Of a DNA stretch of 64,000 bases, positions 1 through 64,000 are shown in pieces. Made by a program: the position numbers and the translations under genes. The DNA is from a virus. The notes under the pieces are model-generated. The model was given only the letters and a program-made list of their open reading frames with translations, ran no database searches and was not told where the DNA came from. The stretch spans positions 169,378 through 233,377 of IMG/VR virus record IMGVR_UViG_3300024239_000015; one strand, given 5' to 3'. Numbering within the stretch: the stretch's first letter is position 1; each line of letters starts with the position of its first letter.

Positions 1-611
1 CCAATCAGGTTTTCGTTGTCGATCAGTTCAAACAGTAACCCACATGGATTTTGTTTGACGGGTGCGTCGTCTAGACTTTCTCGACACTCTTGTAGTACAG
101 AGTGAGGGTGGATAGGCCAGTCGTCGTCCCTTGTTTTTCCAGTACGGTCTACGAACACGACATCTAAGTCCGTTGAGTAGATAAACCCGCCGGCGTCTTT
201 GATATCCTCGTAGTGATGGTAACTGGTTTTTACGTATCCACGGCCTTTGGTGTTTAAGCGCCATTTCGGGATACGGTCGATTTCTTCTTTGCTGAGTAGA
301 TGTAGCTGTGGGTTGTCTTCTAACTCGATCAGGTCAGGACGCATGGTGTGGTCGATAATTTGTTCGACCATCAACCGTCCTTCTAACGTGGGATCTCTAG
401 AGGTCCCTGAGGATGGAATCTTTACTGCGCTTCCGTCGCGCAGGACCATCCATAAGTCTTTTCCTGTAAAGTTGTAATAACGCACGTCACTCATGATCGC
501 GTTACGCGTACCTAAGTCCGTACAGTCTCGCTCTACGACGCGAGCTTTTACAGGACGCGCGTTTGGAACACGCGCTAGATATTGTCCTAATAAATTCGCT
601 GGGTTATTCAC
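1..611 (-). CDS. Unrecognised protein, 3' part cut off by the window edge
   Basis: The minus strand is open from a GTG at 611 to the left edge of the window, about 203 codons with no stop. The translation begins MNNPANLLGQYLARV and is protein-like throughout, with acidic clusters such as ELEDNPQ and DLDVVFVD. The GTG was chosen because an AAGGA lies 12 bases upstream. The frame stays open for about 19 more codons before a TAG, but that stretch has no ATG. A promoter-like motif lies about 200 bases upstream. I do not recognise a family. Lying directly downstream of the capsid gene suggests, but does not show, a virion or head-related role. Confidence 0.7.
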   Translation of the reverse strand, partial: MNNPANLLGQYLARVPNARPVKARVVERDCTDLGTRNAIMSDVRYYNFTGKDLWMVLRDGSAVKIPSSGTSRDPTLEGRLMVEQIIDHTMRPDLIELEDNPQLHLLSKEEIDRIPKWRLNTKGRGYVKTSYHHYEDIKDAGGFIYSTDLDVVFVDRTGKTRDDDWPIHPHSVLQECRESLDDAPVKQNPCGLLFELIDNENLI

Positions 612-805
612 GATACCACTGAATCCTTTTACAGTCTCTTTTGAAAAGAACGAAGCTAATGGGAAAACGCTGTACTAAGCGACCTTAGTTGGACGCTACC
701 TAAAAGCTCGGGTCACCCCGCGTGACCAATTCAACCAAGCGACTTCTAAACGTTCCACGGTTTAGGGAGTTGCGAGGCTGAATGATCGTAGATTACTCAA
801 AAAAA
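612..805 (-). promoter_or_regulatory. Long, possibly structured 5' leader
   Basis: About 190 bases separate a promoter-like motif from the GTG of the truncated gene. The stretch includes a GGTCACGCGGGGTGACC hairpin (6-bp stem) and two similar short segments with GTCGCTT. No tRNA cloverleaf can be drawn. It may be an untranslated leader with regulatory structure. This is inference from position and self-complementarity. Confidence 0.35.
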
Positions 806-834
806 TAATATATATCTGTAATGGATTCGACACG
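806..834 (-). promoter_or_regulatory. Promoter-like motif (family of eight)
   Basis: Read on the minus strand: TCGAATCCATTACAG followed by ATATATATTAT. It shares the TCGAA block, the TTAYAGRTAT block and the terminal ATTAT box with seven other intergenic sites in this window. It follows the capsid gene terminator and precedes the truncated left-end gene. Confidence 0.6.
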
Positions 835-838
835 GCAT

Positions 839-865
839 AGAAGGAGAGCACGAAGCTCTCCTTCT
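839..865 (-). terminator. Terminator hairpin after capsid gene
   Basis: AGAAGGAGAG and CTCTCCTTCT form a 10-bp stem around a short loop, just beyond the stop of the capsid gene. No strong U-run follows, so termination strength is uncertain. Confidence 0.6.
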
Positions 866-887
866 AAAGGGTATTCCACAATGGCGC

Positions 888-3032
888 TTATGGCGTTACT
901 GGGTTGTTGATGAACTCGACTGCACCAGAGGTGATCAGTTCCAGTTCTTCTACGTCGATCTCGATCTGCACTGGGCAGTTCAGGATGTGACGGTTACGAC
1001 GTTGTACGCCTACTTCCATCGCTAATGAACCATCGCGGATCATCTGGATTTCACCGACTAACTCAGGAATCCAAATGTGGTTACCGTAGTTCAGTGGGTG
1101 GTACTCAGCACCATCAGTTAAACGCAGGGCGATCATGATCTTACCGCGCATTAAACGGTTGTTGGTAGAAACCACTTCTGGTTTCAGCAGAGGACCTACA
1201 GTACGGTCATCACCTTGTACCATCAGGTATTGTGGTAATGTAGTATCTGTACCCATTACGACGGTTGGTTTCTGTTCTACACCGCCAGTCATTGCTGACA
1301 CGGCTGCCCAGTAACCAGACACAGTCATTGCTTCAGCAACAGCCTGACCGATCAACGTGGTGAAATAACCTTGGATGTCAGCCAGCTTGTCCTGAGAACG
1401 AACGCTGTTTAACACTTCAGACATTTTCACGTTGATGTAACGGTAGTAAGGCTTCACTAACTCACGACCTAAACCTTCCACTTTTGGAACGATACCAGTG
1501 TCCTGGTACGCTTCATACGCAGAACGAATCAGAGACGCGTTGTCCAGCAGTTGCTGTACAGCAGCGTTGTTCGTTTGTACGCGAGTGGTGTTGATCAGTG
1601 ACTCCGTGTTCACAGAAGCATCGTAAGACGCGTCGGCGTTTACTGGCTTGGTGTAGTGCACTGGAGCGTGTACTGGGATGGTGTAACCTTCACGACGGAT
1701 GTTTTGTTCCACCAGGATACCACGGCTGCGGTAGTTGCTGTTGGTACGACGAGCTGACAACTCAAAGCTATCTAATTCGAACGTTACACCAGTCACGTCA
1801 GCTGCGCCAGTACCGATGTTGTTACCGTTAGCGTCGAATACGCGAACGATTTCCACCTGACCTGACATGTACAGGTTACCTGACTGAACGTTCAGATCAC
1901 CTTTGAAGCGCAGACGCACTTGTACTTTACCAGTGAATGCAGCAAACGCAGGAACCACAGCACCAGCGATGTCTTTGGTTGCAGAACTGAACGTTACTGT
2001 GTCGACGTTCATGTTCAGTAACATCTCTCTCCAATCGCCTTCTGGCGTTTTGAAGAACTGAGTGCCTGGAGCATTACGTAGATCAACGAACACGTAGCTT
2101 TCGTCAGTGGCTTTGGTCACTTTCAACCAAGCACCTACTACTTTCGCAGCTGGGTCAATGGCATCTTGCTCAGTGAACACGTTGTTGCTCAGCAGCGTTG
2201 GGTGAGCAGACAGACCTAACAGACCGATTGACTTATCAAACACCAGCGGAGCAGTAGGAACGTTGACAGAACCCACGGCACGAGTAGAGGCTAAACCAGC
2301 TACTGCAGAGAAATAAGCGTTCTGACTGTTGTCTGGGTTTTTGTACGGCACCAGGTCAGTGATGTTGTTTTTCAGGATGTCAGGGTTTACCACTGCATCT
2401 AACAGAGACTTACGGTTGAAGTCAGCTTCAGCACCACCGTTCACGTGTTTGTAGCCTGGGTACACTAACGTACGGTCTACTTGCACCATGAAGATCGATT
2501 GGTCAGGAGTAGCAACGATCGTTGGGAAAAACGCTTCAGCGAAATCGTCCTGACGGGCAGACAGTACGTTCCACGTGATGGTCTGCTCAATGTAGTTTTG
2601 AGCGTTGGTACGGTCGAAAGCTTCCTGAGAGAAATTCGGTTGGAATAACATCTCACCGTTCTGAGCGTTTGGAGTCCACTGTACAGAAGGAACACCCGCT
2701 TTCGAACCCCAGCTGTTTAAGTTGTTACGTGCTAACGCAACGACTGTAGCGGCTTCTAAACCTAAGCTTAAACGCTCTAACGCAGCTTTGTTGCCAGTCA
2801 GATCGATTTTACTGTTTTCGAAAGCAGTTTTCAACGCACCTTCCAGTTCGTTATTCACAGAACTGAACGTACCTTTTAATGCTTGGGTATCCTGGAAGCT
2901 CAGAGACTCTGCGGACAGAATCTTTTGGCCTACGGCAGAATCTGCAGCTTGGCGAGCCAGTGCTGCTTTTACTTGTGTTTGCAGATTACCTACAAACGTA
3001 CCGGCCGATTGGCCTAATGCGAACTTTGACAT
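888..3032 (-). CDS. Major capsid protein (phiKZ-type), precursor
   Basis: A 714-residue protein that probably forms the head shell. The size fits the large capsid proteins of phiKZ relatives (about 750 residues). The segment EAFFPTIVATP near residue 165 resembles a stretch I recall from that family. The first ~135 residues are helical and low in aromatics, like a removable delta-type domain. SQE followed by A at residues 134-137 fits the S/A/G-X-E specificity known for the phiKZ prohead protease; a second candidate, SAE, ends at residue 42. An AAAGGAAGG ribosome-binding site precedes the ATG. The gene stands in its own unit, with a palindromic CTTAACGTTAAG in the leader and a terminator behind. 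The family call rests on length, layout and short motifs, not on an alignment. Confidence 0.75.
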   Translation of the reverse strand: MSKFALGQSAGTFVGNLQTQVKAALARQAADSAVGQKILSAESLSFQDTQALKGTFSSVNNELEGALKTAFENSKIDLTGNKAALERLSLGLEAATVVALARNNLNSWGSKAGVPSVQWTPNAQNGEMLFQPNFSQEAFDRTNAQNYIEQTITWNVLSARQDDFAEAFFPTIVATPDQSIFMVQVDRTLVYPGYKHVNGGAEADFNRKSLLDAVVNPDILKNNITDLVPYKNPDNSQNAYFSAVAGLASTRAVGSVNVPTAPLVFDKSIGLLGLSAHPTLLSNNVFTEQDAIDPAAKVVGAWLKVTKATDESYVFVDLRNAPGTQFFKTPEGDWREMLLNMNVDTVTFSSATKDIAGAVVPAFAAFTGKVQVRLRFKGDLNVQSGNLYMSGQVEIVRVFDANGNNIGTGAADVTGVTFELDSFELSARRTNSNYRSRGILVEQNIRREGYTIPVHAPVHYTKPVNADASYDASVNTESLINTTRVQTNNAAVQQLLDNASLIRSAYEAYQDTGIVPKVEGLGRELVKPYYRYINVKMSEVLNSVRSQDKLADIQGYFTTLIGQAVAEAMTVSGYWAAVSAMTGGVEQKPTVVMGTDTTLPQYLMVQGDDRTVGPLLKPEVVSTNNRLMRGKIMIALRLTDGAEYHPLNYGNHIWIPELVGEIQMIRDGSLAMEVGVQRRNRHILNCPVQIEIDVEELELITSGAVEFINNPVTP

Positions 3033-3110
3033 AGTCGATGCCTTCCTTTACTCTTAACGTTAAGATTCATACTACCGACGACACCGGGGCCGCCAGAAGC
3101 ACTCAAATGA

Positions 3111-3656
3111 TTAATGCGTTTGTTCCAGCGCACAGAAAAGTTTGAACATTTCTGACTGTTCCAGCTCCCGGTGCGTCATCATTTTATTCAGCTCAATCAA
3201 GGTTTGTTCTAAGAACGCACTTTGTTCAAACTGAATCCAACTCCCCACGCCCATAAAGGCGATGGTTTCGTCAGAGACGCAGCACGGTACATAGGATGTT
3301 CTACGTACTGTAACGGGGACTGAGATCTCACTCAGCTCCACCCCACTCCGTTCTGCTACAGCCACTGCTGTATCGAACTCTGCTTCTGCAGCTTGTAGCT
3401 TGCTGCGATGTTTGGTTAACCACGCATCGTTTTGTGGGTGGTCGGTAAAACTTTTAAAAGCGCCCGTTAGCCCTTTCAAATACCGTTCACGGCGATTGTG
3501 GTATGCGACGTAAAAACATACGTCCTGTACAGATAATTTGTCCTCCAGTAACGAGAGGTTCGTAAAGTCACTGACTGGTATTTGTCTAGACGTCGCTAGT
3601 TCTTTAAACCACTCTGGGATTAAAGCGACGTAACGAGTCACGGGATTTTGCATCAT
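3111..3656 (-). CDS. Unrecognised protein upstream of the capsid gene
   Basis: 181 residues, mixed helical, beginning MMQNPVTRYVALIPEWF. Only a weak ribosome-binding site (CGGATT) is seen, and the start could be either of the two adjacent ATGs. It lies 78 bases upstream of the capsid gene on the same strand and diverges from the helicase gene. No signal peptide, membrane segment or catalytic motif is visible. Co-transcription with the capsid gene is possible; function unknown. Confidence 0.7.
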   Translation of the reverse strand: MMQNPVTRYVALIPEWFKELATSRQIPVSDFTNLSLLEDKLSVQDVCFYVAYHNRRERYLKGLTGAFKSFTDHPQNDAWLTKHRSKLQAAEAEFDTAVAVAERSGVELSEISVPVTVRRTSYVPCCVSDETIAFMGVGSWIQFEQSAFLEQTLIELNKMMTHRELEQSEMFKLFCALEQTH

Positions 3657-3707
3657 AGTGAAATCCGCTTTTAAAAGGTTTATGGTTAATTAACAACAGG
3701 AGTTACG
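3657..3707. promoter_or_regulatory. Divergent intergenic region
   Basis: These 51 bases separate a minus gene from the plus-strand helicase gene, so they should carry start signals for both. The plus strand has AT-rich TTTTAAAAGG, TTTATGG and TTAATTAAC, then ACAGGAG as the helicase ribosome-binding site. The eight-member promoter motif is not present here. Confidence 0.3.
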
Positions 3708-5635
3708 ATGGACGCTACCATGATTCTGGTGCAGGCTTTATCTCTAGCCTACTGGGAAAGCCGTTTACAACACACGTCCGGCGGGTCCATACAATTGCTT
3801 AGCAACGTGTTAGAAGAAGTCCCTATCCCAGATCAGAACATCGATGGGGATCGTACACGAGAGATCGTCGTGGGGTTACGTGGTTTAGTGCTGCAGTATA
3901 TCAACAAACCCGACCAAGGTGCGATGAACCTTGGTACACTCCTGCAACGAGTAAGGATTATCTGTCGTGATCAAAATTCGATCTACGACGCATTTGCTAA
4001 TGGTTTAGCAGATGGCTTAGAAGGCATTGAGATTCAAAAACGTTGCTTTTTATACGCACAGGAACTTTCTGACTTTGTGAACTTACGGAAGTTTCAAAAA
4101 CAAGTCAAAGGGTTCTACGCCAAACACGCGTACTCAGGCGAGCAGATCGACATCGCTTCAGCCGCAGCAGAAATGATCGAACAGTTAGAGCACTACGTGT
4201 ATCACCGCGAGGGAGCTTTAATAGACGGAATTTCAGGGATTGTCGACTATGTCGATATTTCTGACGAAGAGAAAATGCAGGACTTGTTTAAGAAAGCTCA
4301 GGAGGAGTCGTCTTCTGAGGGTATTCTGAAAGTAGGCTGGCAGGGGCTGACTCGGATGTTCGGTTGGCACGGCGGTCTGAGGCGAGGCGACTTTTACTTA
4401 ATCGGTGCGCTGCAACACAACTACAAATCAGGGATGGTTCTGAACCTCACTAAACAAGTTGCTTTGTATAACACACCGTACATGATCGACCCGAAGAAGA
4501 AGCCACTGATACTTGTTGTAGCCGCTGAAAACGCTACGACAGACAACATGACGTTTTTGTACTCTTCTTTAGTAGAGAATGAAACACAGCAACCAGCGGA
4601 CTTGACTAGGGTCTCCTACGAGGAGATGACGTCCTATGTGAAGCGACGTTTAGGCGTGAACGGATACCACTTCCACCACGTACGTGTAAACCCCTCTGAC
4701 TTTGGTTACCCAGAACTCTTTACGTTGATTCTGAAACTAGAAGCAGAAGGATACGAGATACACCTACTGACGATTGACTACCTGAACATGTTCAGTAAAA
4801 AAGGTTGTACGGCTGGTGCCCAAGGGCAAGACGTGCGTGACCTATTTAGACGTGTAAGAAACTTTTGTGCTCCTTAATTACAGGGCGTTAAAGCCGTAAG
4901 GTTTTAATGAAACCTCTCTGAACTGCTGGAAACCCCTAAAGCTGTTTCACCACTGCGAGGCGAAAGCCAAAGCCACGGTTTGAAAACGAAACGGATGTAC
5001 AATGGGCAACCGTGAGACCTAAGGTCTCCTGTAGCAGCCAAGTCCCCTCCCGTCCTTGAGACGCGGGGAAAGGTTCAACGACTATCCCGTAGCTGGGAGT
5101 AGGACTCAAGTGAGTCCCAAGTGGAGAGCTCCTCCTATTCTACTAAGAGTAGAGGATGAAATGATATAGTCTGTTCTGTAGGGAAAGCCTACAGCTGCGT
5201 ACCCACGCTGTGAAGCGTAAGACGCGGGAGAGGTCTCACGAACCTCTCCGAACATAAAAGAGAAGAATAGCGGTCATGACACCGGCTCAGATCAGCACAG
5301 AGGCGAAGTACTTGTTGAGGAATGGTGTAGATGACTTCGTGAAAGAAATCGCCAACAAAGGCTACTGGGACTCCTGTAAAACGATCGACCAAGAAGTCGA
5401 TATGGAAATGTTGATCCATATCGTGAAACTCGATGGTCGGAGTTACTTAACGGTACAACGTGGGAAACACCGTGGCTTAGGCACCCGCATGACACCTGAG
5501 ACAGATCTGTATACCGTACTTCCGTTTGAGCCTGTAGGTGGTATACGAGATGACATCCATGGTCGTGATACCAGTATGTCTCGTCCAGGGGGCGCTAACC
5601 TACACGGGGATGGCGGTGAGTGGTTTGCAGCATGA
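3708..5635 (+). CDS. DnaB-type replicative helicase, interrupted by a group I intron
   Basis: Hexameric helicase that unwinds DNA ahead of the phage polymerase. Exon 1 is 3708-4874 and exon 2 is 5261-5635, giving 513 residues after splicing. The RecA-like core starts near residue 205. The Walker A equivalent is GALQHNYKS (233-241), with the usual second glycine replaced by tyrosine. A glutamate follows in VVAAENATTD (E274), the Walker B strand is IHLLTIDYLN (351-360), and the H4-like strand MTPAQIS falls right after the splice junction. KHRGLG in exon 2 is in the place of the arginine-finger loop. The joined reading FCAP-RRIAVMTPAQIS restores the expected order of these motifs, which supports the splice sites. 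An ACAGGAG ribosome-binding site precedes the ATG. The unspliced reading stops at 4877 and would lack the finger. Confidence 0.85.
4875..5260 (+). ncRNA. Group I intron in the helicase gene
   Basis: 386 bases with the hallmarks of a self-splicing phage group I intron. The upstream exon ends in T (position 4874) and the intron ends in G (5260). The exon end GCTCCT can pair with AGGGCG just inside the intron, giving the U.G pair at the 5' splice site. The P/Q-like element is CTGGAAACCCCTAAAGC near 4930. The P7-type strands are GTTCAACGACTATCCC (from 5073) and GATATAGTCTG (from 5163). Splicing keeps the reading frame. No homing endonuclease is encoded. The core is nearly identical to that of the polymerase intron at 34603. 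Confidence 0.85.
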
Positions 5636-6024
5636 TCGACTACTATCTGTGGGGGATACTCCTTAAAAGTATCCTCGTGCTTATCTATTACTGGAATAAA
5701 CACGAGCATCGAATTGCGTCAAGACAACTCAACGTCACAGGACACCTTACAGCGATTTGGTCAGCGTGTATCTTAGCGTATACGCTCTGTCGTCAAACCC
5801 CTGTGCTTTTAGAGCAGTGGTTATACGCCGTCGCTACTGTTGCGTTATTGGAGTTTATACTCTGGGTCCTTGAAGTACATTTCAAGCGAGTCTCTGTACT
5901 TAGAGGAAAACTTCTGTATAAAGAACACATGGACATCACCAAGGTCTTGCAAGGATTTGTACGCAGTAAAGCAATCTGGCTGTATTTACCCTACTGGAGT
6001 TTTTTACTCTGGTACAGCGCGTAA
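5632..6024 (+). CDS. Small integral membrane protein
   Basis: The ATG at 5632 overlaps the helicase stop (ATGA), so the two are probably translationally coupled; an earlier ATG at 5620 also exists. About 130 residues with roughly four hydrophobic segments: residues 1-21, a segment near 40-55, one near 65-85 (AVATVALLEFILWVLEV) and the C-terminal WLYLPYWSFLLWY. No family recognised. Position in a replication operon suggests a possible role in anchoring replication to a membrane, which is speculation. Confidence 0.7.
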   Translation: MIDYYLWGILLKSILVLIYYWNKHEHRIASRQLNVTGHLTAIWSACILAYTLCRQTPVLLEQWLYAVATVALLEFILWVLEVHFKRVSVLRGKLLYKEHMDITKVLQGFVRSKAIWLYLPYWSFLLWYSA

Positions 6025-6053
6025 TACAAAAAAAGAAATGAAGCAAAAAAAGT

Positions 6054-6085
6054 GCATAGAGGAGGCCCGAAGGCCTCCTCTATGC
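6054..6085. terminator. Perfect 14-bp terminator hairpin with minus-strand U-run
   Basis: GCATAGAGGAGGCC, a CGAA loop, then the exact complement. On the minus strand it is followed by ACTTTTTTTGC, a good intrinsic terminator for transcripts coming from the right, that is from the candidate structured RNA. On the plus strand there is no U-run, though the membrane-protein gene ends 30 bases upstream. Confidence 0.8.
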
Positions 6086-6090
6086 TAAGT

Positions 6091-6477
6091 AAGGTATGAA
6101 AGGTTAACACGGGTCTACGGACGAACATGGGTGAGTATTTCTACGATCATTCGTTAGCGTAGGTTTAGGTGTTGTGTGACTTTTAGTCATGCCGCCGTCG
6201 CGGTGTCTTGGAAGACGACTAGAAGTCAGTGACAAGGCAGGTTGGAAGGCTGCGCTCACCTTTATTACGCCGACTGTTCGTGTGGCACGCAAACGAGACG
6301 CGTGTGGAGGACTTTTCGGGACTCTTACATGACGCAGTAATCTTGGGGACTGCGTGGGCCGGAAACCACCGGTTGGCCGCTGCGCGGACAAGCAGTATTC
6401 CTTGTTTACCAAAGCCGGAGAGCTCTTGCTGTCTCCTGTAAAGGAGAGTAGCCAAATTGCCGCATCTTTCATACCTT
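6091..6477 (-). ncRNA. Candidate structured RNA closed by a 12-bp helix
   Basis: This block is bounded by AAGGTATGAAAG (6091-6102) and its exact complement CTTTCATACCTT (6466-6477), which would form a closing helix. Inside are further perfect stems: ACGCAGT/ACTGCGT (6332-6355), TCTCC/GGAGA (6432-6447) and TGACT/AGTCA (6177-6189). Two more hairpins sit just outside on the right (6496-6511 and 6512-6540). The minus strand is favoured because a perfect U-tailed terminator lies immediately downstream on that strand. A 122-residue reading frame fills most of the block on the minus strand, but its amino acids and codons do not resemble the other genes here. The block does not carry the conserved RNase P or tmRNA motifs I looked for. 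Family unknown. Confidence 0.55.
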
Positions 6478-6553
6478 AAACTCCCTTCGGATGTTCGAGC
6501 ACGAACGCTCGTGTAGATACACTCGTCAGAGTGCAGCTACGCAAACGAGGTGG

Positions 6554-6640
6554 TTAGCGAGGTTTGGTATTAATCGCGTACACTGTGAAAACGTACGTTT
6601 TACCATTGATCGCTAACTGAACAGTTTGGGGTTCTTGCAT
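6554..6640 (-). CDS. Possible 28-residue peptide
   Basis: A short frame beginning MQEPQTVQLAINGKTYVFT, with alternating hydrophobic residues like a beta hairpin and codons like the neighbouring genes. An AGGA lies 13 bases before the ATG. It sits between the structured-RNA candidate and the 80-residue gene on the same strand. It is too short to be certain. Confidence 0.35.
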   Translation of the reverse strand: MQEPQTVQLAINGKTYVFTVYAINTKPR

Positions 6641-6700
6641 GGTGGATGTGTCCTAAAAGTTGAGTGGGGGAATGGGGGAATGTTCTACAGCGGCATAAAA

Positions 6701-6720
6701 GTGGGAGCTCACGCTCCCAC
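6701..6720 (-). terminator. Terminator hairpin overlapping a stop codon
   Basis: GTGGGAGC-TCAC-GCTCCCAC, followed on the minus strand by TTTTATGCC. The stop codon of the 80-residue gene lies inside the stem. Confidence 0.7.
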
Positions 6721-6951
6721 GTAGACACGTTGTGCCTGTGGAAAGTTGCGGGCTAGTAATTCAACATTCAGAGCAGTTTGGATGTCACGGATAAATTGCG
6801 CATCTAACTCTTCTGGAACGTCACCTACTAACTCGTATGCAACTTTTACGGTTTGTTCGCCGGATTTTACTACGACGAAACCGTCTGGGATACCGACTTC
6901 ACCTAATTGTTTCAGGTGGACTTCTACGTTGGGTCTTACTAAGGTTGCCAT
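6709..6951 (-). CDS. Small unrecognised protein
   Basis: 80 residues, beginning MATLVRPNVEVHLKQLGEVG, with beta-strand-like stretches and a helical acidic middle (EELDAQFIRDIQ). ACAGGAG precedes the ATG. It has its own promoter-like motif about 70 bases upstream and its own terminator, so it is a single-gene unit. No family recognised. Confidence 0.75.
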   Translation of the reverse strand: MATLVRPNVEVHLKQLGEVGIPDGFVVVKSGEQTVKVAYELVGDVPEELDAQFIRDIQTALNVELLARNFPQAQRVYVGA

Positions 6952-7017
6952 GGTGTTTGCTCCTGTTGGCTGGGTGGAAAATTCCTAGGGATCTGACGTC
7001 AAGCGTCATATCAACTT

Positions 7018-7046
7018 TATATTAAATATCTATAAAAGATTCGAGT
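7018..7046 (-). promoter_or_regulatory. Promoter-like motif
   Basis: Minus strand: CTCGAATCTTTTATAG, then ATATTTAATAT. It lies directly after the terminator of the gene ending at 7091 and upstream of the small gene starting at 6951. The leader after it can fold as TGACG-CTTGA-CGTCA. Confidence 0.65.
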
Positions 7047-7049
7047 CAG

Positions 7050-7080
7050 GCTACTCTAGGGCACTGCGCCCTAGAGTAGC
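7050..7080 (-). terminator. 13-bp terminator hairpin
   Basis: GCTACTCTAGGGC and its exact complement around a five-base loop, just past the stop of the 446-residue gene and abutting the next promoter motif. Confidence 0.8.
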
Positions 7081-7090
7081 TTTATGTCGG

Positions 7091-8431
7091 TTAAGTTTTT
7101 GGGATAAAATACACCATGACCGAAGCCGTGGTTTGGTACGTCTCTGTGGTAAACCCAGGACGTTCTAACGCGGTATATGCCTCTACCCCAAGGACTGTGC
7201 CGTAGCCTTCTACTAAGCCTTGTGGGCCTTGATAGAAAATACGCATGGGCATACCGGGGACTAACAACTCAGGGTCTGCATCATTCCATACGAAATGTGC
7301 CAGTTGACCTTTACGCGCTGAGAGTTTAGAAAGCTCTCGTGCGATGTTGTCCGTCACACGACGCTGAAGCATCGGAGCGTTGTTGAGTTTAGACTCACGC
7401 TCCTGGACTTGTACTGTCGCTGCGGTTTTATCGGGCTGTAAAACACCCACTCCGTTCTCGACTTTCACAAACTCATTAAACTGTTTGGTGGCAACGCTAA
7501 ACATTGCACCATTGCCTTCTGAGGTTTGTTTTTGGTCACTAAAGTCAAAATGCTTTACTGCCCCAGTAATTACAACAGTCACTCGATCGTTCTTTACGTC
7601 GTAGGTTCGTTCGGTGATCACCTGGTTGCGTGGGATGATATAAAAGTCCACGGCATATTTACTTTTGTTGTATCGCGTCGTGTCATACAACGGATATACA
7701 TACAATAACTGTCGGTGTGAAAAAATACCGATGTCGTTGTTGTAGATCCCTCCCCCATGTTTCTGTAGATACCCTGGTAGGTTATAAAGCTCTACACCGT
7801 GTTGGATGTTGATCTGTTTCCTGACGGTTTTGTTATCAGGCGTCACAAACTCCAACCCCTTTAATCGCTCGTTCTCTAACCCTTTGGTTTGGCTGATCGC
7901 TTGGGTGAGTAAACACTTGAGTAAATCTCCTGGTGTGGAGTTGACGTAAGGTCCACCAAAACGAACGTATTGCAGTTTATCAAACTCTATTGGAATCAAC
8001 TGAAACTTTACGTTGACAAAGGTCTGAGTCCCGCTGACTTGTGCAAGACCTGACATACTGTTCTGTCCTAAGAGTCCAGGGTCTGTGTTCTCTAAAAGGA
8101 CAGCACGGTAAGTACGCAGCGTAGGTGGGAGGGACTTGATGATCCCTCCCTGTAGTTCACCGACGACAATCCGTTTCAAATCTACCTTTAAGTCGTTTCT
8201 GTGTGGGTACACGTATTGACGGTATTGTTCTAACACCATTAAGACTTCCAGAAAGCTTGTTTCCATAAACCCTTTGACAAAGTCTTTCTCTTGGTCAAAG
8301 TTTACTACCTTCCATGGAGAGAACTTTCCTTTGGGGACTCGAAACTCAGCCGTCAGTTGTACAAACACAGGCCGAGGGGCACGTTGGATTTGCCGTACTG
8401 CCTCGGTGTAAAACATCGGTTTTAACGCCAT
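7091..8431 (-). CDS. Probable tail/baseplate structural protein (446 residues)
   Basis: Last gene of a four-gene operon in which each gene overlaps the next, typical of co-assembled proteins. The C-terminal ~70 residues read like a small beta barrel, with ELLVPGMPMRIFYQGP and the strand-rich YQTTASVMVYFIP, a layout seen in hub-type tail proteins. There is no signal peptide or membrane segment. GAGAGGG precedes the ATG. The virion assignment comes from context and composition, not from a recognised domain. Confidence 0.6.
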   Translation of the reverse strand: MALKPMFYTEAVRQIQRAPRPVFVQLTAEFRVPKGKFSPWKVVNFDQEKDFVKGFMETSFLEVLMVLEQYRQYVYPHRNDLKVDLKRIVVGELQGGIIKSLPPTLRTYRAVLLENTDPGLLGQNSMSGLAQVSGTQTFVNVKFQLIPIEFDKLQYVRFGGPYVNSTPGDLLKCLLTQAISQTKGLENERLKGLEFVTPDNKTVRKQINIQHGVELYNLPGYLQKHGGGIYNNDIGIFSHRQLLYVYPLYDTTRYNKSKYAVDFYIIPRNQVITERTYDVKNDRVTVVITGAVKHFDFSDQKQTSEGNGAMFSVATKQFNEFVKVENGVGVLQPDKTAATVQVQERESKLNNAPMLQRRVTDNIARELSKLSARKGQLAHFVWNDADPELLVPGMPMRIFYQGPQGLVEGYGTVLGVEAYTALERPGFTTETYQTTASVMVYFIPKT

Positions 8432-9060
8432 GCGCGTACCCTCTCCCGACCTAAACCACTGAGTGCTGCGTTAAACACGTCAGGGGCTTCGTTGGTGTAG
8501 GTTTTCTGCTCACGTTCAAAGAGTGGGTTTGTGCCCACACCGTGTCTCCAATACTCCAACATCTGCAAGAAGTCAGAGGGAGGAGCCACAGGCTCAGGTC
8601 GCCATCGCTCTACCACAGGGTGGAGTGCGTTGATAAACTCTTGTAAGTCACTCGCGTCTTGTAAGACACGTTGTTTCTCAGGAGACGCTTGAATGGCACG
8701 TTGGCTGAAAAACATCGACTCACTAAAGTACTCCGCGAGGACTTGGACGTGTTCGACCAGTAAGTCGTACAACTTTGCGATTTCTTGGGGTTTCTCGAAC
8801 TGCACTGGAACGCCATCCAAGATCAACTCTAGAATCGATTTGATCTGTGGAGTTTGTTCTGGGTCTCGTACCGCAGGGAGCTGACACAACACCATTTGCT
8901 TTAAAGCTGCTTCGTCGTGTTTTAAGTCCCCACTGGTGGGAGTTCCGTACAACTGGATGTGGTGATCAGTCAGTAAGTGGACTTGTGGAGCTTGTACCCA
9001 CCAGAAGTAGTTAAACAACTTCCAGATAGGGGTAGCCTCCAAAGAAGGATACGTACGCAT
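8422..9060 (-). CDS. Probable tail/baseplate operon protein (212 residues)
   Basis: The ATG overlaps the stop of the upstream gene (TAATG) with TTAGGAG before it, and its end overlaps the next gene by 10 bases. The protein is mostly helical, beginning MRTYPSLEATPIWKLFNYFW, with several tryptophan- and proline-containing turns. No domain recognised. Tight coupling to the neighbours suggests a virion part or an assembly chaperone for them. Confidence 0.6.
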   Translation of the reverse strand: MRTYPSLEATPIWKLFNYFWWVQAPQVHLLTDHHIQLYGTPTSGDLKHDEAALKQMVLCQLPAVRDPEQTPQIKSILELILDGVPVQFEKPQEIAKLYDLLVEHVQVLAEYFSESMFFSQRAIQASPEKQRVLQDASDLQEFINALHPVVERWRPEPVAPPSDFLQMLEYWRHGVGTNPLFEREQKTYTNEAPDVFNAALSGLGRERVRAWR

Positions 9061-10382
9061 TAGTTAATCGCTCCTAAAGCATACACGCTTAAAAACAACA
9101 CTAAAGGAGTAAAGTAAAACCGCTGTACTTCACTGAGGTTGTCAAGATCGCGTGCTAAGGTTAATACCCTGGCGAGCTGAGGGGTTTGATTGTCTAACAC
9201 CGCTTTGAGTTCTTGCTCTAGTACACACGTAGCAACGTAGTCCCTGTAGAACGCCTCAGAAACGACGTAGGCGGGCTCTAGAGGCCATAGGGGTACAGAC
9301 ACACTACTTTGTGTGTGTAAGAGCCCTGAAAGCTCTGTGGTGCTGATTTGAGCACTGAACGATTGGATCGTAGGTGGGGTACCTATCCAGTTAATCGGAC
9401 GTGTGGCGTTGGGGTGGTCTTGAGCAGACTTCACCACAAGGTCAATCCCACTGTAGCGAATGGTTCTGTACAAAGGAGGTTGGAATACCGTCTTTGTAGG
9501 CAGTAACGCAAAATCACGACGACACCGCACCAGCTGCTTCGTGTCTCCTTTGAGTAGAACGTCAAATAGTGTCGTGACTGTTGCTGAGTTCACGTCATCG
9601 CACACCAGCTGTTCCGCTTTCTGGTAGAACCGATAGCGGTCTTTCGGAACCAGGTGGGAGATAAAGTCTACGACGTAAGGATCGTACGTGGTAGTGTCTT
9701 GGTCAGGAACCAAGAACGCTTCAAACTCATGCACGTAGTTTTGTTCAAAGTACTGGTTGATCAACGTCTGCTGTAGAGTCAGTAACGTCTGGTACTGTGC
9801 GTACTCCGACTCGACTAACATTGGGTTTCTACCCACACGTAAGAAATCACGAACGTAGATCACGTCCTTAGTGACTTTCTTTTCAAGATCTCGTGACGTG
9901 ACGTCGTCCAGTAAGGAACGTAACTCGTAACGGATTTCATACGCAGGTTGCTGGAAGATCGACTTCGGCTCAGCTGACGTTAGCGTAAAGAACCCAAGCT
10001 GTCCCGGACGGACTGGGGCGATAAACATATCCCCTACGTTGGGTACCACGTGCGGAAATACAAACGCGGTCCCTTCGACTTTGAACTCAGCGTTTTCAGT
10101 TAAGGACTGAGGCTCAATAGGTGTCGTGACTTTAAACTCAAACTCACGGATTCGCACGTACTGCTGGAGTGCAGGAGGGATACTGGGTGAGTACGCTGTA
10201 GGCTCACTGTCTACCCCTAACACCTGACTGTAGTACGTAACTACCCACTTGGAGCCTTTGACGTGTGTGAGTAAATCGGTCGTTGGGATTAACCGCGTGT
10301 CGTTGGTAATCCCTCGGTAGGGTTGAGTCACTAAGTCCACAGGGGTTTGTGGAGGTGTGGTGTCATCGGTAAAGAAACTCAT
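9060..10382 (-). CDS. Probable tail/baseplate structural protein (440 residues)
   Basis: Starts within the last codons of the upstream gene (GCATGAG, with AGAGGAC before it). The first half is strand-rich, with repeated VTTPIEP-like and FVFPHVVPN turns; the second half is helical and ends in a hydrophobic stretch, FTPLVLFLSVYALGAI. The terminal hydrophobic segment is odd for a soluble virion protein and might be buried in an interface. Family not recognised. Confidence 0.6.
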   Translation of the reverse strand: MSFFTDDTTPPQTPVDLVTQPYRGITNDTRLIPTTDLLTHVKGSKWVVTYYSQVLGVDSEPTAYSPSIPPALQQYVRIREFEFKVTTPIEPQSLTENAEFKVEGTAFVFPHVVPNVGDMFIAPVRPGQLGFFTLTSAEPKSIFQQPAYEIRYELRSLLDDVTSRDLEKKVTKDVIYVRDFLRVGRNPMLVESEYAQYQTLLTLQQTLINQYFEQNYVHEFEAFLVPDQDTTTYDPYVVDFISHLVPKDRYRFYQKAEQLVCDDVNSATVTTLFDVLLKGDTKQLVRCRRDFALLPTKTVFQPPLYRTIRYSGIDLVVKSAQDHPNATRPINWIGTPPTIQSFSAQISTTELSGLLHTQSSVSVPLWPLEPAYVVSEAFYRDYVATCVLEQELKAVLDNQTPQLARVLTLARDLDNLSEVQRFYFTPLVLFLSVYALGAIN

Positions 10383-11914
10383 GCTAAACGTCCTCTGCGG
10401 GTTTTAATTAGTAACTCATTGAACATCCACCACCGGACTTCAAAACTGGTTGCACGTTGTTGACCTATTTTGCGTAGTCGTCCTACGACCTTGTCGTACC
10501 CTTCTTTCTCTACTAAGCGATTAGCGATCACCCGAGGAGTAAGTCCTTGGGGTTGCATAGGCGGATACACCCAGCGTAAGACCTTTAAACACACCTGAGG
10601 GTTTTGACGAAACCGTAGTTCGGTCTGTGTGTCTAGCAGGTCTAAGCCCCACAGGACGTTAAACCGAAACCGGTACTCTAACCGTGGGTCTAAGTCACGA
10701 CTGCAAGTGATCACGAAGTTCTCGTCCATACTTAAGTAGGTGTAGTCAATGGGCACACCCCCTTCGTAGATCTCAATCTGTACTGGACAGTTATTCGCAC
10801 CAAACAAAAATGCACGTTCTTGTTTTAGATACTCTAAAAGCTCAGGAACGATTTCGTACTCACCCAACTGAGTTAACGTCAGTACCGTACGAGGGGTGTC
10901 TGGGTTAATCAACAGCAACGAGGTGACGATGTTCAAGTAGTTGGCGTTTGGATACTTCGGTAACCAATCGTCGTAATGAGGGATAGTAATCCCTACCGTG
11001 TAGTCTTTCGTCAACCACGAGAAACTCCGTGGTGTGTCAAGGATTTCGTCAATAAATCCTTTATCCGCTAAAGCTTCTGGTTTATAACTCGGTAGACGGT
11101 CATACAGTTTCGCTGGTACGGGCTGTTGATGCACCAATACAGGAATCTTCCCAATAATCGAAATCGGACGTTGGTACTGGAACACAAAGTCAAACGTCGC
11201 TTCGTACGTTGCACCGGTGGTTTTACTGGGTTCACTAGGTAGGGTATCACGGAACCACCCTTGTACGTTGATCTGGTCTTCCTGCACGTACGGTTCCATT
11301 TCCGAACCATCCAGTTTGGTAATAAACGTAAACTTTTCTAGTGCAGCGTGGTTCTTCCAGTACACACCGAAGTCTTCTGCGTAGCCTTGTTTGGTTTCCC
11401 GTAAACGATGTAACTCTAAAAGGGTAGCAAACGCTGCAGGTGGGAATGGATACTGGTAACTGACTTTGTGGAGCTGATGTGCTTTGTTATTCCGTAGCTG
11501 CCTTACGAAGTTGTCTCTCCAACGTACCGCGTCTTGTTTGTCTTCAGAGCGGAACGTGAAGGACAACGTCACTTCCATCGTGGTCGTAACGGGACGGTAA
11601 GCGATCCCTAAGTCGGTGTCTAAGAACAAATACTTCTGATCTTTCGTGGTAGAGTTCTGCGCGATCAACGTCGGTTCGTACTCGAGCTCTTGGTGTTTCA
11701 CAAACACCGCTTGACGTTGGTCAAACTGAGGCCCTACTCCTTCTTCTAACCATCCTGAATTTGTTAAACGCAGGACTTGTTGGTCTCCAAAGAACCCCAC
11801 GAAGGTTTGGTCGTGTATACCACTATTGGCTAACACCTGTTTTAAAATAGATACTGCCACAGGACGGGTGATGCTCTGGTACGTCTCTGGTAGCATGTAG
11901 TTGATCAAAGGCAT
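10379..11914 (-). CDS. Probable tail/baseplate structural protein (511 residues)
   Basis: First gene of the four-gene overlapping operon. The start is taken at ATG 11914 (MPLINYMLPETYQ) because CAGGGAGA lies 8 bases upstream; an in-frame TTG at 11935 would sit before that site. The protein is strand-rich with many aromatic residues. It contains NNCPVQIEI, and the capsid protein C-terminus carries NCPVQIEI; in both, a VPEL or IPEL motif lies 20-30 residues earlier. Virion role inferred from context. Confidence 0.6.
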   Translation of the reverse strand: MPLINYMLPETYQSITRPVAVSILKQVLANSGIHDQTFVGFFGDQQVLRLTNSGWLEEGVGPQFDQRQAVFVKHQELEYEPTLIAQNSTTKDQKYLFLDTDLGIAYRPVTTTMEVTLSFTFRSEDKQDAVRWRDNFVRQLRNNKAHQLHKVSYQYPFPPAAFATLLELHRLRETKQGYAEDFGVYWKNHAALEKFTFITKLDGSEMEPYVQEDQINVQGWFRDTLPSEPSKTTGATYEATFDFVFQYQRPISIIGKIPVLVHQQPVPAKLYDRLPSYKPEALADKGFIDEILDTPRSFSWLTKDYTVGITIPHYDDWLPKYPNANYLNIVTSLLLINPDTPRTVLTLTQLGEYEIVPELLEYLKQERAFLFGANNCPVQIEIYEGGVPIDYTYLSMDENFVITCSRDLDPRLEYRFRFNVLWGLDLLDTQTELRFRQNPQVCLKVLRWVYPPMQPQGLTPRVIANRLVEKEGYDKVVGRLRKIGQQRATSFEVRWWMFNELLIKTRRGRLA

Positions 11915-11965
11915 GGGGATGTCTCCCTGAGACAAAAAAAAAGAAATAGGTTCAAAACTATACGA

Positions 11966-11989
11966 TTACGGGGCTTTTCAGCCCCGTAA
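11966..11989 (-). terminator. Terminator hairpin
   Basis: TTACGGGGC-TTTTCA-GCCCCGTAA, 9 bp, directly downstream of the NADAR-like gene on the minus strand and upstream of the tail operon. Confidence 0.65.
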
Positions 11990-11996
11990 CACGTTT

Positions 11997-12500
11997 TTAG
12001 CTTACATGCTTTAACCGTTTAGAAGTCCAGAGTTCGGCATAGAACTCAAGAATCCAAAACGACTTCTTCGCGTCCACGACAACAAATTGTTCACCGCCAC
12101 CAAAGGTGTAATAGTGCGTCAAAGGGAGTGTGTTAGCTAGAAACAGTTTTGTAAGATCAGGGTGTTGTTGGAAACGTAACAGAATCGCACGCTTGAACTC
12201 CTCCTGAAAGTTCTCGAGTGGAATTTGCCGGTAGTTCTTTCCTACCCGTTTTGCATCGTATCCCGAGAGTTCACGTAACGAGTCCCATTGTTTCCCCGTC
12301 CCTAACCAGTACCAGAACGCTTCTAATGACTTAAACTCTCCGTACTCTGGGTGCGTAAACCCCAGAGGAGAGAAATTCGTCAGTAACCGCCCTAGCTCAG
12401 TTCTTGCTTTGGAATAGATGTTGACATGCGTCACACCGTCCTCGCTCAGTTGGGTGAGTTCTAACTCACCCTCTGTGCTCCCTACTTTGAAGGTTTTCAT
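11997..12500 (-). CDS. NADAR-family protein, probable ADP-ribose N-glycosidase
   Basis: 167 residues. The order of motifs fits the NADAR (YbiA-like) fold: NFSPLGF at 42-48, GEFKSLEAFWYWLG with the candidate catalytic glutamate at 60, a DAKRVGKNYRQ turn, EFKRAILLRFQQHPDLTKLFL, then PLTHYY. In the family, NFYP and S-V-E-H-A-F-Q occupy these positions. NADAR proteins hydrolyse ADP-ribose derivatives, and some remove ADP-ribose from guanine in DNA; the phage RB69 homologue AdfN counters DarT toxins. It is the last gene of an operon with a promoter-like motif at 14940. A role in undoing host ADP-ribosylation of phage DNA is inference. Confidence 0.75.
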   Translation of the reverse strand: MKTFKVGSTEGELELTQLSEDGVTHVNIYSKARTELGRLLTNFSPLGFTHPEYGEFKSLEAFWYWLGTGKQWDSLRELSGYDAKRVGKNYRQIPLENFQEEFKRAILLRFQQHPDLTKLFLANTLPLTHYYTFGGGEQFVVVDAKKSFWILEFYAELWTSKRLKHVS

Positions 12501-12509
12501 CCATACCCC

Positions 12510-13472
12510 TTAGTGCAGGTGTTTGTGCTCTGCTGAAATGGAGTTCGTAGGTTCTCCAGTATCGTGACTGTGGTTCACTAAACCGAGCATCGCCATGAAA
12601 TGTTCAATACGACGACTCACCTGAGCAGTGATCTTCACACCGTTTTCAAACTGAGGGATCACACTTACTACACGACGGTTCTGTACACGCACTTCCCAGC
12701 TATAGCCCGTAGCCACGACTTTGTTAGACACAGGACGGTTCAGTAACTCCACTGAGAACACACCCTCGTTGAGTTTCTGTGGGTACGACAAGAACGTAAA
12801 CCCTACAAACTCAACGACCTCTAACCCATGGGGGTTTAGGTGTGTGTTTAAGTAGTACTGTAGTTCTTGGTCTGTCAAACGAGTCGCTAACGCACTGGCT
12901 TGCATTTCGGCTAAGTACAGCTGCTCGTTGAGACGCACTACACAGGTTCGTGTACCTGTTTGTATTTTAGCGACGTCCTCCACTTTGAGGTCACACAGAG
13001 GAGTCGTTACTTCAAACTCATCCATAGTCTCCCCATACTCAACGCGGGGTGCGTCACCGTAACTACCTAGGAGCAACGTGTCTATCCCAGAGACCTCAAC
13101 GTCTCCTACGTGTTTGATTGGGGTGTATAAGTCTAAGTACTCACACCAGCCAAACTGAATACCTGCTAACTCCAGAACTTCAGGTAGCTGTCCGCCGTAG
13201 GTGGTGTTGGCTGCAGCGCCATACCGTACGTTCTGTAATTGCATCACAGGACGTTCCGTCACACCGAAGCACTCAGTGTCTTTCTCCAATACGCTGAAGA
13301 ACTTGGTGGCGTAATTACGACCACCTAACTTCACTTCCTCTACAAGGTCGTATGGGGTCTCTAAGTTTAAAGCGATTTTCTGTACACAGGCTGGGAAAGG
13401 GCTCACCCCACCAGATTTTAAGTCGATAATCACAAATTGTTTACGTACGTCAAAAGTCTCTTTAATAAACAT
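12510..13472 (-). CDS. Unrecognised 320-residue protein
   Basis: Start taken at ATG 13472 (MFIKETFDVRKQFVII), preceded by AAGAGGACG and placed 13 bases after the upstream stop; a longer frame would run into the upstream gene. Strand-rich with scattered acidic turns, and a His-rich C-terminus (SAEHKHLH). The middle contains GEVE-like and VEYGETMDEFEV stretches. No catalytic motif recognised. Co-transcribed with the NADAR-like gene. Confidence 0.7.
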   Translation of the reverse strand: MFIKETFDVRKQFVIIDLKSGGVSPFPACVQKIALNLETPYDLVEEVKLGGRNYATKFFSVLEKDTECFGVTERPVMQLQNVRYGAAANTTYGGQLPEVLELAGIQFGWCEYLDLYTPIKHVGDVEVSGIDTLLLGSYGDAPRVEYGETMDEFEVTTPLCDLKVEDVAKIQTGTRTCVVRLNEQLYLAEMQASALATRLTDQELQYYLNTHLNPHGLEVVEFVGFTFLSYPQKLNEGVFSVELLNRPVSNKVVATGYSWEVRVQNRRVVSVIPQFENGVKITAQVSRRIEHFMAMLGLVNHSHDTGEPTNSISAEHKHLH

Positions 13473-13485
13473 AATGGTCGTCCTC

Positions 13486-13809
13486 TTAAGCTGCGATTGT
13501 GATACGGTTACGGTAGTCAGCACGTACGTGGTCTGGAAGCTGTTTTAGTACTTCTGCCCGTAACGTGTTGGCAAGTACACCAGACGGTAAACGTAAGCTA
13601 CGTGTACCTGTGAAGTAAAAGGCATTCATTCCGTCTAAACAGATCGACGGGTTGGTTTGGGTTTCGTCCCAGTTTCCTGCATGTACAGGGACCAGTGACA
13701 AATGAAATTTTTCTGCTGCTCTTTCAGCAGCACGACGTAACGCAACGTCTTCCTGAGTACGGGCTGCTGTATTGAATGCGGCAAACAGTTTTTTGATGGT
13801 TGTGAACAT
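13486..13809 (-). CDS. Small unrecognised protein
   Basis: 107 residues, preceded by AAAGGAAG. The N-terminal ~35 residues are an amphipathic helix rich in alanine and arginine (AARTQEDVALRRAAERAAEK), the rest mixed. Lies between a terminator-like hairpin and the 320-residue gene. Function unknown. Confidence 0.65.
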   Translation of the reverse strand: MFTTIKKLFAAFNTAARTQEDVALRRAAERAAEKFHLSLVPVHAGNWDETQTNPSICLDGMNAFYFTGTRSLRLPSGVLANTLRAEVLKQLPDHVRADYRNRITIAA

Positions 13810-13840
13810 AGTCTAGCTTCCTTTTTTTGAGAGTGGGGTG

Positions 13841-13863
13841 AGGCTGTGCGGTGGCACAGCCTT
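13841..13863 (-). terminator. Hairpin between operon genes
   Basis: AGGCTGTGC-GGTG-GCACAGCCT, followed on the minus strand by CACCCCACTC rather than a U-run. It may be an attenuating or processing hairpin inside the operon instead of a full terminator. Confidence 0.45.
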
Positions 13864-13867
13864 TGTA

Positions 13868-14188
13868 TCATAAACGAGCGATTTCTTCTTGGCTTAAAAA
13901 CCAGAACCACTCGGTAGGTTTCAGTACCGTTTCCTTTCCAGAGTCGTCAAAGATGACGTAGTTAGACTCCACGAACTTCCCTTGGAGGTTTTCATGTCCG
14001 TAGGTTTGTCGTAAGTAACGAATGGTCTCTGGAGTAGGGACAGCGCGAGTCAGTAAGTCTTTCGGCGTCTCACGCATGCGGCGCAGGATGGCTTTGGTTA
14101 AAGCTCTGCGAGAACGGATACTGCCGTAACCGATTAAGTCTTCACAGTGTGGTGGGATGCCTTGATAAGGGGCGATTCCTTCCAGCAC
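13868..14188 (-). CDS. Small unrecognised protein with unclear start
   Basis: 106 residues from a GTG at 14188 with a weak GGA before it. In the same frame, coding-like sequence (AIVKKDPTDGSYV) continues upstream with no ATG, GTG or TTG until it enters the preceding gene, so the true start may be further up at an unusual codon. The body is basic and helical (RSRRALTKAILRRMRE), suggesting nucleic-acid contact. No family recognised. Confidence 0.6.
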   Translation of the reverse strand: MLEGIAPYQGIPPHCEDLIGYGSIRSRRALTKAILRRMRETPKDLLTRAVPTPETIRYLRQTYGHENLQGKFVESNYVIFDDSGKETVLKPTEWFWFLSQEEIARL

Positions 14189-14267
14189 GTATGATCCATC
14201 GGTTGGGTCTTTCTTTACTATCGCAAAACAGCTGTGGAAGGCTGTCCTACGAATAATCAGCCGGTTA

Positions 14268-14906
14268 TCAGGCTTCTGCTTCAGTGGGGGCAGCAGCCAG
14301 CTGGGGTGCCTCCTTAGGCAGTTTTAATACCGCCAAGAACTGGTTGTAGTACTCGACCAGTAACGGTGAGTACAGATCCAGCTCTTTCTGAGTCGCTTTC
14401 GCGTCTTTAGCCACTAAAGGTTTTGGGAGTGTAAACTCACGACCCTTTAAGTCATCTTCGCTAAAGAGGGATAACCAGTTTTTCTCGTTGTACGTACCGC
14501 AGTGTGTGCGTAAGGTGTATAACACGTCACCGACTTTACGGATTAACTCACGTCGTGTGGTCTCACGCATGAAGTACCACTTTAAACTGTACTTCGTTGC
14601 AAACTGAGTGAAGAGCTCACTAGCGAGTTCCAGCTGTGCTAATGCGAAGCATGCTGCTAACACACGTGGGTTCTTACGCCATTCCAGGACCTGTTCTAAG
14701 GTTTGTTGAATGGCGTACTCGACATGCACGTTCATGTGTGGGTCGGGTAACGTATCCGCGATGGCGGTGGATAAACCCAACACGGATAGACGCACTTCGC
14801 GTACGACCTCTGGCGTAAGCTCAGTTTGCTTTAAGAGCTCTGCTTTGGTTTCCGCGAACAGTCGAATTTGACGTTCTTTATACTCATTTAAATCTAAAGC
14901 TGACAT
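14268..14906 (-). CDS. Unrecognised 212-residue helical protein
   Basis: First gene of the operon that ends with the NADAR-like gene. TAAGGAG precedes the ATG. Predominantly helical (MSALDLNEYKERQIRLFAE at the start), ending in an alanine-proline tail. The promoter-like motif lies 34 bases upstream. No motif identifies it. Confidence 0.7.
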   Translation of the reverse strand: MSALDLNEYKERQIRLFAETKAELLKQTELTPEVVREVRLSVLGLSTAIADTLPDPHMNVHVEYAIQQTLEQVLEWRKNPRVLAACFALAQLELASELFTQFATKYSLKWYFMRETTRRELIRKVGDVLYTLRTHCGTYNEKNWLSLFSEDDLKGREFTLPKPLVAKDAKATQKELDLYSPLLVEYYNQFLAVLKLPKEAPQLAAAPTEAEA

Positions 14907-14939
14907 AGTTAAGTCTCCTTATATGGCTATTGTCCCAAC

Positions 14940-14970
14940 CATATTAAATACCTATAAAAGTTTCGAAACG
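14940..14970 (-). promoter_or_regulatory. Promoter-like motif
   Basis: Minus strand: CGTTTCGAAACTTTTATAG then GTATTTAATAT. It abuts a terminator on the right and precedes the operon starting at 14906. The new leader can form TATGG-TTG...CAA-TAG-CCATA. Confidence 0.7.
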
Positions 14971-14976
14971 GCATAA

Positions 14977-15000
14977 AAGGAGTACCCGAAGGTACTCCTT
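14977..15000 (-). terminator. Terminator hairpin
   Basis: AAGGAGTACC-CGAA-GGTACTCCTT, a 10-bp stem just past the stop of the first inner-head gene, followed on the minus strand by TTTATGCC. Confidence 0.75.
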
Positions 15001-15010
15001 GTTTTATGGC

Positions 15011-16423
15011 TTACTCTTTGTCTACCGGGTAGGCAGCAATATGAGTAGCGATCATCGCCTGTGCGGCTTTCACCACACGCAACGACAACTCACACGCACG
15101 GCCCATAGGCTGGGTAGCCCACGTAGCGAATGCCGTTTGGTAACGCAGTAAGTCCTGGTAGTTTTCTTTCTGACCAGGAGTAGCTTCCGCTTTACCGAAG
15201 GTTTCAGAACAACGTTTAGACGACTGTTTCAGTTTGTCAGAAGCGTCTTTCAGTTTCTTCGATTTACCGTTACGATAGTCTGCCACTAAACGCAATACGG
15301 CAGCGCACTTACCGACCAATTTCTTCAGATCGGCTGGTGTCAGCACGTCAATATCGCCCGCTTTGTACGTTTCAAATTTTGGATTATCAACAATCGCAAA
15401 ATTCGCTGATCGTACTTTAGCGGAGGTAGCGTCATCGGTCGGAAGGTGAGCCACTAAGAACTTACCGCCTGGCAGAGGCGCGGACATCTTCACTTCAATA
15501 CCGTCTTCGGTTTTCTTGTAGCGATCGTCAGAACTACCTGGCTTAGGCAGGATACCCATTACACTGCTGTTACGCAGTGCGGCGCGGGCTTTACCAGCCG
15601 CTTCAGCCAATGCTTTCTCAGACTCTTCGGTTTTAAACCCAGTGAACACTTTGTCTAAATCGTCAGCTAAACCTAAGATTTCAGAAGAGTGTTTGTCCAA
15701 TAAAGAAGACAGTAACCGCTCTACTTCATTCAACGCGTCGTTCGCGTCAGCGAACTTGTTCGGTGCTTTACCGTTGCTGGTTAAGTACTTACCGGCAGTG
15801 CCCGTAGAGACTTTGTCTTTCGTGGGCTGTTTACCTTCGATTTTACCGATGCGGGCAATCAACTCTTTGTTCTTCGCGTTTTCACGACCTAACGTCGAGA
15901 ACACCGCTTCCACAAAGCGCATGAATGCTTCCCAGGCTTGAGACACTAAACCAGAGACAAAGTTCCAGAAACGACGAGCCATCTCACGGAAACCTTCAGC
16001 TTCCTGTGACAACTTACGTTTCGTGTAACCCATGGATTCTAACGCAGCATTTAAGCTGGTAGCGTCTTCCGGGATCTCTTGGTCGTGACCTAATTCCACT
16101 GCAGCATCGATTGGGGTGTCAGCAGCAGCTAAGTCACCTAAAGCTTCGGTTAATAAAACCTCACCTGGGGTAGACTCTTCTACAGTTTGATCCAATATTT
16201 CAGCAGCAGACTCCATCGCTACAGCACGGTTAGCCATATCGTTGGCGCGCTCTAAGTCAATTTCTGACTCAGCTAATGCGCTAGAAGCATCTACGGCCGC
16301 TTGTTCAGCGTCCATATCTTCCAGTGGTTCTGGTAAGTCAGGAATATCCACTAACGCTTCTGCTTCTGCAACTTCGGCGTTTTGTTCCATTTCTTCCAGT
16401 GCTAAAAAACGTTTTAAAACCAT
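15011..16423 (-). CDS. Inner-head protein, paralog A, with propeptide
   Basis: 470 residues. The N-terminus VLKRFLALE matches the KLNRFLALE start of its paralogs and is followed by ~120 very acidic residues. SQE at 139-141 then marks a likely prohead-protease site, after which a basic aromatic helix begins (GFREMARRFWNFV). The mature part is helical and lysine-rich. In phiKZ, paralogous inner-body proteins are packed in the head and trimmed at S/A/G-X-E by the head protease; this protein has the same plan. AAAGGAA precedes the ATG. Confidence 0.65.
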   Translation of the reverse strand: MVLKRFLALEEMEQNAEVAEAEALVDIPDLPEPLEDMDAEQAAVDASSALAESEIDLERANDMANRAVAMESAAEILDQTVEESTPGEVLLTEALGDLAAADTPIDAAVELGHDQEIPEDATSLNAALESMGYTKRKLSQEAEGFREMARRFWNFVSGLVSQAWEAFMRFVEAVFSTLGRENAKNKELIARIGKIEGKQPTKDKVSTGTAGKYLTSNGKAPNKFADANDALNEVERLLSSLLDKHSSEILGLADDLDKVFTGFKTEESEKALAEAAGKARAALRNSSVMGILPKPGSSDDRYKKTEDGIEVKMSAPLPGGKFLVAHLPTDDATSAKVRSANFAIVDNPKFETYKAGDIDVLTPADLKKLVGKCAAVLRLVADYRNGKSKKLKDASDKLKQSSKRCSETFGKAEATPGQKENYQDLLRYQTAFATWATQPMGRACELSLRVVKAAQAMIATHIAAYPVDKE

Positions 16424-16456
16424 CTTTAAATTCCTTTACTCAAAAGGTTCTGTGAG

Positions 16457-16478
16457 AGGGGGAGTTTAGACTCCCCCT
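16457..16478 (-). terminator. Hairpin between inner-head genes
   Basis: AGGGGGAGT-TTAG-ACTCCCCCT, 9 bp, downstream of the paralog B stop on the minus strand. Similar hairpins follow the other paralogs, which suggests each gene is separately terminated or processed. Confidence 0.6.
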
Positions 16479-16494
16479 ACGGAACGTAAACGAC

Positions 16495-17940
16495 TTACTC
16501 AGAAGCGTACTGAGCTAAGGACTTCTCAGCGTAGCTTAACGCCGCAACGCCAGTAGACGTAGCGTAAGAAATACCAGACTTAGCGAAGTTCAGGCTACCG
16601 CGAGCAACGTGCTGTACGATTTTCAGTACAGACTTAATTGCTGTCTTAGAACCTTCGTCTGCACCTTCGCCAGCTTCTGCGTTCTTAGCGAACTGATCGC
16701 CTGCTTCACGCAGTTGTTTGATCGCTTGTTGTACCTGATCGTTTTTGGTTTTGTAACCAACGATCATCTGGCCGATTTCTTCCACAGTCTTCGCGATAGC
16801 TTTGCAGTCTTCGATAGAAGCTACTGGAACTTCTTCGTAGTCGGCTTCTATGTCTTTCTTAAACATACCGAATGCTGAGGTCTTTACACATTTCAGTACA
16901 ACAGTACCTACCGTACCCTGAGCAGCAGCCCAACGTGTCAGCCACTGAACGACTTTGTTAGAGTCTTTGTACGCTTTGTCATCTTTGAAATCGTCGCGTA
17001 CGGTCACTGTTGCAACAGCGTAACCACCAGGTAATACAGGACCAGCAACAGCATGGTAGATCGATTCGTCTTGTTTGAAGGCACTACCAGCTTCTTTGAT
17101 GTAGTCGTCGGTAGTAGAAACAGCTTCAACGACATCGTTAGCTAACGTTGTGTAGATGTCCATGTTGTTCGTGAATTTGAAACTACGTAAAACATCGGCC
17201 ATCGCTTTAGCGCGTTCAGCACCTTTAGTAGCGGCTTCACCACACGCGTGGTTGATCATCGTTTTAACATCATCTAAACCACCAGTCACGTTTTCAAACT
17301 TGCCGTCTTTGTTACACAGTTTGGTCGCGGCACCGGCTTTCATCGTCTGGGCTTTCTTCTCGCCTTTGGCTTTACTTGCTTTTTCGAACACGCCCTGAGC
17401 GGATTTCACCATACGACCAGCTGAGCTGATGTGAGTTTGAATGAATTCGTTCACCTTCGCTAAGAACTCGGTGACCATCTTCACAATCATCGCCCACACT
17501 TCTTTGATCTTCGTACCGACAGATTCCTGAGACAGCGTAGTGGCACGCAGTTTAGACTGTGACACACCAAACGCTTCGCAGCTTGGAGCTGTGTTCTTTA
17601 AACCCACGCGGTTTAATTCACGGTTCAGTGCGAATTGGAAATACGTGGCAGATTCCTGAGACAAACCACCGGCAGTAGCGTCACGACCTAACATCGCATG
17701 CAGTGACTCCAGGGCTTCCTGTACATCTTCTGCTTCTTCGATGCCTTCTTCCATCTCATCCAGCTCAGCCGCGTCTTCTGCGATTTCAGCCAGCTCTTGT
17801 TGTAAAGGCAGAGTCGTAGACACTTCTACGTCTACGTCAGTAGTGGTGGTCACGGACTGTTGGCCTTCAGTACCGTCTTCGTTCTGGGCTACGATAGCTT
17901 CGCTTTCCAGCGCCAGGAAACGATTTAATTTCTTTGCCAT
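16495..17940 (-). CDS. Inner-head protein, paralog B, with propeptide
   Basis: 481 residues, starting MAKKLNRFLALESEAIV. An acidic propeptide runs to about residue 139, where SQE-S matches the S/A-X-E pattern; SQE also ends at residue 96 and SCE at 122, so stepwise trimming is possible. The mature part opens with VGTKIKEVW, the segment conserved at the same place in paralogs C and F. TTGGAG precedes the ATG. Virion interior role inferred from the family plan. Confidence 0.65.
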   Translation of the reverse strand: MAKKLNRFLALESEAIVAQNEDGTEGQQSVTTTTDVDVEVSTTLPLQQELAEIAEDAAELDEMEEGIEEAEDVQEALESLHAMLGRDATAGGLSQESATYFQFALNRELNRVGLKNTAPSCEAFGVSQSKLRATTLSQESVGTKIKEVWAMIVKMVTEFLAKVNEFIQTHISSAGRMVKSAQGVFEKASKAKGEKKAQTMKAGAATKLCNKDGKFENVTGGLDDVKTMINHACGEAATKGAERAKAMADVLRSFKFTNNMDIYTTLANDVVEAVSTTDDYIKEAGSAFKQDESIYHAVAGPVLPGGYAVATVTVRDDFKDDKAYKDSNKVVQWLTRWAAAQGTVGTVVLKCVKTSAFGMFKKDIEADYEEVPVASIEDCKAIAKTVEEIGQMIVGYKTKNDQVQQAIKQLREAGDQFAKNAEAGEGADEGSKTAIKSVLKIVQHVARGSLNFAKSGISYATSTGVAALSYAEKSLAQYASE

Positions 17941-18088
17941 GGTTAAAACTCCAATTGGATTAAAATTTGTTTTTTTAGAACACGTGTTCTACGCACCTAC
18001 AAGCACGTGCACTTGGAAGTGCTTAGGTCACCGGACATACTCTGTAGTCCTGAGCAGCGGTCGGTACATAGCATTAAAGGAAAGACAG
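17941..18088 (-). promoter_or_regulatory. Hairpin-rich intergenic region upstream of paralog B
   Basis: Contains the palindrome AGAACACGTGTTCT and a GCACTT-CCA-AGTGC stem. The eight-member promoter motif is absent. Two TATG-containing AT stretches are present, which may be relevant because phiKZ late promoters carry a TATG core. The assignment is weak. Confidence 0.3.
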
Positions 18089-18119
18089 CATACAGGGAGG
18101 GTTCTACCCTCCCTGTATG
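18089..18119 (-). terminator. Terminator hairpin
   Basis: CATACAGGGAGGGT-TCT-ACCCTCCCTGTATG, a 14-bp stem just beyond the stop of paralog C. It has the GCATAC edge used by the convergent terminators. Confidence 0.75.
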
Positions 18120-18125
18120 GACGTA

Positions 18126-19448
18126 CTATTTCTGGATACTACGTTCAGCGTAATCTAAACAATGACCGATGTTTGGAATCGCCCACTTCACCACAGAGGT
18201 CATAAACGCCTGACTACCACGGATCACGTGTTGTGAAATACGAAGCATCGCAGCAGCGGCAGCTTTCTCTTTCTCTCCCAAACCAGCCGCTTTGTCGGAG
18301 TTATCCGAAAAGTGGTCTGCTGCAGATTTGAGTGTTTCGATTGCACGTTTTACTTTATCACCACGTGTGCGGTAGGACAGAATTTTCTCAGCGGCTTTTT
18401 GTACGTTATCAACCACGTCGATCGCTACTTCTTTTGTCAGAGCGGGGACTTCTTTGAACTTAGGCTCCACGGGTCTGAATCTGAAACGTTCTGTTACCAA
18501 CGAGTACGACGCGAGCATGGTGGGTACTTGTTGGAAGAACTTAGCGTTCCAGTTGATGATGTCTTTTTGTTGAGAATCTTTGTTGGTGTAATCCGGGCTG
18601 TTCTGATAGTCCGGTTTGATCATAACAGTCATCACTGAACGATCGCCAAATAACACAGGGCCTATTTTCGAAATCTCGATGCCGTCTTTGTGGGTAACAC
18701 GAGCACCTTCTTTCGTGATGTAATCATCGCTAGTAGCCAGGATCTCACGGATGACGGAATCGCGAATCGAGCCGTAGAACGACTCACTGTCGTCGTACTT
18801 GACACCCTTCAACAATTCTGCCATTTTCTCCATACGCGCGATACCCGCATCAGCACCATCTGAAACCGAGTGGTCTACCGCACGTAAAAGACGAGCACTA
18901 CCGATAACAGGGTCCAGTAACTCACCCTGGTTGTCGTACAATGCTTTCAGGCCATTTGCTGGCATGTTTCCTGTTTTGAAATTAGCGGTCTTTAATTTCT
19001 CGGTTAATGACTTTGCACGCTTGACGTAGTAACCAGCACGAGTCAAATGAGTTTGAATGAAGTCGTTGATTTTCGCTAAGAACTCAGAAACCACTTTGAC
19101 GATCATGTTCCATAGGTCTTTCAGCCGTTGGCCGATCCCTTCTTGCGAGTAACTGGATTCAAATCCAGTACCTAACTGTTCCAACCCCACTTTCTTTAAG
19201 TGCCGTTTCGCTAACGCGTTTGCGTAGCCCAGCGCTTCTTCGGATAACACGCCTGCTTCAGAGTCCGCTTGAACTTGATCCGCTAACGTAGACAGCTCTT
19301 GGTGTACGTCCAGTGACGTGTCCAGCGCTTCTTCTACTTCGCCTAACTCTTCAGCGGCAGCTTCGGCCGGAGCTGCGGTCTCTTCCAGACGTTCTTCTAC
19401 AATGGCTTCGTTTTCCATTGCTAAAAAGCGGTTTAATTTCTTAGACAT
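18126..19448 (-). CDS. Inner-head protein, paralog C, with propeptide
   Basis: 440 residues, starting MSKKLNRFLAMENEAIV. Acidic propeptide, then SQE-G at 101-104, then IGQRLKDLWNMIV as in paralogs B and F. It shares the ALGYANALAK segment with paralog F, its closest relative here. The C-terminus (CLDYAERSIQK) aligns with paralog B (LSYAEKSLAQY). TAAGGAA precedes the ATG. Confidence 0.65.
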   Translation of the reverse strand: MSKKLNRFLAMENEAIVEERLEETAAPAEAAAEELGEVEEALDTSLDVHQELSTLADQVQADSEAGVLSEEALGYANALAKRHLKKVGLEQLGTGFESSYSQEGIGQRLKDLWNMIVKVVSEFLAKINDFIQTHLTRAGYYVKRAKSLTEKLKTANFKTGNMPANGLKALYDNQGELLDPVIGSARLLRAVDHSVSDGADAGIARMEKMAELLKGVKYDDSESFYGSIRDSVIREILATSDDYITKEGARVTHKDGIEISKIGPVLFGDRSVMTVMIKPDYQNSPDYTNKDSQQKDIINWNAKFFQQVPTMLASYSLVTERFRFRPVEPKFKEVPALTKEVAIDVVDNVQKAAEKILSYRTRGDKVKRAIETLKSAADHFSDNSDKAAGLGEKEKAAAAAMLRISQHVIRGSQAFMTSVVKWAIPNIGHCLDYAERSIQK

Positions 19449-19480
19449 CGTTTAGGGTTCCTTACCAAAAAAACGGTAGA

Positions 19481-19506
19481 AAAGAGAGGGCGTAAACCCT
19501 CTCTTT
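19481..19506 (-). terminator. Terminator hairpin
   Basis: AAAGAGAGGG-CGTAAA-CCCTCTCTTT, 10 bp, after paralog D on the minus strand and before the ribosome-binding site of paralog C. Confidence 0.65.
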
Positions 19507-19519
19507 CACACAGACCGAC

Positions 19520-21007
19520 TTACGCGTATTGAGCCACAGACGCAGTAGCGTAACTCAGAGACTCTTGGGCTGACATCTTACACAGCTTCATCGACATCCG
19601 AGAGAACTTACCGCTTGCGCTAACGGTATTACGTACTAAAGACAGCACACCTGACAGCTGTTTAGAGACATCAGCCGGAACGTCTTTCAAACCACCTGCG
19701 CGGCTAGACAGAGAATCGCCAGCTTTCTTCAGTTCCTGCATTGTACGAGCCATCTCACCGTTCTTTTTGTCGTACGCTAACGCAGTGTCGATCAGAGCCA
19801 TCGTTTCAGCAACGATATTCTTACACGTTTTCACATCGGCTGTAGGTACGGTCTCAGGAATCGCTTTTTTCTCACCGCCTTCTTTAGAGACTAAGCTCTT
19901 CAGACTAGCTAGTAAAGCGTCCAGATACACTTTCACGATTTCGTAACCTTTCATCGTCTTTGGTTCTGAGTCGTAGACGCGATAAGAAATCACGTAGTCG
20001 CCGAAAAATGGCTTAGTTTCGTACTCGGTGTACTCACGACCGTTTTCGTCTTTCCCTTTGGACTCACTGCCGTGCTTGCCTTCCAGGAAGTTCATGTTGG
20101 TACTTTTGAGATTACCGACGTCGACCGCTTCCAGCCCTGACTTCAGAGAGTCTACTGAGGATGCGTTGATCCCTTCGATCATCGCTGTGGCGAACTGCAG
20201 TAAGGCTAAGTCTGGACCTTCACCAGTGAAGGCGGTTTTGGCTAAGTCCTGCGTCTGACCTAAGATTTGCAGCACGTCAGGGAACTTACCGTCGATCAAC
20301 ATGGACTTAAACTGCTTGCCAGGCAGAGTCTCACTCTTCGCTTTCGCAGAATCACCCAAACCATCCAGTTTCGCTTTCAACGCTTCAGCTTTCTTCTTCG
20401 CTTGGCCTAAAATAGTGAAGTTCTGTTTGAAGAACGTAGCGACTTTTTCGATGAAGGTTTTGATCATGTTCGCGACCATTTTCCAGATTTCAACGATACG
20501 TTCTTTGAAGCCTTCTACCGATAACGTCACAGACTCGTTAGAGACTTGCTCTACGGGTAAACCGACTTCTTCTACCAGCTCATTACCGTATGCATTGGCG
20601 TAGCCTAAGGCAGCATCATTTAACTTACCTGCTTCGTGGTCAGTTTCCATCTGCTCGACTAAAGACTCCAACGCTTCAGCGACTTCAGTAGCGGTATCGA
20701 TACCGTCTTCCACTTCTTCCAGGTCGTCTTCAGTTTCTGCTAACGCTTCTGCTTCTGGTGTGGTATCCAGATCGCTATCCACGTCAATGACGATTTCTGT
20801 AGTCGCTGCGTCAGACGCACCGCTGTCTGTAGTTACTTCAGTGGTCGTAGTGGCAGCCACAGAAGCATCTGTAGTTTGTGTGTCTTCACCGGTTGTCGTT
20901 GCCACACCAGTATCTTCACCTTGACCTTCAGCACCTTCGACTACAGAGGCTGTTGATGTAGCGTCTTCTTGTGACAGTTTTGAAAGTTTATGTAACAATA
21001 AAGCCAT
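19520..21007 (-). CDS. Inner-head protein, paralog D, with long acidic propeptide
   Basis: 495 residues. Its N-terminus (MALLLHKLSKLSQED) differs from the LNRFLALE type, and a Thr/Asp/Glu-rich stretch fills residues 15-125. ALGYANAYG matches the ALGYANALA of paralogs C and F. SVE-G at 163-166 is the likely cleavage site, followed by FKERIVEIWKMV. The C-terminus (LSYATASVAQYA) matches paralog B. AAAGGAG precedes the ATG. Confidence 0.65.
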   Translation of the reverse strand: MALLLHKLSKLSQEDATSTASVVEGAEGQGEDTGVATTTGEDTQTTDASVAATTTTEVTTDSGASDAATTEIVIDVDSDLDTTPEAEALAETEDDLEEVEDGIDTATEVAEALESLVEQMETDHEAGKLNDAALGYANAYGNELVEEVGLPVEQVSNESVTLSVEGFKERIVEIWKMVANMIKTFIEKVATFFKQNFTILGQAKKKAEALKAKLDGLGDSAKAKSETLPGKQFKSMLIDGKFPDVLQILGQTQDLAKTAFTGEGPDLALLQFATAMIEGINASSVDSLKSGLEAVDVGNLKSTNMNFLEGKHGSESKGKDENGREYTEYETKPFFGDYVISYRVYDSEPKTMKGYEIVKVYLDALLASLKSLVSKEGGEKKAIPETVPTADVKTCKNIVAETMALIDTALAYDKKNGEMARTMQELKKAGDSLSSRAGGLKDVPADVSKQLSGVLSLVRNTVSASGKFSRMSMKLCKMSAQESLSYATASVAQYA

Positions 21008-21056
21008 TGCTGACTCCTTTACTTAGTTTTTAAGAAAGTAAAGCGAGGGGACTCCC

Positions 21057-21566
21057 TCACTCGACGGTGCTACCAAACAGCACGTTTAACGTACAGATCA
21101 GATCAGCCATCCCATTGGGTTGGTTCACCCATTGGTACAGGTACGGCGCACTGACGTTAAACTTTTCAGACAGTTTGGTGGTGCGTTGAGGGCCCTCTGG
21201 GCTTTCAAAACGCTGTGCTCTGAACTCTTCTGCAAGCAGTAACTGATTGCTCGATAAGTTCAGTTGACGATGGCCAGTTTGGACAAACCGACACGTTTCT
21301 TCTAACAAAACAAATCCAGAGCGTGTAAGCTTTGGATTGCGGTCTTGCGCGTCTAAAAAAGTACGGAAGTCAGTACCGAGTAAACGCTTGGCGTGTTTGA
21401 GCACCGCAATCCGGAAGGACATCGAAGCGATGTTGTTTCGGCCGTTACGGATGGTCTCGTACAACGCCACCCACGCGTGGTCTACGTCAGTGTCGTGTCT
21501 GGCTTGTTCTGGAGCGAGTGGAGTACGAAACCCCAGTGGGTAGTATTGATAGTTGAGTAAGTCCAT
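21057..21566 (-). CDS. Unrecognised 169-residue protein with HTH-like C-terminus
   Basis: Starts after GGGAGTAAGG. Residues ~125-160 (TTKLSEKFNVSAPYLYQWV) have the spacing of a helix-turn-helix, but no DNA-binding role is established. It lies directly downstream of two probable virion genes with a 3-base gap, so it may instead be a small virion or assembly protein. Confidence 0.6.
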   Translation of the reverse strand: MDLLNYQYYPLGFRTPLAPEQARHDTDVDHAWVALYETIRNGRNNIASMSFRIAVLKHAKRLLGTDFRTFLDAQDRNPKLTRSGFVLLEETCRFVQTGHRQLNLSSNQLLLAEEFRAQRFESPEGPQRTTKLSEKFNVSAPYLYQWVNQPNGMADLICTLNVLFGSTVE

Positions 21567-21569
21567 ACC

Positions 21570-22511
21570 TTACTCCCGCATACCAGCGTCACGTTCCATT
21601 TCGATGATCTCGTTAGTGATCAGCAACATCCGCTTTTCCTGCACATCAATCATCTTTTCCAATGCAGCGTCTTGCTGACCACTGCGTTGTTTCTTTAAGT
21701 GCATTAAACGTAGCTCTAACGACTTCTGCTCTTCCACTGCTTCGTGGTACTTCGCTGTTTGCCATTCGGCAATCGCTAAACGGACGTGGTAGATGGGGTT
21801 GTACCGATGGTTGATAAACCCAAAACGCATTGGATCGACGATGTCACGGCCATGGACCTGTACTGCAGCATCGATGTTCTTCAGATCCAGAGTGATCTCT
21901 GGCGCAGACTCAATCGCCGATACAAACTCTTCTGTCGTGTGTAAGAAGATCTGTAAGTAACGAGCAAACATCGTCAGGCCGTCGTTCAGTTTCTTTTGTT
22001 CCACGGCATTCAGTGGAGCGGGGATGTCACCCCCACCATTCGCGATTAACTCTTGATGGTACGTCCACAGCAGTAACTTACGTGCGTAGCTCACAGTAAA
22101 CGACATACCTTCTAACGCACGGATCACCGACGTGGAACGGTACGTCAAACCAAACTTAGAGATCTCATTGCTGTCTTCTGCAGCAACGTTCTGCTCCAAC
22201 CATTCCAGTTTCGCAGGTAAGGTTTGTAACGCACGGTACACGATCTCGATGTAGTTACCGCGTTGTCCACGTAACTGACCCATTAAGTACGTGTTGGTGT
22301 CTTTACACCACGCAGACTTCAAGGTTTGAAACACACGTTCATCCACCGCACTTTTGTATGGAGGTAATGTGTGGTTCTTCAGGATGTCTAACGTCGCTTT
22401 GGCGTCGTTTAGTACATCATTTCGTTTGAAAGAAGGCAGTAAACCTTTCAGGTAATCTTTGATACCAGACAGATCTACGTAGGCTTCTTCGGTGTAATTC
22501 ACATGGCTCAT
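21570..22511 (-). CDS. Probable virion protein, helical (313 residues)
   Basis: Mostly helical, with a charged C-terminal coiled-coil-like region (EEQKSLELRLMHLKKQRS) ending in acidic residues. The context is a run of large genes between the inner-head family and the baseplate-like genes. Family not recognised. Confidence 0.55.
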   Translation of the reverse strand: MSHVNYTEEAYVDLSGIKDYLKGLLPSFKRNDVLNDAKATLDILKNHTLPPYKSAVDERVFQTLKSAWCKDTNTYLMGQLRGQRGNYIEIVYRALQTLPAKLEWLEQNVAAEDSNEISKFGLTYRSTSVIRALEGMSFTVSYARKLLLWTYHQELIANGGGDIPAPLNAVEQKKLNDGLTMFARYLQIFLHTTEEFVSAIESAPEITLDLKNIDAAVQVHGRDIVDPMRFGFINHRYNPIYHVRLAIAEWQTAKYHEAVEEQKSLELRLMHLKKQRSGQQDAALEKMIDVQEKRMLLITNEIIEMERDAGMRE

Positions 22512-22523
22512 GGAGAGGCTCCG

Positions 22524-23603
22524 TTAGAAACTAGGCGCAGTGGCTGCGCGGTAGGCTTTTAAAATACTTTCGATGTCAGGACCTGTCCCTTTGTTGGCAG
22601 ACTTTAAGTCACGCAACAACAGTTTAGTCGGCAATGCCACACCACGATGGTAGATCTTGATCTCACCGAGTTCACGGTCGATCACACACAGTAACATCAA
22701 AGCGGACTTCACAAACAGACGCTGACGGGACGTAGGGTCTTTAAACGTCATCAGAAGCTCACGTTCGATTTGCAACTGTGTATCCGTAGGGATCACCAGC
22801 ATCGCGGAGGCACTGGCTACAGACAAATTACCAGAGGCTAAACCGGCTAATTTACTACCGCGTTCGTTGCCTAATAAAGCAGCATAAATGCCGTCTTTGT
22901 CGCGCATCATACCGCGCTTGTCCATCTGGATAATGTCTTCTGCTAACACGATGTCCCGGATAAAACGAATTGCACCTGCTTTCCATTGATACTTCCGCTC
23001 TTTCGCCGTGTATTCACTCCCAGCACTACGTAAGTTGTCCAGTAAGACGTCTTGACGTATAGCGATCGGCTGCAACTGGACGGTCACCGGCACGACGATC
23101 TTGTTCTTCCCGTCAGAGAACTCAACGTCTAACACTTTACCGACAGCTAGGTTATCTGCTTCGCGTAAACCTTGCACACCACCACGGCCTGCACCTGCAG
23201 TAATTGCACCTGGACCGGAATCATGTGCTTCTTGGGCTAAGCGACGATAATTCGGAAGACTCTTACGGAAGTCTTCTTGGCTTAGTCCGGTTAACACACT
23301 GCCGAGCGCACTACGGTTTGGGTTGAATTTATCCAACCGTGCAGAGATCGACATATCACCCAATTTATTGGAGATCGCCACTGCTTGTAAGTAGTAAGCA
23401 GAGAACATTGACGTCAAGGTTTGTAACACGTCAGAAATGAAAGGTTCGTGTTCGATACTGGAGTCAATCAGTACGATGGGTTGTACCCGACTGGCCTGTG
23501 TGTATTCCACCAGACTGTCGGCTCCTTCTTGACGCATTTGTCCAAGAAGCTTCGCGACACTCGACGCGGCTTCTAAAACGGTAACTGTAGCTGGTGTATA
23601 CAT
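22524..23603 (-). CDS. Probable virion protein (359 residues)
   Basis: First gene of a three-gene minus operon that diverges from the baseplate-like plus operon. Contains a glycine-rich linker (GAGRGGVQG) near residue 138, followed by a strand-rich segment (KIVVPVTVQLQPIAIRQDV). Ends with a helical domain. GTGAGGATGT precedes the ATG. No family recognised; virion role from context. Confidence 0.55.
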   Translation of the reverse strand: MYTPATVTVLEAASSVAKLLGQMRQEGADSLVEYTQASRVQPIVLIDSSIEHEPFISDVLQTLTSMFSAYYLQAVAISNKLGDMSISARLDKFNPNRSALGSVLTGLSQEDFRKSLPNYRRLAQEAHDSGPGAITAGAGRGGVQGLREADNLAVGKVLDVEFSDGKNKIVVPVTVQLQPIAIRQDVLLDNLRSAGSEYTAKERKYQWKAGAIRFIRDIVLAEDIIQMDKRGMMRDKDGIYAALLGNERGSKLAGLASGNLSVASASAMLVIPTDTQLQIERELLMTFKDPTSRQRLFVKSALMLLCVIDRELGEIKIYHRGVALPTKLLLRDLKSANKGTGPDIESILKAYRAATAPSF

Positions 23604-23638
23604 ACATCCTCACTCTTAAGAAAAAAAAGGTTTAACAC

Positions 23639-24730
23639 ATGGCTAATAAAGAAGAGTTAATCCGCCAGGCGATTGATACCATCGCCCGTACGACAGGCGG
23701 GGGTGACTTCTCGACAGCGTACGCAAATATGCTGTTTGGGATTAACCACAGGGGGTTAGGCTCGCCCTTAAAACTCCACCATGATAATGGAGGGATCACG
23801 TTCTTCACGCGGCCAGACCTAAATCTAACATACGATAACCTCTCAGGGGTGAGGCCGCTATCGCCACTTTTAACCCAAGACGAATACACGATCCAACGCG
23901 CAGTACGAAGTTTGTTAGATCCGAGGAACAGTCGGGGGATGACGTACAAGTACGATCGTCTTTTTAATTCAGGAACCATGCCTCCTGGGAAGATCACTTC
24001 TCCGCTGATTGACGACCACTTACCGTTCATTACGTTACTGACCAACAACTTGATTTCTCTCACGGGCTGGCCAGATCAGGTGGCACAGTTTTATGAGTCT
24101 CGTGCTGGTGTGCGTAAAGAGGTGTATGGTCACATCGACTCACACGTGAGGATCACCACACCGTTTGACTTAACGGCAACGTTTCGTAACGTAGACGGTG
24201 ATCCGATTTCGTTATTACTGGCGGTGTGGTTACTGTACGCAAGCTCTGTGTACGTGGGGGACATGGTTCCTTACAACGATCACATCGTTCGTCGGAGTAT
24301 TGACTACAATACACGAATCTACCACTTTGACTTAGACCCTTCGCGTCGTTGGGTGACTAAAACCTTTGCGATCGGTGCTGGATTTCCTTACACGAATCCC
24401 ACTGGTGTTGCAGCGAATTTTAACCGTGACCGCACGTTTGTGGAAGGGAGCGATCAGATCACCGCACAGTTCCGATGCTACGGGATGGACTACAACGATC
24501 CGATTACGATTGAAGAGTTCAATCGGTTAGTGAGCTGGTATAACCCCGCAATGACGATTCTACAAGTCCGTGAGTCTACAGTCGTGCTCAAAGGACAAAA
24601 CATGATTCAGTTACGTGAACGTGACCTTGTGTATGGAAACTTCCGTGGGTATCCGTTGATACACCCACTGACCAACGAGCTGATGTGGTTTGTTACACGA
24701 GATCAATACAACTCCATTAAAGTAGGGTAA
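23639..24730 (+). CDS. Probable baseplate/neck structural protein (363 residues)
   Basis: Plus-strand gene 36 bases from a divergent minus gene, with AAAAAGG before the ATG. Rich in aromatics and arginine, with many beta-type turns and no membrane segment. It is followed after 7 bases by the large baseplate-like gene, so the two are co-expressed. Exact role unknown. Confidence 0.6.
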   Translation: MANKEELIRQAIDTIARTTGGGDFSTAYANMLFGINHRGLGSPLKLHHDNGGITFFTRPDLNLTYDNLSGVRPLSPLLTQDEYTIQRAVRSLLDPRNSRGMTYKYDRLFNSGTMPPGKITSPLIDDHLPFITLLTNNLISLTGWPDQVAQFYESRAGVRKEVYGHIDSHVRITTPFDLTATFRNVDGDPISLLLAVWLLYASSVYVGDMVPYNDHIVRRSIDYNTRIYHFDLDPSRRWVTKTFAIGAGFPYTNPTGVAANFNRDRTFVEGSDQITAQFRCYGMDYNDPITIEEFNRLVSWYNPAMTILQVRESTVVLKGQNMIQLRERDLVYGNFRGYPLIHPLTNELMWFVTRDQYNSIKVG

Positions 24731-24737
24731 TTCAGAT

Positions 24738-27644
24738 ATGTCTTCTGTGACTCAATTAAACGACCAGCTGGATCTGGTTAGAAACAACCCCATGTTGATT
24801 CAAGAGTTGCAACTAGCAACCTTGGAAGAAGCATTAAACGGAGCTTTCGACGTTGTGGATGCGACGTCTCCTTTTGTGCACTTGATGGAGTCTGCTGCTG
24901 TGACCACAGCTAGTCTACACCGTCACTTAGAAACGATCGACCGTCGTCGTGCACCACAGCGTGCTCTTACAAGAGAAGACTTGTACTTACACATGTCGGA
25001 TGACGATTACCTTGGTGTGTTTGGTCAGTACAGTACTGCACCTTTTCGGATGTTTATCTCTGAAGCGGAAATCCGTCAACGCGCAGTGGTTACGGCTGAC
25101 GGCGTAACACGTAAGTTAGTGATTCCAAGAGGAACGGTGATTCGTCCGAATGACATACCGTTTACGTTACAGTACCCGTTGGAGATTCGAGTACTGGCGT
25201 CAGGTGGAATACAAGTTCTGTACGACACAGACGTGGTGTCTCCTTTACAGCAGATTGAAAGTAACATCGTCAACTGGTACTTAAACGACATCTCGGGTGT
25301 ACGCCACATTGAGTTTGAGTTTACTGTTCCCCAGTTAGAAGTTACCACGTTTATCGACACCCCGAATGTTTCTGTGGGGTATAAACAGTTGATCAACTTC
25401 CCTGATCAGTTTTACTACTGTCGGGTGTATGGCGCAAACGAAGACGGAAGTTTCACCGAATACAAAACCACGCACGATGCGATCACCTACGACCCTACAG
25501 AGGTCACCGCTGTACTGAAGGTATTAGACAATCAGTTACAGGTACAGATTCCTCTGGTGTATCTAACCGCCGGGTTGGTATCGAATCAATTACGGATTGA
25601 TATCTACACGACCCGTGGGGATTTCACACAAGACTTACGAGACTACAACGTCAACGCATTTCCAGCAGAGTGGGGTACAGAGTACACTGCAGATCAAAGC
25701 GTATTTAGCGCACCACTGAGCTTGATTGCCAGTAAAGGTATTTACTCTGCAGGGATTTGTCAAGGCGGCAGAAACGCACTGACGACAGAAGAGCTACGTG
25801 CTCGTGTGATGGCGGGGATCTCTCCTCGTCAAACGCCTATCACTCCACTGGAGCTAGAAGCTAAACTGACGTCATTAGGGTACAGTGTCATTAAGTCCGT
25901 AGACCGTTTGACGACGCGTAAATACTTAGCGTCTCGTGGGTTACCGACAATCGCTGGGTATAAGTTCAACTCTGGTGCTGCGTGTACTATCGATACCTTA
26001 CAAACGTCGTACAGTCAGTTGGAGTTACTGGCAACTGTCCGTAGAAACGGTGAGCGGTTAACTGTGCTCTCTAACACGTTATTGCAATACAAAGACGGTA
26101 CGTTGCAGCTAGTCCCCACGACAGAGATCCCTAATCCCACCGTACAAGGGAACGACACCGTAGCAAACATTCTAAACAATGGGACCTACGTGTATACTCC
26201 GTTTCATTACGTGCTGGATGCGACTGATAACCAGTTTAATGTGCGCGCGTTTTACTTAGACGCTCCTACGTTAAAGTCTCGTCGCTTCTTAACCGAGAAT
26301 GAGACCACTGGACTTTTTGTCACGACGGATGGATTCTTAATCCAGAAAACGGCAGAAGGGTATTTAGTCACTGTGAAAACCCGTTCTAGTGAGGTGTACA
26401 AAGCGTTAGCCCCAGAGCAGTTGCACGCACAGCTGTACTTTGTCCCTCCTGGAGAGTCGTCTGGTGCGTACGTCAACGGGACGGTGCGAGGAGTCGATCC
26501 TGACAGTAACGAGTATTACTGGGACTTTAGGGTCGTCACAAACTACGACGTGAGTGACACGAACGCGTTACTGCTGACTAACTTTACGATGTTTGATACC
26601 ACCCCGCAAGTGTTAGCAGCTCCACTGAACCACGAGTGGAGAATCGTTTATGGGGTCAGTGAGTACAACGTGGATGGGTTCCAGCGCACGAGTATCGACG
26701 ATCACTTAGGAATGCACTTACTCCCAGATGACACGCTAGGGTTAACGGAAGAGTTGCTGGTGCTGGAGTTAGGAGTGTATTTAGAGAGACTGTGGAGTAA
26801 TGGTCGTAGTGTAGCCAGTACGGTCACGTACGAACGACATCCTACGGACGTCTACCTCACGTACAAGTCTCCTGTGTACCGGACTGACCCAGTGACAGGA
26901 GCCGTGGTGTTAGAGCGTTTACCGGATGACACCTTTAAACGGACGGTGTTACACAACGTAGGGGACATCGTTTACGAAGACGGAGAACCCGTAGTGTTAT
27001 TCCCGGCAGGTTCAGTGGTGATTGACCCTGTTACGGAATTGCCAGTGATTGCAAACGGACGTACGGTATTACGTCAGGTGGACTTACTGCTGGTGGATGC
27101 AATCTACTTGTACGCTACCGTAGAGTCTGACATCGCCTACCGAGACAGTATCGCACAGACGTTAGTGGGGTACATCAACACGGAGATTGCGGCACTGAAC
27201 GCACAGCTGTACGATCGTACAGAGTTGTACTACTACCCCAATAAAAACATCGGGTTTATCAACGTCATCGCCGATGACCAAAGACGCTTGCAGATTCCAT
27301 CGAGTCTGTCGTTTGTGGTACGGTGTTACCTGTCGGAGACGAAGTACTTGGACGACAAAGTACGGGAAGTGATTCGTACTGCAGTGAAAGCGACGATTGC
27401 TTCTGCACTAACACGCACGACGGTATCGTTGGATAGTTTGATCGTTCAGTTACGTACGGCACTTGGGGATGACGTGATTTCTATAGACTTAGAGAAACTC
27501 GGTCCTTCTAAAGACATCTCTACGTTTACTGTAGCGGACAGCGCAGACCGTGCTTCTGTGAAACGGGTTTTGGAGTTACTACCGAACAACCGTTTAAACG
27601 TCATAGAAGACGTGCTGGTGGATTTTAAACGACATACGGCATAA
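24738..27644 (+). CDS. Large baseplate wedge-like protein (968 residues)
   Basis: The largest gene in the window. The plan recalls phage T4 gp6 / baseplate J-type wedge proteins: a helical N-terminus, a segment near residue 370 (TPITPLELEAKLTSLGYSV), long strand-rich middle domains, and a helical C-terminus with a DLEKLG turn and DVLVDFKR end. AGGG lies upstream of the ATG. It ends at a two-way terminator facing inner-head paralog F. The wedge assignment is inference from length, order and composition. Confidence 0.55.
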   Translation: MSSVTQLNDQLDLVRNNPMLIQELQLATLEEALNGAFDVVDATSPFVHLMESAAVTTASLHRHLETIDRRRAPQRALTREDLYLHMSDDDYLGVFGQYSTAPFRMFISEAEIRQRAVVTADGVTRKLVIPRGTVIRPNDIPFTLQYPLEIRVLASGGIQVLYDTDVVSPLQQIESNIVNWYLNDISGVRHIEFEFTVPQLEVTTFIDTPNVSVGYKQLINFPDQFYYCRVYGANEDGSFTEYKTTHDAITYDPTEVTAVLKVLDNQLQVQIPLVYLTAGLVSNQLRIDIYTTRGDFTQDLRDYNVNAFPAEWGTEYTADQSVFSAPLSLIASKGIYSAGICQGGRNALTTEELRARVMAGISPRQTPITPLELEAKLTSLGYSVIKSVDRLTTRKYLASRGLPTIAGYKFNSGAACTIDTLQTSYSQLELLATVRRNGERLTVLSNTLLQYKDGTLQLVPTTEIPNPTVQGNDTVANILNNGTYVYTPFHYVLDATDNQFNVRAFYLDAPTLKSRRFLTENETTGLFVTTDGFLIQKTAEGYLVTVKTRSSEVYKALAPEQLHAQLYFVPPGESSGAYVNGTVRGVDPDSNEYYWDFRVVTNYDVSDTNALLLTNFTMFDTTPQVLAAPLNHEWRIVYGVSEYNVDGFQRTSIDDHLGMHLLPDDTLGLTEELLVLELGVYLERLWSNGRSVASTVTYERHPTDVYLTYKSPVYRTDPVTGAVVLERLPDDTFKRTVLHNVGDIVYEDGEPVVLFPAGSVVIDPVTELPVIANGRTVLRQVDLLLVDAIYLYATVESDIAYRDSIAQTLVGYINTEIAALNAQLYDRTELYYYPNKNIGFINVIADDQRRLQIPSSLSFVVRCYLSETKYLDDKVREVIRTAVKATIASALTRTTVSLDSLIVQLRTALGDDVISIDLEKLGPSKDISTFTVADSADRASVKRVLELLPNNRLNVIEDVLVDFKRHTA

Positions 27645-27648
27645 AGCA

Positions 27649-27681
27649 GCATACAGGGAGGCTTCGCGCCTCCCTGTATGC
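27649..27681. terminator. Two-way terminator between convergent genes
   Basis: GCATACAGGGAGG, a seven-base loop, then the exact complement (13 bp). It lies between the ends of the plus baseplate-like gene and minus paralog F, and so can stop transcription from either side. Confidence 0.85.
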
Positions 27682-27691
27682 TTGGTGTGAC

Positions 27692-29059
27692 TTAAGATTT
27701 AAGTTCTTTGTTCAGCCCGTGGGCAACATAAGCACCCACTGTGGTGATCTCTTTAAGGTTAGCTCGTGCGTATGCCATGGTAGCGTCTAACATTTCGTTA
27801 GAGTACTTAGCTGCCACAGTACTGAACTGTGAACTTGCGCGAATCATCGCTTTCACAACACTAACAGCGTGGCTTGAAGTCGCTCTTACACTATCGTCAG
27901 CACCTTTAGCATCTGCGTGACCCGCTAACACTCCTGCTGATTTTAAAACACGATCCATCTCGTCCGACAAAGACTTTTCAACGGTAGCGTATTTTAAAAG
28001 ATCAGCGCTAATCTTTTTCACCTTTTCCAGAAGAAGTGTCAGTTCCTTGGCGTTTAGTCCAGGTACTTCCGTAAATTTAACGTCTTGTAACGTAGAGTTG
28101 TCCATATAAACTGAATGTTTCTCATACTGCTGTGCGACGTGTGCCCAATAGTCAGAACTTCCTTTACCGGAGTCTTCGTTCTGAACGACATTACCTTTCC
28201 AGATCCAAATTAAACGGCGATCGCCTAGCAGGATGTCGCTGGTTAGGGTTTTGTACTCCTTACTGCGGCGACTTTCCGGTGCGGCGTGAGTCTCGCGTAA
28301 GAACGTGTTGGCTGTGTCGTAACCCAATCTGACGTTTCGGTATTTATCCAACACCGCAGTAAACGCGTTTGAATCGTCAACCACTTTCACCATCTCATCG
28401 AGTTGTTCTCGAACTAACTTTAAATGATCGACGTATTTGGTAGATACTTCATCAAACGCATACGCCATGACTTGCTCTACGCAAAACAATCCGTCTAGGG
28501 GTTGCCAAAATTCGCCTTTAGCATCCGTTAGTTTCTTCATTTCTAAAGTCGCTGGTATTGGTGGAGGTGCGGTATGCTCAGACACCTTCTTAAGGCGCGA
28601 GATCATCTGCTCGCATTCTTTCACGCGACGACCGGAAGCGCTAAAGAAAGACTGGAAGAAGAGATTCAATTTACGTAGGAATTCGGTTACGAACTTCTTC
28701 ACCATCTCCCACACTTCTTTGATGCGAGAGCCTACAGACTCAGCAGAGTACGACGACTCTAGGCCAGTTCGTAACCCACCTAAACCCACACGACTTAAGT
28801 GTACTTTGGCTAACGCGTTGGCGTAGCCTAAAGCTTCTGCGGATAACTTACCGTTGTCTGCGTCAGTCTGTACTTGGTTCGCTAAAGCCGACAGTTCGCC
28901 ATGGACGTCTAACGATTCGTCTAACGCCTCTTCGACTTCACCTAATTCTGCGGCTGCAGCCTCTACGCCGACCGTAGGCTCTTCCGAACCTTCTAAACGT
29001 TGTTCGATGATCGTCTCACTCTCTAAAGCAAGAAAGCGATTCAGTTTGTTCTTCGCCAT
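27692..29059 (-). CDS. Inner-head protein, paralog F, with propeptide
   Basis: 455 residues from the ATG at 29059 (MAKNKLNRFLALESETI), preceded by GAAGAGAG; a longer in-frame start exists but would lie before that site. The acidic propeptide contains ALGYANALAKVHL, shared with paralog C, and SAE-S at 105-108 as the likely cleavage point, followed by VGSRIKEVWEMV. It is separated from its paralogs by the virion genes at 21-27 kb, so the family has been scattered or rearranged. Confidence 0.65.
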   Translation of the reverse strand: MAKNKLNRFLALESETIIEQRLEGSEEPTVGVEAAAAELGEVEEALDESLDVHGELSALANQVQTDADNGKLSAEALGYANALAKVHLSRVGLGGLRTGLESSYSAESVGSRIKEVWEMVKKFVTEFLRKLNLFFQSFFSASGRRVKECEQMISRLKKVSEHTAPPPIPATLEMKKLTDAKGEFWQPLDGLFCVEQVMAYAFDEVSTKYVDHLKLVREQLDEMVKVVDDSNAFTAVLDKYRNVRLGYDTANTFLRETHAAPESRRSKEYKTLTSDILLGDRRLIWIWKGNVVQNEDSGKGSSDYWAHVAQQYEKHSVYMDNSTLQDVKFTEVPGLNAKELTLLLEKVKKISADLLKYATVEKSLSDEMDRVLKSAGVLAGHADAKGADDSVRATSSHAVSVVKAMIRASSQFSTVAAKYSNEMLDATMAYARANLKEITTVGAYVAHGLNKELKS

Positions 29060-29094
29060 AATTAAAAACTCTCTTCGAAATTTAACCGAAAAAA

Positions 29095-29116
29095 AGCGAG
29101 GGCAAACACCCTCGCT
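29095..29116 (-). terminator. Terminator hairpin
   Basis: AGCGAGGG-CAAACA-CCCTCGCT with TTTTTTCGG following on the minus strand, just past the 503-residue gene. It has both stem and U-run. Confidence 0.8.
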
Positions 29117-29126
29117 GCTCATAAAA

Positions 29127-30638
29127 TTAACGACCCAGAGGTTTTAAGAAGTCCTGAAGTTTCTCGTTTAATCGATTAAACTCCGCTTCATCCAACCGAC
29201 TGCCCGCATCTTTACCACGTTCGATTAACTTCAAGTACCGCTCTTTCGTACGTTTGAGTTCATCGTCTTGTTTCGCTAACGCTTCCCGGTAGAACGCCTT
29301 GACTTCTTTTAAGAAGTTTTCGTACTCTTCCGGATTGGATTCATCCACAGGGTCACTGAAGATACGATCGCGAATGTCACTTCTAAGTTTCCTTGCAGTT
29401 TCAAACGTTTTAAACACGCGACGCACAAGCTCGTAGTTAAACCGTTCGAAGTGAGCAAATGCACCCAATGACTGCTGAAGCTCTCTGACAATTTGTCGGA
29501 TCAACTCTGGTGTGGAAACCACTCCGTCTTTGGTGATCGGGTAGTTGTAAGCGTTATGCCGTCCCGTCTTTACTTGTTGTCCGCCCACCCCACCGTTTAA
29601 GTACCCTAAAAGCTCATTGACTTTTAAGCTCTCTAAGTAGGTAGGTCCACCAGCAACAATCGCAGCAGTGTGCTCAAATGCTTTTGTTGCTTCTGCAAAG
29701 AGCGTAGTGGCCGTTTGTGAGGTTAGCGCAACCGTTTCTTTACTGAACTGAGCCAGTGGGTTATGGTCAGGTAAGAACGCAGCGAAGATATCGATCAGCC
29801 CCACGTGTCCTTTGACGTACCCTTTGTACGCACCCCCACTAAACCAGATCGCTTGTTTACCGATCTGTTGCTGGAGCTGCTCTTGCTCAGCAAGAAAAGC
29901 TGTACAGTTGGCGCGTAAAGTATCTTCATCGCTGAGTTCTAGCTTGCCAGTTTCTGTACTGTCTGCTTTTTTCACAAACACAGCAAGCTCTAACGCTTGT
30001 GCAGCCACCCCTTGTAGGAGTTTACGCATTTCAATATGGAGGTTATCTAAACGGTTAGAGATCTGAGGGTCAGTCACAAACCGCAAAGCGAATTCACTGA
30101 CGTGGTGTTTCTGCTCTTTGATCACAGACTCTTCCACAGTTCTGACACGAGACTCAAAGAACTGTCGTAAGTTAGACGGTGCTTTCTTTGCGTGTTCTTC
30201 TGTAGCTTCATCTGCGTCAGTTTCGTTGAGTGCAGCAGCAATGTCTTCTGCTGCTTTTTCTACGGCTTCTACGCCTTCTTGGGTTTTGTTTTTGATCCAC
30301 TTGTACAGCTTGACAATCAACACACCTACAGCCACTAACGCAGCAGCGATCACAGCTAATGCGATTGTGAGGATACCTTCACAGGCTAAAGTTTTCTGCG
30401 TTAAGCTAGGGGCAGTCGTGTACCGAGAGGTTTGTTCGAACAGTCCCGTAGGGAGTAAAGACTCTAACGCCACAGCGTTTTGTTTAGACATCCCACGAGC
30501 GTCAATCTGTACGTACTGAGCGCTCAGCGTCTCAAACGCTTGCTCTAAGTCTTGTAGTACAGTTTGTTCACTCTCAAAGAGGTCTTTTAACTCCCCACGA
30601 CTCCCCGCAAGGTATGCGTCGTCTTCGGTGAGGTACAT
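29127..30638 (-). CDS. Inner-head-type protein with hydrophobic segment (503 residues)
   Basis: The N-terminal ~87 residues end at ACE-G (85-88), which fits the S/A/G-X-E cleavage pattern of the head protease. Immediately after comes a strong hydrophobic helix (ILTIALAVIAAALVAVGVLI, ~20 residues), then KLYKWIKNK and a long charged helical region. The same plan (propeptide, X-E site, helix) is seen in the neighbouring paralogs, but the hydrophobic helix is unique to this one. It could be injected and act at a membrane; that is speculation. AATAGGAG precedes the ATG. Confidence 0.6.
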   Translation of the reverse strand: MYLTEDDAYLAGSRGELKDLFESEQTVLQDLEQAFETLSAQYVQIDARGMSKQNAVALESLLPTGLFEQTSRYTTAPSLTQKTLACEGILTIALAVIAAALVAVGVLIVKLYKWIKNKTQEGVEAVEKAAEDIAAALNETDADEATEEHAKKAPSNLRQFFESRVRTVEESVIKEQKHHVSEFALRFVTDPQISNRLDNLHIEMRKLLQGVAAQALELAVFVKKADSTETGKLELSDEDTLRANCTAFLAEQEQLQQQIGKQAIWFSGGAYKGYVKGHVGLIDIFAAFLPDHNPLAQFSKETVALTSQTATTLFAEATKAFEHTAAIVAGGPTYLESLKVNELLGYLNGGVGGQQVKTGRHNAYNYPITKDGVVSTPELIRQIVRELQQSLGAFAHFERFNYELVRRVFKTFETARKLRSDIRDRIFSDPVDESNPEEYENFLKEVKAFYREALAKQDDELKRTKERYLKLIERGKDAGSRLDEAEFNRLNEKLQDFLKPLGR

Positions 30639-30651
30639 AACACGCTCCTAT

Positions 30652-31359
30652 TTACGCTTGTAATTGACGATGGGTGACGAGTGTGAGTGTACTCACGGCA
30701 CCTAGTAACGAAACGCGCTCTAAAAGCGCTGTAAGGCCCTCTACCACCGCTGGGATGTACGGGTCATCCAAAGGGACTTGTACAGACAACCGATCCGCTA
30801 CAGTGTCTTGGAGTAACGACACCAGCGTGTGAGGTTTGAGTAACGCATGTTTAGGTAACACACGTACACTTTGTTTACATAAAGGTTTCCACTCGTGTAT
30901 CCGATCCCGTAACACCGCCACGGTATCAAACGGAGTCCGTGTCGTTATCCCTAACCACGACAACCACGCGTCTCGTTCTGTGAGGGCGTGGAAGTGGTCT
31001 AAAACGTCTAATGCATCCTCTAGTAAAGGTGTACTTAGCACTGTTTTTAAAACGTCTACGGTGTCTCTGGTGTCGGTATACAAGGCAGAGAGAGGCTGCT
31101 GTAATTGGGTATGTGCGCGTGCGCACTGAAGCCACCTGTGGTCGTTCCGAAGGTCTAACGAGTGAGGGTCGATCGCGTACTCTGAAAGCTCAGAGAGAAC
31201 TTTCGCTAAGTACTGGCAACCGATTCCGAACGTCTGTTGGAATTCGTGTAAGAACGTGTTTAAGTGCGCTTCTGTGCAAACGACACGAGGGGTCTCTAGA
31301 AAGACCCCTACTTCGGCAGGTAACGCGTCTATGACGTGACTGTATTGCCCTGTGACCAT
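30652..31359 (-). CDS. Unrecognised 235-residue protein
   Basis: Start taken at ATG 31359 (MVTGQYSHVIDALPAEVGVF), preceded by CAGGGAA; it overlaps the end of the upstream gene by 31 bases. A longer frame upstream is arginine-rich and lacks the coding character of the rest. Helical with many leucines and histidines. It lies 13 bases before the 503-residue inner-head-type gene. Function unknown. Confidence 0.6.
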   Translation of the reverse strand: MVTGQYSHVIDALPAEVGVFLETPRVVCTEAHLNTFLHEFQQTFGIGCQYLAKVLSELSEYAIDPHSLDLRNDHRWLQCARAHTQLQQPLSALYTDTRDTVDVLKTVLSTPLLEDALDVLDHFHALTERDAWLSWLGITTRTPFDTVAVLRDRIHEWKPLCKQSVRVLPKHALLKPHTLVSLLQDTVADRLSVQVPLDDPYIPAVVEGLTALLERVSLLGAVSTLTLVTHRQLQA

Positions 31360-31742
31360 GCTGACATTCCCTGTGCTACGTAATCGGCTTCTATGGCGTC
31401 TACTAACTGCTTGTAAGCGCCTACGTGGTTTGGATCGATCTTCGGAATGATCTGGTCTAACTGACAACCTAAGCTGTAAGCGCACAGTAACCGAGCATCG
31501 TAAAACTCACGTACCTTTTGGATCACGTAAGGAACTTTCAGGATCACCGACTCGTTGATGTCAGACACCGAGTCACGAATATACCCCTGGCAATGTTTCG
31601 CGTAGAAACCTAACGCGTCATCTTTGTTGTTTACCGGCAAAGGCATTGCCCATGCCAATGCGGCAGCGACATGTAAGTCGATGTCTGGGACGTTGAGTTC
31701 TTTCAGGGTCTTAGCAACCTGAAGTGCGGTCGTATGGTTCAT
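31329..31742 (-). CDS. Unrecognised 137-residue protein
   Basis: AAGGAG precedes the ATG. Helical protein starting MNHTTALQVAKTLKELNV, with two cysteines near residue 90. Its end overlaps the next gene. It is part of the minus operon from 33053 to 29127. No family recognised. Confidence 0.65.
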   Translation of the reverse strand: MNHTTALQVAKTLKELNVPDIDLHVAAALAWAMPLPVNNKDDALGFYAKHCQGYIRDSVSDINESVILKVPYVIQKVREFYDARLLCAYSLGCQLDQIIPKIDPNHVGAYKQLVDAIEADYVAQGMSAWSQGNTVTS

Positions 31743-31760
31743 TCACCACTCCTTATTGTT

Positions 31761-33053
31761 TTAGCTTTGTAATTGACGGAATTCAGCAGCGCGAGCGTAC
31801 AGGTTATTTGCAGCAAGCTTTTCAAGCTCGATCTGCATTTTGTACGTACGGCGTTGTTTACGGGTACCTGGAACGATTACCAGCCAGATCTTCTGCCACA
31901 GGGACTCACGGTCGGTTAATTTCTTAACCAGTAACTCGATGGCGTCAAGATCTTCTAAGACCTTTTTCTCGACAGCTGGTTGTAAGTCCTTATCTTTCAG
32001 CATCGTCTGTAAATCACGACGTATGCGCTCTAGGCGTAATTCAGGTTGGTCGTAGTCGTCGTAGAACGGGTTATTAAACAGAATCGACAGTATGATCGTG
32101 ATAGATGTGGGTTCACCTTTTGATGCTGCTATGACAAAACCAATGAACCCTAAGATTTTTATGATTTCTGTTATTAAAAATAAAATCGTGCCGCGTGCCG
32201 ACCGAGCTCCAATTCCAAAGAACGCGCCGTGGTACAGTTTTGACAGAGCCGAAGCTAACGCCAAAGACGCACCGTGGCGAGACGAAAACTGATCACTCAG
32301 GTGCTCGTAGCTACGGACGTCAAATAAAGGAACACCGAACTCAGAACGCGTCTCTTCGATTTTGTCTTTTAAGATCAACGTTTGGAAGACGTCAGCGTCG
32401 CTCGTTTCAGCAACGTGCTCTTTGTCTTCTATTTTGATCTCCATGACGTTCTCTAAGTCTTCTAAGAACTCGATACGTTGTTTGGCGTTCTCGATACCCA
32501 TGAACTCACGCGTCGCTTGCGTCAAGACGTAGTTGGTCGTTAGGGTCTCCGCCAAACACTCGTAGTAGGAGAAGACATGACCCAGCTCATGTAGAATCAC
32601 TGCTGCAATTTCGTCTGGTGTGAAATCGCTTGTGAACATTCCTTTAGTCACAGCGGCGTCGAGTGTGAGTTTCGAGAACGCACCTGTGACTTTTGACTTC
32701 TCGCGATCTACCACACCGACCGCTTTCTTGTAGTCGTTACAACGCACCAACGCTTTCCCTTGTTCGTTCGAGCCCCAACTAGAACGTCTAAACATGGAAA
32801 TCAACGGATGGTTGACATCGATCGTCGGTGGCATCACGTACGCATTTGGGCTAGGTGAGAAATCGACAATAAACAACGTGTCTATCCCTAAGCGATCAAA
32901 GATCACTTTACGTAAACGTGTGCGCTTAAACGCGTCTTTGTCGTATTTCCCTTCGGCTTTCACTTCAGAGATAATCAGAGAGATCTCATTAAAAAGTGCG
33001 GGGTCTTGGTGCGCGATTGCTTCAGCGGCGTACCGCTTTAAAATGGGTTTCAT
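31761..33053 (-). CDS. HELGH zinc-metalloprotease-like protein with hydrophobic segment
   Basis: 430 residues from ATG 33053 (MKPILKRYAAEAI), preceded by GGAGAGG; an ATG four codons earlier lacks this spacing. AAVILHELGHVFSYYE near residue 160-175 is a gluzincin-type HExxH zinc site, and CLAETLTTNY shortly after supplies a glutamate that could be the third ligand. A hydrophobic stretch follows further on (TILFLITEIIKILGFIGFVI). It could be a virion-associated or membrane-anchored peptidase. It is not obviously the head maturation protease, which in phiKZ is a serine enzyme. Substrate unknown. Confidence 0.65.
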   Translation of the reverse strand: MKPILKRYAAEAIAHQDPALFNEISLIISEVKAEGKYDKDAFKRTRLRKVIFDRLGIDTLFIVDFSPSPNAYVMPPTIDVNHPLISMFRRSSWGSNEQGKALVRCNDYKKAVGVVDREKSKVTGAFSKLTLDAAVTKGMFTSDFTPDEIAAVILHELGHVFSYYECLAETLTTNYVLTQATREFMGIENAKQRIEFLEDLENVMEIKIEDKEHVAETSDADVFQTLILKDKIEETRSEFGVPLFDVRSYEHLSDQFSSRHGASLALASALSKLYHGAFFGIGARSARGTILFLITEIIKILGFIGFVIAASKGEPTSITIILSILFNNPFYDDYDQPELRLERIRRDLQTMLKDKDLQPAVEKKVLEDLDAIELLVKKLTDRESLWQKIWLVIVPGTRKQRRTYKMQIELEKLAANNLYARAAEFRQLQS

Positions 33054-33138
33054 AAACCTCTCCAATGGTCCAACGGATTAAATAGTTACACACGATTGAC
33101 ATACTGTAGGATAACTTTACACGTAAGTAAGGATCAAG
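33054..33138. promoter_or_regulatory. Divergent promoter region before DNA polymerase
   Basis: About 85 bases between the metalloprotease-like gene and the polymerase gene. The plus strand has TTGACA at 33096, then an AT-rich GGATAACTTTA and AAGGATC as ribosome-binding site. A spaced -10 box is not convincing. Nothing else is seen. Confidence 0.3.
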
Positions 33139-35283
33139 ATGTCTGAACAACCAAAAAAAGAGATCAAAGGGATTGAATGCAAGCATGTCATTTACATGCC
33201 TTCGAACCGAGCGATGTCTTCTGATGATGCGGTGTTTATCAAAGAACGTATCCATTTTCAAGACGGAACACAAACCACCAACTTCCGTCAAGTGAATAAC
33301 CCACCGATGGATTTCTACGTGGTAAAACCTGCACTGCGCACCTACCGTGAGAAAAAGATCGCAGAACCTTTGAGTCGTTTACAGAAGTACACGACGACTC
33401 AACGCAAACTCCCTGAGAAGCTTTCTCAAGCGTTAGGGTTACGAGGCGGTAAAGACTTACCATTGCGACGTTTAGCGCGCTCTCCGTACGTGTATGGTGC
33501 CGATGCTACTGTTGCGACACGGATTAAAAAGAAATACCAAGAACGCTGGCCTGACGTATCCTCCAAGTCCACTTTAGCTGTACTCGACATAGAAACCGAC
33601 GTTGTGGACTCGGATGAATTTGGGGATATCATCGCAATCTCACTGACGTGTGGGAAACACGCCGTGTTAGTTGCTACAGAAAAGTTCTTAGAAGGAACTG
33701 TAGACGTTGAGCGTCGACTCTTTGCAGCGATTGATAAACACATCGGTGAAGACATCCGTCAGCGTGAGATCACCGTCGACTTTAAGGTCGTTGACTCTCC
33801 TGCGGCAGCAGTGAAATACGTCATGCAACGAGCGCATGAACTCGAACCTGACTTTATGGCGTGTTGGAACATCAACTTCGACTTACCTAAACTCATTGCT
33901 ACTGTACAGGAAGAAGGACTGGACGTTGGTCAGGTGTTCTGTGACCCTCGTGTTCCTTACGAATTCAGAAACCCACGGTATATCGAAGGGACTGAAAACA
34001 AAGTCACAAGCTCTGGGAAACAACAACCGTTGAGTCCCCATGAACGCTGGCACACTTTTGACGTCCCGTCTACGTTTTACTGGGTAGACGCCATGATCGT
34101 TTACGCGATGATTCGTAAAGCTGCAGGGATGGAATCCAGTTACAAACTCGATGACGTACTGGATAAAAACATCAAACGTCAGAAACTGAAATTCGATGGA
34201 GCGAAAGGGAAGTCTGGGAGAGAATGGCACTACGTCATGCAGACTCAATACAAAATTGAGTACTTGGTATATAACTTATTCGACTCCATCGGTGTAGAGC
34301 TTCTGGATGAGAAAACGATGGACTTGCAATTGACGTTACCTGAATTGGTAGGGTTTGGTGAGATCCACACGTTTAAGTCTACGCCTAAACAGTTAGCGGA
34401 TGACTTACACTTCTTCTGTTTAGAAAACCAGATGGTACTCTGTAGTATCTCTGACCAAATGCTAGACCCGTTAGACGAGTACGTGATCTCCCGTGAAGGG
34501 TGGATTATCACGCTTCCTTCACACCTAGTGGAGGAGAATGGGATTTTCGTATGCTCAGACTTTCCTGAGCTTCGGTCTCAAGCACGATGTTGGGTAAGCG
34601 ATTCTAGGTGTGTTACGACACACCGAGTCCCCTATTCTCGAAAGAGAGTGGGTGTAGGTTCTTTAATTGCTGGAATACACTAAAGCTCAAAACGCTACAA
34701 CGCAGTCCGTGAGGACAGACGTGAATGCCATCGAAAGATAGAAAAAAGTTTTGAGATAACCTAAGCTGAAATAAAAGCTTTGTTAGACGCAAGGTGCTAA
34801 GGGTTGTAAACAATGGTTAACCAGCAGCTGGGGTGGTTCTAAACCACCAGAGTTCAACGACTATCCCGTAGCGGGGAGTAGGGACGCAAGCGGAGTATAC
34901 ACTCAAGGCGTTTCGAAATAAGAACCCACCTAAACGCGTTTCTAACGCGCACGGTGAAGATATAGTCTGGGCGTGCAGGGAAAACCTGCAGCAGTGTGGG
35001 CAACCACGCGGAGAGTAAGTCGCGTTTACTCTTGAACAAACCGTTAGACGTAAAATCCTCTTATCCGTACACAGAGATCTTCTTAAACGTCTGTAAGTCA
35101 ACGACGTTGGTAGAAGTGTGTGAGATTGTAGGGGTGTCCGACCAAGACCGTCGGATATGTGGGATTAACATGACAGGTGGGATGACCAACGCGGTAGACT
35201 GGTGTTGTACGATGTATCAATTACCAAGGTTTGACGATGCATTAGAAGCGTACTTAGCTGAGCAAGAAAAGGAGGTCGCATGA
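33139..35283 (+). CDS. Family B DNA polymerase, N-terminal half, interrupted by a group I intron
   Basis: Exon 1 is 33139-34602 and exon 2 about 35011-35283, giving ~578 residues. The 3'-5' exonuclease motifs are present: DIET at 150-153, NINFD at 244-248 and YNLFD at 378-382. After splicing, motif A reads DVKSSYP at about 501-507, about 12 residues after WVSD. The protein ends ~70 residues later, with no Kx3NSxYG or YGDTDS motif here or elsewhere in the window. The palm therefore has to be completed by a second polypeptide; split family B polymerases are reported in phiKZ-like phages. AAGGATC precedes the ATG. Confidence 0.8.
34603..35010 (+). ncRNA. Group I intron in the DNA polymerase gene
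   Basis: About 408 bases. The exon ends at GAT (34602), and the intron-side GAGTC can pair with GATTC to place a U.G pair at that T; the 3' end follows a G at 35010 or 35013. The P/Q-like element is TTGCTGGAATACACTAAAGC (from ~34667), and the P7-type strands are GTTCAACGACTATCCC (34852) and GATATAGTCTG (34958). About 35 bases around the first P7 strand nearly match the helicase intron. No endonuclease gene is present. Boundaries are less sure than in the helicase because motif spacing allows a 3-base shift. Confidence 0.75.
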
Positions 35284-35702
35284 GGCTGTCTGTGTTACTG
35301 ATCGCTCACCGTACGGTGACTGAGCCTAAACCTAAGCCGTTTCTTTATGGAACGGTGGAGGTGATATTCGACTCCATCGACCAGAAAGCGTACGAGTGGG
35401 TGTTACTAGAGCGTTTTGAGCACGGGTTTGCTGAGCTACGCATGCAGCTTGGGTTACTGGACTTACCACGCAAACACCAAGCGTTATTCGATAGCGTAAT
35501 AGACGATCTCACCAGTGCTAAACTCATCGCACTGGAAACCTTTCAACAAGCTCCTTCACTCACACGGCAAGTCCCTCATAAAGGACAACACGATCGTTTA
35601 CGGGAAGGAGTCGAAAGTCACGTGGAGTTTGAACCCATACGTCACACGTGGGGAGACCCCTCACACTTTGCAGTGACGTTGTTGGTGTTACCTAAAGACT
35701 AG
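35280..35702 (+). CDS. Unrecognised 140-residue protein downstream of the polymerase
   Basis: The ATG overlaps the polymerase stop, with AAGGAGG inside the end of the polymerase gene, so translation is coupled. Begins MRLSVLLIAHRTVTEPKP, ends in a strand-rich HFAVTLLVLPKD. Coupling suggests a polymerase accessory role, but no motif shows it. Confidence 0.65.
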   Translation: MRLSVLLIAHRTVTEPKPKPFLYGTVEVIFDSIDQKAYEWVLLERFEHGFAELRMQLGLLDLPRKHQALFDSVIDDLTSAKLIALETFQQAPSLTRQVPHKGQHDRLREGVESHVEFEPIRHTWGDPSHFAVTLLVLPKD

Positions 35703-35705
35703 ACC

Positions 35706-35739
35706 GCATACAGAGAGAGCTCAGGCTCTCTCTGTATGC
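35706..35739. terminator. Two-way terminator between convergent genes
   Basis: GCATACAGAGAGAGC-TCAG-GCTCTCTCTGTATGC, a perfect 15-bp stem between the end of the polymerase operon and the end of a minus-strand gene. Confidence 0.85.
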
Positions 35740-35751
35740 ACGTACAGTGTA

Positions 35752-36525
35752 TTAAATCGCACAGAACTGTTTGTACCACGCCATGAAGCGTTGACGGTAC
35801 GTTTCGTTCTTAATGCAACGGAACGCTAATTGCAGGTTGTAACGGCTGGAGACTAAAGCGCGCTCACCTGGGTTTGACGTAGACACAGAAACCAATACCG
35901 TGAAGAAGTCTTTAAACTCTTCGATCTGTGGTTTAGTCATACGGATGTCACGTGCGTCTAAGAAACGGAACAGGTGACGAGGACCGAAAGCGCTTTGTGT
36001 ACCTAACGCTTCTGTTAACGCTTTCATGCAGTGGCCGAAGTGTTGACCGTTACTGTATTCGATGGCTTGCATCACACCACGGAATAAAGCCGATTGGTGA
36101 TTTGCACCAGTACGAATTTCTACAGCAACGTTCGCTGCCATTTCTTTCACGTAGGCGTCGATGGTTCGTTTGAATACAGCGACTTCAGGCGCGTCTGCCG
36201 GAGTAGCGGCTGGTTCTTCCCAACGACTGGCTGGCTCTGCTGGGGCAGGGGTTGGAGTTTCTACAGCAGCTGGCTCTTCCACTACAGGCGCTTCTTCAGC
36301 TGTGGCTTCTGGCTCCGTTGACACGTCAGTAGCAGCCATTTCAGCTTCTGTAGTGACGTCGTCGTTTTCTGGAGTCTCTGCAGTTTCAGAAGCTGGTTCA
36401 TCCACACCAATTGATTCTTCTGCGCTGTCTAATTGGCCAATTTCTGTTTCCAGTTCGGTCGTTTCTACCGCAGGTGCTTCAGTCGGCGCTGTTGCTGCGG
36501 TGGTGTTGTTTCTTTTCTTGGACAT
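35752..36525 (-). CDS. Acidic Pro/Glu-rich protein with helical C-terminal domain
   Basis: 257 residues from ATG 36525 (MSKKRNNTTAATAP), chosen because AAGGA lies 9 bases upstream; an ATG at 36534 is too close to it. Residues ~10-110 are low-complexity Ala, Glu, Pro and Thr (SAEESIGVDEPASE). The C-terminal ~140 residues are a compact helical domain. A TSAE-type site could mean processing in the head, but it may equally be a non-virion protein. Its leader contains a GGACGCCGGCCGACGCCC stem. Confidence 0.6.
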   Translation of the reverse strand: MSKKRNNTTAATAPTEAPAVETTELETEIGQLDSAEESIGVDEPASETAETPENDDVTTEAEMAATDVSTEPEATAEEAPVVEEPAAVETPTPAPAEPASRWEEPAATPADAPEVAVFKRTIDAYVKEMAANVAVEIRTGANHQSALFRGVMQAIEYSNGQHFGHCMKALTEALGTQSAFGPRHLFRFLDARDIRMTKPQIEEFKDFFTVLVSVSTSNPGERALVSSRYNLQLAFRCIKNETYRQRFMAWYKQFCAI

Positions 36526-36613
36526 TGTAAACATTCCTTAAGCTTAGGGAAATTAAAGGACGCCGGCCGACGCCCAAAGGATTCGTCACACAAATGATTA
36601 TTTTACAGCAAAA

Positions 36614-36640
36614 AAGAAAGAAACCGAAGCTTCTTTCTTT
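36614..36640 (-). terminator. Terminator hairpin
   Basis: AAAGAAAGAA...TTCTTTCTTT stem around CCGA, followed by TTTTTTGCTG on the minus strand; it ends the operon whose last gene stops at 36648. Confidence 0.75.
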
Positions 36641-36647
36641 GTGTACG

Positions 36648-37091
36648 CTAAACCCGATGGTGCAGCACCGCTTGGCCCACGGCTTGCTTTACCGACTGCT
36701 CGGTCACCACGCCAAACATTCCAGCTAAGTGTTCGTACACCTGCGCACAGACTTCATCAAAGATCAACCGCATAGCTGGGTTGCTCAGATTTTGGTAAGC
36801 GTCAATTAACACACTCAGACGTTTGGGCGTGTTGTCTGCCTCCGATTCAAATAACACCTTACAAGTGGGAGTACGGTCATGTACGTCGTGTAAATGTACC
36901 GTAATTCCAAGGTCGTGGTTAGGGACTAAAGTATTTACGGTGTAGTCACACACCACACCAGCAACAGCCAGTGCTTCTCTGAGTTGTGTCAGCAACGGAC
37001 CCTGTAAGTCTGTGTAACGACTACCTTTGAAATGAAAGTCTAACAACGTTTTCACTTTAAACGTTGGTTTTTCAAATAACACTAAACTCAT
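36648..37091 (-). CDS. Unrecognised 147-residue protein
   Basis: AGGAGAG precedes the ATG, which overlaps the upstream stop. Mixed protein with LGITVHLHDVHDR in the middle and a helical C-terminus. Last gene of a tightly packed run from 39587. No recognised domain. Confidence 0.65.
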   Translation of the reverse strand: MSLVLFEKPTFKVKTLLDFHFKGSRYTDLQGPLLTQLREALAVAGVVCDYTVNTLVPNHDLGITVHLHDVHDRTPTCKVLFESEADNTPKRLSVLIDAYQNLSNPAMRLIFDEVCAQVYEHLAGMFGVVTEQSVKQAVGQAVLHHRV

Positions 37092-37624
37092 CTTTCTCTC
37101 CTTTCAAGAAATTCTAACAATTGATCCCAATCTAAGTCACGTTGGTACGTACCGTGTTCGGCCCACCAACACACTTGAGACTTCCCGCGCATGAGTTTGT
37201 TATTCGGTACGGAATACACCGCAAAACGAAAGCCCAATTCTTTCATTTCTTCCCAGGTGTCTTTGAAGGGTACCCAGACGTAGTGGTTAGGGCATTCGCT
37301 ATCAAATCCACAGAGGACAGACGTTCCGGACAACTCCATGGGAATACCGTCTTCACGCGGTTCTGGCGGATACCCACGCAACTCACGTTTGTACCGCCAA
37401 CAGATCGATTCTAGTGACGTGTCGTAACAGGGAGCAGACCAAGGACCGACGTACTCTCGTGTGTCGCCGATTTTCACTTGGACTTCTAACCGGACTACTT
37501 CTACCAGTGTGGTATCCGCGCCTACCGGAAGCGGTGTTACTTTCTTGTGGGTTTCATCACGGTAAGAAACCACAGGAGGTCGATTACGATCCCTTACTCT
37601 TCTTTCAAACGCAGTTGTCGCCAT
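37088..37624 (-). CDS. Unrecognised 178-residue protein
   Basis: GGGAGGATG precedes the ATG. Basic N-terminus (FERRVRDRNRPPV), several tryptophans, cysteines at CYDTS, ICWR, LCGFDSEC and VCWW but not in a zinc-site spacing. Overlaps genes on both sides. Function unknown. Confidence 0.6.
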   Translation of the reverse strand: MATTAFERRVRDRNRPPVVSYRDETHKKVTPLPVGADTTLVEVVRLEVQVKIGDTREYVGPWSAPCYDTSLESICWRYKRELRGYPPEPREDGIPMELSGTSVLCGFDSECPNHYVWVPFKDTWEEMKELGFRFAVYSVPNNKLMRGKSQVCWWAEHGTYQRDLDWDQLLEFLERRER

Positions 37625-38052
37625 AACTGCATCCTCCCTACTTCGGTTTGTAGTTTCCCTTCTTGAGCCGCTTTCTGTAGAACTACAGCGCGCCGATTCA
37701 ACTCACCCCACGCCTCTTCGTCCTCAAAGGTCGAGACACAACTCATCCAGATGTCCACCCAGATCACCGCCGCGACGGATCGCAAATTGTCTAGATCGCA
37801 CCCGCGGAAATCGCCGGAGACAGTCACGCCAGCAAAGTCGGAAGTGGGGCTTTCGATGGTATAGATTTCGATATCGCCTTTCCAGCCGTCGAGTTGGTCG
37901 ACGTCAACAAAACAGGTATGTTCGACCAGTTGACTTGGGATATATAGGCCGAGAATCAACCCGACTTCTTTTAAAGCTTCGACTAACGTGTGTTCAAAAC
38001 CGCGGTGTGTCGTGACTGGTTGAAAGTTTAAAGCGAGTTTGGTTAGTTGCAT
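37594..38052 (-). CDS. Unrecognised 152-residue protein
   Basis: AAAAGGAAACC precedes the ATG. The N-terminal half is strand-rich (VTVSGDFRGCDLDNL), the C-terminal half helical and basic. Overlaps the 178-residue gene by 31 bases. Function unknown. Confidence 0.6.
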   Translation of the reverse strand: MQLTKLALNFQPVTTHRGFEHTLVEALKEVGLILGLYIPSQLVEHTCFVDVDQLDGWKGDIEIYTIESPTSDFAGVTVSGDFRGCDLDNLRSVAAVIWVDIWMSCVSTFEDEEAWGELNRRAVVLQKAAQEGKLQTEVGRMQLWRQLRLKEE

Positions 38053-38513
38053 GGGGTGGTTTCCTTTTCAGTTCGTTTGTTTACCAAAGCTTTCTCAAGC
38101 TCTCTGTGGATGTACTGTAAGTCGTTCAGTTCGTTTCCCAAACCGGAGTAAAAGTACGCTTTGATAACGTCGCCGTCTACTGTCAGCCAGAGGGTTATAT
38201 CGGCCGCTTCAACCAATACGGCATAGTGGCGTTTATACATAAACAAAGCCTGTTTGACTGGCCCATTTCTGTATATTTCCACTGTACTTAGTTCATGAGT
38301 GGTCATCACCGGTTTATTAACGTCCAGTTTCATCGAAGGTGTACACAACGCATCTAAGCGGATTAAGATCTCTTGCAGTAATTGTTGTTTTTGATGTCGC
38401 TTCAGATCTTCTTCGCGTAGTTTCGTTAAACGACGTGTAGTTAGTGTGTTGGCTATAAACGCACCGATAAATGCGCTGACTACGAGTAGAAACACGATCA
38501 TTTTATCGCTCAT
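38043..38513 (-). CDS. Single-pass membrane protein (156 residues)
   Basis: Residues 4-24 (KMIVFLLVVSAFIGAFIANT) form an N-terminal membrane helix followed by a basic stretch (RRLTKLREEDLKRHQKQ) and a coiled-coil-like region, then a strand-rich domain. The layout resembles the 139-residue protein at 45801, and the two may be distant relatives. Location: inner membrane with the domain probably in the cytoplasm. Confidence 0.65.
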   Translation of the reverse strand: MSDKMIVFLLVVSAFIGAFIANTLTTRRLTKLREEDLKRHQKQQLLQEILIRLDALCTPSMKLDVNKPVMTTHELSTVEIYRNGPVKQALFMYKRHYAVLVEAADITLWLTVDGDVIKAYFYSGLGNELNDLQYIHRELEKALVNKRTEKETTPCN

Positions 38514-39058
38514 GGTGTTTGTCCTTTTAGTTCAATGTGGGTTAGGTGTTCCAGAAGAGAACCCGTACGGCCTTCTTCTACCATTTCTTTAATGACTGTT
38601 TCCAGGTCGTGTGTAGCAAACACAGCAGGCGCGTTGCGGTTCGATTGTTTGTACACTTCGAGCGCACACTCAGCGGTCTCAGAGATCATCGCAGCTGTGT
38701 ACACTGAATTGTCGTGATCTCCATCGAAGTGTGATGCCATGACTGCATCATCGCTCAAGGTTAATACAGCATTAACGAAACGTACGCCGGAATACAGCAT
38801 GTACAAGTTTTTACGGACATCGAGAAGGTAACCTAAACATACCGTCATTTCATCGTCCTGCAGGAGCGCACGTAGCGCTGCTTGACGTTGCGTGCGCGTC
38901 ATGTTAAAGAGTTCAGGGAGAGTTGCTGTAATCCTTTCTCCGCCCCAATACAAATTCCCAAAGGGGAGTTTGATTAAGTTCTGCGGAAAGACAATCCCGG
39001 CACGACGCATGACTTCTCCTGAGAACGTCACAAACTTTCCTTTCTTATACAGAAACAT
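38510..39058 (-). CDS. HslV/proteasome-like fold protein, probably inactive
   Basis: 182 residues from ATG 39058 (MFLYKKGKFVTFSG), preceded by GAGGAGGAG. The layout matches its upstream neighbour and the Ntn-hydrolase fold of HslV: two N-terminal strands, a strand with LYMLYSGV, then a helix after DNSVYTAAMI and a long helix. The residue after the initiator Met is Phe, so there is no nucleophile and it is likely non-catalytic. Fold assignment is by pattern only. Confidence 0.45.
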   Translation of the reverse strand: MFLYKKGKFVTFSGEVMRRAGIVFPQNLIKLPFGNLYWGGERITATLPELFNMTRTQRQAALRALLQDDEMTVCLGYLLDVRKNLYMLYSGVRFVNAVLTLSDDAVMASHFDGDHDNSVYTAAMISETAECALEVYKQSNRNAPAVFATHDLETVIKEMVEEGRTGSLLEHLTHIELKGQTP

Positions 39059-39587
39059 CAGACTCCTCCTCGTCAAATACTTGACTGATCATCGGCTTTA
39101 GCTTTTTACTACTGATACTACAGACAGGACCAGAGACCGTCGGGTTATGTTGGAACACCCACTCCAAAGCTTCCAGTGGTTTAACACCCGCGTTTAACAA
39201 CACACGCATTTCCATAAACACACTTCCGCAGATGTTGTAGTTTACAGGAGAAACCACCAAACAACCTAACTCCATCACGTACGCCTGTTTTGCAGAAATA
39301 ACCAGCAAGCCAACAACTTCAAAGTACTTTTTCAGTCCTTCTGGAATGGACTCTGCCTCGACTTTCCCTAACTCGATATTTCTCACCGCAGCAATCAAGA
39401 ACTCTTGTAGTGCAAGGTGTGTGTCTTTGGAAAGACTCTTTCCCACTACGCCGTACGCTAACCGTTTACACTCCGTGGTGAATAGTTTCTGTGCCTTAAA
39501 AAGTACAGGCTCAGCACCACGCTCCTCAATGTACTCGCCTTGAGAGTCTGAATACAAAACTCCATCGGCCGTAAAAATAATCGACAT
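39045..39587 (-). CDS. HslV/proteasome-like Ntn-hydrolase candidate
   Basis: 180 residues, start after TAGGAGTGAGG. The order of elements follows HslV: MSIIFTADGVLYSDSQG resembles the MTTIVAVRRDG...GGDGQ opening, with Ser2 as candidate nucleophile and Asp14 in the position of the conserved Asp; then KAQKLF...YGVVG, LLVISAKQAYVMEL, ICGSVFMEMRVLLNAG and a final helix. Co-transcribed with a second, apparently inactive copy 38510-39058 that overlaps it. A self-assembled protease or degraded relative is possible. No sequence search was possible. Confidence 0.5.
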   Translation of the reverse strand: MSIIFTADGVLYSDSQGEYIEERGAEPVLFKAQKLFTTECKRLAYGVVGKSLSKDTHLALQEFLIAAVRNIELGKVEAESIPEGLKKYFEVVGLLVISAKQAYVMELGCLVVSPVNYNICGSVFMEMRVLLNAGVKPLEALEWVFQHNPTVSGPVCSISSKKLKPMISQVFDEEESDVSV

Positions 39588-39617
39588 TCCCTCACTCCTA
39601 AATCAAACCGACAAAAA

Positions 39618-39640
39618 GGAGAGAGCCGAAGCTCTCTCTG
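39618..39640 (-). terminator. Terminator hairpin
   Basis: GAGAGAGC-CGAA-GCTCTCTC with TTTTTGTCGG on the minus strand, after the stop of the 96-residue gene. Confidence 0.75.
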
Positions 39641-39651
39641 TATGTTGTACG

Positions 39652-39942
39652 TTAAGCGAAGCGGTTGGCTTCCCGTTCCGCTTTAGATGGATACGGACTA
39701 CGGCCTGCTGCAGTCCCTGTAGGACGTAACGGTTCTGCGGTAGTCGCTGATGCAAATTTAAACTCGCTGTCAAACGACACCACCTGACGATGTTTTGCAC
39801 CTTCCGGTAACTGACTTTTGTTTAGTTTTAAGAAAATACCGTCGGAGAATTCCAACATCCAACCGTCTTTGCTTTTGACTAAAGTGGCTTTGGAGTCCAC
39901 TAAGAACGGACGTACTTTTTCTGGTAATACGAATTGACTCAT
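39652..39942 (-). CDS. Small unrecognised protein
   Basis: 96 residues after AAGGAAACTCCC. Strand-rich N-terminal half (GWMLEFSDGIFLKL) and a disordered basic tail ending SKAEREANRFA. Last gene of an operon running from 43310. Function unknown. Confidence 0.65.
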   Translation of the reverse strand: MSQFVLPEKVRPFLVDSKATLVKSKDGWMLEFSDGIFLKLNKSQLPEGAKHRQVVSFDSEFKFASATTAEPLRPTGTAAGRSPYPSKAEREANRFA

Positions 39943-39971
39943 GGGAGTTTCCTTTTCGGTTATGGGTTAAA

Positions 39972-40394
39972 TTAATTGTGTTTATCCAAATGGTTCAGAA
40001 CGGTTTGGATGGCCTGTTTTACTTCTTCAGGTGCGTTCTCCAAGGCCTCCTCGTAAGTAGAGACCAGCACCGCTAAAGATCTGGTACGATCTAACCTGCC
40101 GTCTAAGTCCAGAGCAATCAAGTTCTGAGCTTCTGCGATCAACTGTGGATACTGGCCGAAGTTTGACGCATGTAGCAAACGCTGTAACGTCAGAAAAGTT
40201 AGCTTACGCGAACTATCCATAGGAAGCGCGCTCGCACTCTGCACGATCAGACCAGCGGGCACCACCGTTGGCATGGGTTGACGATACATCGAACTTGCTA
40301 ACGCGACTGCAAACTCACGCTGGGCTTCGTTCTCCAGTTTGAACTCAATCGTACAGACTCCATTACGGAACCAGGTATCTAACACGTTACTCAT
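39972..40394 (-). CDS. Unrecognised 140-residue helical protein
   Basis: The ATG overlaps the upstream stop with GGAGTTAGAG before it. Helical; contains PMPTVVPAGLIV and a C-terminal EEVKQAIQTVLNHL helix. No family recognised. Confidence 0.65.
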   Translation of the reverse strand: MSNVLDTWFRNGVCTIEFKLENEAQREFAVALASSMYRQPMPTVVPAGLIVQSASALPMDSSRKLTFLTLQRLLHASNFGQYPQLIAEAQNLIALDLDGRLDRTRSLAVLVSTYEEALENAPEEVKQAIQTVLNHLDKHN

Positions 40395-41050
40395 TTCTCT
40401 AACTCCAGTGTAATAGGCTCAAACAAAGGCTTAACTAAGTCAGGGCTAAAGATCCCTATCTCGTCGGATGCGATAATGTTTAACGCTTCGTTTTCAGTTG
40501 GAACCACGATTCGTAAGTCCTTTGACCAGATTTCAGCCATGTTGATCTGAAGCACCGAAACGAAAGAAATCTGGCTATACAGAAAGTATAAACGTGGTAA
40601 ACTGACGTGGCGGAGCAGACCTAGTTTGTTCTTAGCCGCATAGGCTAGGAGTCGCTCGTCGTGGATCTCGTCTCGAATCGGACTACGGTTCAGCTCTTTC
40701 AATAAAAGGGTATAACGACGCAATACGCTCACTGCGTCAGGGTCAACTCGATGGTCTCCAAACAACCCACAATACCGCAACCACAATTCCGCGACTGTAT
40801 ACGCGGGCATGTCGCGATATCGTCCAGAAATAGTGAGACAAACACCCTTCACACCCATGCGAGTAACCAGAACACCAATGTTAGTGTTTATCGAGGTGTC
40901 GTTGAAGGTTACAGAGACTACGAAATTTTCTGCGTGCTCTGACTGTACCTGGATTCCTAAGAGTTTTCCCAGTTCGTTCATCGATCTTGCGTAACTGGAG
41001 TCCGTAGAGTACTCGTCACTGTTTGCTGGTACGAAGTTTACTAAAAACAT
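40391..41050 (-). CDS. Unrecognised 219-residue protein
   Basis: AAAAAAGGAG precedes the ATG. Strand-rich first half (NIGVLVTRMGVKGVCLTI), helical middle (DDERLLAYAAKNKL-like). Ends PLFEPITLELEK. The upstream gap (41051-41135) holds an imperfect copy of the promoter motif (TCGATTCTAGACGCATTAA), not counted among the eight. Confidence 0.65.
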   Translation of the reverse strand: MFLVNFVPANSDEYSTDSSYARSMNELGKLLGIQVQSEHAENFVVSVTFNDTSINTNIGVLVTRMGVKGVCLTISGRYRDMPAYTVAELWLRYCGLFGDHRVDPDAVSVLRRYTLLLKELNRSPIRDEIHDERLLAYAAKNKLGLLRHVSLPRLYFLYSQISFVSVLQINMAEIWSKDLRIVVPTENEALNIIASDEIGIFSPDLVKPLFEPITLELEK

Positions 41051-41135
41051 AACTACTCCTTTTTTAATGCGTCTAGAATCGATTTTAAGAGACTTTCTTC
41101 TTCGGTGGTATGAATACTCGTCTCTGGTGTTTTTA

Positions 41136-42479
41136 TTAAAGCTTAGGCTCTCTGAGAATACCTAACTCGGGTGTGTGGTAGAATGGGTTGTCAATACACT
41201 CTACGTCCGGCTCAGCAATCCCTAGGTAGGTCAACTTCCCGTCGTGTAACGCATACACACTGAAGTCTTTCGATAGCAGTAACTTGATTTTCGGTTCGTA
41301 TTCCCGACCTATTTCTAAGGCGCGCTTAGTGAACTTTGTGGTACGGCAGATGTTTGTGTTTTCGATGTTAACCACAACCTCCACTGGAGGGTACAGATAC
41401 TGCATTATCTTTCTGCCATATTCGAGCACAGTGGGAGAGAAACTACGACAGGAGGATTCTTGTTGTTCGTGGTACCACAACAGAAAATCGCCCACCGTTG
41501 GAACTTTCCCCTGTTCGATGAACACCTTATGCCCAATTACCTCTTCCAGCAACGTGTGGAACTTTTTAGATTCCACACCCGAATAACGAGTCGCTAAGAA
41601 GACGTACTGTTCTTCGCTCAACGCAGTGACGTTTTTACCCACTGAAACCTTTACGTAGGTTTCCGCTGGTTTAACCACCGCAGCAGGTACACGGGACAAC
41701 TTAGCATGTTCGCGCTGTTCCGCTTTACGCAGTTGTTCTACGGCAAATTCATGTCGTTCTAAACGACGTTTCTCGGCTATATCGTGACAGTAAGGTAGGA
41801 TGAAATTAAATCCATTTTCTGTACAGACTTGTAGCTCTAAGAACTCGGCGATTTTGACGTACACTTCAGCATTTACGTCTAAGAAAGACTGAGTGACGTT
41901 AGTCGGTTTACACATCACGTCGAACCAAATCAACCACCGTCCGATGGACGTTCTGATAATTTCTCTACCTTGCCCCCAGAGCGACAATTCCAGTTGTGTA
42001 GCAAACTTTCGTATGTCCACTAAAGGGTACTGTTTTTTCAGATAAGAAAACGCGTGTTCGTCAAGTGGTTCGTCTCTCAGTTCGTCTAAGGAGTAGATCA
42101 GTTCTGGTAAAGACGGATGTACATCGACTCGCAACACTAAGTTAGATTCCGCTTGCTCTTTCCAGCTCCCTTCTTCCTTTTCGTTGATTAGATCGGCTAT
42201 AGTTACCTCAGAAGGAATTCCCAAAGTCGTAAGTTTGTGAGCAGGCTGTACATACCGAACTGCTGCAGCCAACACCACGTCTGAAATGTACAAGTCTACC
42301 TCTGCAGACCTCCAGCCTGCGGTAAGGTAATCTTCAATCGTGGTTGCGTCAGCACACCCCACGTTAGACAGAAGTAACATACGGTCTATTTGGATCAGTG
42401 TGATTTTTAAGAAGTGGGCTACTTGTTCAGTAGACCAACCCAATGTTCTCAATAACTCTATCTTTTCTATTCTGGTCAT
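41136..42479 (-). CDS. HTH- and HhH-like protein, paralog of the 46400 gene
   Basis: 447 residues after AAGGAG. The N-terminus LGWSTEQVAHFLKITLIQI is spaced like a helix-turn-helix. VTIADLINEKEE and, later, PTVGDFLLWYHEQQ recall the alpha-CTD-type TVGDL module. The C-terminus GKLTYLGIAEPDVE closely matches GKLTHLGLSKPEVE at the end of the 376-residue protein at 46400, so they are paralogs. A DNA- or RNA polymerase-binding regulator is plausible but unproven. Confidence 0.6.
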   Translation of the reverse strand: MTRIEKIELLRTLGWSTEQVAHFLKITLIQIDRMLLLSNVGCADATTIEDYLTAGWRSAEVDLYISDVVLAAAVRYVQPAHKLTTLGIPSEVTIADLINEKEEGSWKEQAESNLVLRVDVHPSLPELIYSLDELRDEPLDEHAFSYLKKQYPLVDIRKFATQLELSLWGQGREIIRTSIGRWLIWFDVMCKPTNVTQSFLDVNAEVYVKIAEFLELQVCTENGFNFILPYCHDIAEKRRLERHEFAVEQLRKAEQREHAKLSRVPAAVVKPAETYVKVSVGKNVTALSEEQYVFLATRYSGVESKKFHTLLEEVIGHKVFIEQGKVPTVGDFLLWYHEQQESSCRSFSPTVLEYGRKIMQYLYPPVEVVVNIENTNICRTTKFTKRALEIGREYEPKIKLLLSKDFSVYALHDGKLTYLGIAEPDVECIDNPFYHTPELGILREPKL

Positions 42480-42494
42480 CTTTATACTCCTTAA

Positions 42495-43310
42495 TTAATT
42501 CACATCTTTAAATGGATGTTCCACCGAACCGATAGAGGTAGGTCTTGTGCGCTCATAACGACCTAACAACGTACCTTCTTGTGGGGTGATGTCTTTCTCA
42601 AACTTACGTGCTAAACCCATTCCAGGTTCCTGACAAAACACGTACTCAACGTTAGTGTGGTGAAACTTCTTCACTAACGACTCTAATGCAGTTTGAACTT
42701 CTTCGCTCTCTGGTGTTAAAGCTAACAACACGTTGTCTCTTTTCTTTAGGGACTCACCGTACACTTTTAAATACAGCGGAGGATATACCGCATACCCAGT
42801 CTCACTATGGAACTTCTCACGTAGATGTTTTAGAGACTCTATCACTTGAACTTCCGCTGACATCTCTGGATTGTGTTTACGGCGATACTGGATAGCACGA
42901 CGAATCATCTCCACAACGTCCTGAGGATCTCCACGATCCGCTGTGGCGATTAATTCACTCAGTAGACTACTATATCCGCCTTTCCAACTCGCGCGATGCT
43001 CCAGTGCGGCTAACCCCATTAACTCACGTTCTTCCTGGGTGTAGTTGTTCACTAACCAACTTGCAGGTTCAAACGTAAAGAAGCTATGAGCGAGATAGTG
43101 ATGGTTACTCCGACTCCATGTAAATAGGTCATGTAGCAACGCAGGAGGAACAATCAACCTTTCCTCTATCCCTAAATCAAATTTCTGATTTAACTCCAAT
43201 GCTGTTTTGCATACCTGCAACGTATGTTCAAATTGATGCGCTTTATCACAGATCGAGTACGCGTATTCGTATTTACGCATTAACATCTCAATGAGTTCTT
43301 GTGTGTTCAT
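42495..43310 (-). CDS. HD-domain phosphohydrolase
   Basis: 271 residues from ATG 43310 (MNTQELIEMLMRKYEYAY), chosen because GAAGGATTCAGG sits just upstream; an in-frame longer start has poor character. HQFEHTLQVC (first His near 25-29), ALLHDLF (HD at 60-61), ALEHRASW and ATADRGD are the ordered metal ligands of an HD enzyme. Members hydrolyse nucleotides or cyclic nucleotides; a nucleotide pool or signal-clearing role fits an early gene but the substrate is unknown. A promoter-like motif lies about 45 bases upstream. Confidence 0.75.
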   Translation of the reverse strand: MNTQELIEMLMRKYEYAYSICDKAHQFEHTLQVCKTALELNQKFDLGIEERLIVPPALLHDLFTWSRSNHHYLAHSFFTFEPASWLVNNYTQEERELMGLAALEHRASWKGGYSSLLSELIATADRGDPQDVVEMIRRAIQYRRKHNPEMSAEVQVIESLKHLREKFHSETGYAVYPPLYLKVYGESLKKRDNVLLALTPESEEVQTALESLVKKFHHTNVEYVFCQEPGMGLARKFEKDITPQEGTLLGRYERTRPTSIGSVEHPFKDVN

Positions 43311-43349
43311 TCCTGAATCCTTCTGGGTTAAAGGTGGTTTCTCTTGAAG

Positions 43350-43379
43350 ATAATGTATGCCTGTAATTCTTTCCAGACC
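43350..43379 (-). promoter_or_regulatory. Promoter-like motif
   Basis: Minus strand: GTCTGGAAAGAATTACAG then GCATACATTAT. It belongs to the sub-type with CTGGAA, shared with 44710. It follows a terminator and precedes the HD gene. Confidence 0.6.
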
Positions 43380-43384
43380 GCAAA

Positions 43385-43410
43385 AAAGAGGAGACTTCGG
43401 TCTCCTCTTT
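43385..43410 (-). terminator. Terminator hairpin
   Basis: AAAGAGGAGAC-TTCG-GTCTCCTCTTT (11 bp) then TTTGCGG on the minus strand, after the 119-residue gene. Confidence 0.8.
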
Positions 43411-43414
43411 GTAA

Positions 43415-43774
43415 TTATACCTGCGGCACTTGCGGAATCAGCTGTCTTAGCATGTACCCAGTGAATTCGCACCGCACCCCGTCTCCCATACCCCCAATCG
43501 GCTTACAGACGTCACCTAGGTTCGTGTAAAGAATCTCATACGCATCGTGAATGATTAACTCATCCAACTCGTTCATATAAACCCCAAATCCCAAATCGTA
43601 GACGAGGTACTCTACGGCAGGGAGCATTTTGTACGCGGTGTTGTTCTCTAACGCTTCTATATACTTCAGAAGCAGCGCGCCATAGGTTTTACGACGTTCT
43701 ACCGCCGTTGACACCACCGGTTCTTTTAACATCGCGGCTGACGCTTCAATCATCGTTCGTATAGCTGTTGTCAT
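43415..43774 (-). CDS. Unrecognised 119-residue protein
   Basis: AGGAGTAAG precedes the ATG. The segment YDLGFGVYMNELDEL resembles VDAGCGVYTDEKMEQ in the next gene, suggesting a shared module. Co-transcribed with that gene. Function unknown. Confidence 0.65.
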   Translation of the reverse strand: MTTAIRTMIEASAAMLKEPVVSTAVERRKTYGALLLKYIEALENNTAYKMLPAVEYLVYDLGFGVYMNELDELIIHDAYEILYTNLGDVCKPIGGMGDGVRCEFTGYMLRQLIPQVPQV

Positions 43775-43798
43775 TTTTTCTTACTCCTGAATGTACTG

Positions 43799-44674
43799 TC
43801 AAAACGTAGACAGTGGTCTTTTTGTTCCCGGAGGAACGATTGTTTTTAGTGTTAAGTTCAACGCAGGCACTTGTACTGTCTCTTCTAAAGGTAGACTGAG
43901 ACCTTTAGGAAACAGCGTCGCATACTGCCCTACCATTCCCGCAAAAGCGTCTGTTCCATTCCACACGTACACTTGTTCCATTTTCTCGTCTGTATACACC
44001 CCACACCCAGCATCTACAACTAACGAAAATAAAGAGTTCCAGAATGGCTCGTATAAGAAGATCTCATCCGCCAATACGCTAAACTTCGGAGAAATTAAAC
44101 TTTCTCCTTTCTCCGTCAGTCCGCAATGCAAGAAGCAGGCTTTCAGTAAGGTTTGGTGTTTAAACTCAGTGAAGTTAGCTCCTAAGCCTTTCGGGGTCTT
44201 TTTGTGCGCTGCGTGGGTTTCTTGTAAGTAGTCTCCTACCGTCACTAACCTCGCTTCACTTAACGCTTTACTGTACACCGGTTTAAACGTACGTAATACT
44301 GTCAGTGGGTCTTTGGTTCTCCGTACAACGATTCCAGGATACAGAGTCTGCAGTAACTCGTCCTGAGGGAGTCCTGTGAGGTCTAAACTCTCTACTGGAA
44401 GCTTACCGCAGTTGTCGTGAAGGTCTAGGTGGACACCACAGCGATCTAAACACCGGATTCGAAACTCTTCCAGTGTGCGTTTTCTAAATCCAGAGAGTAC
44501 GACTTTAGGTTGTAGGACGTATGTGAGGAAATCTCCTATCGTTTCGATCCTTAAACGTTGTAATTCACGTATCTGTCGTTCTCTTAGACTTTGTAGTCTA
44601 GTTAGCCTAACCTCGCAGGCTTCTAAGTTTATCGTGGGGTAGGTTTTCTTTAAATGGTCGTATCTGGACATCAT
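43799..44674 (-). CDS. Protein with tandem alpha-CTD-like helix-hairpin-helix modules
   Basis: 291 residues, start at one of two adjacent ATGs after GAGAGAG. Module 1 (about 30-84): RERQIRELQRLRIETIGDFL, then LSGFRKRTLEEFRIRCL. Module 2 (about 95-187): LPVESLDLT, VTVGDYLQE, then GLGANFTEFK. Bacterial RNA polymerase alpha-CTD has the same order: PVDDLELT, IGDLV, then LGRKSLNEIK. In alpha this fold contacts UP-element DNA and regulators. The phage may bind DNA or host polymerase with it. The C-terminus shares GVYTDEKMEQ with the downstream gene. Confidence 0.55.
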   Translation of the reverse strand: MMSRYDHLKKTYPTINLEACEVRLTRLQSLRERQIRELQRLRIETIGDFLTYVLQPKVVLSGFRKRTLEEFRIRCLDRCGVHLDLHDNCGKLPVESLDLTGLPQDELLQTLYPGIVVRRTKDPLTVLRTFKPVYSKALSEARLVTVGDYLQETHAAHKKTPKGLGANFTEFKHQTLLKACFLHCGLTEKGESLISPKFSVLADEIFLYEPFWNSLFSLVVDAGCGVYTDEKMEQVYVWNGTDAFAGMVGQYATLFPKGLSLPLEETVQVPALNLTLKTIVPPGTKRPLSTF

Positions 44675-44709
44675 TACTCTCTCTCGAGTGATTTAGTATT
44701 CTCGTAGGG

Positions 44710-44740
44710 ATAATGTAGATCTCAAATGGATTCCAGACAG
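44710..44740 (-). promoter_or_regulatory. Promoter-like motif
   Basis: Minus strand: GTCTGGAATCCATTTGAG then ATCTACATTAT. Upstream of the alpha-CTD-like gene and directly next to a terminator-like hairpin. Confidence 0.6.
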
Positions 44741-44747
44741 CATAAAC

Positions 44748-44767
44748 GGAAACCTCTTAGGGTTTCC
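44748..44767 (-). terminator. Hairpin beside promoter
   Basis: GGAAACC-TCTTAG-GGTTTCC, 7 bp, with TTTATGCTG on its minus-strand side. It would end transcription coming from the gene-free island to the right. Confidence 0.55.
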
Positions 44768-44769
44768 TT

Positions 44770-45285
44770 ATTATTGTTTATTTTTTAAAGGGGTTACCCC
44801 CCTATAGGTTCTCATCCCCCAGACCCCCTAGCTCTCCTAGACCCCCCTCCCCAAAGACCTCGTTCGCTTCATCACTACGTTCAGGCTCACTCCGGTGAGG
44901 CTGTCGTTCGTACCTTTCGTCTTCGGCTACTACTCGCTCATTCTTCCTTTCAGTCAGAATCCCGCTCGCTGTATCCTCAACTCAAGTTACTCACTCCGCT
45001 CTTTATAGCGAAATTTCTTTCGCCTATAGAATAAGAAGTTAGTATGTAAATTTTTACATTAGTAAAAGTATATTATGTAATGTTTAATAATAGAAAATAG
45101 TTTAAAGACTATTTTCTATAGATTTTTATATATTTTATTTAATAAGAAAATTTTTTTAATAAGAAAAAGAGTTTTTTAGATAAGAGAGCTATCGCTCTTT
45201 AATTTACATATAGCGGCGGACCCAAAATCGGGAAAGTGGGAATCTGGCATGTCCGTCGTGGTCCGATCGCGTGGTGAGGCAAAAA
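44770..45285. other. Gene-free island of unusual composition
   Basis: About 515 bases with no credible gene. On the minus strand the left part is G-rich (GGGGAGGGGGG-type runs) with repeated GAGCGA/GAACGA words. The middle and right are extremely AT-rich, with a perfect AGAAAATAGT...ACTATTTTCT stem, an AAAGAGCGATAGCTCTC-type hairpin and a TAGCGAAA...TTTCGCCTA inverted pair. It is unlike any flank. It is a candidate replication origin, non-coding RNA or foreign insert. Confidence 0.5.
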
Positions 45286-45289
45286 AAGA

Positions 45290-45311
45290 AGAGGGACGGA
45301 AGGTCCCTCTC
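45290..45311 (-). terminator. Terminator hairpin
   Basis: AGAGGGAC-GGA-AGGTCCCTCT-type stem with TTCTTTTTTTGCC on the minus strand, after the 150-residue gene. Confidence 0.8.
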
Positions 45312-45320
45312 TATGCCTGT

Positions 45321-45773
45321 TTAATCGCCTACGATCACTAACGTCCCGTAGTTGTTGTCTGACTCTGGTAACTCACGGACTTCTACTGCTACGGTATCGA
45401 GTTCAGCTTTTTGTTTCTCTAAAGCAAACAGAGCTGATGACAACACCATTACGATCTTTTTTACGTCATTGTTGTCGAAGACCACGAAGAGTTCTTCAGG
45501 ATCGTACATACCCCAACGGTATACTGTATTCGCATCCATAGCTACAGATTCACCCGAGTCTAGTTTCAGGTTAGCGTTGAAATCGTCTTCGAAGTCATCG
45601 GTACCCTCAAACTGTCCGTGTACAGGTAAATAATAGAAATCGTTCTCGCCACCGCTACGTTCGCAGAGTATGAATAACTGTGGGTTGAAACACGGCATTG
45701 AGTCTTTAGCGTGAGTGCTAAACACCGTGCCGATCGGAAGCTTACACAGCTCTGACATTTTTACTTTACGCAT
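45321..45773 (-). CDS. Unrecognised 150-residue protein
   Basis: TTAGGAG precedes the ATG. Begins MRKVKMSELCKLPIGTVF, then a strand-rich acidic domain (EGTDDFEDDFNANLKLD) and a C-terminal helix. The opening recalls small conserved proteins of other large phages, but I cannot name a family. Confidence 0.65.
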   Translation of the reverse strand: MRKVKMSELCKLPIGTVFSTHAKDSMPCFNPQLFILCERSGGENDFYYLPVHGQFEGTDDFEDDFNANLKLDSGESVAMDANTVYRWGMYDPEELFVVFDNNDVKKIVMVLSSALFALEKQKAELDTVAVEVRELPESDNNYGTLVIVGD

Positions 45774-45800
45774 CGAGTACTCCTAATGTAGTTAAAGGGT

Positions 45801-46220
45801 TTACTGCATCGGACGTAGACGTTGTTTCAATCGAGCGGTTAGGTTTTCTATCCCAGCCCAACTGAGTCGCGTCTGCAATTGAAAGTCTTTCACAGTCTCT
45901 ACTTTCCAACTGTCTATGTCTTCAGGGAACTCAGCACGGAAGAATAGTTTACCACACGAGTACGCACAGACCTCGGAGTCAGCCCAGACGAGTAAGTACT
46001 CACCGCGTTCTACCGCGTAGTGCGCGTATTTAAACGCACCTAGCTGAGTGTGGTGTGGATCGTACTCGTATAGCTCAGCCAAGCAGTCGCGGACTGTAGT
46101 GAGTAACTTAAGCGCACTTTCTTGTTGGGCTTTCCTGTTTCTTTGTTTTACAGTAATCCAGTACGCAAACACAAGAAAGACGCAAACGAAGAACAACGCC
46201 AAATACGTATAGTCTTGCAT
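45801..46220 (-). CDS. Single-pass membrane protein (139 residues)
   Basis: Residues 6-23 (YLALFFVCVFLVFAYWI) form an N-terminal membrane helix, then a basic stop (KQRNRKAQ) and a soluble domain ending in helices. AAGGAGTAACGTG upstream lies within the end of the previous small gene. Plan similar to the protein at 38043. Confidence 0.7.
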   Translation of the reverse strand: MQDYTYLALFFVCVFLVFAYWITVKQRNRKAQQESALKLLTTVRDCLAELYEYDPHHTQLGAFKYAHYAVERGEYLLVWADSEVCAYSCGKLFFRAEFPEDIDSWKVETVKDFQLQTRLSWAGIENLTARLKQRLRPMQ

Positions 46221-46226
46221 AACACG

Positions 46227-46328
46227 TTACTCCTTAGAATCCACACGACGTGCGTCGCGGTGTGCTAAATAAGCCATAGTGAAAAAGAAAGTTAATACAG
46301 TACTTGCGATGATTATAAAGTCGATCAT
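46227..46328 (-). CDS. 33-residue membrane peptide
   Basis: Short frame MIDFIIIASTVLTFFFTMAY followed by a charged tail (HRDARRVDSKE). GAAGGAGTAT lies 5-6 bases before the ATG, and its own end supplies the AAGGAG for the next gene. One transmembrane helix. The excellent ribosome-binding site and linkage to another membrane protein make it likely real. Confidence 0.65.
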   Translation of the reverse strand: MIDFIIIASTVLTFFFTMAYLAHRDARRVDSKE

Positions 46329-46363
46329 GGTTATACTCCTTCATTGAGAATGGGAGAACGATC

Positions 46364-46386
46364 AGAGGGAGTGTTTGCCCCCTCTC
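46364..46386 (-). terminator. Terminator hairpin
   Basis: AGAGGG...CCCTCT stem downstream of the 376-residue gene stop on the minus strand. The tract TTTTTTT on the plus side means it is U-tailed mainly for plus-strand transcripts, so minus-strand efficiency is uncertain. Confidence 0.45.
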
Positions 46387-46399
46387 TTTTTTTGTGTGA

Positions 46400-47530
46400 T
46401 TAAAACTTAAGCTCTTTGACGATGCCTGTGGCGCCCGCATCAAAAGACCCTTCAGCGAAGGCTTCGACTTCAGGTTTAGATAAACCCAAATGCGTTAGCT
46501 TCCCGTTGAACAGACCCATGAACGTTCCGCTTGGAGCCAGATATAGTCGAATTCCGTACTTGTTTAAGTTACGACTTTTCAACTCTTCGGCACTGTACCG
46601 ATGACTACATTCAGGGTTTCTTCCTGAGACTGCATGTAGCGCCAGTTCCATTCCGGAGAGTACACGCCTGTCTGTAAAATACAGATGCACCAACACTTTC
46701 TGTAACTGCCAGACCACTAACGGCGTAGGCGTAGGACACTCCTCTGACTCCATCGCTTCTTTAAAACGCGACAAGAAGTCCCTTACGGTGTAAACTGGAG
46801 CACCCCACAATGTCGATACACCTTCAACCACCTGACTCAGAGGAGTGTCGAATCCTTCTGTTGCGGCATTGGGGAAAGCTTGTACTAGCTGTTCGTGAAC
46901 ACTCGAGGGTGTGAGGTCGTTGGACATGTTCTCACCGTCGTTGATTTCCTCCTGTTCTACAACCTGAGCCATTTCAGCTTGCAGTGCTTTTAAACCCGTT
47001 TTGAACGTTTCAAACAGAGGCAGGAAGTGTTGTGCTTTCTCTGCTTGGATCTTTACAACCTGACGTTTAAAATCTTCTGACAAACTAGCCCACACTGGAG
47101 TGTGCTTCAGCTTGTACAGATGACACAAATTTTCAATCGTGCCGTTCTGGTTGTAGTGGTACTCCTCAGACACGATCGTCTGTGCTGCCGTATCCATACC
47201 TGCTAAATAACCCCCTGTGCGGATTTCTAAGTCCGCTCCTTTAAAACCATCCAACATAGTCTGTACCATCGGGATATAGACCGCAAAACCCATACGGGTG
47301 AAGAAGTCTGCCAACAGCTCTGGTGTGGCACTGAAGGGTATCCAGGTCTCTAACACCGCTGGTAATGCAGCTTGACCAACATGTACGTTGGTTAACATCG
47401 TACCGTACGCGTGCATAAACGCGTCCTCTAACTCGTGAGGAATGTTGGTGTGATCGACTGCAGCACTAACGAATTGGTAGTTAGCGGAAGCAACTAAAGC
47501 ATTGAATTTTATTTGTTGTACTGTAATCAT
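46400..47530 (-). CDS. Unrecognised 376-residue protein, paralog of the 41136 gene
   Basis: AAAAAGGTAA precedes the ATG. Helical; YTVRDFLSRFKEAM in the middle is a TVGDFL-type module and GKLTHLGLSKPEVE near the end matches the 447-residue protein. Driven by a promoter-like motif 70 bases upstream and the conserved leader hairpin. Possible DNA-associated function as for its relatives. Confidence 0.6.
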   Translation of the reverse strand: MITVQQIKFNALVASANYQFVSAAVDHTNIPHELEDAFMHAYGTMLTNVHVGQAALPAVLETWIPFSATPELLADFFTRMGFAVYIPMVQTMLDGFKGADLEIRTGGYLAGMDTAAQTIVSEEYHYNQNGTIENLCHLYKLKHTPVWASLSEDFKRQVVKIQAEKAQHFLPLFETFKTGLKALQAEMAQVVEQEEINDGENMSNDLTPSSVHEQLVQAFPNAATEGFDTPLSQVVEGVSTLWGAPVYTVRDFLSRFKEAMESEECPTPTPLVVWQLQKVLVHLYFTDRRVLSGMELALHAVSGRNPECSHRYSAEELKSRNLNKYGIRLYLAPSGTFMGLFNGKLTHLGLSKPEVEAFAEGSFDAGATGIVKELKF

Positions 47531-47568
47531 GGCGTATTACCTTTTTAGCTAATGGGAAAATGGGATTC

Positions 47569-47596
47569 GTGAATGGGTAGTAGTACCTCATTCACC
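47569..47596 (-). promoter_or_regulatory. Conserved leader stem-loop (copy 1 of 3)
   Basis: Minus strand GTGAATGAGGTA-CTAC-TACCCATTCAC lies a few bases downstream of the promoter motif. Near-identical hairpins follow the motifs at 55916 and 63283. Confidence 0.6.
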
Positions 47597-47599
47597 GTG

Positions 47600-47630
47600 A
47601 TATTAAGTATCTATAATTTATTCGAAACGG
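47600..47630 (-). promoter_or_regulatory. Promoter-like motif inside the end of the upstream gene
   Basis: Minus strand: CGTTTCGAATAAATTATAG then ATACTTAATAT. It overlaps the last codons of the gene ending at 47611, so no terminator separates the two units here. Confidence 0.7.
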
Positions 47631-47985
47631 TTTTCTTTTGTTGTTCAAAACACTCCGCTAACAAAGCAGCGTAGTTAGCGTCGATCCCACAAACAAGATA
47701 CGGACAATCACTATACCGTTCTCTCCCTACTGTCACAAACCCTACGTAATTTAACGCAGAAAGAAACAGGGGGTGGGCTGTCGCCACCCCCACTTCAAAA
47801 CGGTCTTCTGCGCGAGTAGAGGTTGTATCCTGCCACATGACGTCGATAAACGTCGTGGCTTGTTGGTAAAGATCTTCGAGAATCACAAGACCGGGACCTT
47901 CTCGTTTGAAGAGGTCAGCGATCATTTTCTCTACCTCCACGCCAAACATAAATACAGCCATTTCTTTCGACACGTGTATTGCCAT
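47611..47985 (-). CDS. Unrecognised 124-residue protein
   Basis: AAAGGAGTTTTAAA precedes the ATG. Helical N-terminus, then ALNYVGFVTVGRERYSD and a C-terminal helix. Its last six codons form part of the promoter motif. Unknown function. Confidence 0.65.
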   Translation of the reverse strand: MAIHVSKEMAVFMFGVEVEKMIADLFKREGPGLVILEDLYQQATTFIDVMWQDTTSTRAEDRFEVGVATAHPLFLSALNYVGFVTVGRERYSDCPYLVCGIDANYAALLAECFEQQKKTVSNKL

Positions 47986-47986
47986 T

Positions 47987-48439
47987 TTAAAACTCCTTTA
48001 CTCTTTCGTAGAAATCGACCAACGCTTCAGTGTCGTTCACTGTGACGTCGTGTGCTGTGATGCCAACAGAACCGAGCTTAGTCGTTAAGTCAGCCCACAT
48101 CGCAACAAGCCTTTCATCTGACGTGCCTGGTGCGGCAGCGTGTAACTCGACTAACGTCCCACGAATCATGGTGGTTACACACAACGTATACTTATCTACA
48201 CGCAGCGTTTTTGAATGTGAGTAACGACTGATTTCTTCGTAGGTCAGTAAACCTTGCAGATTTTTGTGTTCTGCGTTACGAGAATCAAAACCCTGATGTC
48301 TGATCCACCACGCGGTGTTTTCAACCGCGTTTTCTAACGCCTTACGCGCAGCCCTTTCTTGTTTATACGAATTCCATTTTACTACAAGAGCTTGTAGAAA
48401 CGAGTGAACTCGTTTTGGAATATTTCTTAAATGAACCAT
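47987..48439 (-). CDS. Unrecognised 150-residue protein
   Basis: Leader AAAGGAGTTTTAAAATGG is nearly identical to those of the genes at 47985 and 53472. Basic N-terminal helix (WNSYKQERAARKALEN), then a strand-rich domain. Two bases separate it from the next gene. Unknown function. Confidence 0.65.
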   Translation of the reverse strand: MVHLRNIPKRVHSFLQALVVKWNSYKQERAARKALENAVENTAWWIRHQGFDSRNAEHKNLQGLLTYEEISRYSHSKTLRVDKYTLCVTTMIRGTLVELHAAAPGTSDERLVAMWADLTTKLGSVGITAHDVTVNDTEALVDFYERVKEF

Positions 48440-48451
48440 TTTAAAACTCCT

Positions 48452-49294
48452 TTATTTTGTTGGTGTTAAATGGTGAGTAACCAACCACTCGTTGAGCGTG
48501 GATACAACACCCCGGTGGTTGTTCTTACTACGCCAGTTGGTCACAACCCCATTGTACAAACCAGACGCTTCTGTAATGAACCCAAAGAGTTCAGGTAAGT
48601 ACACGCCAGGTTGAACGACAATAACGATAGGTCGACCTTCAGGGAATGTTCGGATGAAATCCACCAGTTGGTGTAAATCGTCGCAATGCTCTAACAACTC
48701 ACGTGAAAGTACAGAATTCGCCCCTGAAGAATCCAGCTTACTTTTTAACTCTTCAGGCGTCACGTTACAGTCTTTATGAACACAAAGCAACGCCCACTTT
48801 GTTTTCCCTTGCATGAGTTTCGCATAACTGCTCAGCAGCTTAACGCGATTCATCGGCTGTTTGTACGTGAGCACATCCAACGTCGTTTCTTTCTCAACCA
48901 GTATAGGCTCAAACTCCCACCCGTGTTCTTCTAACCACTTCCATTGTTCAGCGTTGATCTCTAAGTCCAACGAGAAAGGGAAGCTCCAGAATGGATGGTT
49001 TTCCTTACGCATCCTTGTATGAAAACGGGGACGACCTTTATAACCGTTGTGTGAGAGTAACCGCTTCACCGCAGGCACCGCCAGACGGTACGAGAAAGTT
49101 TCTTTGAAACGAACCGACTGTTCTAGCAAGTACTCGTCTGGTTTTACGACACCTGCCGTGTAGTGAACCAGAATTAACTGACGAACCGTCTCTTTGTGTT
49201 CCCCTCCCTTACTTTTCAGTAGAGTGAGTTGTCTTTCTACTTCAGGGCGTATCAAGGCGCAGCGTAGAGAGTCGATTGGTTTTACTTGAGGCAT
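48452..49294 (-). CDS. Unrecognised 280-residue protein
   Basis: GGGAG precedes the ATG. The N-terminal half contains GYKGRPRFHTRMRKENH; the second half begins KWALLCVHKDCNVTPEELK and ends STLNEWLVTHHL. Mixed fold, slightly basic. No family recognised. Confidence 0.65.
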   Translation of the reverse strand: MPQVKPIDSLRCALIRPEVERQLTLLKSKGGEHKETVRQLILVHYTAGVVKPDEYLLEQSVRFKETFSYRLAVPAVKRLLSHNGYKGRPRFHTRMRKENHPFWSFPFSLDLEINAEQWKWLEEHGWEFEPILVEKETTLDVLTYKQPMNRVKLLSSYAKLMQGKTKWALLCVHKDCNVTPEELKSKLDSSGANSVLSRELLEHCDDLHQLVDFIRTFPEGRPIVIVVQPGVYLPELFGFITEASGLYNGVVTNWRSKNNHRGVVSTLNEWLVTHHLTPTK

Positions 49295-49325
49295 GTTGTA
49301 ACTCCCATAACAAAAATAAAAGAAA

Positions 49326-49348
49326 GCGTAGGGAGAAAACCCCTACGC
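49326..49348 (-). terminator. Terminator overlapping a stop codon
   Basis: GCGTAGGG-AGAAAAC-CCCTACGC, followed by TTTCTTTTATTTTTG on the minus strand. The TAG stop of the next gene to the right lies in the stem. Confidence 0.8.
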
Positions 49349-49936
49349 GTGACAGACCACAGGAGTCGGCTCGCTGTAAGCGCAGCGTAACTCCACCGAT
49401 AATTTCCCGTGAGTGACCCACTTGGATCTCTCCATGTACTCCACCGGCTGTCGGTTTGAGGCTTTCTGATAATACATCCCAACCTGATGTAAACAACGAC
49501 AAAGCTTTACGGTCGTTTCATGAATGTCGTAGTAATGTCGTGTTACTTTCTGGTGGTCTCTTAACGCACAGGTCACGGCGTGTTCGATGGTCGTACTGTT
49601 AAACGACGCCGTGCGTGAGTAAAACGTATAGAAGCAAGCACCAGCGTAATAGAACCTGAACTCGAAAAGTTCTGATCTCAAAGGGTGACCCAACCACTCG
49701 TGGGTGAGCGTTTTATCGCCCCACGGAACGACAATCTTCCGTTGGTCAGCTGAAACAACCAGTGACTGTGAGTTTTCTACAGCAGGGAGGTCCTTCGCTA
49801 GTTGTAGAAACCGCACCATCTGTTCCACTTCGTGCGGGAACTTACTGGTGCGTGTATAAATTTCACGCGTTTGTTTGTATAAGGTAGACGTTCCCACTAA
49901 GGTAAGCCTACTGTAGGTAAATTCTTTTGAGTACAT
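49343..49936 (-). CDS. Unrecognised 197-residue protein
   Basis: AGAAGGATTC precedes the ATG. Many aromatic and histidine residues (FRFYYAGACFYTFYSR), five cysteines not in a zinc spacing. Unit of its own, with a 150-base leader upstream and a terminator at the stop. Unknown function. Confidence 0.65.
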   Translation of the reverse strand: MYSKEFTYSRLTLVGTSTLYKQTREIYTRTSKFPHEVEQMVRFLQLAKDLPAVENSQSLVVSADQRKIVVPWGDKTLTHEWLGHPLRSELFEFRFYYAGACFYTFYSRTASFNSTTIEHAVTCALRDHQKVTRHYYDIHETTVKLCRCLHQVGMYYQKASNRQPVEYMERSKWVTHGKLSVELRCAYSEPTPVVCHA

Positions 49937-50092
49937 TTTTAGAATCCTTCTAATTGATCAGATGTACGTTTAAACGTACGTAAACCCATTCCTGAGACGT
50001 TTTAAGGGTGGTGGGTATAAACCACTAAGGAATTGAAGAAAAACGTCCTATAACGCATTACAGAGCGTTTTGTGAGGGGTGGTAATTTACAG
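49937..50092 (-). promoter_or_regulatory. Leader with palindromes
   Basis: Contains the palindrome GTACGTTTAAACGTAC and a TTAGTGG-TTTATA-CCCACCA stem on the minus strand, and a GTTATAGGACG stretch that partly matches the promoter motif. A weak promoter may be here. Confidence 0.35.
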
Positions 50093-50093
50093 G

Positions 50094-50124
50094 CATAGAG
50101 GGAGCACGAAGCTCCCTCTCTATG
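50094..50124 (-). terminator. Terminator hairpin
   Basis: CATAGAGGGAGC-ACGAA-GCTCCCTCTCTATG, ending the eleven-gene operon that starts at 55825. Confidence 0.75.
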
Positions 50125-50129
50125 TCGTA

Positions 50130-50540
50130 TCAGTCAGGTAGTCTTTCTAACACCACGCTTACTGTAGATGCACCGCAATTGTTCACTAACACCACCGAAC
50201 TGTTAGGGTAGTCTTTGCGGATGTCTTCTTTAGCGCGACCCACGTAGATCTCGATGTGATATCTTTGTGTGTCGTACTTCAGACAGACTAATGACTTGTC
50301 GGTGGAATCTAACACCGAGGTGTCCATAGAACGCAACAACCCTTCCAGCTCCGATTCTGACACGCCCTGCACGCCCAGCTGCGCGGCTAAGGAGCGTTTG
50401 TTGGTCGACGTATCCCAGTGCTTGAGAATCGCTTCCATTTTCGCTGACGTCAGTTCCAGACCGTAATGAAACTCCATCGTACCGTAATACTGAACAGTTT
50501 CGTTCCACGGATGGTAAACCACGACTAATTTCTTATTCAT
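50130..50540 (-). CDS. Unrecognised 136-residue protein
   Basis: AAGGAGTAAAGTAA precedes the ATG. Strand-rich; LVVVYHPWNETVQYYG at the start, a helical segment with SELEGLLRSMD, and a C-terminal VVLVNNCGASTVSVVL. Last gene of the long operon. Unknown. Confidence 0.65.
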   Translation of the reverse strand: MNKKLVVVYHPWNETVQYYGTMEFHYGLELTSAKMEAILKHWDTSTNKRSLAAQLGVQGVSESELEGLLRSMDTSVLDSTDKSLVCLKYDTQRYHIEIYVGRAKEDIRKDYPNSSVVLVNNCGASTVSVVLERLPD

Positions 50541-50545
50541 TTACT

Positions 50546-51211
50546 TTACTCCTTAGTGTGATCGCGTTTAAACGAGTTCTCAGTCCAAGGTATAGGACGT
50601 AACGTCTGTAACATCACGTGAGAATCGTCTAAACTACGTAAGACGTTTTCGACGATTTGTAACATGGGTTTATCCATACGTACTTCCACAAGGGGTTCGG
50701 AAATTGGACACCGCTCCCCTTTATGCCGTAGTAGTTGAATGTAGTACTCCACAACGACACCGTTTGTGTTTAAATACAATTCCAAAGCTCGGAAGAACTT
50801 TTCGATGAAATCTGACGCATCACCTAAATACTCAGCACGGAAACTACAAACGTGTTGGTATGTTTGTAAGTGAGTTTCGAGCTTATCTGGAACAGTCGTA
50901 GGTGGTTTGTATTCACCGGCGGATTCGTTATTCACTTCCCAGTAGAAAACCTCCCAATACCCATTTAAAGAGTAGCCCATCTTCCTGTAAAGCTCGCGCC
51001 ATACTTCTGAGTTTTTATTCAATCCGTTTTTATAAAACTGATGTACAATTTCATTCAAACCGATAGCTTCGTATAACTCACAAATGAACGGATCGGCCTG
51101 CCAACGCAACACACCATCTACCAATACAATCGGGTGGTTGTGGTGTGTTTCCGTCTTTAACATTTCTTGGTAGTCTTGTGGGACTAAGTCCCGTTGTACT
51201 ATGGTGGTCAT
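50546..51211 (-). CDS. Unrecognised 221-residue protein
   Basis: GGGAGTAAAGTAA precedes the ATG. Mixed protein, acidic N-terminal half (HHNHPIVLVDGVLRW), Trp- and Tyr-rich middle. Unknown. Confidence 0.65.
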   Translation of the reverse strand: MTTIVQRDLVPQDYQEMLKTETHHNHPIVLVDGVLRWQADPFICELYEAIGLNEIVHQFYKNGLNKNSEVWRELYRKMGYSLNGYWEVFYWEVNNESAGEYKPPTTVPDKLETHLQTYQHVCSFRAEYLGDASDFIEKFFRALELYLNTNGVVVEYYIQLLRHKGERCPISEPLVEVRMDKPMLQIVENVLRSLDDSHVMLQTLRPIPWTENSFKRDHTKE

Positions 51212-51216
51212 TTACT

Positions 51217-51924
51217 TTACTCCCAATCTTCGGGCGTTATAGCCCACATTTTGTTTTTAGGACGTTTCTGCGCCCACGTCGCATAACTGACTTTCAGCGT
51301 TACTGCTACAGGAGGGTTGTCTAAGTCAAGTGGTGTTTTTGCAATCACCGTAACGTCAGACATCCTTACTCCCGTGTCCGTTGCTATTTTCAGCATACGC
51401 GCAACACCGTTGATCAGCGTGTAGGGTTTGTGCCCTAACTCCTTTAACACATCCCCTAACGTACCACCTGCTGTCGATGGGTTACTCATAGCAGCTTGTA
51501 TACTGACGTCATCTAAACGTGCTAGGTAAATCCGATCGGACGTATGGTGTTCGTACTGAAACACCAAAGCGATGGTCGGTATTGGTGTTTCGAGATCTTC
51601 CATCAATACGTCTAAATAAGAAATGCACGAAGGAATATCTCCATGTACCACTTTCGACTCACCGATGTTCTCTACGGGGTCGATTAGAATGACTCGATCA
51701 CTTACAGCAATCAAGTCTTCTAACCCTTCCGTTGTATCCCGCCAACAGTAGCCCACTACCGCCTCCAGAGTTTCAGGAACAGGCTGAAGGTACTCTTGTT
51801 TGAACCGCGCGAGGACGTCTCCCGTCCTTGAGAACTGCAGTCGTTGTACCGGACGATTCTCTGTAGGGCGGAGTAAGTCTAAACGACCTACGAACCCTAC
51901 GTTTCCAACAATTAAAATTTTCAT
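51217..51924 (-). CDS. Unrecognised 235-residue protein with N-terminal GxxGFxG
   Basis: GGGGAGA precedes the ATG, which overlaps the upstream stop. MKILIVGNVGFVGRL looks like the start of a nucleotide-binding Rossmann strand-turn, but the rest of the protein does not follow a known dehydrogenase or epimerase. IALVFQYEHHTSDRIYL and a C-terminal strand region are the other visible parts. No confident function. Confidence 0.6.
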   Translation of the reverse strand: MKILIVGNVGFVGRLDLLRPTENRPVQRLQFSRTGDVLARFKQEYLQPVPETLEAVVGYCWRDTTEGLEDLIAVSDRVILIDPVENIGESKVVHGDIPSCISYLDVLMEDLETPIPTIALVFQYEHHTSDRIYLARLDDVSIQAAMSNPSTAGGTLGDVLKELGHKPYTLINGVARMLKIATDTGVRMSDVTVIAKTPLDLDNPPVAVTLKVSYATWAQKRPKNKMWAITPEDWE

Positions 51925-52850
51925 CAGTAAATCTCCCCGTAGTGTTGTTTATCTACTACCGTACCAACGTCCAGTTGCTGTTTCGAAAGCAGAAAACCTA
52001 AACCGCTCGCGTGGTTTAATAGTTGTCCTTTTTCAGCAAACGACACCGTGGGGCGATTAGGATGTTTTGTGTTGCTGTACAACGCAGCTGCTAGATACCC
52101 TAATCGTTCTCCCACATCCATGACACATTCGGTGTGTTCTAATGTTGAGGGGTATTCAATCGCAGCCAGGATCGCTTCCCCATCTTTTTGTAAGAAAAGA
52201 GGGTTGTGCTTTAGTGTCAGTAACTCAGTAGGGTTGTTTAGATGAACAACATATCTCACCTGTAAATCCCGTAAAACGTGTACGTAAACCCCCTGGTCTT
52301 CTTCTGAATACCAAGGCGCTGCTTTCAAAGTGATTTCCAACTCCCGATCAAACGAGTACAACAATACATGTCCTTCGTTTAAACGCACTGCGGCTTCACT
52401 TAACCACTTCTGAAACGCATCGATGTTACCTAACTCACCGTCCGGTAGTTCCGACAGCCAACTCCCCACAGCTTCCGCGTCTAACTGATTTAGATCAACG
52501 TGACGGATGTCTAGCGGGTTTTTACCAAACCACGCAACGGAGAGTTCTACCCAAAAAGGTTGGGTGGTATCCACCACTGGTTTCTTTTCAGGTACGACCG
52601 TAGGCACTAACATCCGCCACTGAGTAGCCAATTCAGGAAACTCCACCAGCTCTTCAGCACCCATTTCGTATACAGTACCATCATAACTACTAAATATGAT
52701 TGTTTTGGTAGCCTCATCTACTACATCGACCCGCAGCAACGCATCTTCGTTTAAATCGAACGCAAAGAAGGTCTGGTTGTTTTTCAGAGTATCGGGTATT
52801 ACTAAACCGAACGACGCTTTAGCAAGCGCTAAGATTTCTTCAATAGCCAT
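51924..52850 (-). CDS. Unrecognised 308-residue protein, paralog of next gene
   Basis: AGAGGATT precedes the ATG. Residues ~115-175 (VELSVAWFGKNP, then QLDAEAVGSWLSELP, AFQKWLSEA, HVLLYSFDREL) align with the 200-residue gene upstream (VTFSIAQAGESP, DLTELVLWLRKYLP, LFQKWINLV, CVYSFGAAQ). The two are adjacent duplicates with extra N- and C-terminal parts here. Unknown function. Confidence 0.65.
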   Translation of the reverse strand: MAIEEILALAKASFGLVIPDTLKNNQTFFAFDLNEDALLRVDVVDEATKTIIFSSYDGTVYEMGAEELVEFPELATQWRMLVPTVVPEKKPVVDTTQPFWVELSVAWFGKNPLDIRHVDLNQLDAEAVGSWLSELPDGELGNIDAFQKWLSEAAVRLNEGHVLLYSFDRELEITLKAAPWYSEEDQGVYVHVLRDLQVRYVVHLNNPTELLTLKHNPLFLQKDGEAILAAIEYPSTLEHTECVMDVGERLGYLAAALYSNTKHPNRPTVSFAEKGQLLNHASGLGFLLSKQQLDVGTVVDKQHYGEIY

Positions 52851-52869
52851 CTTTCATTAATCCTCTTTG

Positions 52870-53472
52870 TTAACTAACCGGATGGTTAATTGTACCAAAA
52901 CCGACAGGTCTGACTTGTATCTGCGGTTGAGCAGCACCAAAAGAATATACACACCCAGAGTTTTTCCCCATATCAGAACGCACCAGGTTAATCCATTTCT
53001 GGAACAATTCAGCATTGTAGTTCCTTTCTGGTAGATACTTCCGCAACCAAAGAACGAGTTCCGTCAAATCTGGAGCGTTTAAGTCGTAACTACACACATC
53101 GGTAGGCGACTCACCGGCTTGCGCTATCGAAAATGTCACCCATAAAGGTTTTTTGGCGTTAGTCAGATCGTATTTCAGGTCCATACGCGCCACGTAGTCC
53201 GCGGCTATGATACCGCACCAGAGACGTAAGTTACCCACCCTTTCACCAGACGGTATTTCAGCTTGGTTTATCACATACTCGATGTGTTCGTGAGCGAGTA
53301 CTGGCGTGATACCCGCAGGAAACGAAGGGTCGAGTGTCACACGTAGTGTGGCGGAATTACCGTAATCGACGATCACACGTCCGGTAGCGCATAACGCTTC
53401 CTCCATCATTGTTACGAGGTGTTGGTTTCGAATGTCTGCAATAACTCGATACATCGGTTTGTTGATCGGCAT
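52870..53472 (-). CDS. Unrecognised 200-residue protein, paralog of previous gene
   Basis: AAGGAGTTTTAAA precedes the ATG. Shares the W-V-x-F-S-I-A / F-Q-K-W-I module with the 308-residue neighbour. First ~110 residues are a separate strand-rich domain (ATLRVTLDPSFPAGITP). Unknown function. Confidence 0.65.
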   Translation of the reverse strand: MPINKPMYRVIADIRNQHLVTMMEEALCATGRVIVDYGNSATLRVTLDPSFPAGITPVLAHEHIEYVINQAEIPSGERVGNLRLWCGIIAADYVARMDLKYDLTNAKKPLWVTFSIAQAGESPTDVCSYDLNAPDLTELVLWLRKYLPERNYNAELFQKWINLVRSDMGKNSGCVYSFGAAQPQIQVRPVGFGTINHPVS

Positions 53473-53483
53473 TTTAAAACTCC

Positions 53484-54215
53484 TTATTTGATTCGATACG
53501 CTGGACCTAAGTCCGCTCTGGGGGTGTAATCGATTTGCGGTTGTCCCGCCGCAATTAGTTCCCCCGGCCGTGTTATATCCACTTCGTCGACGTTGACGTA
53601 CGTCTGCGCTAACACCCCGAAGATTTCATCGTTGGACAAATTACCGTAGTTGAAGAAATACAGCGACTCTTCGTCCGAGTCTACACTACGCTTGAACGCT
53701 AACTGCCGTCCTCTCAAAAACATCACGTAACCAGCACAGACCAGCTTACGGTATTCGCTTAACGATTCCGAGTCTGGTACGTGTCCACGTGTATTTAAAA
53801 ACTCGCAAATGTCATCAAACTGCTTTAAGCGTTGTTTGGTGTGTTCGCTAAAGTTTTCTTCGGAGATAACAGCGGTTTCAACCGTTGGCGTCGGCCTGAC
53901 GTAATACGGGTTGTATTGACAATCAAAGTAATCTTTCAACCACTGCAGTCCCTCACGGACTAAAGCTTCGTCGGGTTTTTCGTCTGGGTGTATAAAACAA
54001 ACACTTACGCATGTGGGTGTTGTGACGAGGGGTAAAATACAAACATCACCTTTACGTACCATAAACTTCACACGGAAAGGATCGGATAGCCCTTCCGTCC
54101 CTTCTGCGATAAAACGGTATTCCCAAAAGAGGTCTTTCGTAATTAGTAAGTCCGCTAAAACCTCTGGGACAGTAGCGATTATGGCGTAGGCCATTCCTTT
54201 CTTTAAATTTGACAT
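53484..54215 (-). CDS. Unrecognised 243-residue protein
   Basis: GGAGTAATACACC precedes the ATG. Begins MSNLKKGMAYAIIATVPEV; ALVREGLQWLKDYFD may echo the module of its two neighbours. Ends in a Pro- and Arg-rich tail. Unknown. Confidence 0.65.
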   Translation of the reverse strand: MSNLKKGMAYAIIATVPEVLADLLITKDLFWEYRFIAEGTEGLSDPFRVKFMVRKGDVCILPLVTTPTCVSVCFIHPDEKPDEALVREGLQWLKDYFDCQYNPYYVRPTPTVETAVISEENFSEHTKQRLKQFDDICEFLNTRGHVPDSESLSEYRKLVCAGYVMFLRGRQLAFKRSVDSDEESLYFFNYGNLSNDEIFGVLAQTYVNVDEVDITRPGELIAAGQPQIDYTPRADLGPAYRIK

Positions 54216-54221
54216 GGTGTA

Positions 54222-54521
54222 TTACTCCACGAAAAGTTCAGGACGTAGCTTTTTCAGCTCGTTTAATAAAGTAGTTACCACCACTGGGTTTACTGAGGCA
54301 ATGTATTCCGCATCTTCTAATCGAAGATCGTAAGCGACATCGACGGATTCATTATTGGTTAGATATACATTCCCGCTAAAAACGTCTGGCTCCCACGGCC
54401 CTTCAGTCGTTTCTGCTGACAAAGCGTTTTGTATTCTACGGATGTTTTGCCTTAACTCAGCGGTCTGTGTATCCGTTTCACGAAAATCTGACTGAGGTAC
54501 TTCAGTTGCAGTTTTAGCCAT
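54222..54521 (-). CDS. Small unrecognised protein
   Basis: 99 residues from ATG 54521 (MAKTATEVPQSD); ATGGAGTC serves as ribosome-binding site for it, so the in-frame ATG at 54536 is not preferred. Helical, acidic. A hairpin follows upstream genes on its right. Unknown. Confidence 0.6.
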   Translation of the reverse strand: MAKTATEVPQSDFRETDTQTAELRQNIRRIQNALSAETTEGPWEPDVFSGNVYLTNNESVDVAYDLRLEDAEYIASVNPVVVTTLLNELKKLRPELFVE

Positions 54522-54556
54522 CGTTAATGACTCCATTAAAAAGAAACAAAAAGAAA

Positions 54557-54574
54557 AGGGAGCCGAAGCTCCCT
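54557..54574 (-). terminator. Hairpin inside the operon
   Basis: AGGGAGC-CGAA-GCTCCCT followed by TTTTCTTTTTG on the minus strand. It sits between genes of one operon, so it may partly terminate or set transcript ends. Confidence 0.6.
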
Positions 54575-54582
54575 GTGTTTTC

Positions 54583-55056
54583 TTAAGCTTGGTAACCAGC
54601 GATGGATACGCACAGCGTGTAACCGTACTTCACCGCATCGTGTCCGACGTTTGGACGGTAACTAAAACCCGTGTAATCCGCGCCTTCTTCGATCAGCGTG
54701 ATTAACTGATCGATCCCCGTCGACAGATACGGTTGATACAGTTTCACCAACTGCTGTAAGCGATCAAACGAGCCAGGGATTAAACTGTTCGCTGTCTCAG
54801 TCAACTGAGCGTCTAAGTCACTAAACGCTTTGTTCAGCGTTTCCTGCGGGTTATGTAGGTACGCTTTCTGATCTACGTCCACAGTGAATTGTAAAGCGCT
54901 GTGGGTAGAAACCGGTTTTAACGTGAACAACAAGGAAATAGTGTTAGTCATAGTAGACTCCTGATTAAAAACTGAACGCTTGGAATGGGTTAAAGCTGCG
55001 ATGATCGGAAGTTCTCCGCGACGGAAACCTCCTACCGGAATAATAACGTCTTTCAT
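54583..55056 (-). CDS. Unrecognised protein with two possible starts
   Basis: The ATG at 55056 overlaps the upstream stop (ATGA), giving 157 residues. An in-frame ATG at 54951 (MTNTISLLFTLKP) has the far better ribosome-binding site, CAGGAGTC, giving 122. The first 35 residues are basic and less coding-like. The core has QFTVDVDQKAYLHNP and helical segments. Two products are possible. Unknown function. Confidence 0.6.
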   Translation of the reverse strand: MKDVIIPVGGFRRGELPIIAALTHSKRSVFNQESTMTNTISLLFTLKPVSTHSALQFTVDVDQKAYLHNPQETLNKAFSDLDAQLTETANSLIPGSFDRLQQLVKLYQPYLSTGIDQLITLIEEGADYTGFSYRPNVGHDAVKYGYTLCVSIAGYQA

Positions 55057-55394
55057 GCAACCACCTCGACTGTGTGACGTGCAACAAACTCCTTAGCCGT
55101 AAGGATCTCTCCTTTGCTAAGACCGACTGCGGTTTTCTCCATCGCGAAAACTAAAGCTCCAGAGAAACCCCCTACCGATACAGAGCAGTACGAGTCGGCT
55201 TCCATACGAGACATTGGTTTGATGTTCTCCGGTGTGTTGACGAGGATCACGTGCGTGCCGTATCCCTCAGACCACTTTAACTTTAAACCATCGTTAACTT
55301 GAGAGACCTTAAAACCAGCGTCCTCTAAAAGCTCACGTAATGCACTGTGTTGCGCTAACGTAAGGTCTGGGTGTGTAACTATCACTTTTAACAT
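55053..55394 (-). CDS. Small unrecognised protein
   Basis: 113 residues after AAGGAAATTAG. Helical start (TLAQHSALRELLEDAGFKV), then strands, ending EFVARHTVEVVA. Overlaps the next gene by 4 bases. Unknown. Confidence 0.65.
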   Translation of the reverse strand: MLKVIVTHPDLTLAQHSALRELLEDAGFKVSQVNDGLKLKWSEGYGTHVILVNTPENIKPMSRMEADSYCSVSVGGFSGALVFAMEKTAVGLSKGEILTAKEFVARHTVEVVA

Positions 55395-55423
55395 TTCTAA
55401 TTTCCTTGCGATCGTGAGAACGT

Positions 55424-55825
55424 TTAAACGGGGGTGACAGGCCAGTACAGCGGAGTACCGTCGCCTGAGGTAAATACAAAACAGTACACCGACATACCGT
55501 CAAAATCAACGACGTCGGTCGTCCACTCACAGCGCTCTGCGTTTAATGCGTTTTCTAAGTACGGAGTACCTTTTAACGCATCGTCCGCTAACAACCATGC
55601 CATCTGTAATTGCTTCACAGTAACTACTGTTGTCTCCGTACCTTCCGGTGGGTTAGTAGGTAGTAAAACTAAGTAAACGTCGTCTGCTTGAGCGAACGTC
55701 GTTTCGCGAAGTACGTAACGCGAGCGTTTACGGAAACGCAGACCAGCGGTCGTGTGTTTCACGTAAACAGCCATTGTGTTCAGTAACTCCACTAGACGTA
55801 CGTATGAACCGTCTTTGGAATCCAT
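55424..55825 (-). CDS. Unrecognised 133-residue protein, first gene of the long operon
   Basis: Start taken at ATG 55825 (MDSKDGSYVRLVELLNTM), preceded by TTAAGGAGTAT. A longer frame to 55918 would place the start inside the leader hairpin and promoter region, so it is rejected. Strand-rich (VYLVLLPTNPPEGTETTVV). First gene after the promoter at 55916. Unknown. Confidence 0.65.
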   Translation of the reverse strand: MDSKDGSYVRLVELLNTMAVYVKHTTAGLRFRKRSRYVLRETTFAQADDVYLVLLPTNPPEGTETTVVTVKQLQMAWLLADDALKGTPYLENALNAERCEWTTDVVDFDGMSVYCFVFTSGDGTPLYWPVTPV

Positions 55826-55885
55826 GGATATACTCCTTAAGCTTTTAAAGCTTTCAAATCGTTTCGCAATTGTGATATTGGGTTC

Positions 55886-55912
55886 GTGAATAGGTAGTGG
55901 TACCTCATTCAC
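55886..55912 (-). promoter_or_regulatory. Conserved leader stem-loop (copy 2 of 3)
   Basis: Minus strand GTGAATGAGGTA-CCAC-TACCTATTCAC just downstream of the promoter motif; differences from copy 1 are in the loop and a paired position. Confidence 0.6.
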
Positions 55913-55915
55913 TTC

Positions 55916-55947
55916 CATATTAAAGACCTATAAAAGTTTCGAAACGG
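55916..55947 (-). promoter_or_regulatory. Promoter-like motif
   Basis: Minus strand: CGTTTCGAAACTTTTATAG then GTCTTTAATAT. It drives the operon of eleven small genes ending at 50130. It follows a terminator on its right. Confidence 0.7.
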
Positions 55948-55963
55948 GTTTTTTTACAGCATA

Positions 55964-55987
55964 GAGGGAGGGTTTGTACCCTCCCTC
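55964..55987 (-). terminator. Terminator hairpin
   Basis: GAGGGAGGGT-TTGT-ACCCTCCCTC, then CTATGCTGTAAAAAAA on the minus strand, right after the beta' fragment gene. Confidence 0.7.
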
Positions 55988-55996
55988 GTATGACGT

Positions 55997-57307
55997 TTAC
56001 GTAAGCTCTACACTTAAGTCAAACTCTACAGCGGACAGTGCTTTACCGTGCATCTTTTTCATCTGCAATAGCATCAGCTGGTTGCCGACTTGAGTTTCTG
56101 CAATGCTCACCGCAGTTTCTCTTCCCCGGATAAACTCACCCATGCAATAGATACAGTAGTCTGGAGCTTTGGCTTTGCATGTTTGTGTGCTACGCACCAT
56201 TGCTCGTTTTCCTACTAGCTCTCCTACCGAGACTTTATCCAAAAGACGAGACTTCCCACCAGAGACGATCAAGTACTTCCCAGCAAACTCATTCTTGTTC
56301 TCAGGAGTGAACACTACCCACTCTCCAAGCTGAGTCCCACAGTCTTCCAGTTTCACTTGTAAGTTACTGGTCATCCGTAAGGTGTCTTTCGCTACCGTAC
56401 CCCCCAATGCCGTCATCGCACCCCGAGAGTGTGACGCGTCCCGCATGGAGTTGATCATCGGTGGAAGCTTTTTGATGTCATACCCTTCACTTAACGACCG
56501 TGGAATGACTTGTATCCCACCGTCTCCGTTGAAGTTGTATTCCATCCCGTACATGTAGTACATCTTTGCACGGGTAACATCAAAGTCTTTTGCACTACGG
56601 ATAAACCCACCATCTGGGTCTTCTGCAATCCACTGACGGTCTAAGTCAGACAACTGTTTTGCGATGTTCGCTAACACCACAGGGTCATGTAACTCGTCCT
56701 TGTGTTTCTCCAGCAACTCATCCCGTAGTCTGCGACCATCAGGATGCGGTAGGAAACTACGACGCGTGCCACTGGGTGCAAAGAGTTGTGCAAACCCTTC
56801 CATGTGGAGCGAGCCTTCTAAGTACTTCTCCAGCATCCCCGTGTCGATCTGGTCGTCTGCTGGATTACTCTCCACGTACTTCGACACTAGGTACTGTTCC
56901 AATTTTGGAATGTCTACCCGACCTACCTGAAACGGTACCCTACCCCCAAACGCGTACAGTAACGCAAAGGCATTGTACAAGCCATTGCCATACGTCGTCA
57001 CAAGCTCAGTCGTGACGTTTGCGAAGTCCCCTGCAGAGAACACCACTTCCTCTAACCGTAAGTACAAAGGCTCATTCAGAGGAGGACCTACCAACAGCGT
57101 CTCCTCTCCTGTCTCTGGGTCCACGAAGTAACGCTCTTTTCCATCTTTGCTGTACAACTGATAGGGCCAGTGTTGCTCAGGGTGTAACGGGTCGTCCTGT
57201 GTAGGACTCTCACGCAGTTCAGGGATTCCAAACGCGTCAATCACCCAGTTCGTCCAGCGATACGCACCAGCGTTAATCGCTTTGATAAAATACGTACGTT
57301 TATCCAC
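55997..57307 (-). CDS. RNA polymerase beta'-like subunit, C-terminal fragment
   Basis: 436 residues from a GTG with CAGGAG upstream. The last ~140 residues follow bacterial beta' in order: a bridge-helix-like stretch (HSRGAMTALGGTVAKD), DCGT near 322, cysteines near 377, 385 and 388 in RSTQTC...YCIYC, IAETQVGNQL near 402, then LLQMKKMHGKA, which matches the start of the trigger loop with its histidine. The fragment ends ~15 residues later. Multisubunit phage polymerases made of several beta and beta' pieces are known in phiKZ. Whether this is the virion or the non-virion enzyme cannot be told here. It lies in an operon with the gene at 57311. Confidence 0.8.
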   Translation of the reverse strand: MDKRTYFIKAINAGAYRWTNWVIDAFGIPELRESPTQDDPLHPEQHWPYQLYSKDGKERYFVDPETGEETLLVGPPLNEPLYLRLEEVVFSAGDFANVTTELVTTYGNGLYNAFALLYAFGGRVPFQVGRVDIPKLEQYLVSKYVESNPADDQIDTGMLEKYLEGSLHMEGFAQLFAPSGTRRSFLPHPDGRRLRDELLEKHKDELHDPVVLANIAKQLSDLDRQWIAEDPDGGFIRSAKDFDVTRAKMYYMYGMEYNFNGDGGIQVIPRSLSEGYDIKKLPPMINSMRDASHSRGAMTALGGTVAKDTLRMTSNLQVKLEDCGTQLGEWVVFTPENKNEFAGKYLIVSGGKSRLLDKVSVGELVGKRAMVRSTQTCKAKAPDYCIYCMGEFIRGRETAVSIAETQVGNQLMLLQMKKMHGKALSAVEFDLSVELT

Positions 57308-57310
57308 GAG

Positions 57311-58132
57311 TTACTCCTGTGCTTGACTGTAACGTACCACGGTACGATACACAAGGTTTAAACGGTTTGCATCCGTGTAGTAGTTTTGCAAGTACTGCTT
57401 CACCGTCAGAGGAATCTGCTCTTTCTCTAAACACGCTAACGCCCCTAAACCAAACCATAACGCCCCTTGCTCTTGTGGGCTACCCGTTTGTCCTAACAAC
57501 GACTCAAACGTCGTTAAATACGCTTGGAAAGGATACCCTATCACACCCCCTCTCTGTACGTAATGTCGCAGTGGGTGCTGTTCTGGAAGCTCTGCTAAGA
57601 ACGCTTTTGCAAACCCACTCAGCTCTGCTTGTACTGAAACTTCTTCTACAGACAGTAAACGCTCTTGTAGTCTAGACTCTAACGCATGGAAGTACGCAGG
57701 GTTCGTGTACGTGAACAACTCCAGTAAACGATCTTCTGTGCTGTAGTATGTTCCTGCAACCGCTAAGAGTTTATCCTCCACAGATTCTGCAGCACGTAAA
57801 CGATCCAGTAGCTCTCCAGGCATCGCGTGCTCTTCTATACGACTGATCGTGTCTACGAAGTCCCCTAGCACATTTAAGTCTTGTTTTTCAATGTCGTCCA
57901 CGACAATAAACTCGTACTGCTGTAGTGCGTACGCAATACAGTCTGCTAAGCCTTGCTCCAGTAAAAACAACAAGTGGTACGTAGGCTCTGCGTTGAGCTT
58001 ACTGGTGATGTTCTCCAGTACTCCCTCTATCCCTTTGGGTTGTACGGTCTGTAACGTCAAGATTAATTCGTAGGTCTTCCCGTAGCGTTCTGGTGATACA
58101 ACACTACTGAGCCACGTTTGAAATAAGTCCAT
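57311..58132 (-). CDS. Unrecognised 273-residue partner of the beta' fragment
   Basis: GGGTGGAG precedes the ATG and 3 bases separate its stop from the beta' start codon, so expression is coupled. Largely helical, acidic, with no known motif. The phiKZ non-virion polymerase has an unrelated fifth subunit; a similar accessory role is possible but unproven. Confidence 0.6.
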   Translation of the reverse strand: MDLFQTWLSSVVSPERYGKTYELILTLQTVQPKGIEGVLENITSKLNAEPTYHLLFLLEQGLADCIAYALQQYEFIVVDDIEKQDLNVLGDFVDTISRIEEHAMPGELLDRLRAAESVEDKLLAVAGTYYSTEDRLLELFTYTNPAYFHALESRLQERLLSVEEVSVQAELSGFAKAFLAELPEQHPLRHYVQRGGVIGYPFQAYLTTFESLLGQTGSPQEQGALWFGLGALACLEKEQIPLTVKQYLQNYYTDANRLNLVYRTVVRYSQAQE

Positions 58133-58236
58133 ACTCCACCCTTTTCTTGGTTTCTTTTTACTGAGGTTCTTTTTATATATGATGGTTGTGCAGACCTCCC
58201 TAAAGACTTCTCATTATTCTCCTAAAGGAATTAAAC
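58133..58236. promoter_or_regulatory. Divergent promoter region
   Basis: About 104 bases between two divergent operons. On the plus strand TTCTTTTTATATATGATGG is a T-rich AT box, followed about 55 bases on by CTAAAGGAATTAAACATG. It does not match the minus-strand motif family. No further detail seen. Confidence 0.35.
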
Positions 58237-58731
58237 ATGAATCGGCCTAAAAAAGACAAACCTTCAACGGCCACTGCCGTTTTAGATAAAATGTACGGCG
58301 ACCAAGCCGCCACTCGTCGTGCAACCCAGTACGGTAAGAAATCTATCGCTGACTTAAAAGCCTTGTCGTCTCAAGCAGCCCAGCTTTTAAATGTAGGTCC
58401 CTTTTTCGGTAAAGTGGGTTTAGACCACATTGAGATCATCAAGCGTGCTCCTGAAGAACGTCAACGTGAGATTGCTGAACTCTCCCGACGTGTGACTTCT
58501 GATATCGCGACCTTCCGTACCCGTTATGAAGCCTTGCGTGAAAGAGAACACGCGTACGAACAATCCGTCCTACAAGGCGCTCAGCGAACGGACCTCGTGG
58601 GTCCTGGTTTAGAGCTCGCGATGGAATACAACAACTGGTTAGGTGAATACACTGAAGTCGTTCAAAACAGCATTGCTTCGTTAAGTGATCTGATCCAACA
58701 AATCATCGAACAGTACCGCGATCACTCCTAA
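58237..58731 (+). CDS. Unrecognised 164-residue helical protein
   Basis: AAAGGAATT precedes the ATG. Basic N-terminus (NRPKKDKPSTATAVLDKMYG), then long helices with many arginines and glutamates (RRVTSDIATFRTRYEALRER). Coiled-coil-like. Upstream of the frameshifted gene, 12 bases apart. Could be a scaffold, chaperone or structural protein. Confidence 0.65.
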   Translation: MNRPKKDKPSTATAVLDKMYGDQAATRRATQYGKKSIADLKALSSQAAQLLNVGPFFGKVGLDHIEIIKRAPEERQREIAELSRRVTSDIATFRTRYEALREREHAYEQSVLQGAQRTDLVGPGLELAMEYNNWLGEYTEVVQNSIASLSDLIQQIIEQYRDHS

Positions 58732-58743
58732 GGGGACGTAGAG

Positions 58744-60920
58744 ATGCAAGAAGACCAAAACTTAGAAACCTTAGCTGACAAGCTCAATAAAGAGCTAGGT
58801 GAGCAGACTCCTCTGGAAGACCACGAGCACACTGCGAGTGTAGTAGCAGAAGAAACCACAGCAGTCGATGTAGGTGGGGGTATCGTCGTCGTTGATTCTA
58901 CTGCATTAGGTGGTATTGCCGTAGAGCTACCAGAAGGTGTGGAGTTTGAAGTCGCGAGTGACTCAAACTGGGAGTTGGTAGAAACCGACACACCCGCTGA
59001 AGAAGACGATCAGGAACCTGCAGCCCCAGAAATTCCTCTGATCAGAAACTCGGTCATTGACGCGTTCGAAGACCCGTCTCCGCGGACTACAGAAAACTCA
59101 GCGTCTGCAGTCAGCGCCAACTTCCCAAGCTGGTCAAATGACTACCCAGCCCTGTATGGCCTATATAGCAAACTCTCCAGCACCTTAGCAGCGTTAGAAG
59201 CTGCCACACTGAATTCACCTGGCACCGCAGAAGCTGCCGAGTGGGGCGCTACGTTACAAGGAGCATTAGCCGCGGGGTTCCATCCAACAGGCGGAGCGTT
59301 AGACTTACTGACTGAACGCCCCGCTCAGTGGACGAACACACCGTACTACGAAGGGAAGCGGTTAGTTCCTACCCGTGGTCGTCCTACCCCAGAAGGTGAC
59401 CAATACGTCGGTGACTCGATTGCCGCGCGTGTAGCGCAGTCTATCGGTGTCGGTCAAACGGTGACGTTCCCAATGTGGGCGTCTGGTTTTTACGTCACGA
59501 TCAAAGCACCCAACAACGCACGTTTACTGCAGTTGGAACGTCAGATTTCCATGAACAAAGATCACTTAGGGTATGCAACCTCTGGGATGATCTACGCAAA
59601 TGACGTCGCGTATTCACTGGAAACGTTAGTGGGTTACATTTTACAGGACATCGTGGACTGTAACGTACAGAACTGGAACCCAACGCTACTGAAAGAGTTA
59701 ATCCTCTCTCCTGACGTTCAGGTGTTAGCGTTAGCGTATGCGACTGCGATTTACACCAATGGCTTCCCGTTCTCTCAGCCGTGTACTGCACAGCTTGGGA
59801 AATGTTACCACACAGAAACTACGAAGCTTCACTTATTGAAGTGTTTACAAGTCGATGAGTCCAGACTGACGTTTGAACAACTCAAACACATGTCGAGCCG
59901 TGCTACCAAACATACGGTAGAACAAGTCCGTGCGTACCAAGAAAAACACACCGAAAGTCGTGTAGGTACAGCGCGCATTGCTAACGACATCACGGTGGTG
60001 TTCCGTGTCCCTACGTTGTCTGAATACTTCAGCTCTGCTGCGCGTTGGTTAGACGGAATTGAGACGTCGACCAAAGCCGCGTTCCGTGAAGCCTTAGCGG
60101 GCCAAGAACGCTTAGAGTACATGAAACAACAACTGCAAGCGTCATTGTGTCGTCAGTACGGACATTGGGTAAAAGAAGTCATCTTTGATGACCCAGCTCC
60201 TGATGGTGAATCAACGATCCAACGCTCGATTACCGTACCAGAATCGATTGACAAAGCTGTAGACTCTTTCAGTGCGTCAGACGACTACACCAACGTGTTT
60301 ATCGATGGGGTGTACCAGTATATCAACGATCGTACGATTGCACTTGCTGCGATTAACAACTACAAGTGTCCGTCGTGTGACAACTGGCACCACACCTCAC
60401 ACAGCAATCGGTTAGTCCTCCCAATCGATGCGGTGGGTACTTTTTTTACGCTCATGCAATTCAAGTTACTTCAGTACCTCCCGAACTGAAAGAACACCAG
60501 TACGTCGCTCATCCATCCTTTGGTTTAACCGTCAAAGGACGAGACTTTATCCAAGACGCACTCAACAAACTCCAAAGGAACCTCGATCCCTTTGAGTGTA
60601 GAATGCTACTGACCGAGTTGTATGAGCTTACGTACGGGATACGGCCTGACGTAGAGAACGAATCTCCTTTAGCGCCTGTGTCGTTTCATGAAGCGAATAA
60701 CACCCTGCGGTACTCTGGGTTGTTTTCCTACGTGGACCGATTTGAGCGTTTAAAAGTAGGAGAGACGTATCGACTCTCGCTGGTGGAGTTTTTAGAACTC
60801 CCTCGTGACATCGCCGATGAGTTGTTAGAGCGGGCGTTACTGCGCCTTCGGGAGAAAGGAAACAGTGTTGACTCTATAGAAGCAAAACTGTCAGAAGAGC
60901 TACGAAAACTAGGGGGGTAA
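58744..60920 (+). CDS. Virion-like protein joined by a probable -1 frameshift (725 residues)
   Basis: The zero frame runs 58744-60489 (581 residues); a second frame is open from before 60447 through to the stop at 60918-60920. Shifting -1 on T TTT TTT at 60441-60447 joins them into one protein: 568 residues plus 157. The last zero-frame part holds CPSCDNWHHTSH, a possible metal site, followed by VLPIDAVGTFF; the new frame continues YAHAIQVTSVPPELKEHQ with normal codons and no start with a good ribosome-binding site. The N-terminal 130 residues are acidic. GGGGACG precedes the ATG. A real programmed shift or a sequencing/assembly error would look the same. Confidence 0.65.
60441..60447 (+). 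promoter_or_regulatory. Slippery heptamer T TTT TTT
   Basis: The codons read ACT TTT TTT ACG in the zero frame, so the heptamer fits the X XXY YYZ rule for -1 slipping. Downstream, TTCAGT...ACTGAA (about 60471-60489) can form a 6-bp stem, though it is about 23 bases away, farther than usual. There is no pseudoknot that I can confirm. Confidence 0.55.
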
Positions 60921-60922
60921 AC

Positions 60923-61387
60923 ATGCCCATCGTCAGTGAAAACGAACACGATCTCTTAGAGTGCCCAGCGCAGACTATACTCTGCCCTGTCAACACGGTA
61001 GGGGTGATGGGGTCTGGTTTGGCTTACTACTTTCGTATGCTCTCTGAACCTTTCTTTTTAAAGTATAAAGAGTTGTGTTTGACTCGTAAGTTTACCATCC
61101 GTACGCTTTGGTTGTACAAACCTAAACCGGAAGAAAACATCCCGTATTGGTTCTTAGCCTTTCCTACGAAACAAAACTGGACGATGCCTTCAAAAGTCGA
61201 ATGGGTTGAAGACAACTTAAAACGATTGGTGGAAGCCATCCCTAAAAAGGGAATTACGTCCTTAGGTGTGCCTTACTTAGGGTGTGGGAAAGGAGGACTG
61301 GATTACCAAAAGGTAGTCCGTCCTCTTTTATACAAGTACTTAGACCCACTGGACATCCCTGTACATATCTGCGAGAGGAAGTTTTGA
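60923..61387 (+). CDS. Macrodomain protein, DarG/TARG1-like
   Basis: 154 residues, after GGGGGGTAAAC. CPVNTVGVMGSGLAYYFR matches the macrodomain NxxGxxGxGxA loop; FPTKQNWTMPSKVEWVEDNL is the FPTK...W.P...W...L block typical of DarG- and TARG1-type domains; GVPYLGCGKGGLDY is the second ligand loop. Such enzymes remove ADP-ribose, including from thymidine in DNA in the case of DarG. Translationally coupled to dihydrofolate reductase (TGATG). It would complement the NADAR-like protein at 11997. Substrate not established. Confidence 0.8.
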   Translation: MPIVSENEHDLLECPAQTILCPVNTVGVMGSGLAYYFRMLSEPFFLKYKELCLTRKFTIRTLWLYKPKPEENIPYWFLAFPTKQNWTMPSKVEWVEDNLKRLVEAIPKKGITSLGVPYLGCGKGGLDYQKVVRPLLYKYLDPLDIPVHICERKF

Positions 61388-61890
61388 TGCCTGTATTTAA
61401 AATGATTGCTGCTGTCGCGTTTGGTAACTTAGCTGTCGGACAGCAAGGGAAGATCCCATGGAGAATCAAAGAGGACTTACAGCACTTTAAACGCATGACG
61501 TTACACACGTGTGTGGTGATGGGTCGTAAGACGTTTGAATCCTTAGGGTCTAAACCACTCCCAGAGCGTACCAACGTAGTACTGTCTACTCAACCACGCC
61601 CAGTGGATTTAAACCCAGCGGTGGTGTGGTTGAACTCGTATGACGCTGTACTTGAGTACACGAAAGACGAAGAGCTGGTGTGGGTCATTGGTGGTGGGGA
61701 AATTTACGAGTTGTTCTTACCCATCGCACAAGAGCTGGTGCTCACGTGGGTGTTACAGCACGTACCTGACGCAGACGCATTCTTCCCTGACGTCCCGTAC
61801 GAGCACTACACCCTGAAACGAGAAGAGCTCACCTCGACTCCGATTCAGTCATGGGTGATCACGTACACCAAAAAAGAAAGTACGGAATAA
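61387..61890 (+). CDS. Dihydrofolate reductase
   Basis: 167 residues from ATG 61387 (MPVFKMIAAVAFGNLAVGQQ), overlapping the macrodomain stop with GAGAGGAAG upstream. Family motifs in order: IPWRIKEDLQHFK (substrate loop with W and D), VVMGRKTFES (NADPH site) and VWVIGGGEIYELFL. It reduces dihydrofolate with NADPH to support dTMP synthesis. Only this one thymidylate-pathway gene is in the window. An in-frame longer start is not supported. Confidence 0.9.
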   Translation: MPVFKMIAAVAFGNLAVGQQGKIPWRIKEDLQHFKRMTLHTCVVMGRKTFESLGSKPLPERTNVVLSTQPRPVDLNPAVVWLNSYDAVLEYTKDEELVWVIGGGEIYELFLPIAQELVLTWVLQHVPDADAFFPDVPYEHYTLKREELTSTPIQSWVITYTKKESTE

Positions 61891-61894
61891 AAGC

Positions 61895-61922
61895 TACAGG
61901 AGGAGCAAGTGCTCCTCCTGTA
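61895..61922. terminator. Two-way terminator between convergent genes
   Basis: TACAGGAGGAGCA-AGT-GCTCCTCCTGTA stem between the end of the dihydrofolate reductase gene and the end of a minus gene. Confidence 0.8.
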
Positions 61923-61928
61923 TGCCGC

Positions 61929-62519
61929 TTACACTTGTATGGCTGGAACTACATCGGGCCAAATGGCTTTAATAACAATCCACTTTGCTTGCTCTACTGG
62001 CATACCTTGACCGATCGCTTCCGCAGCTTCAATCAAAGAACAACGACGTGGAGTGATGTCCTGCCCCAAGCTAACCAGTTGTCTTGCGACGTGTTTATCC
62101 AAAACTTCCAGCTGATACTGCGTGGTGTGGAATTGCTCGTACGTGATGGTACCCTCAACCACTAAGTTCGCTGCGATGCAGCTGGCCACTTTGTAGTTTT
62201 GCCACTCCGCCGACACACGAACGGTACGGTGTTCTTCTTCGGTGGTAGGAACCACCAACCCCATCAACGCAGCACGACAATAAGGAACAGTCCCAGTATG
62301 CGCGTGAGAGATCGTGCCGTATAAGGCAAAAACTTTATCGATGGTGCGTCTGAGTGTCAGCGCGGCTTCTTCTTGGTTCCGGACCAACGTGGAATCGAAA
62401 GATACCCCGTGTTTAGCAGAGTACCAACACGATTTTAAATTAGGGCGCTTACCGCTACGAACAATAGCAGCAACATTCTTTACGAAACGGATAACGACAA
62501 CAAATAATTGCTTTAACAT
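61929..62519 (-). CDS. Unrecognised 196-residue protein
   Basis: AAGGAATC precedes the ATG. Residues 5-18 (LFVVVIRFVKNVAAIV) are hydrophobic and could be an amphipathic membrane helix. The rest is helical with several cysteines. Unknown function. Confidence 0.65.
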   Translation of the reverse strand: MLKQLFVVVIRFVKNVAAIVRSGKRPNLKSCWYSAKHGVSFDSTLVRNQEEAALTLRRTIDKVFALYGTISHAHTGTVPYCRAALMGLVVPTTEEEHRTVRVSAEWQNYKVASCIAANLVVEGTITYEQFHTTQYQLEVLDKHVARQLVSLGQDITPRRCSLIEAAEAIGQGMPVEQAKWIVIKAIWPDVVPAIQV

Positions 62520-62569
62520 AGTTTAGATTCCTTCTTTGAAAATGGGAGTGTGCGGTTATTTAAAAAAGC

Positions 62570-63217
62570 CTATTCCGCATCTAGCGGAATAGGGAATCTT
62601 GCCCCGTGGTACTGCAGGTAGAATACATCCGTCCGTATCCCACCCAGATTGCTGGTGCCTAGCAAACCAGTTCCAGATGACAAATACATGTTCTTATGGG
62701 TGTCCCACATCCCTTCGGTTCTGAGAGCTTTGATGTATTCGATGCATTCGACTTTCAGAGTTTTCCACTCTTCAAGAAAACTTTCCGGTAAAGAAACACA
62801 ATAAAGCTTGGGGCAACTTTGTGTTTTAGGGGTGTGTTCTCCGTAGATCAGACGGTTTTCGTAGTTGGACGTTACACGTCCCCAGTTGTTAACGATCACC
62901 GACAGTCTGCGATTAAAGTCTTCCAACTTCATCTCTAGTTGGTCCGACCTTAACTTCTTCTGGACTTGCCGGAACAACGCAACGACGTCGATTCCCGCCC
63001 AGTCTGGTTTCGTGCATTCCTCTGGGTCTTTACGAAAAACAAAACGCGAGTAGTCGCGGTACGAGGCTTTGTGCTCCGCGCTGTGTTCAGAAGCTTCCTT
63101 CAGTTCTTTTTCGCGCTCTGCTCCGTTACGATAGACGTTCCTGTCATCGGAGTACGTGTAGTACCAGTCGTGCGCCAGTAACGCTTTGCGGAAGGTTTGT
63201 AAATCTTTTAAGTCCAT
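62570..63217 (-). CDS. Unrecognised 215-residue protein
   Basis: Start taken at ATG 63217 (MDLKDLQTFRKALLAHDW), preceded by TTAGGAGAAAG; the in-frame longer start at 63274 lies within the leader hairpin. N-terminal half charged and helical; C-terminus has NLGGIRTDVFYLQYHG. Driven by the promoter-like motif at 63283 and the conserved leader hairpin. Unknown. Confidence 0.65.
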   Translation of the reverse strand: MDLKDLQTFRKALLAHDWYYTYSDDRNVYRNGAEREKELKEASEHSAEHKASYRDYSRFVFRKDPEECTKPDWAGIDVVALFRQVQKKLRSDQLEMKLEDFNRRLSVIVNNWGRVTSNYENRLIYGEHTPKTQSCPKLYCVSLPESFLEEWKTLKVECIEYIKALRTEGMWDTHKNMYLSSGTGLLGTSNLGGIRTDVFYLQYHGARFPIPLDAE

Positions 63218-63251
63218 GGTCTTTCTCCTAAGGGCGATTGGGGTTACGTTT

Positions 63252-63278
63252 GTGAATGGGTTAGTGTGCCTCATTCAC
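63252..63278 (-). promoter_or_regulatory. Conserved leader stem-loop (copy 3 of 3)
   Basis: Minus strand GTGAATGAGGCA-CAC-TAACCCATTCAC just downstream of the promoter motif. The outer stem is identical to copies 1 and 2; inner positions vary. Confidence 0.6.
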
Positions 63279-63282
63279 CGCA

Positions 63283-63313
63283 ATAATTTATATCTATAAT
63301 TTATTCGAAACGG
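63283..63313 (-). promoter_or_regulatory. Promoter-like motif
   Basis: Minus strand: CGTTTCGAATAAATTATAG then ATATAAATTAT. It follows the terminator at 63321 and precedes the 215-residue gene. Confidence 0.7.
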
Positions 63314-63320
63314 CAAAAAA

Positions 63321-63340
63321 GAAAGGACCGCAGTCCTTTC
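63321..63340 (-). terminator. Terminator hairpin
   Basis: GAAAGGAC-CGCA-GTCCTTTC followed by TTTTTTGCCG on the minus strand, after the 136-residue gene. Confidence 0.8.
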
Positions 63341-63350
63341 GTTCTAAAGA

Positions 63351-63761
63351 TCAACAAACGGTCCAGTACACGTCTTTTTGTATCGCCCCTGCTCCTGGTG
63401 TACCTTCGTACCAAAACACGCCAAAATGCGTACTAAGCGCTTTTGCGATACTTCCAGTAGGAATCGCTTTATCCGTTTGGATAAAGCGTAACCCCGCTTC
63501 TTTGATCTTAGCGATCACGCGTGAGTCATCCATATACGGACTGAGTTGTTGTAACAAATCGAGCATTACTTCCACGTACGGATTATTGTCTTTACTACCT
63601 ACGTAGTACAACCCATGCATCGGTACGGGATATTTGTGCATGTGCTGTAAAGAATACCCATAGGTGTCCACTAACTGCTTCACCGTGTGGATTAACCGTA
63701 CTGCTTTGCCGTATTCAAAATCTAAGACCAGCTTCAGTCCTGTACCATCGTCGTGTTTCAT
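63351..63761 (-). CDS. Unrecognised 136-residue protein
   Basis: GTGGAGCAAGT precedes the ATG. Helical, with FWYEGTPGAGAI near the C-terminus. It overlaps nothing but lies 3 bases after the next gene. Unknown. Confidence 0.65.
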   Translation of the reverse strand: MKHDDGTGLKLVLDFEYGKAVRLIHTVKQLVDTYGYSLQHMHKYPVPMHGLYYVGSKDNNPYVEVMLDLLQQLSPYMDDSRVIAKIKEAGLRFIQTDKAIPTGSIAKALSTHFGVFWYEGTPGAGAIQKDVYWTVC

Positions 63762-63764
63762 AGT

Positions 63765-64000
63765 TTACTTGCTCCACCGAAAGTGATCTATTACAAAAAT
63801 AAACGAATGTAACTCATTGTCGATTCGTACAAAGTCAGGAGGGATATCTACCCCGTCATTTGCAGACAGATACGTCATAAACCGTTGTAACCACGCATCG
63901 TCTTCTACAATACTGTTCGTGTGCTGTGACATCAATAACCGTAACGTCAGTAACGTCGACGGATAGTGTTCACGGTACACTTTCCTCGCTAACAGAAAGT
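63765..64000 (-). CDS. Unrecognised protein, 5' part beyond the window
   Basis: A GTG at 63980 gives 71 residues, but the frame stays open to the window edge (reading LLARKVYREHYPSTLL), and the GTG has AGGA only 3 bases before it. The gene therefore probably starts outside. Visible part is helical. Unknown. Confidence 0.55.
   Translation of the reverse strand, partial: FLLARKVYREHYPSTLLTLRLLMSQHTNSIVEDDAWLQRFMTYLSANDGVDIPPDFVRIDNELHSFIFVIDHFRWSK

Follow-up and report, generated by a model that had tools for sequence, protein, structure and literature searches.

A candidate noncoding RNA gene, possibly structured, in the convergent gap beside the DnaB helicase gene of a phiKZ-like jumbo phage

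A feature of the GOLLD and ROOL RNAs is the formation of a homo-oligomeric RNA cage. Both represent large noncoding RNAs of phages and prophages (PMC12286853), they are often located near tRNA islands, and many GOLLD RNAs exceed 800 nt. Noncoding RNAs detected by Grad-seq in phiKZ include the 3' untranslated region (UTR) of PHIKZ298 (~100 nt) and the 5'UTR of p40 (~180 nt) (PMC8545117). The candidate described here, a block of 388 nt from a phiKZ-like jumbo phage, resembles GOLLD and ROOL in that the proposed RNA is phage encoded, large, and noncoding, but the block lacks an Rfam match at the gathering score or at an E value of 10, it is smaller than GOLLD, and no tRNA is present in the 64-kb window, i.e., the whole stretch of DNA that was analyzed. 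Membership in GOLLD or ROOL, which the initial annotation had considered, is not supported by these comparisons. The noncoding character and the broad phage group are shared with the RNAs from the phiKZ Grad-seq study, but the latter are much shorter and UTR derived, whereas the candidate would be a separate unit of 390 to 650 nt, a distinction that is drawn from their descriptions.

The window comprises positions 169378 to 233377 of a record totaling 233,377 bases and originates from the phiKZ-like jumbo phage G000 (233 kb). At 888-3032 it contains the gene of a major capsid protein of the phiKZ type (PF25620, E = 4.5e-158), for which a search of the genome contigs gave no match, and that of a divergent DnaB helicase on the plus strand (3708-5635), which is interrupted by a group I intron at ~4865-5194. 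A membrane-like protein of 127 to 134 amino acids (aa) is encoded 3' of DnaB at 5641-6024, and somewhat similar membrane proteins occupy the same position in the related phages L066 and L088. Minus-strand genes of the structural type begin at 6709 and continue rightward; the unit near the block consists of the genes for an 80-aa and a 446-aa protein. The block thus sits in a gap (6025-6708) where the DnaB unit, on the plus strand, and the 80-aa gene, on the minus strand, converge.

Group I introns are structured RNAs that occur in this phage in its DnaB gene and its DNA polymerase gene, but the block has no match to their family (RF00028) and interrupts no gene. Within 4500-7200, the RF00028 catalytic core was found only at 4865-5194, i.e., in DnaB (47.2 bits, E = 2.9e-10). 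Over 87 bases of this intron (4910-4996), identity to Pseudomonas phage PAP02 amounts to 87.5%, and gene-free gaps in the DnaB genes of L109 and L125 possibly represent introns at a similar site. The second intron of the window (34602-34991; 34.4 bits, E = 4.5e-7) lies in the DNA polymerase gene phrog_3011, which is split over 33139-34683 and 34996-35283. Further G000 group I introns were reported by Rfam at L039:5377-5767 and L043:6051-6429, and the gap 16541-17318 of G000 has sequence in common with the DnaB intron region, as judged by eye and by BLAST, and would contain another one. A SAM-III riboswitch match at L046:15255-15337 on the plus strand stayed below the gathering score (29.8 bits versus 45, E = 0.0068).

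The block at 6091-6478 is noncoding. Gene calling by codon score left the whole gap 6025-6708 empty, and the 122-residue frame on the minus strand has negative codon log-odds (-0.07 to -0.09 per codon), no 3-base periodicity (chi2 of 5.1 with 6 df, P = 0.52 against shuffles; below ~99% of coding segments), and a second-position GC content of 0.59 (genes, 0.38 +/- 0.04). PHROGs, Pfam, and a tblastn search of phages gave no match to it. The initial description of a gene-free block of about 390 bases is hence borne out, and the block shows the absence of coding signal that characterizes a noncoding RNA gene with an intrinsic terminator. Noncoding stretches of such length are rare in G000, except for those that contain introns.

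The strand of the proposed RNA, read from 6478 to 6091, is deduced from the terminator. Directly beyond the block, no more than 5 nt from its edge, the minus strand carries the perfect 14-bp hairpin that had been noticed before (6085-6054), with a UUCG loop and a run of seven T at 6051-6045. It is the best terminator-like site in positions 1 to 20000, and its assignment as a minus-strand terminator is convincing from sequence features. TATGC is present at both ends of the hairpin, the T7 run just on its minus side; this terminator probably acts for the DnaB unit on the plus strand as well. The perfect hairpins between predicted genes of G000 were surveyed. At nearly all other convergent junctions the minus gene ends at most ~30 nt from the hairpin (42 to 92 nt at three of them), whereas the nearest predicted minus gene lies 624 nt from the hairpin at 6054 and has a terminator of its own (6720-6701). 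Since hairpins of this phage adjoin the 3' ends of genes and none is predicted rightward for 624 nt, a minus-strand transcript is to be expected. Hairpins at convergent junctions mostly have TATG or a run of T to either side, but such two-sidedness is not exclusive to them (10 of 19 convergent junctions versus 7 of 42 positions between tandem minus genes), so that the survey serves as supporting evidence only. The terminator and the absence of coding signal lend good support to a discrete noncoding minus-strand transcript that ends at the hairpin. The discrete RNA gene of the initial annotation accordingly stands with respect to its terminator and the lack of coding signal, whereas its promoter is conjectural and its 5' end a proposal.

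This proposed 5' end is located behind the hairpin that terminates the 80-aa gene (6720-6701, minus strand); this hairpin is followed by TTTTATGC and a TATG at 6697-6694. The late-promoter consensus of phiKZ is TATG, with the G as the start site (PMC4666361), and the motif at 6697-6694 fits it. A start of the RNA at this site is possible but conjectural, because in phiKZ the motif is common and does not suffice by itself. An AT-rich promoter like that upstream of the 80-aa gene was not found in 6478-6700. The same interval includes a 28-codon minus-strand frame with a coding-like codon score, MQEPQTVQLAINGKTYVFTVYAINTKPR, at 6554..6640, possibly a leader peptide or a truncated gene. TATGC-flanked terminator hairpins recur in the window at 838, 6054, 6701, 14977, 27648, 35706, and 61895, and several convergent ones are two-sided. 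The TATGC beside these hairpins possibly doubles as a late-promoter or terminator signal; an interpretation of TATG after hairpins as a pure promoter signal was not adopted, given its occurrence on both sides at convergent junctions. Another recurring promoter-like motif, TTTCGAA..TTATAGATATTTAATAT, is present upstream of several minus genes (6951-7040, 14907-15010, and genes ending at 47530 and 63274).

The inverted repeat bounding the block is indeed perfect and, through an extra T-A pair, comprises 13 bp instead of the 12 bp originally noted. An inverted-repeat search placed its left arm, TAAGGTATGAAAG, at 6090..6102 and its right arm, CTTTCATACCTTA, at 6467..6479. The closing helix alone is not significant against chance, since repeats this long and this spaced are expected about once per window: three repeats of at least 12 bp with a spacing above 100 and below 600 nt were observed, compared with ~1 per shuffled window (range, 0 to 4; 10 shuffles). 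The internal perfect stems are likewise present in the sequence, and folding of the minus strand predicts a three-way-junction-like element at 6178..6227, in which an 11-pair stem (6178-6188/6217-6227) encloses hairpins at 6191-6204 and 6205-6216; one position of this stem reads as A.C on the minus strand and becomes G.U on the plus strand. The two additional hairpins to the right of the block were also recovered on the minus strand (6496-6511 and 6513-6540), together with an 8-bp stem (6553-6560 with 6610-6617) that would lie upstream in the proposed transcript.

Folding energies relative to shuffled sequences give a graded picture. The full block reaches z scores of -2.5 to -3.6 on either strand, to which the closing helix contributes most, and the right flank (6479-6640) is more stable than its shuffles as well (z of -3.2 on the plus and -3.5 on the minus strand). 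The whole minus unit (6694-6091) has a z score of -4.9 (40 shuffles), which falls to -6.6 (20 shuffles) when the sequence is extended into the terminator. The block interior without the closing helix, in contrast, scores -1.1 (plus) and -1.3 (minus), which is the level of the window background (mean, -1.28). The elaborate fold that had been proposed is thus less well supported than first stated; the full block, the right flank, and the minus unit exceed their shuffles in stability, the interior does not exceed the background, and a large structured RNA is a plausible, unproven reading. As both strands of the block are alike in shuffle z score, energy does not reveal the strand.

The block appears to be confined to its lineage. 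The suggested Rfam covariance search, now performed, gave no match to it, neither at the gathering score in the window nor at E values up to 10 within 4500-7200, and located the DnaB intron instead. DNA homologues were not found in phages, plasmids, or the whole records of ~50 relatives, and searches of IMG/VR for the patterns of the closing helix and hairpins retrieved no homologue beyond one near-identical copy (3300024308_000024; 3 mismatches over 22 kb). One hit in L145 was rejected as fortuitous, as it falls in a densely coding, high-GC region. The covariance model of the 6178-6227 junction matched only G000 itself, apart from one hit with an E value of 0.64. Neither DNA, profile, nor partial covariance model searches detected a diverged homologue that could have served for the envisaged alignment with related phages and its compensatory changes in the closing helix, and the near-identical copy carries no information on covariation.

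The same slot, directly 3' of DnaB, is occupied differently in related phages. In L050, the closest relative by DnaB (46%), it holds minus-strand genes of 134, 81, and 84 residues, and the 84-residue protein resembles the 80-residue protein of the window around GIPD, as judged by eye. In L070, L071, and L072 (DnaB, 40%), 440 to 466 nt directly 3' of DnaB are gene free, and a minus-strand RNA of ~290 nt is predicted from covariation (L070:11592-11880, the same in L071, and L072:2966-3226). Its 9 helices comprise 79 pairs with 99.6% of cells paired in the three sequences, and 6 pairs are changed on both sides in a compensatory manner between the two lineages, which are the only distinct ones in the set and from whose own consensus the structure was derived. 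None of 500 shuffles was as good, and sliding of the partners left 0 to 2 such pairs; these controls lean in favor of the RNA. It has no Rfam match at the gathering score, with chance-level ones below, and none of the other records searched contains it; the L070 model matched PhiEaH1 weakly (E = 0.11), which was regarded as chance. A low-coding stretch of ~690 nt 3' of DnaB in L055, L058, L060 to L063, and L069 was rejected as a conserved RNA, since it carries plus-strand frames of ~122 to 165 residues and does not match the block, and gaps in L084, L087 to L089, L110, and L066 encode ordinary proteins.

The predicted L070-L072 RNA shows that the slot 3' of DnaB can carry a structured RNA in the phiKZ-like group, and the covarying RNA that these related phages have there makes a functional RNA at the block more likely. 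Homology of the two is a separate matter. They are alike in slot, strand, gene-free state, and a DnaB-proximal terminator hairpin with TTTTATGCCG, but the L070-L072 RNA is ~290 nt long and matches the block neither in sequence nor by covariance model (R1 model; no match in G000). It is doubtful that both are diverged members of one unrecognized class of structured RNAs that phiKZ-like phages retain 3' of their replicative helicase gene and that plays a common part in infection.

Our preferred reading, to which we assign a probability of about 0.55, is that the block represents a lineage-specific noncoding minus-strand RNA gene, possibly structured, with the flank to ~6694 probably included. 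A nonfunctional spacer is a possible but less favored explanation: the terminator at 6054 would mainly serve the DnaB unit and catch read-through from the 80-aa unit, the block would be neutral, and its helix a product of chance. The background-level interior fold, the frequency of 12-bp repeats at such spacing, and the lack of a homologue anywhere searched are all consistent with a spacer, and a symmetric hairpin that follows the end of the plus gene by 30 nt is explicable by the plus unit alone. The T7 only on the minus side, the rarity of long intron-free noncoding stretches in G000, the stability of the minus unit as a whole, and the covarying RNA that fills the same slot in relatives argue against it.

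Transcription from the opposite strand, with the RNA forming an extended 3'UTR of the DnaB unit, appears improbable. The free energy of the block is lower on the plus strand (-145 versus -123 kcal/mol) and the A.C mismatch of the 11-pair stem becomes G.U, but the shuffle z scores are similar on both strands, the 6054 hairpin would precede the block, with a TATGC exit as at other convergent junctions, and no strong plus-strand terminator exists to its right. It is very improbable that the 122-residue frame is a small protein gene: its start context is good (a Shine-Dalgarno-like GGGAG 8 nt ahead of the ATG) and its stop lies 18 nt ahead of the terminator, yet the codon statistics and the protein searches described above contradict coding. 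Finally, the 13-bp inverted repeats that bound the block might suggest a DNA element, for instance a small mobile one or a structure close to the helicase gene; with no second copy in G000, no flanking target-site duplication seen by eye, and the terminator left unexplained, this reading is hardly credible.

If the RNA gene is real, it would occupy the interval from where the structural-gene unit ends to the DnaB unit that runs toward it, with 6091-6478 and the right flank to ~6694 as the template. Phage RNA polymerase would transcribe it late, possibly from the TATG at 6697-6694, and release the transcript at 6045, whereupon the 13-bp helix could bring the two ends together in a compact and stable RNA. 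We would guess that such an RNA, made late in infection, acts by its fold or by pairing. The slot itself would be variable across jumbo phages, harboring small protein genes as in L050 or another structured RNA as in L070 to L072.

Few noncoding RNAs besides tRNAs and introns are known from nucleus-forming jumbo phages. If our reading is correct, a strongly terminated RNA beside the genes of the replicative helicase and the major capsid protein, together with the covarying slot RNA elsewhere, would mark this region as a hot spot for structured RNAs among these phages and would offer a concrete target for RNA sequencing during infection.
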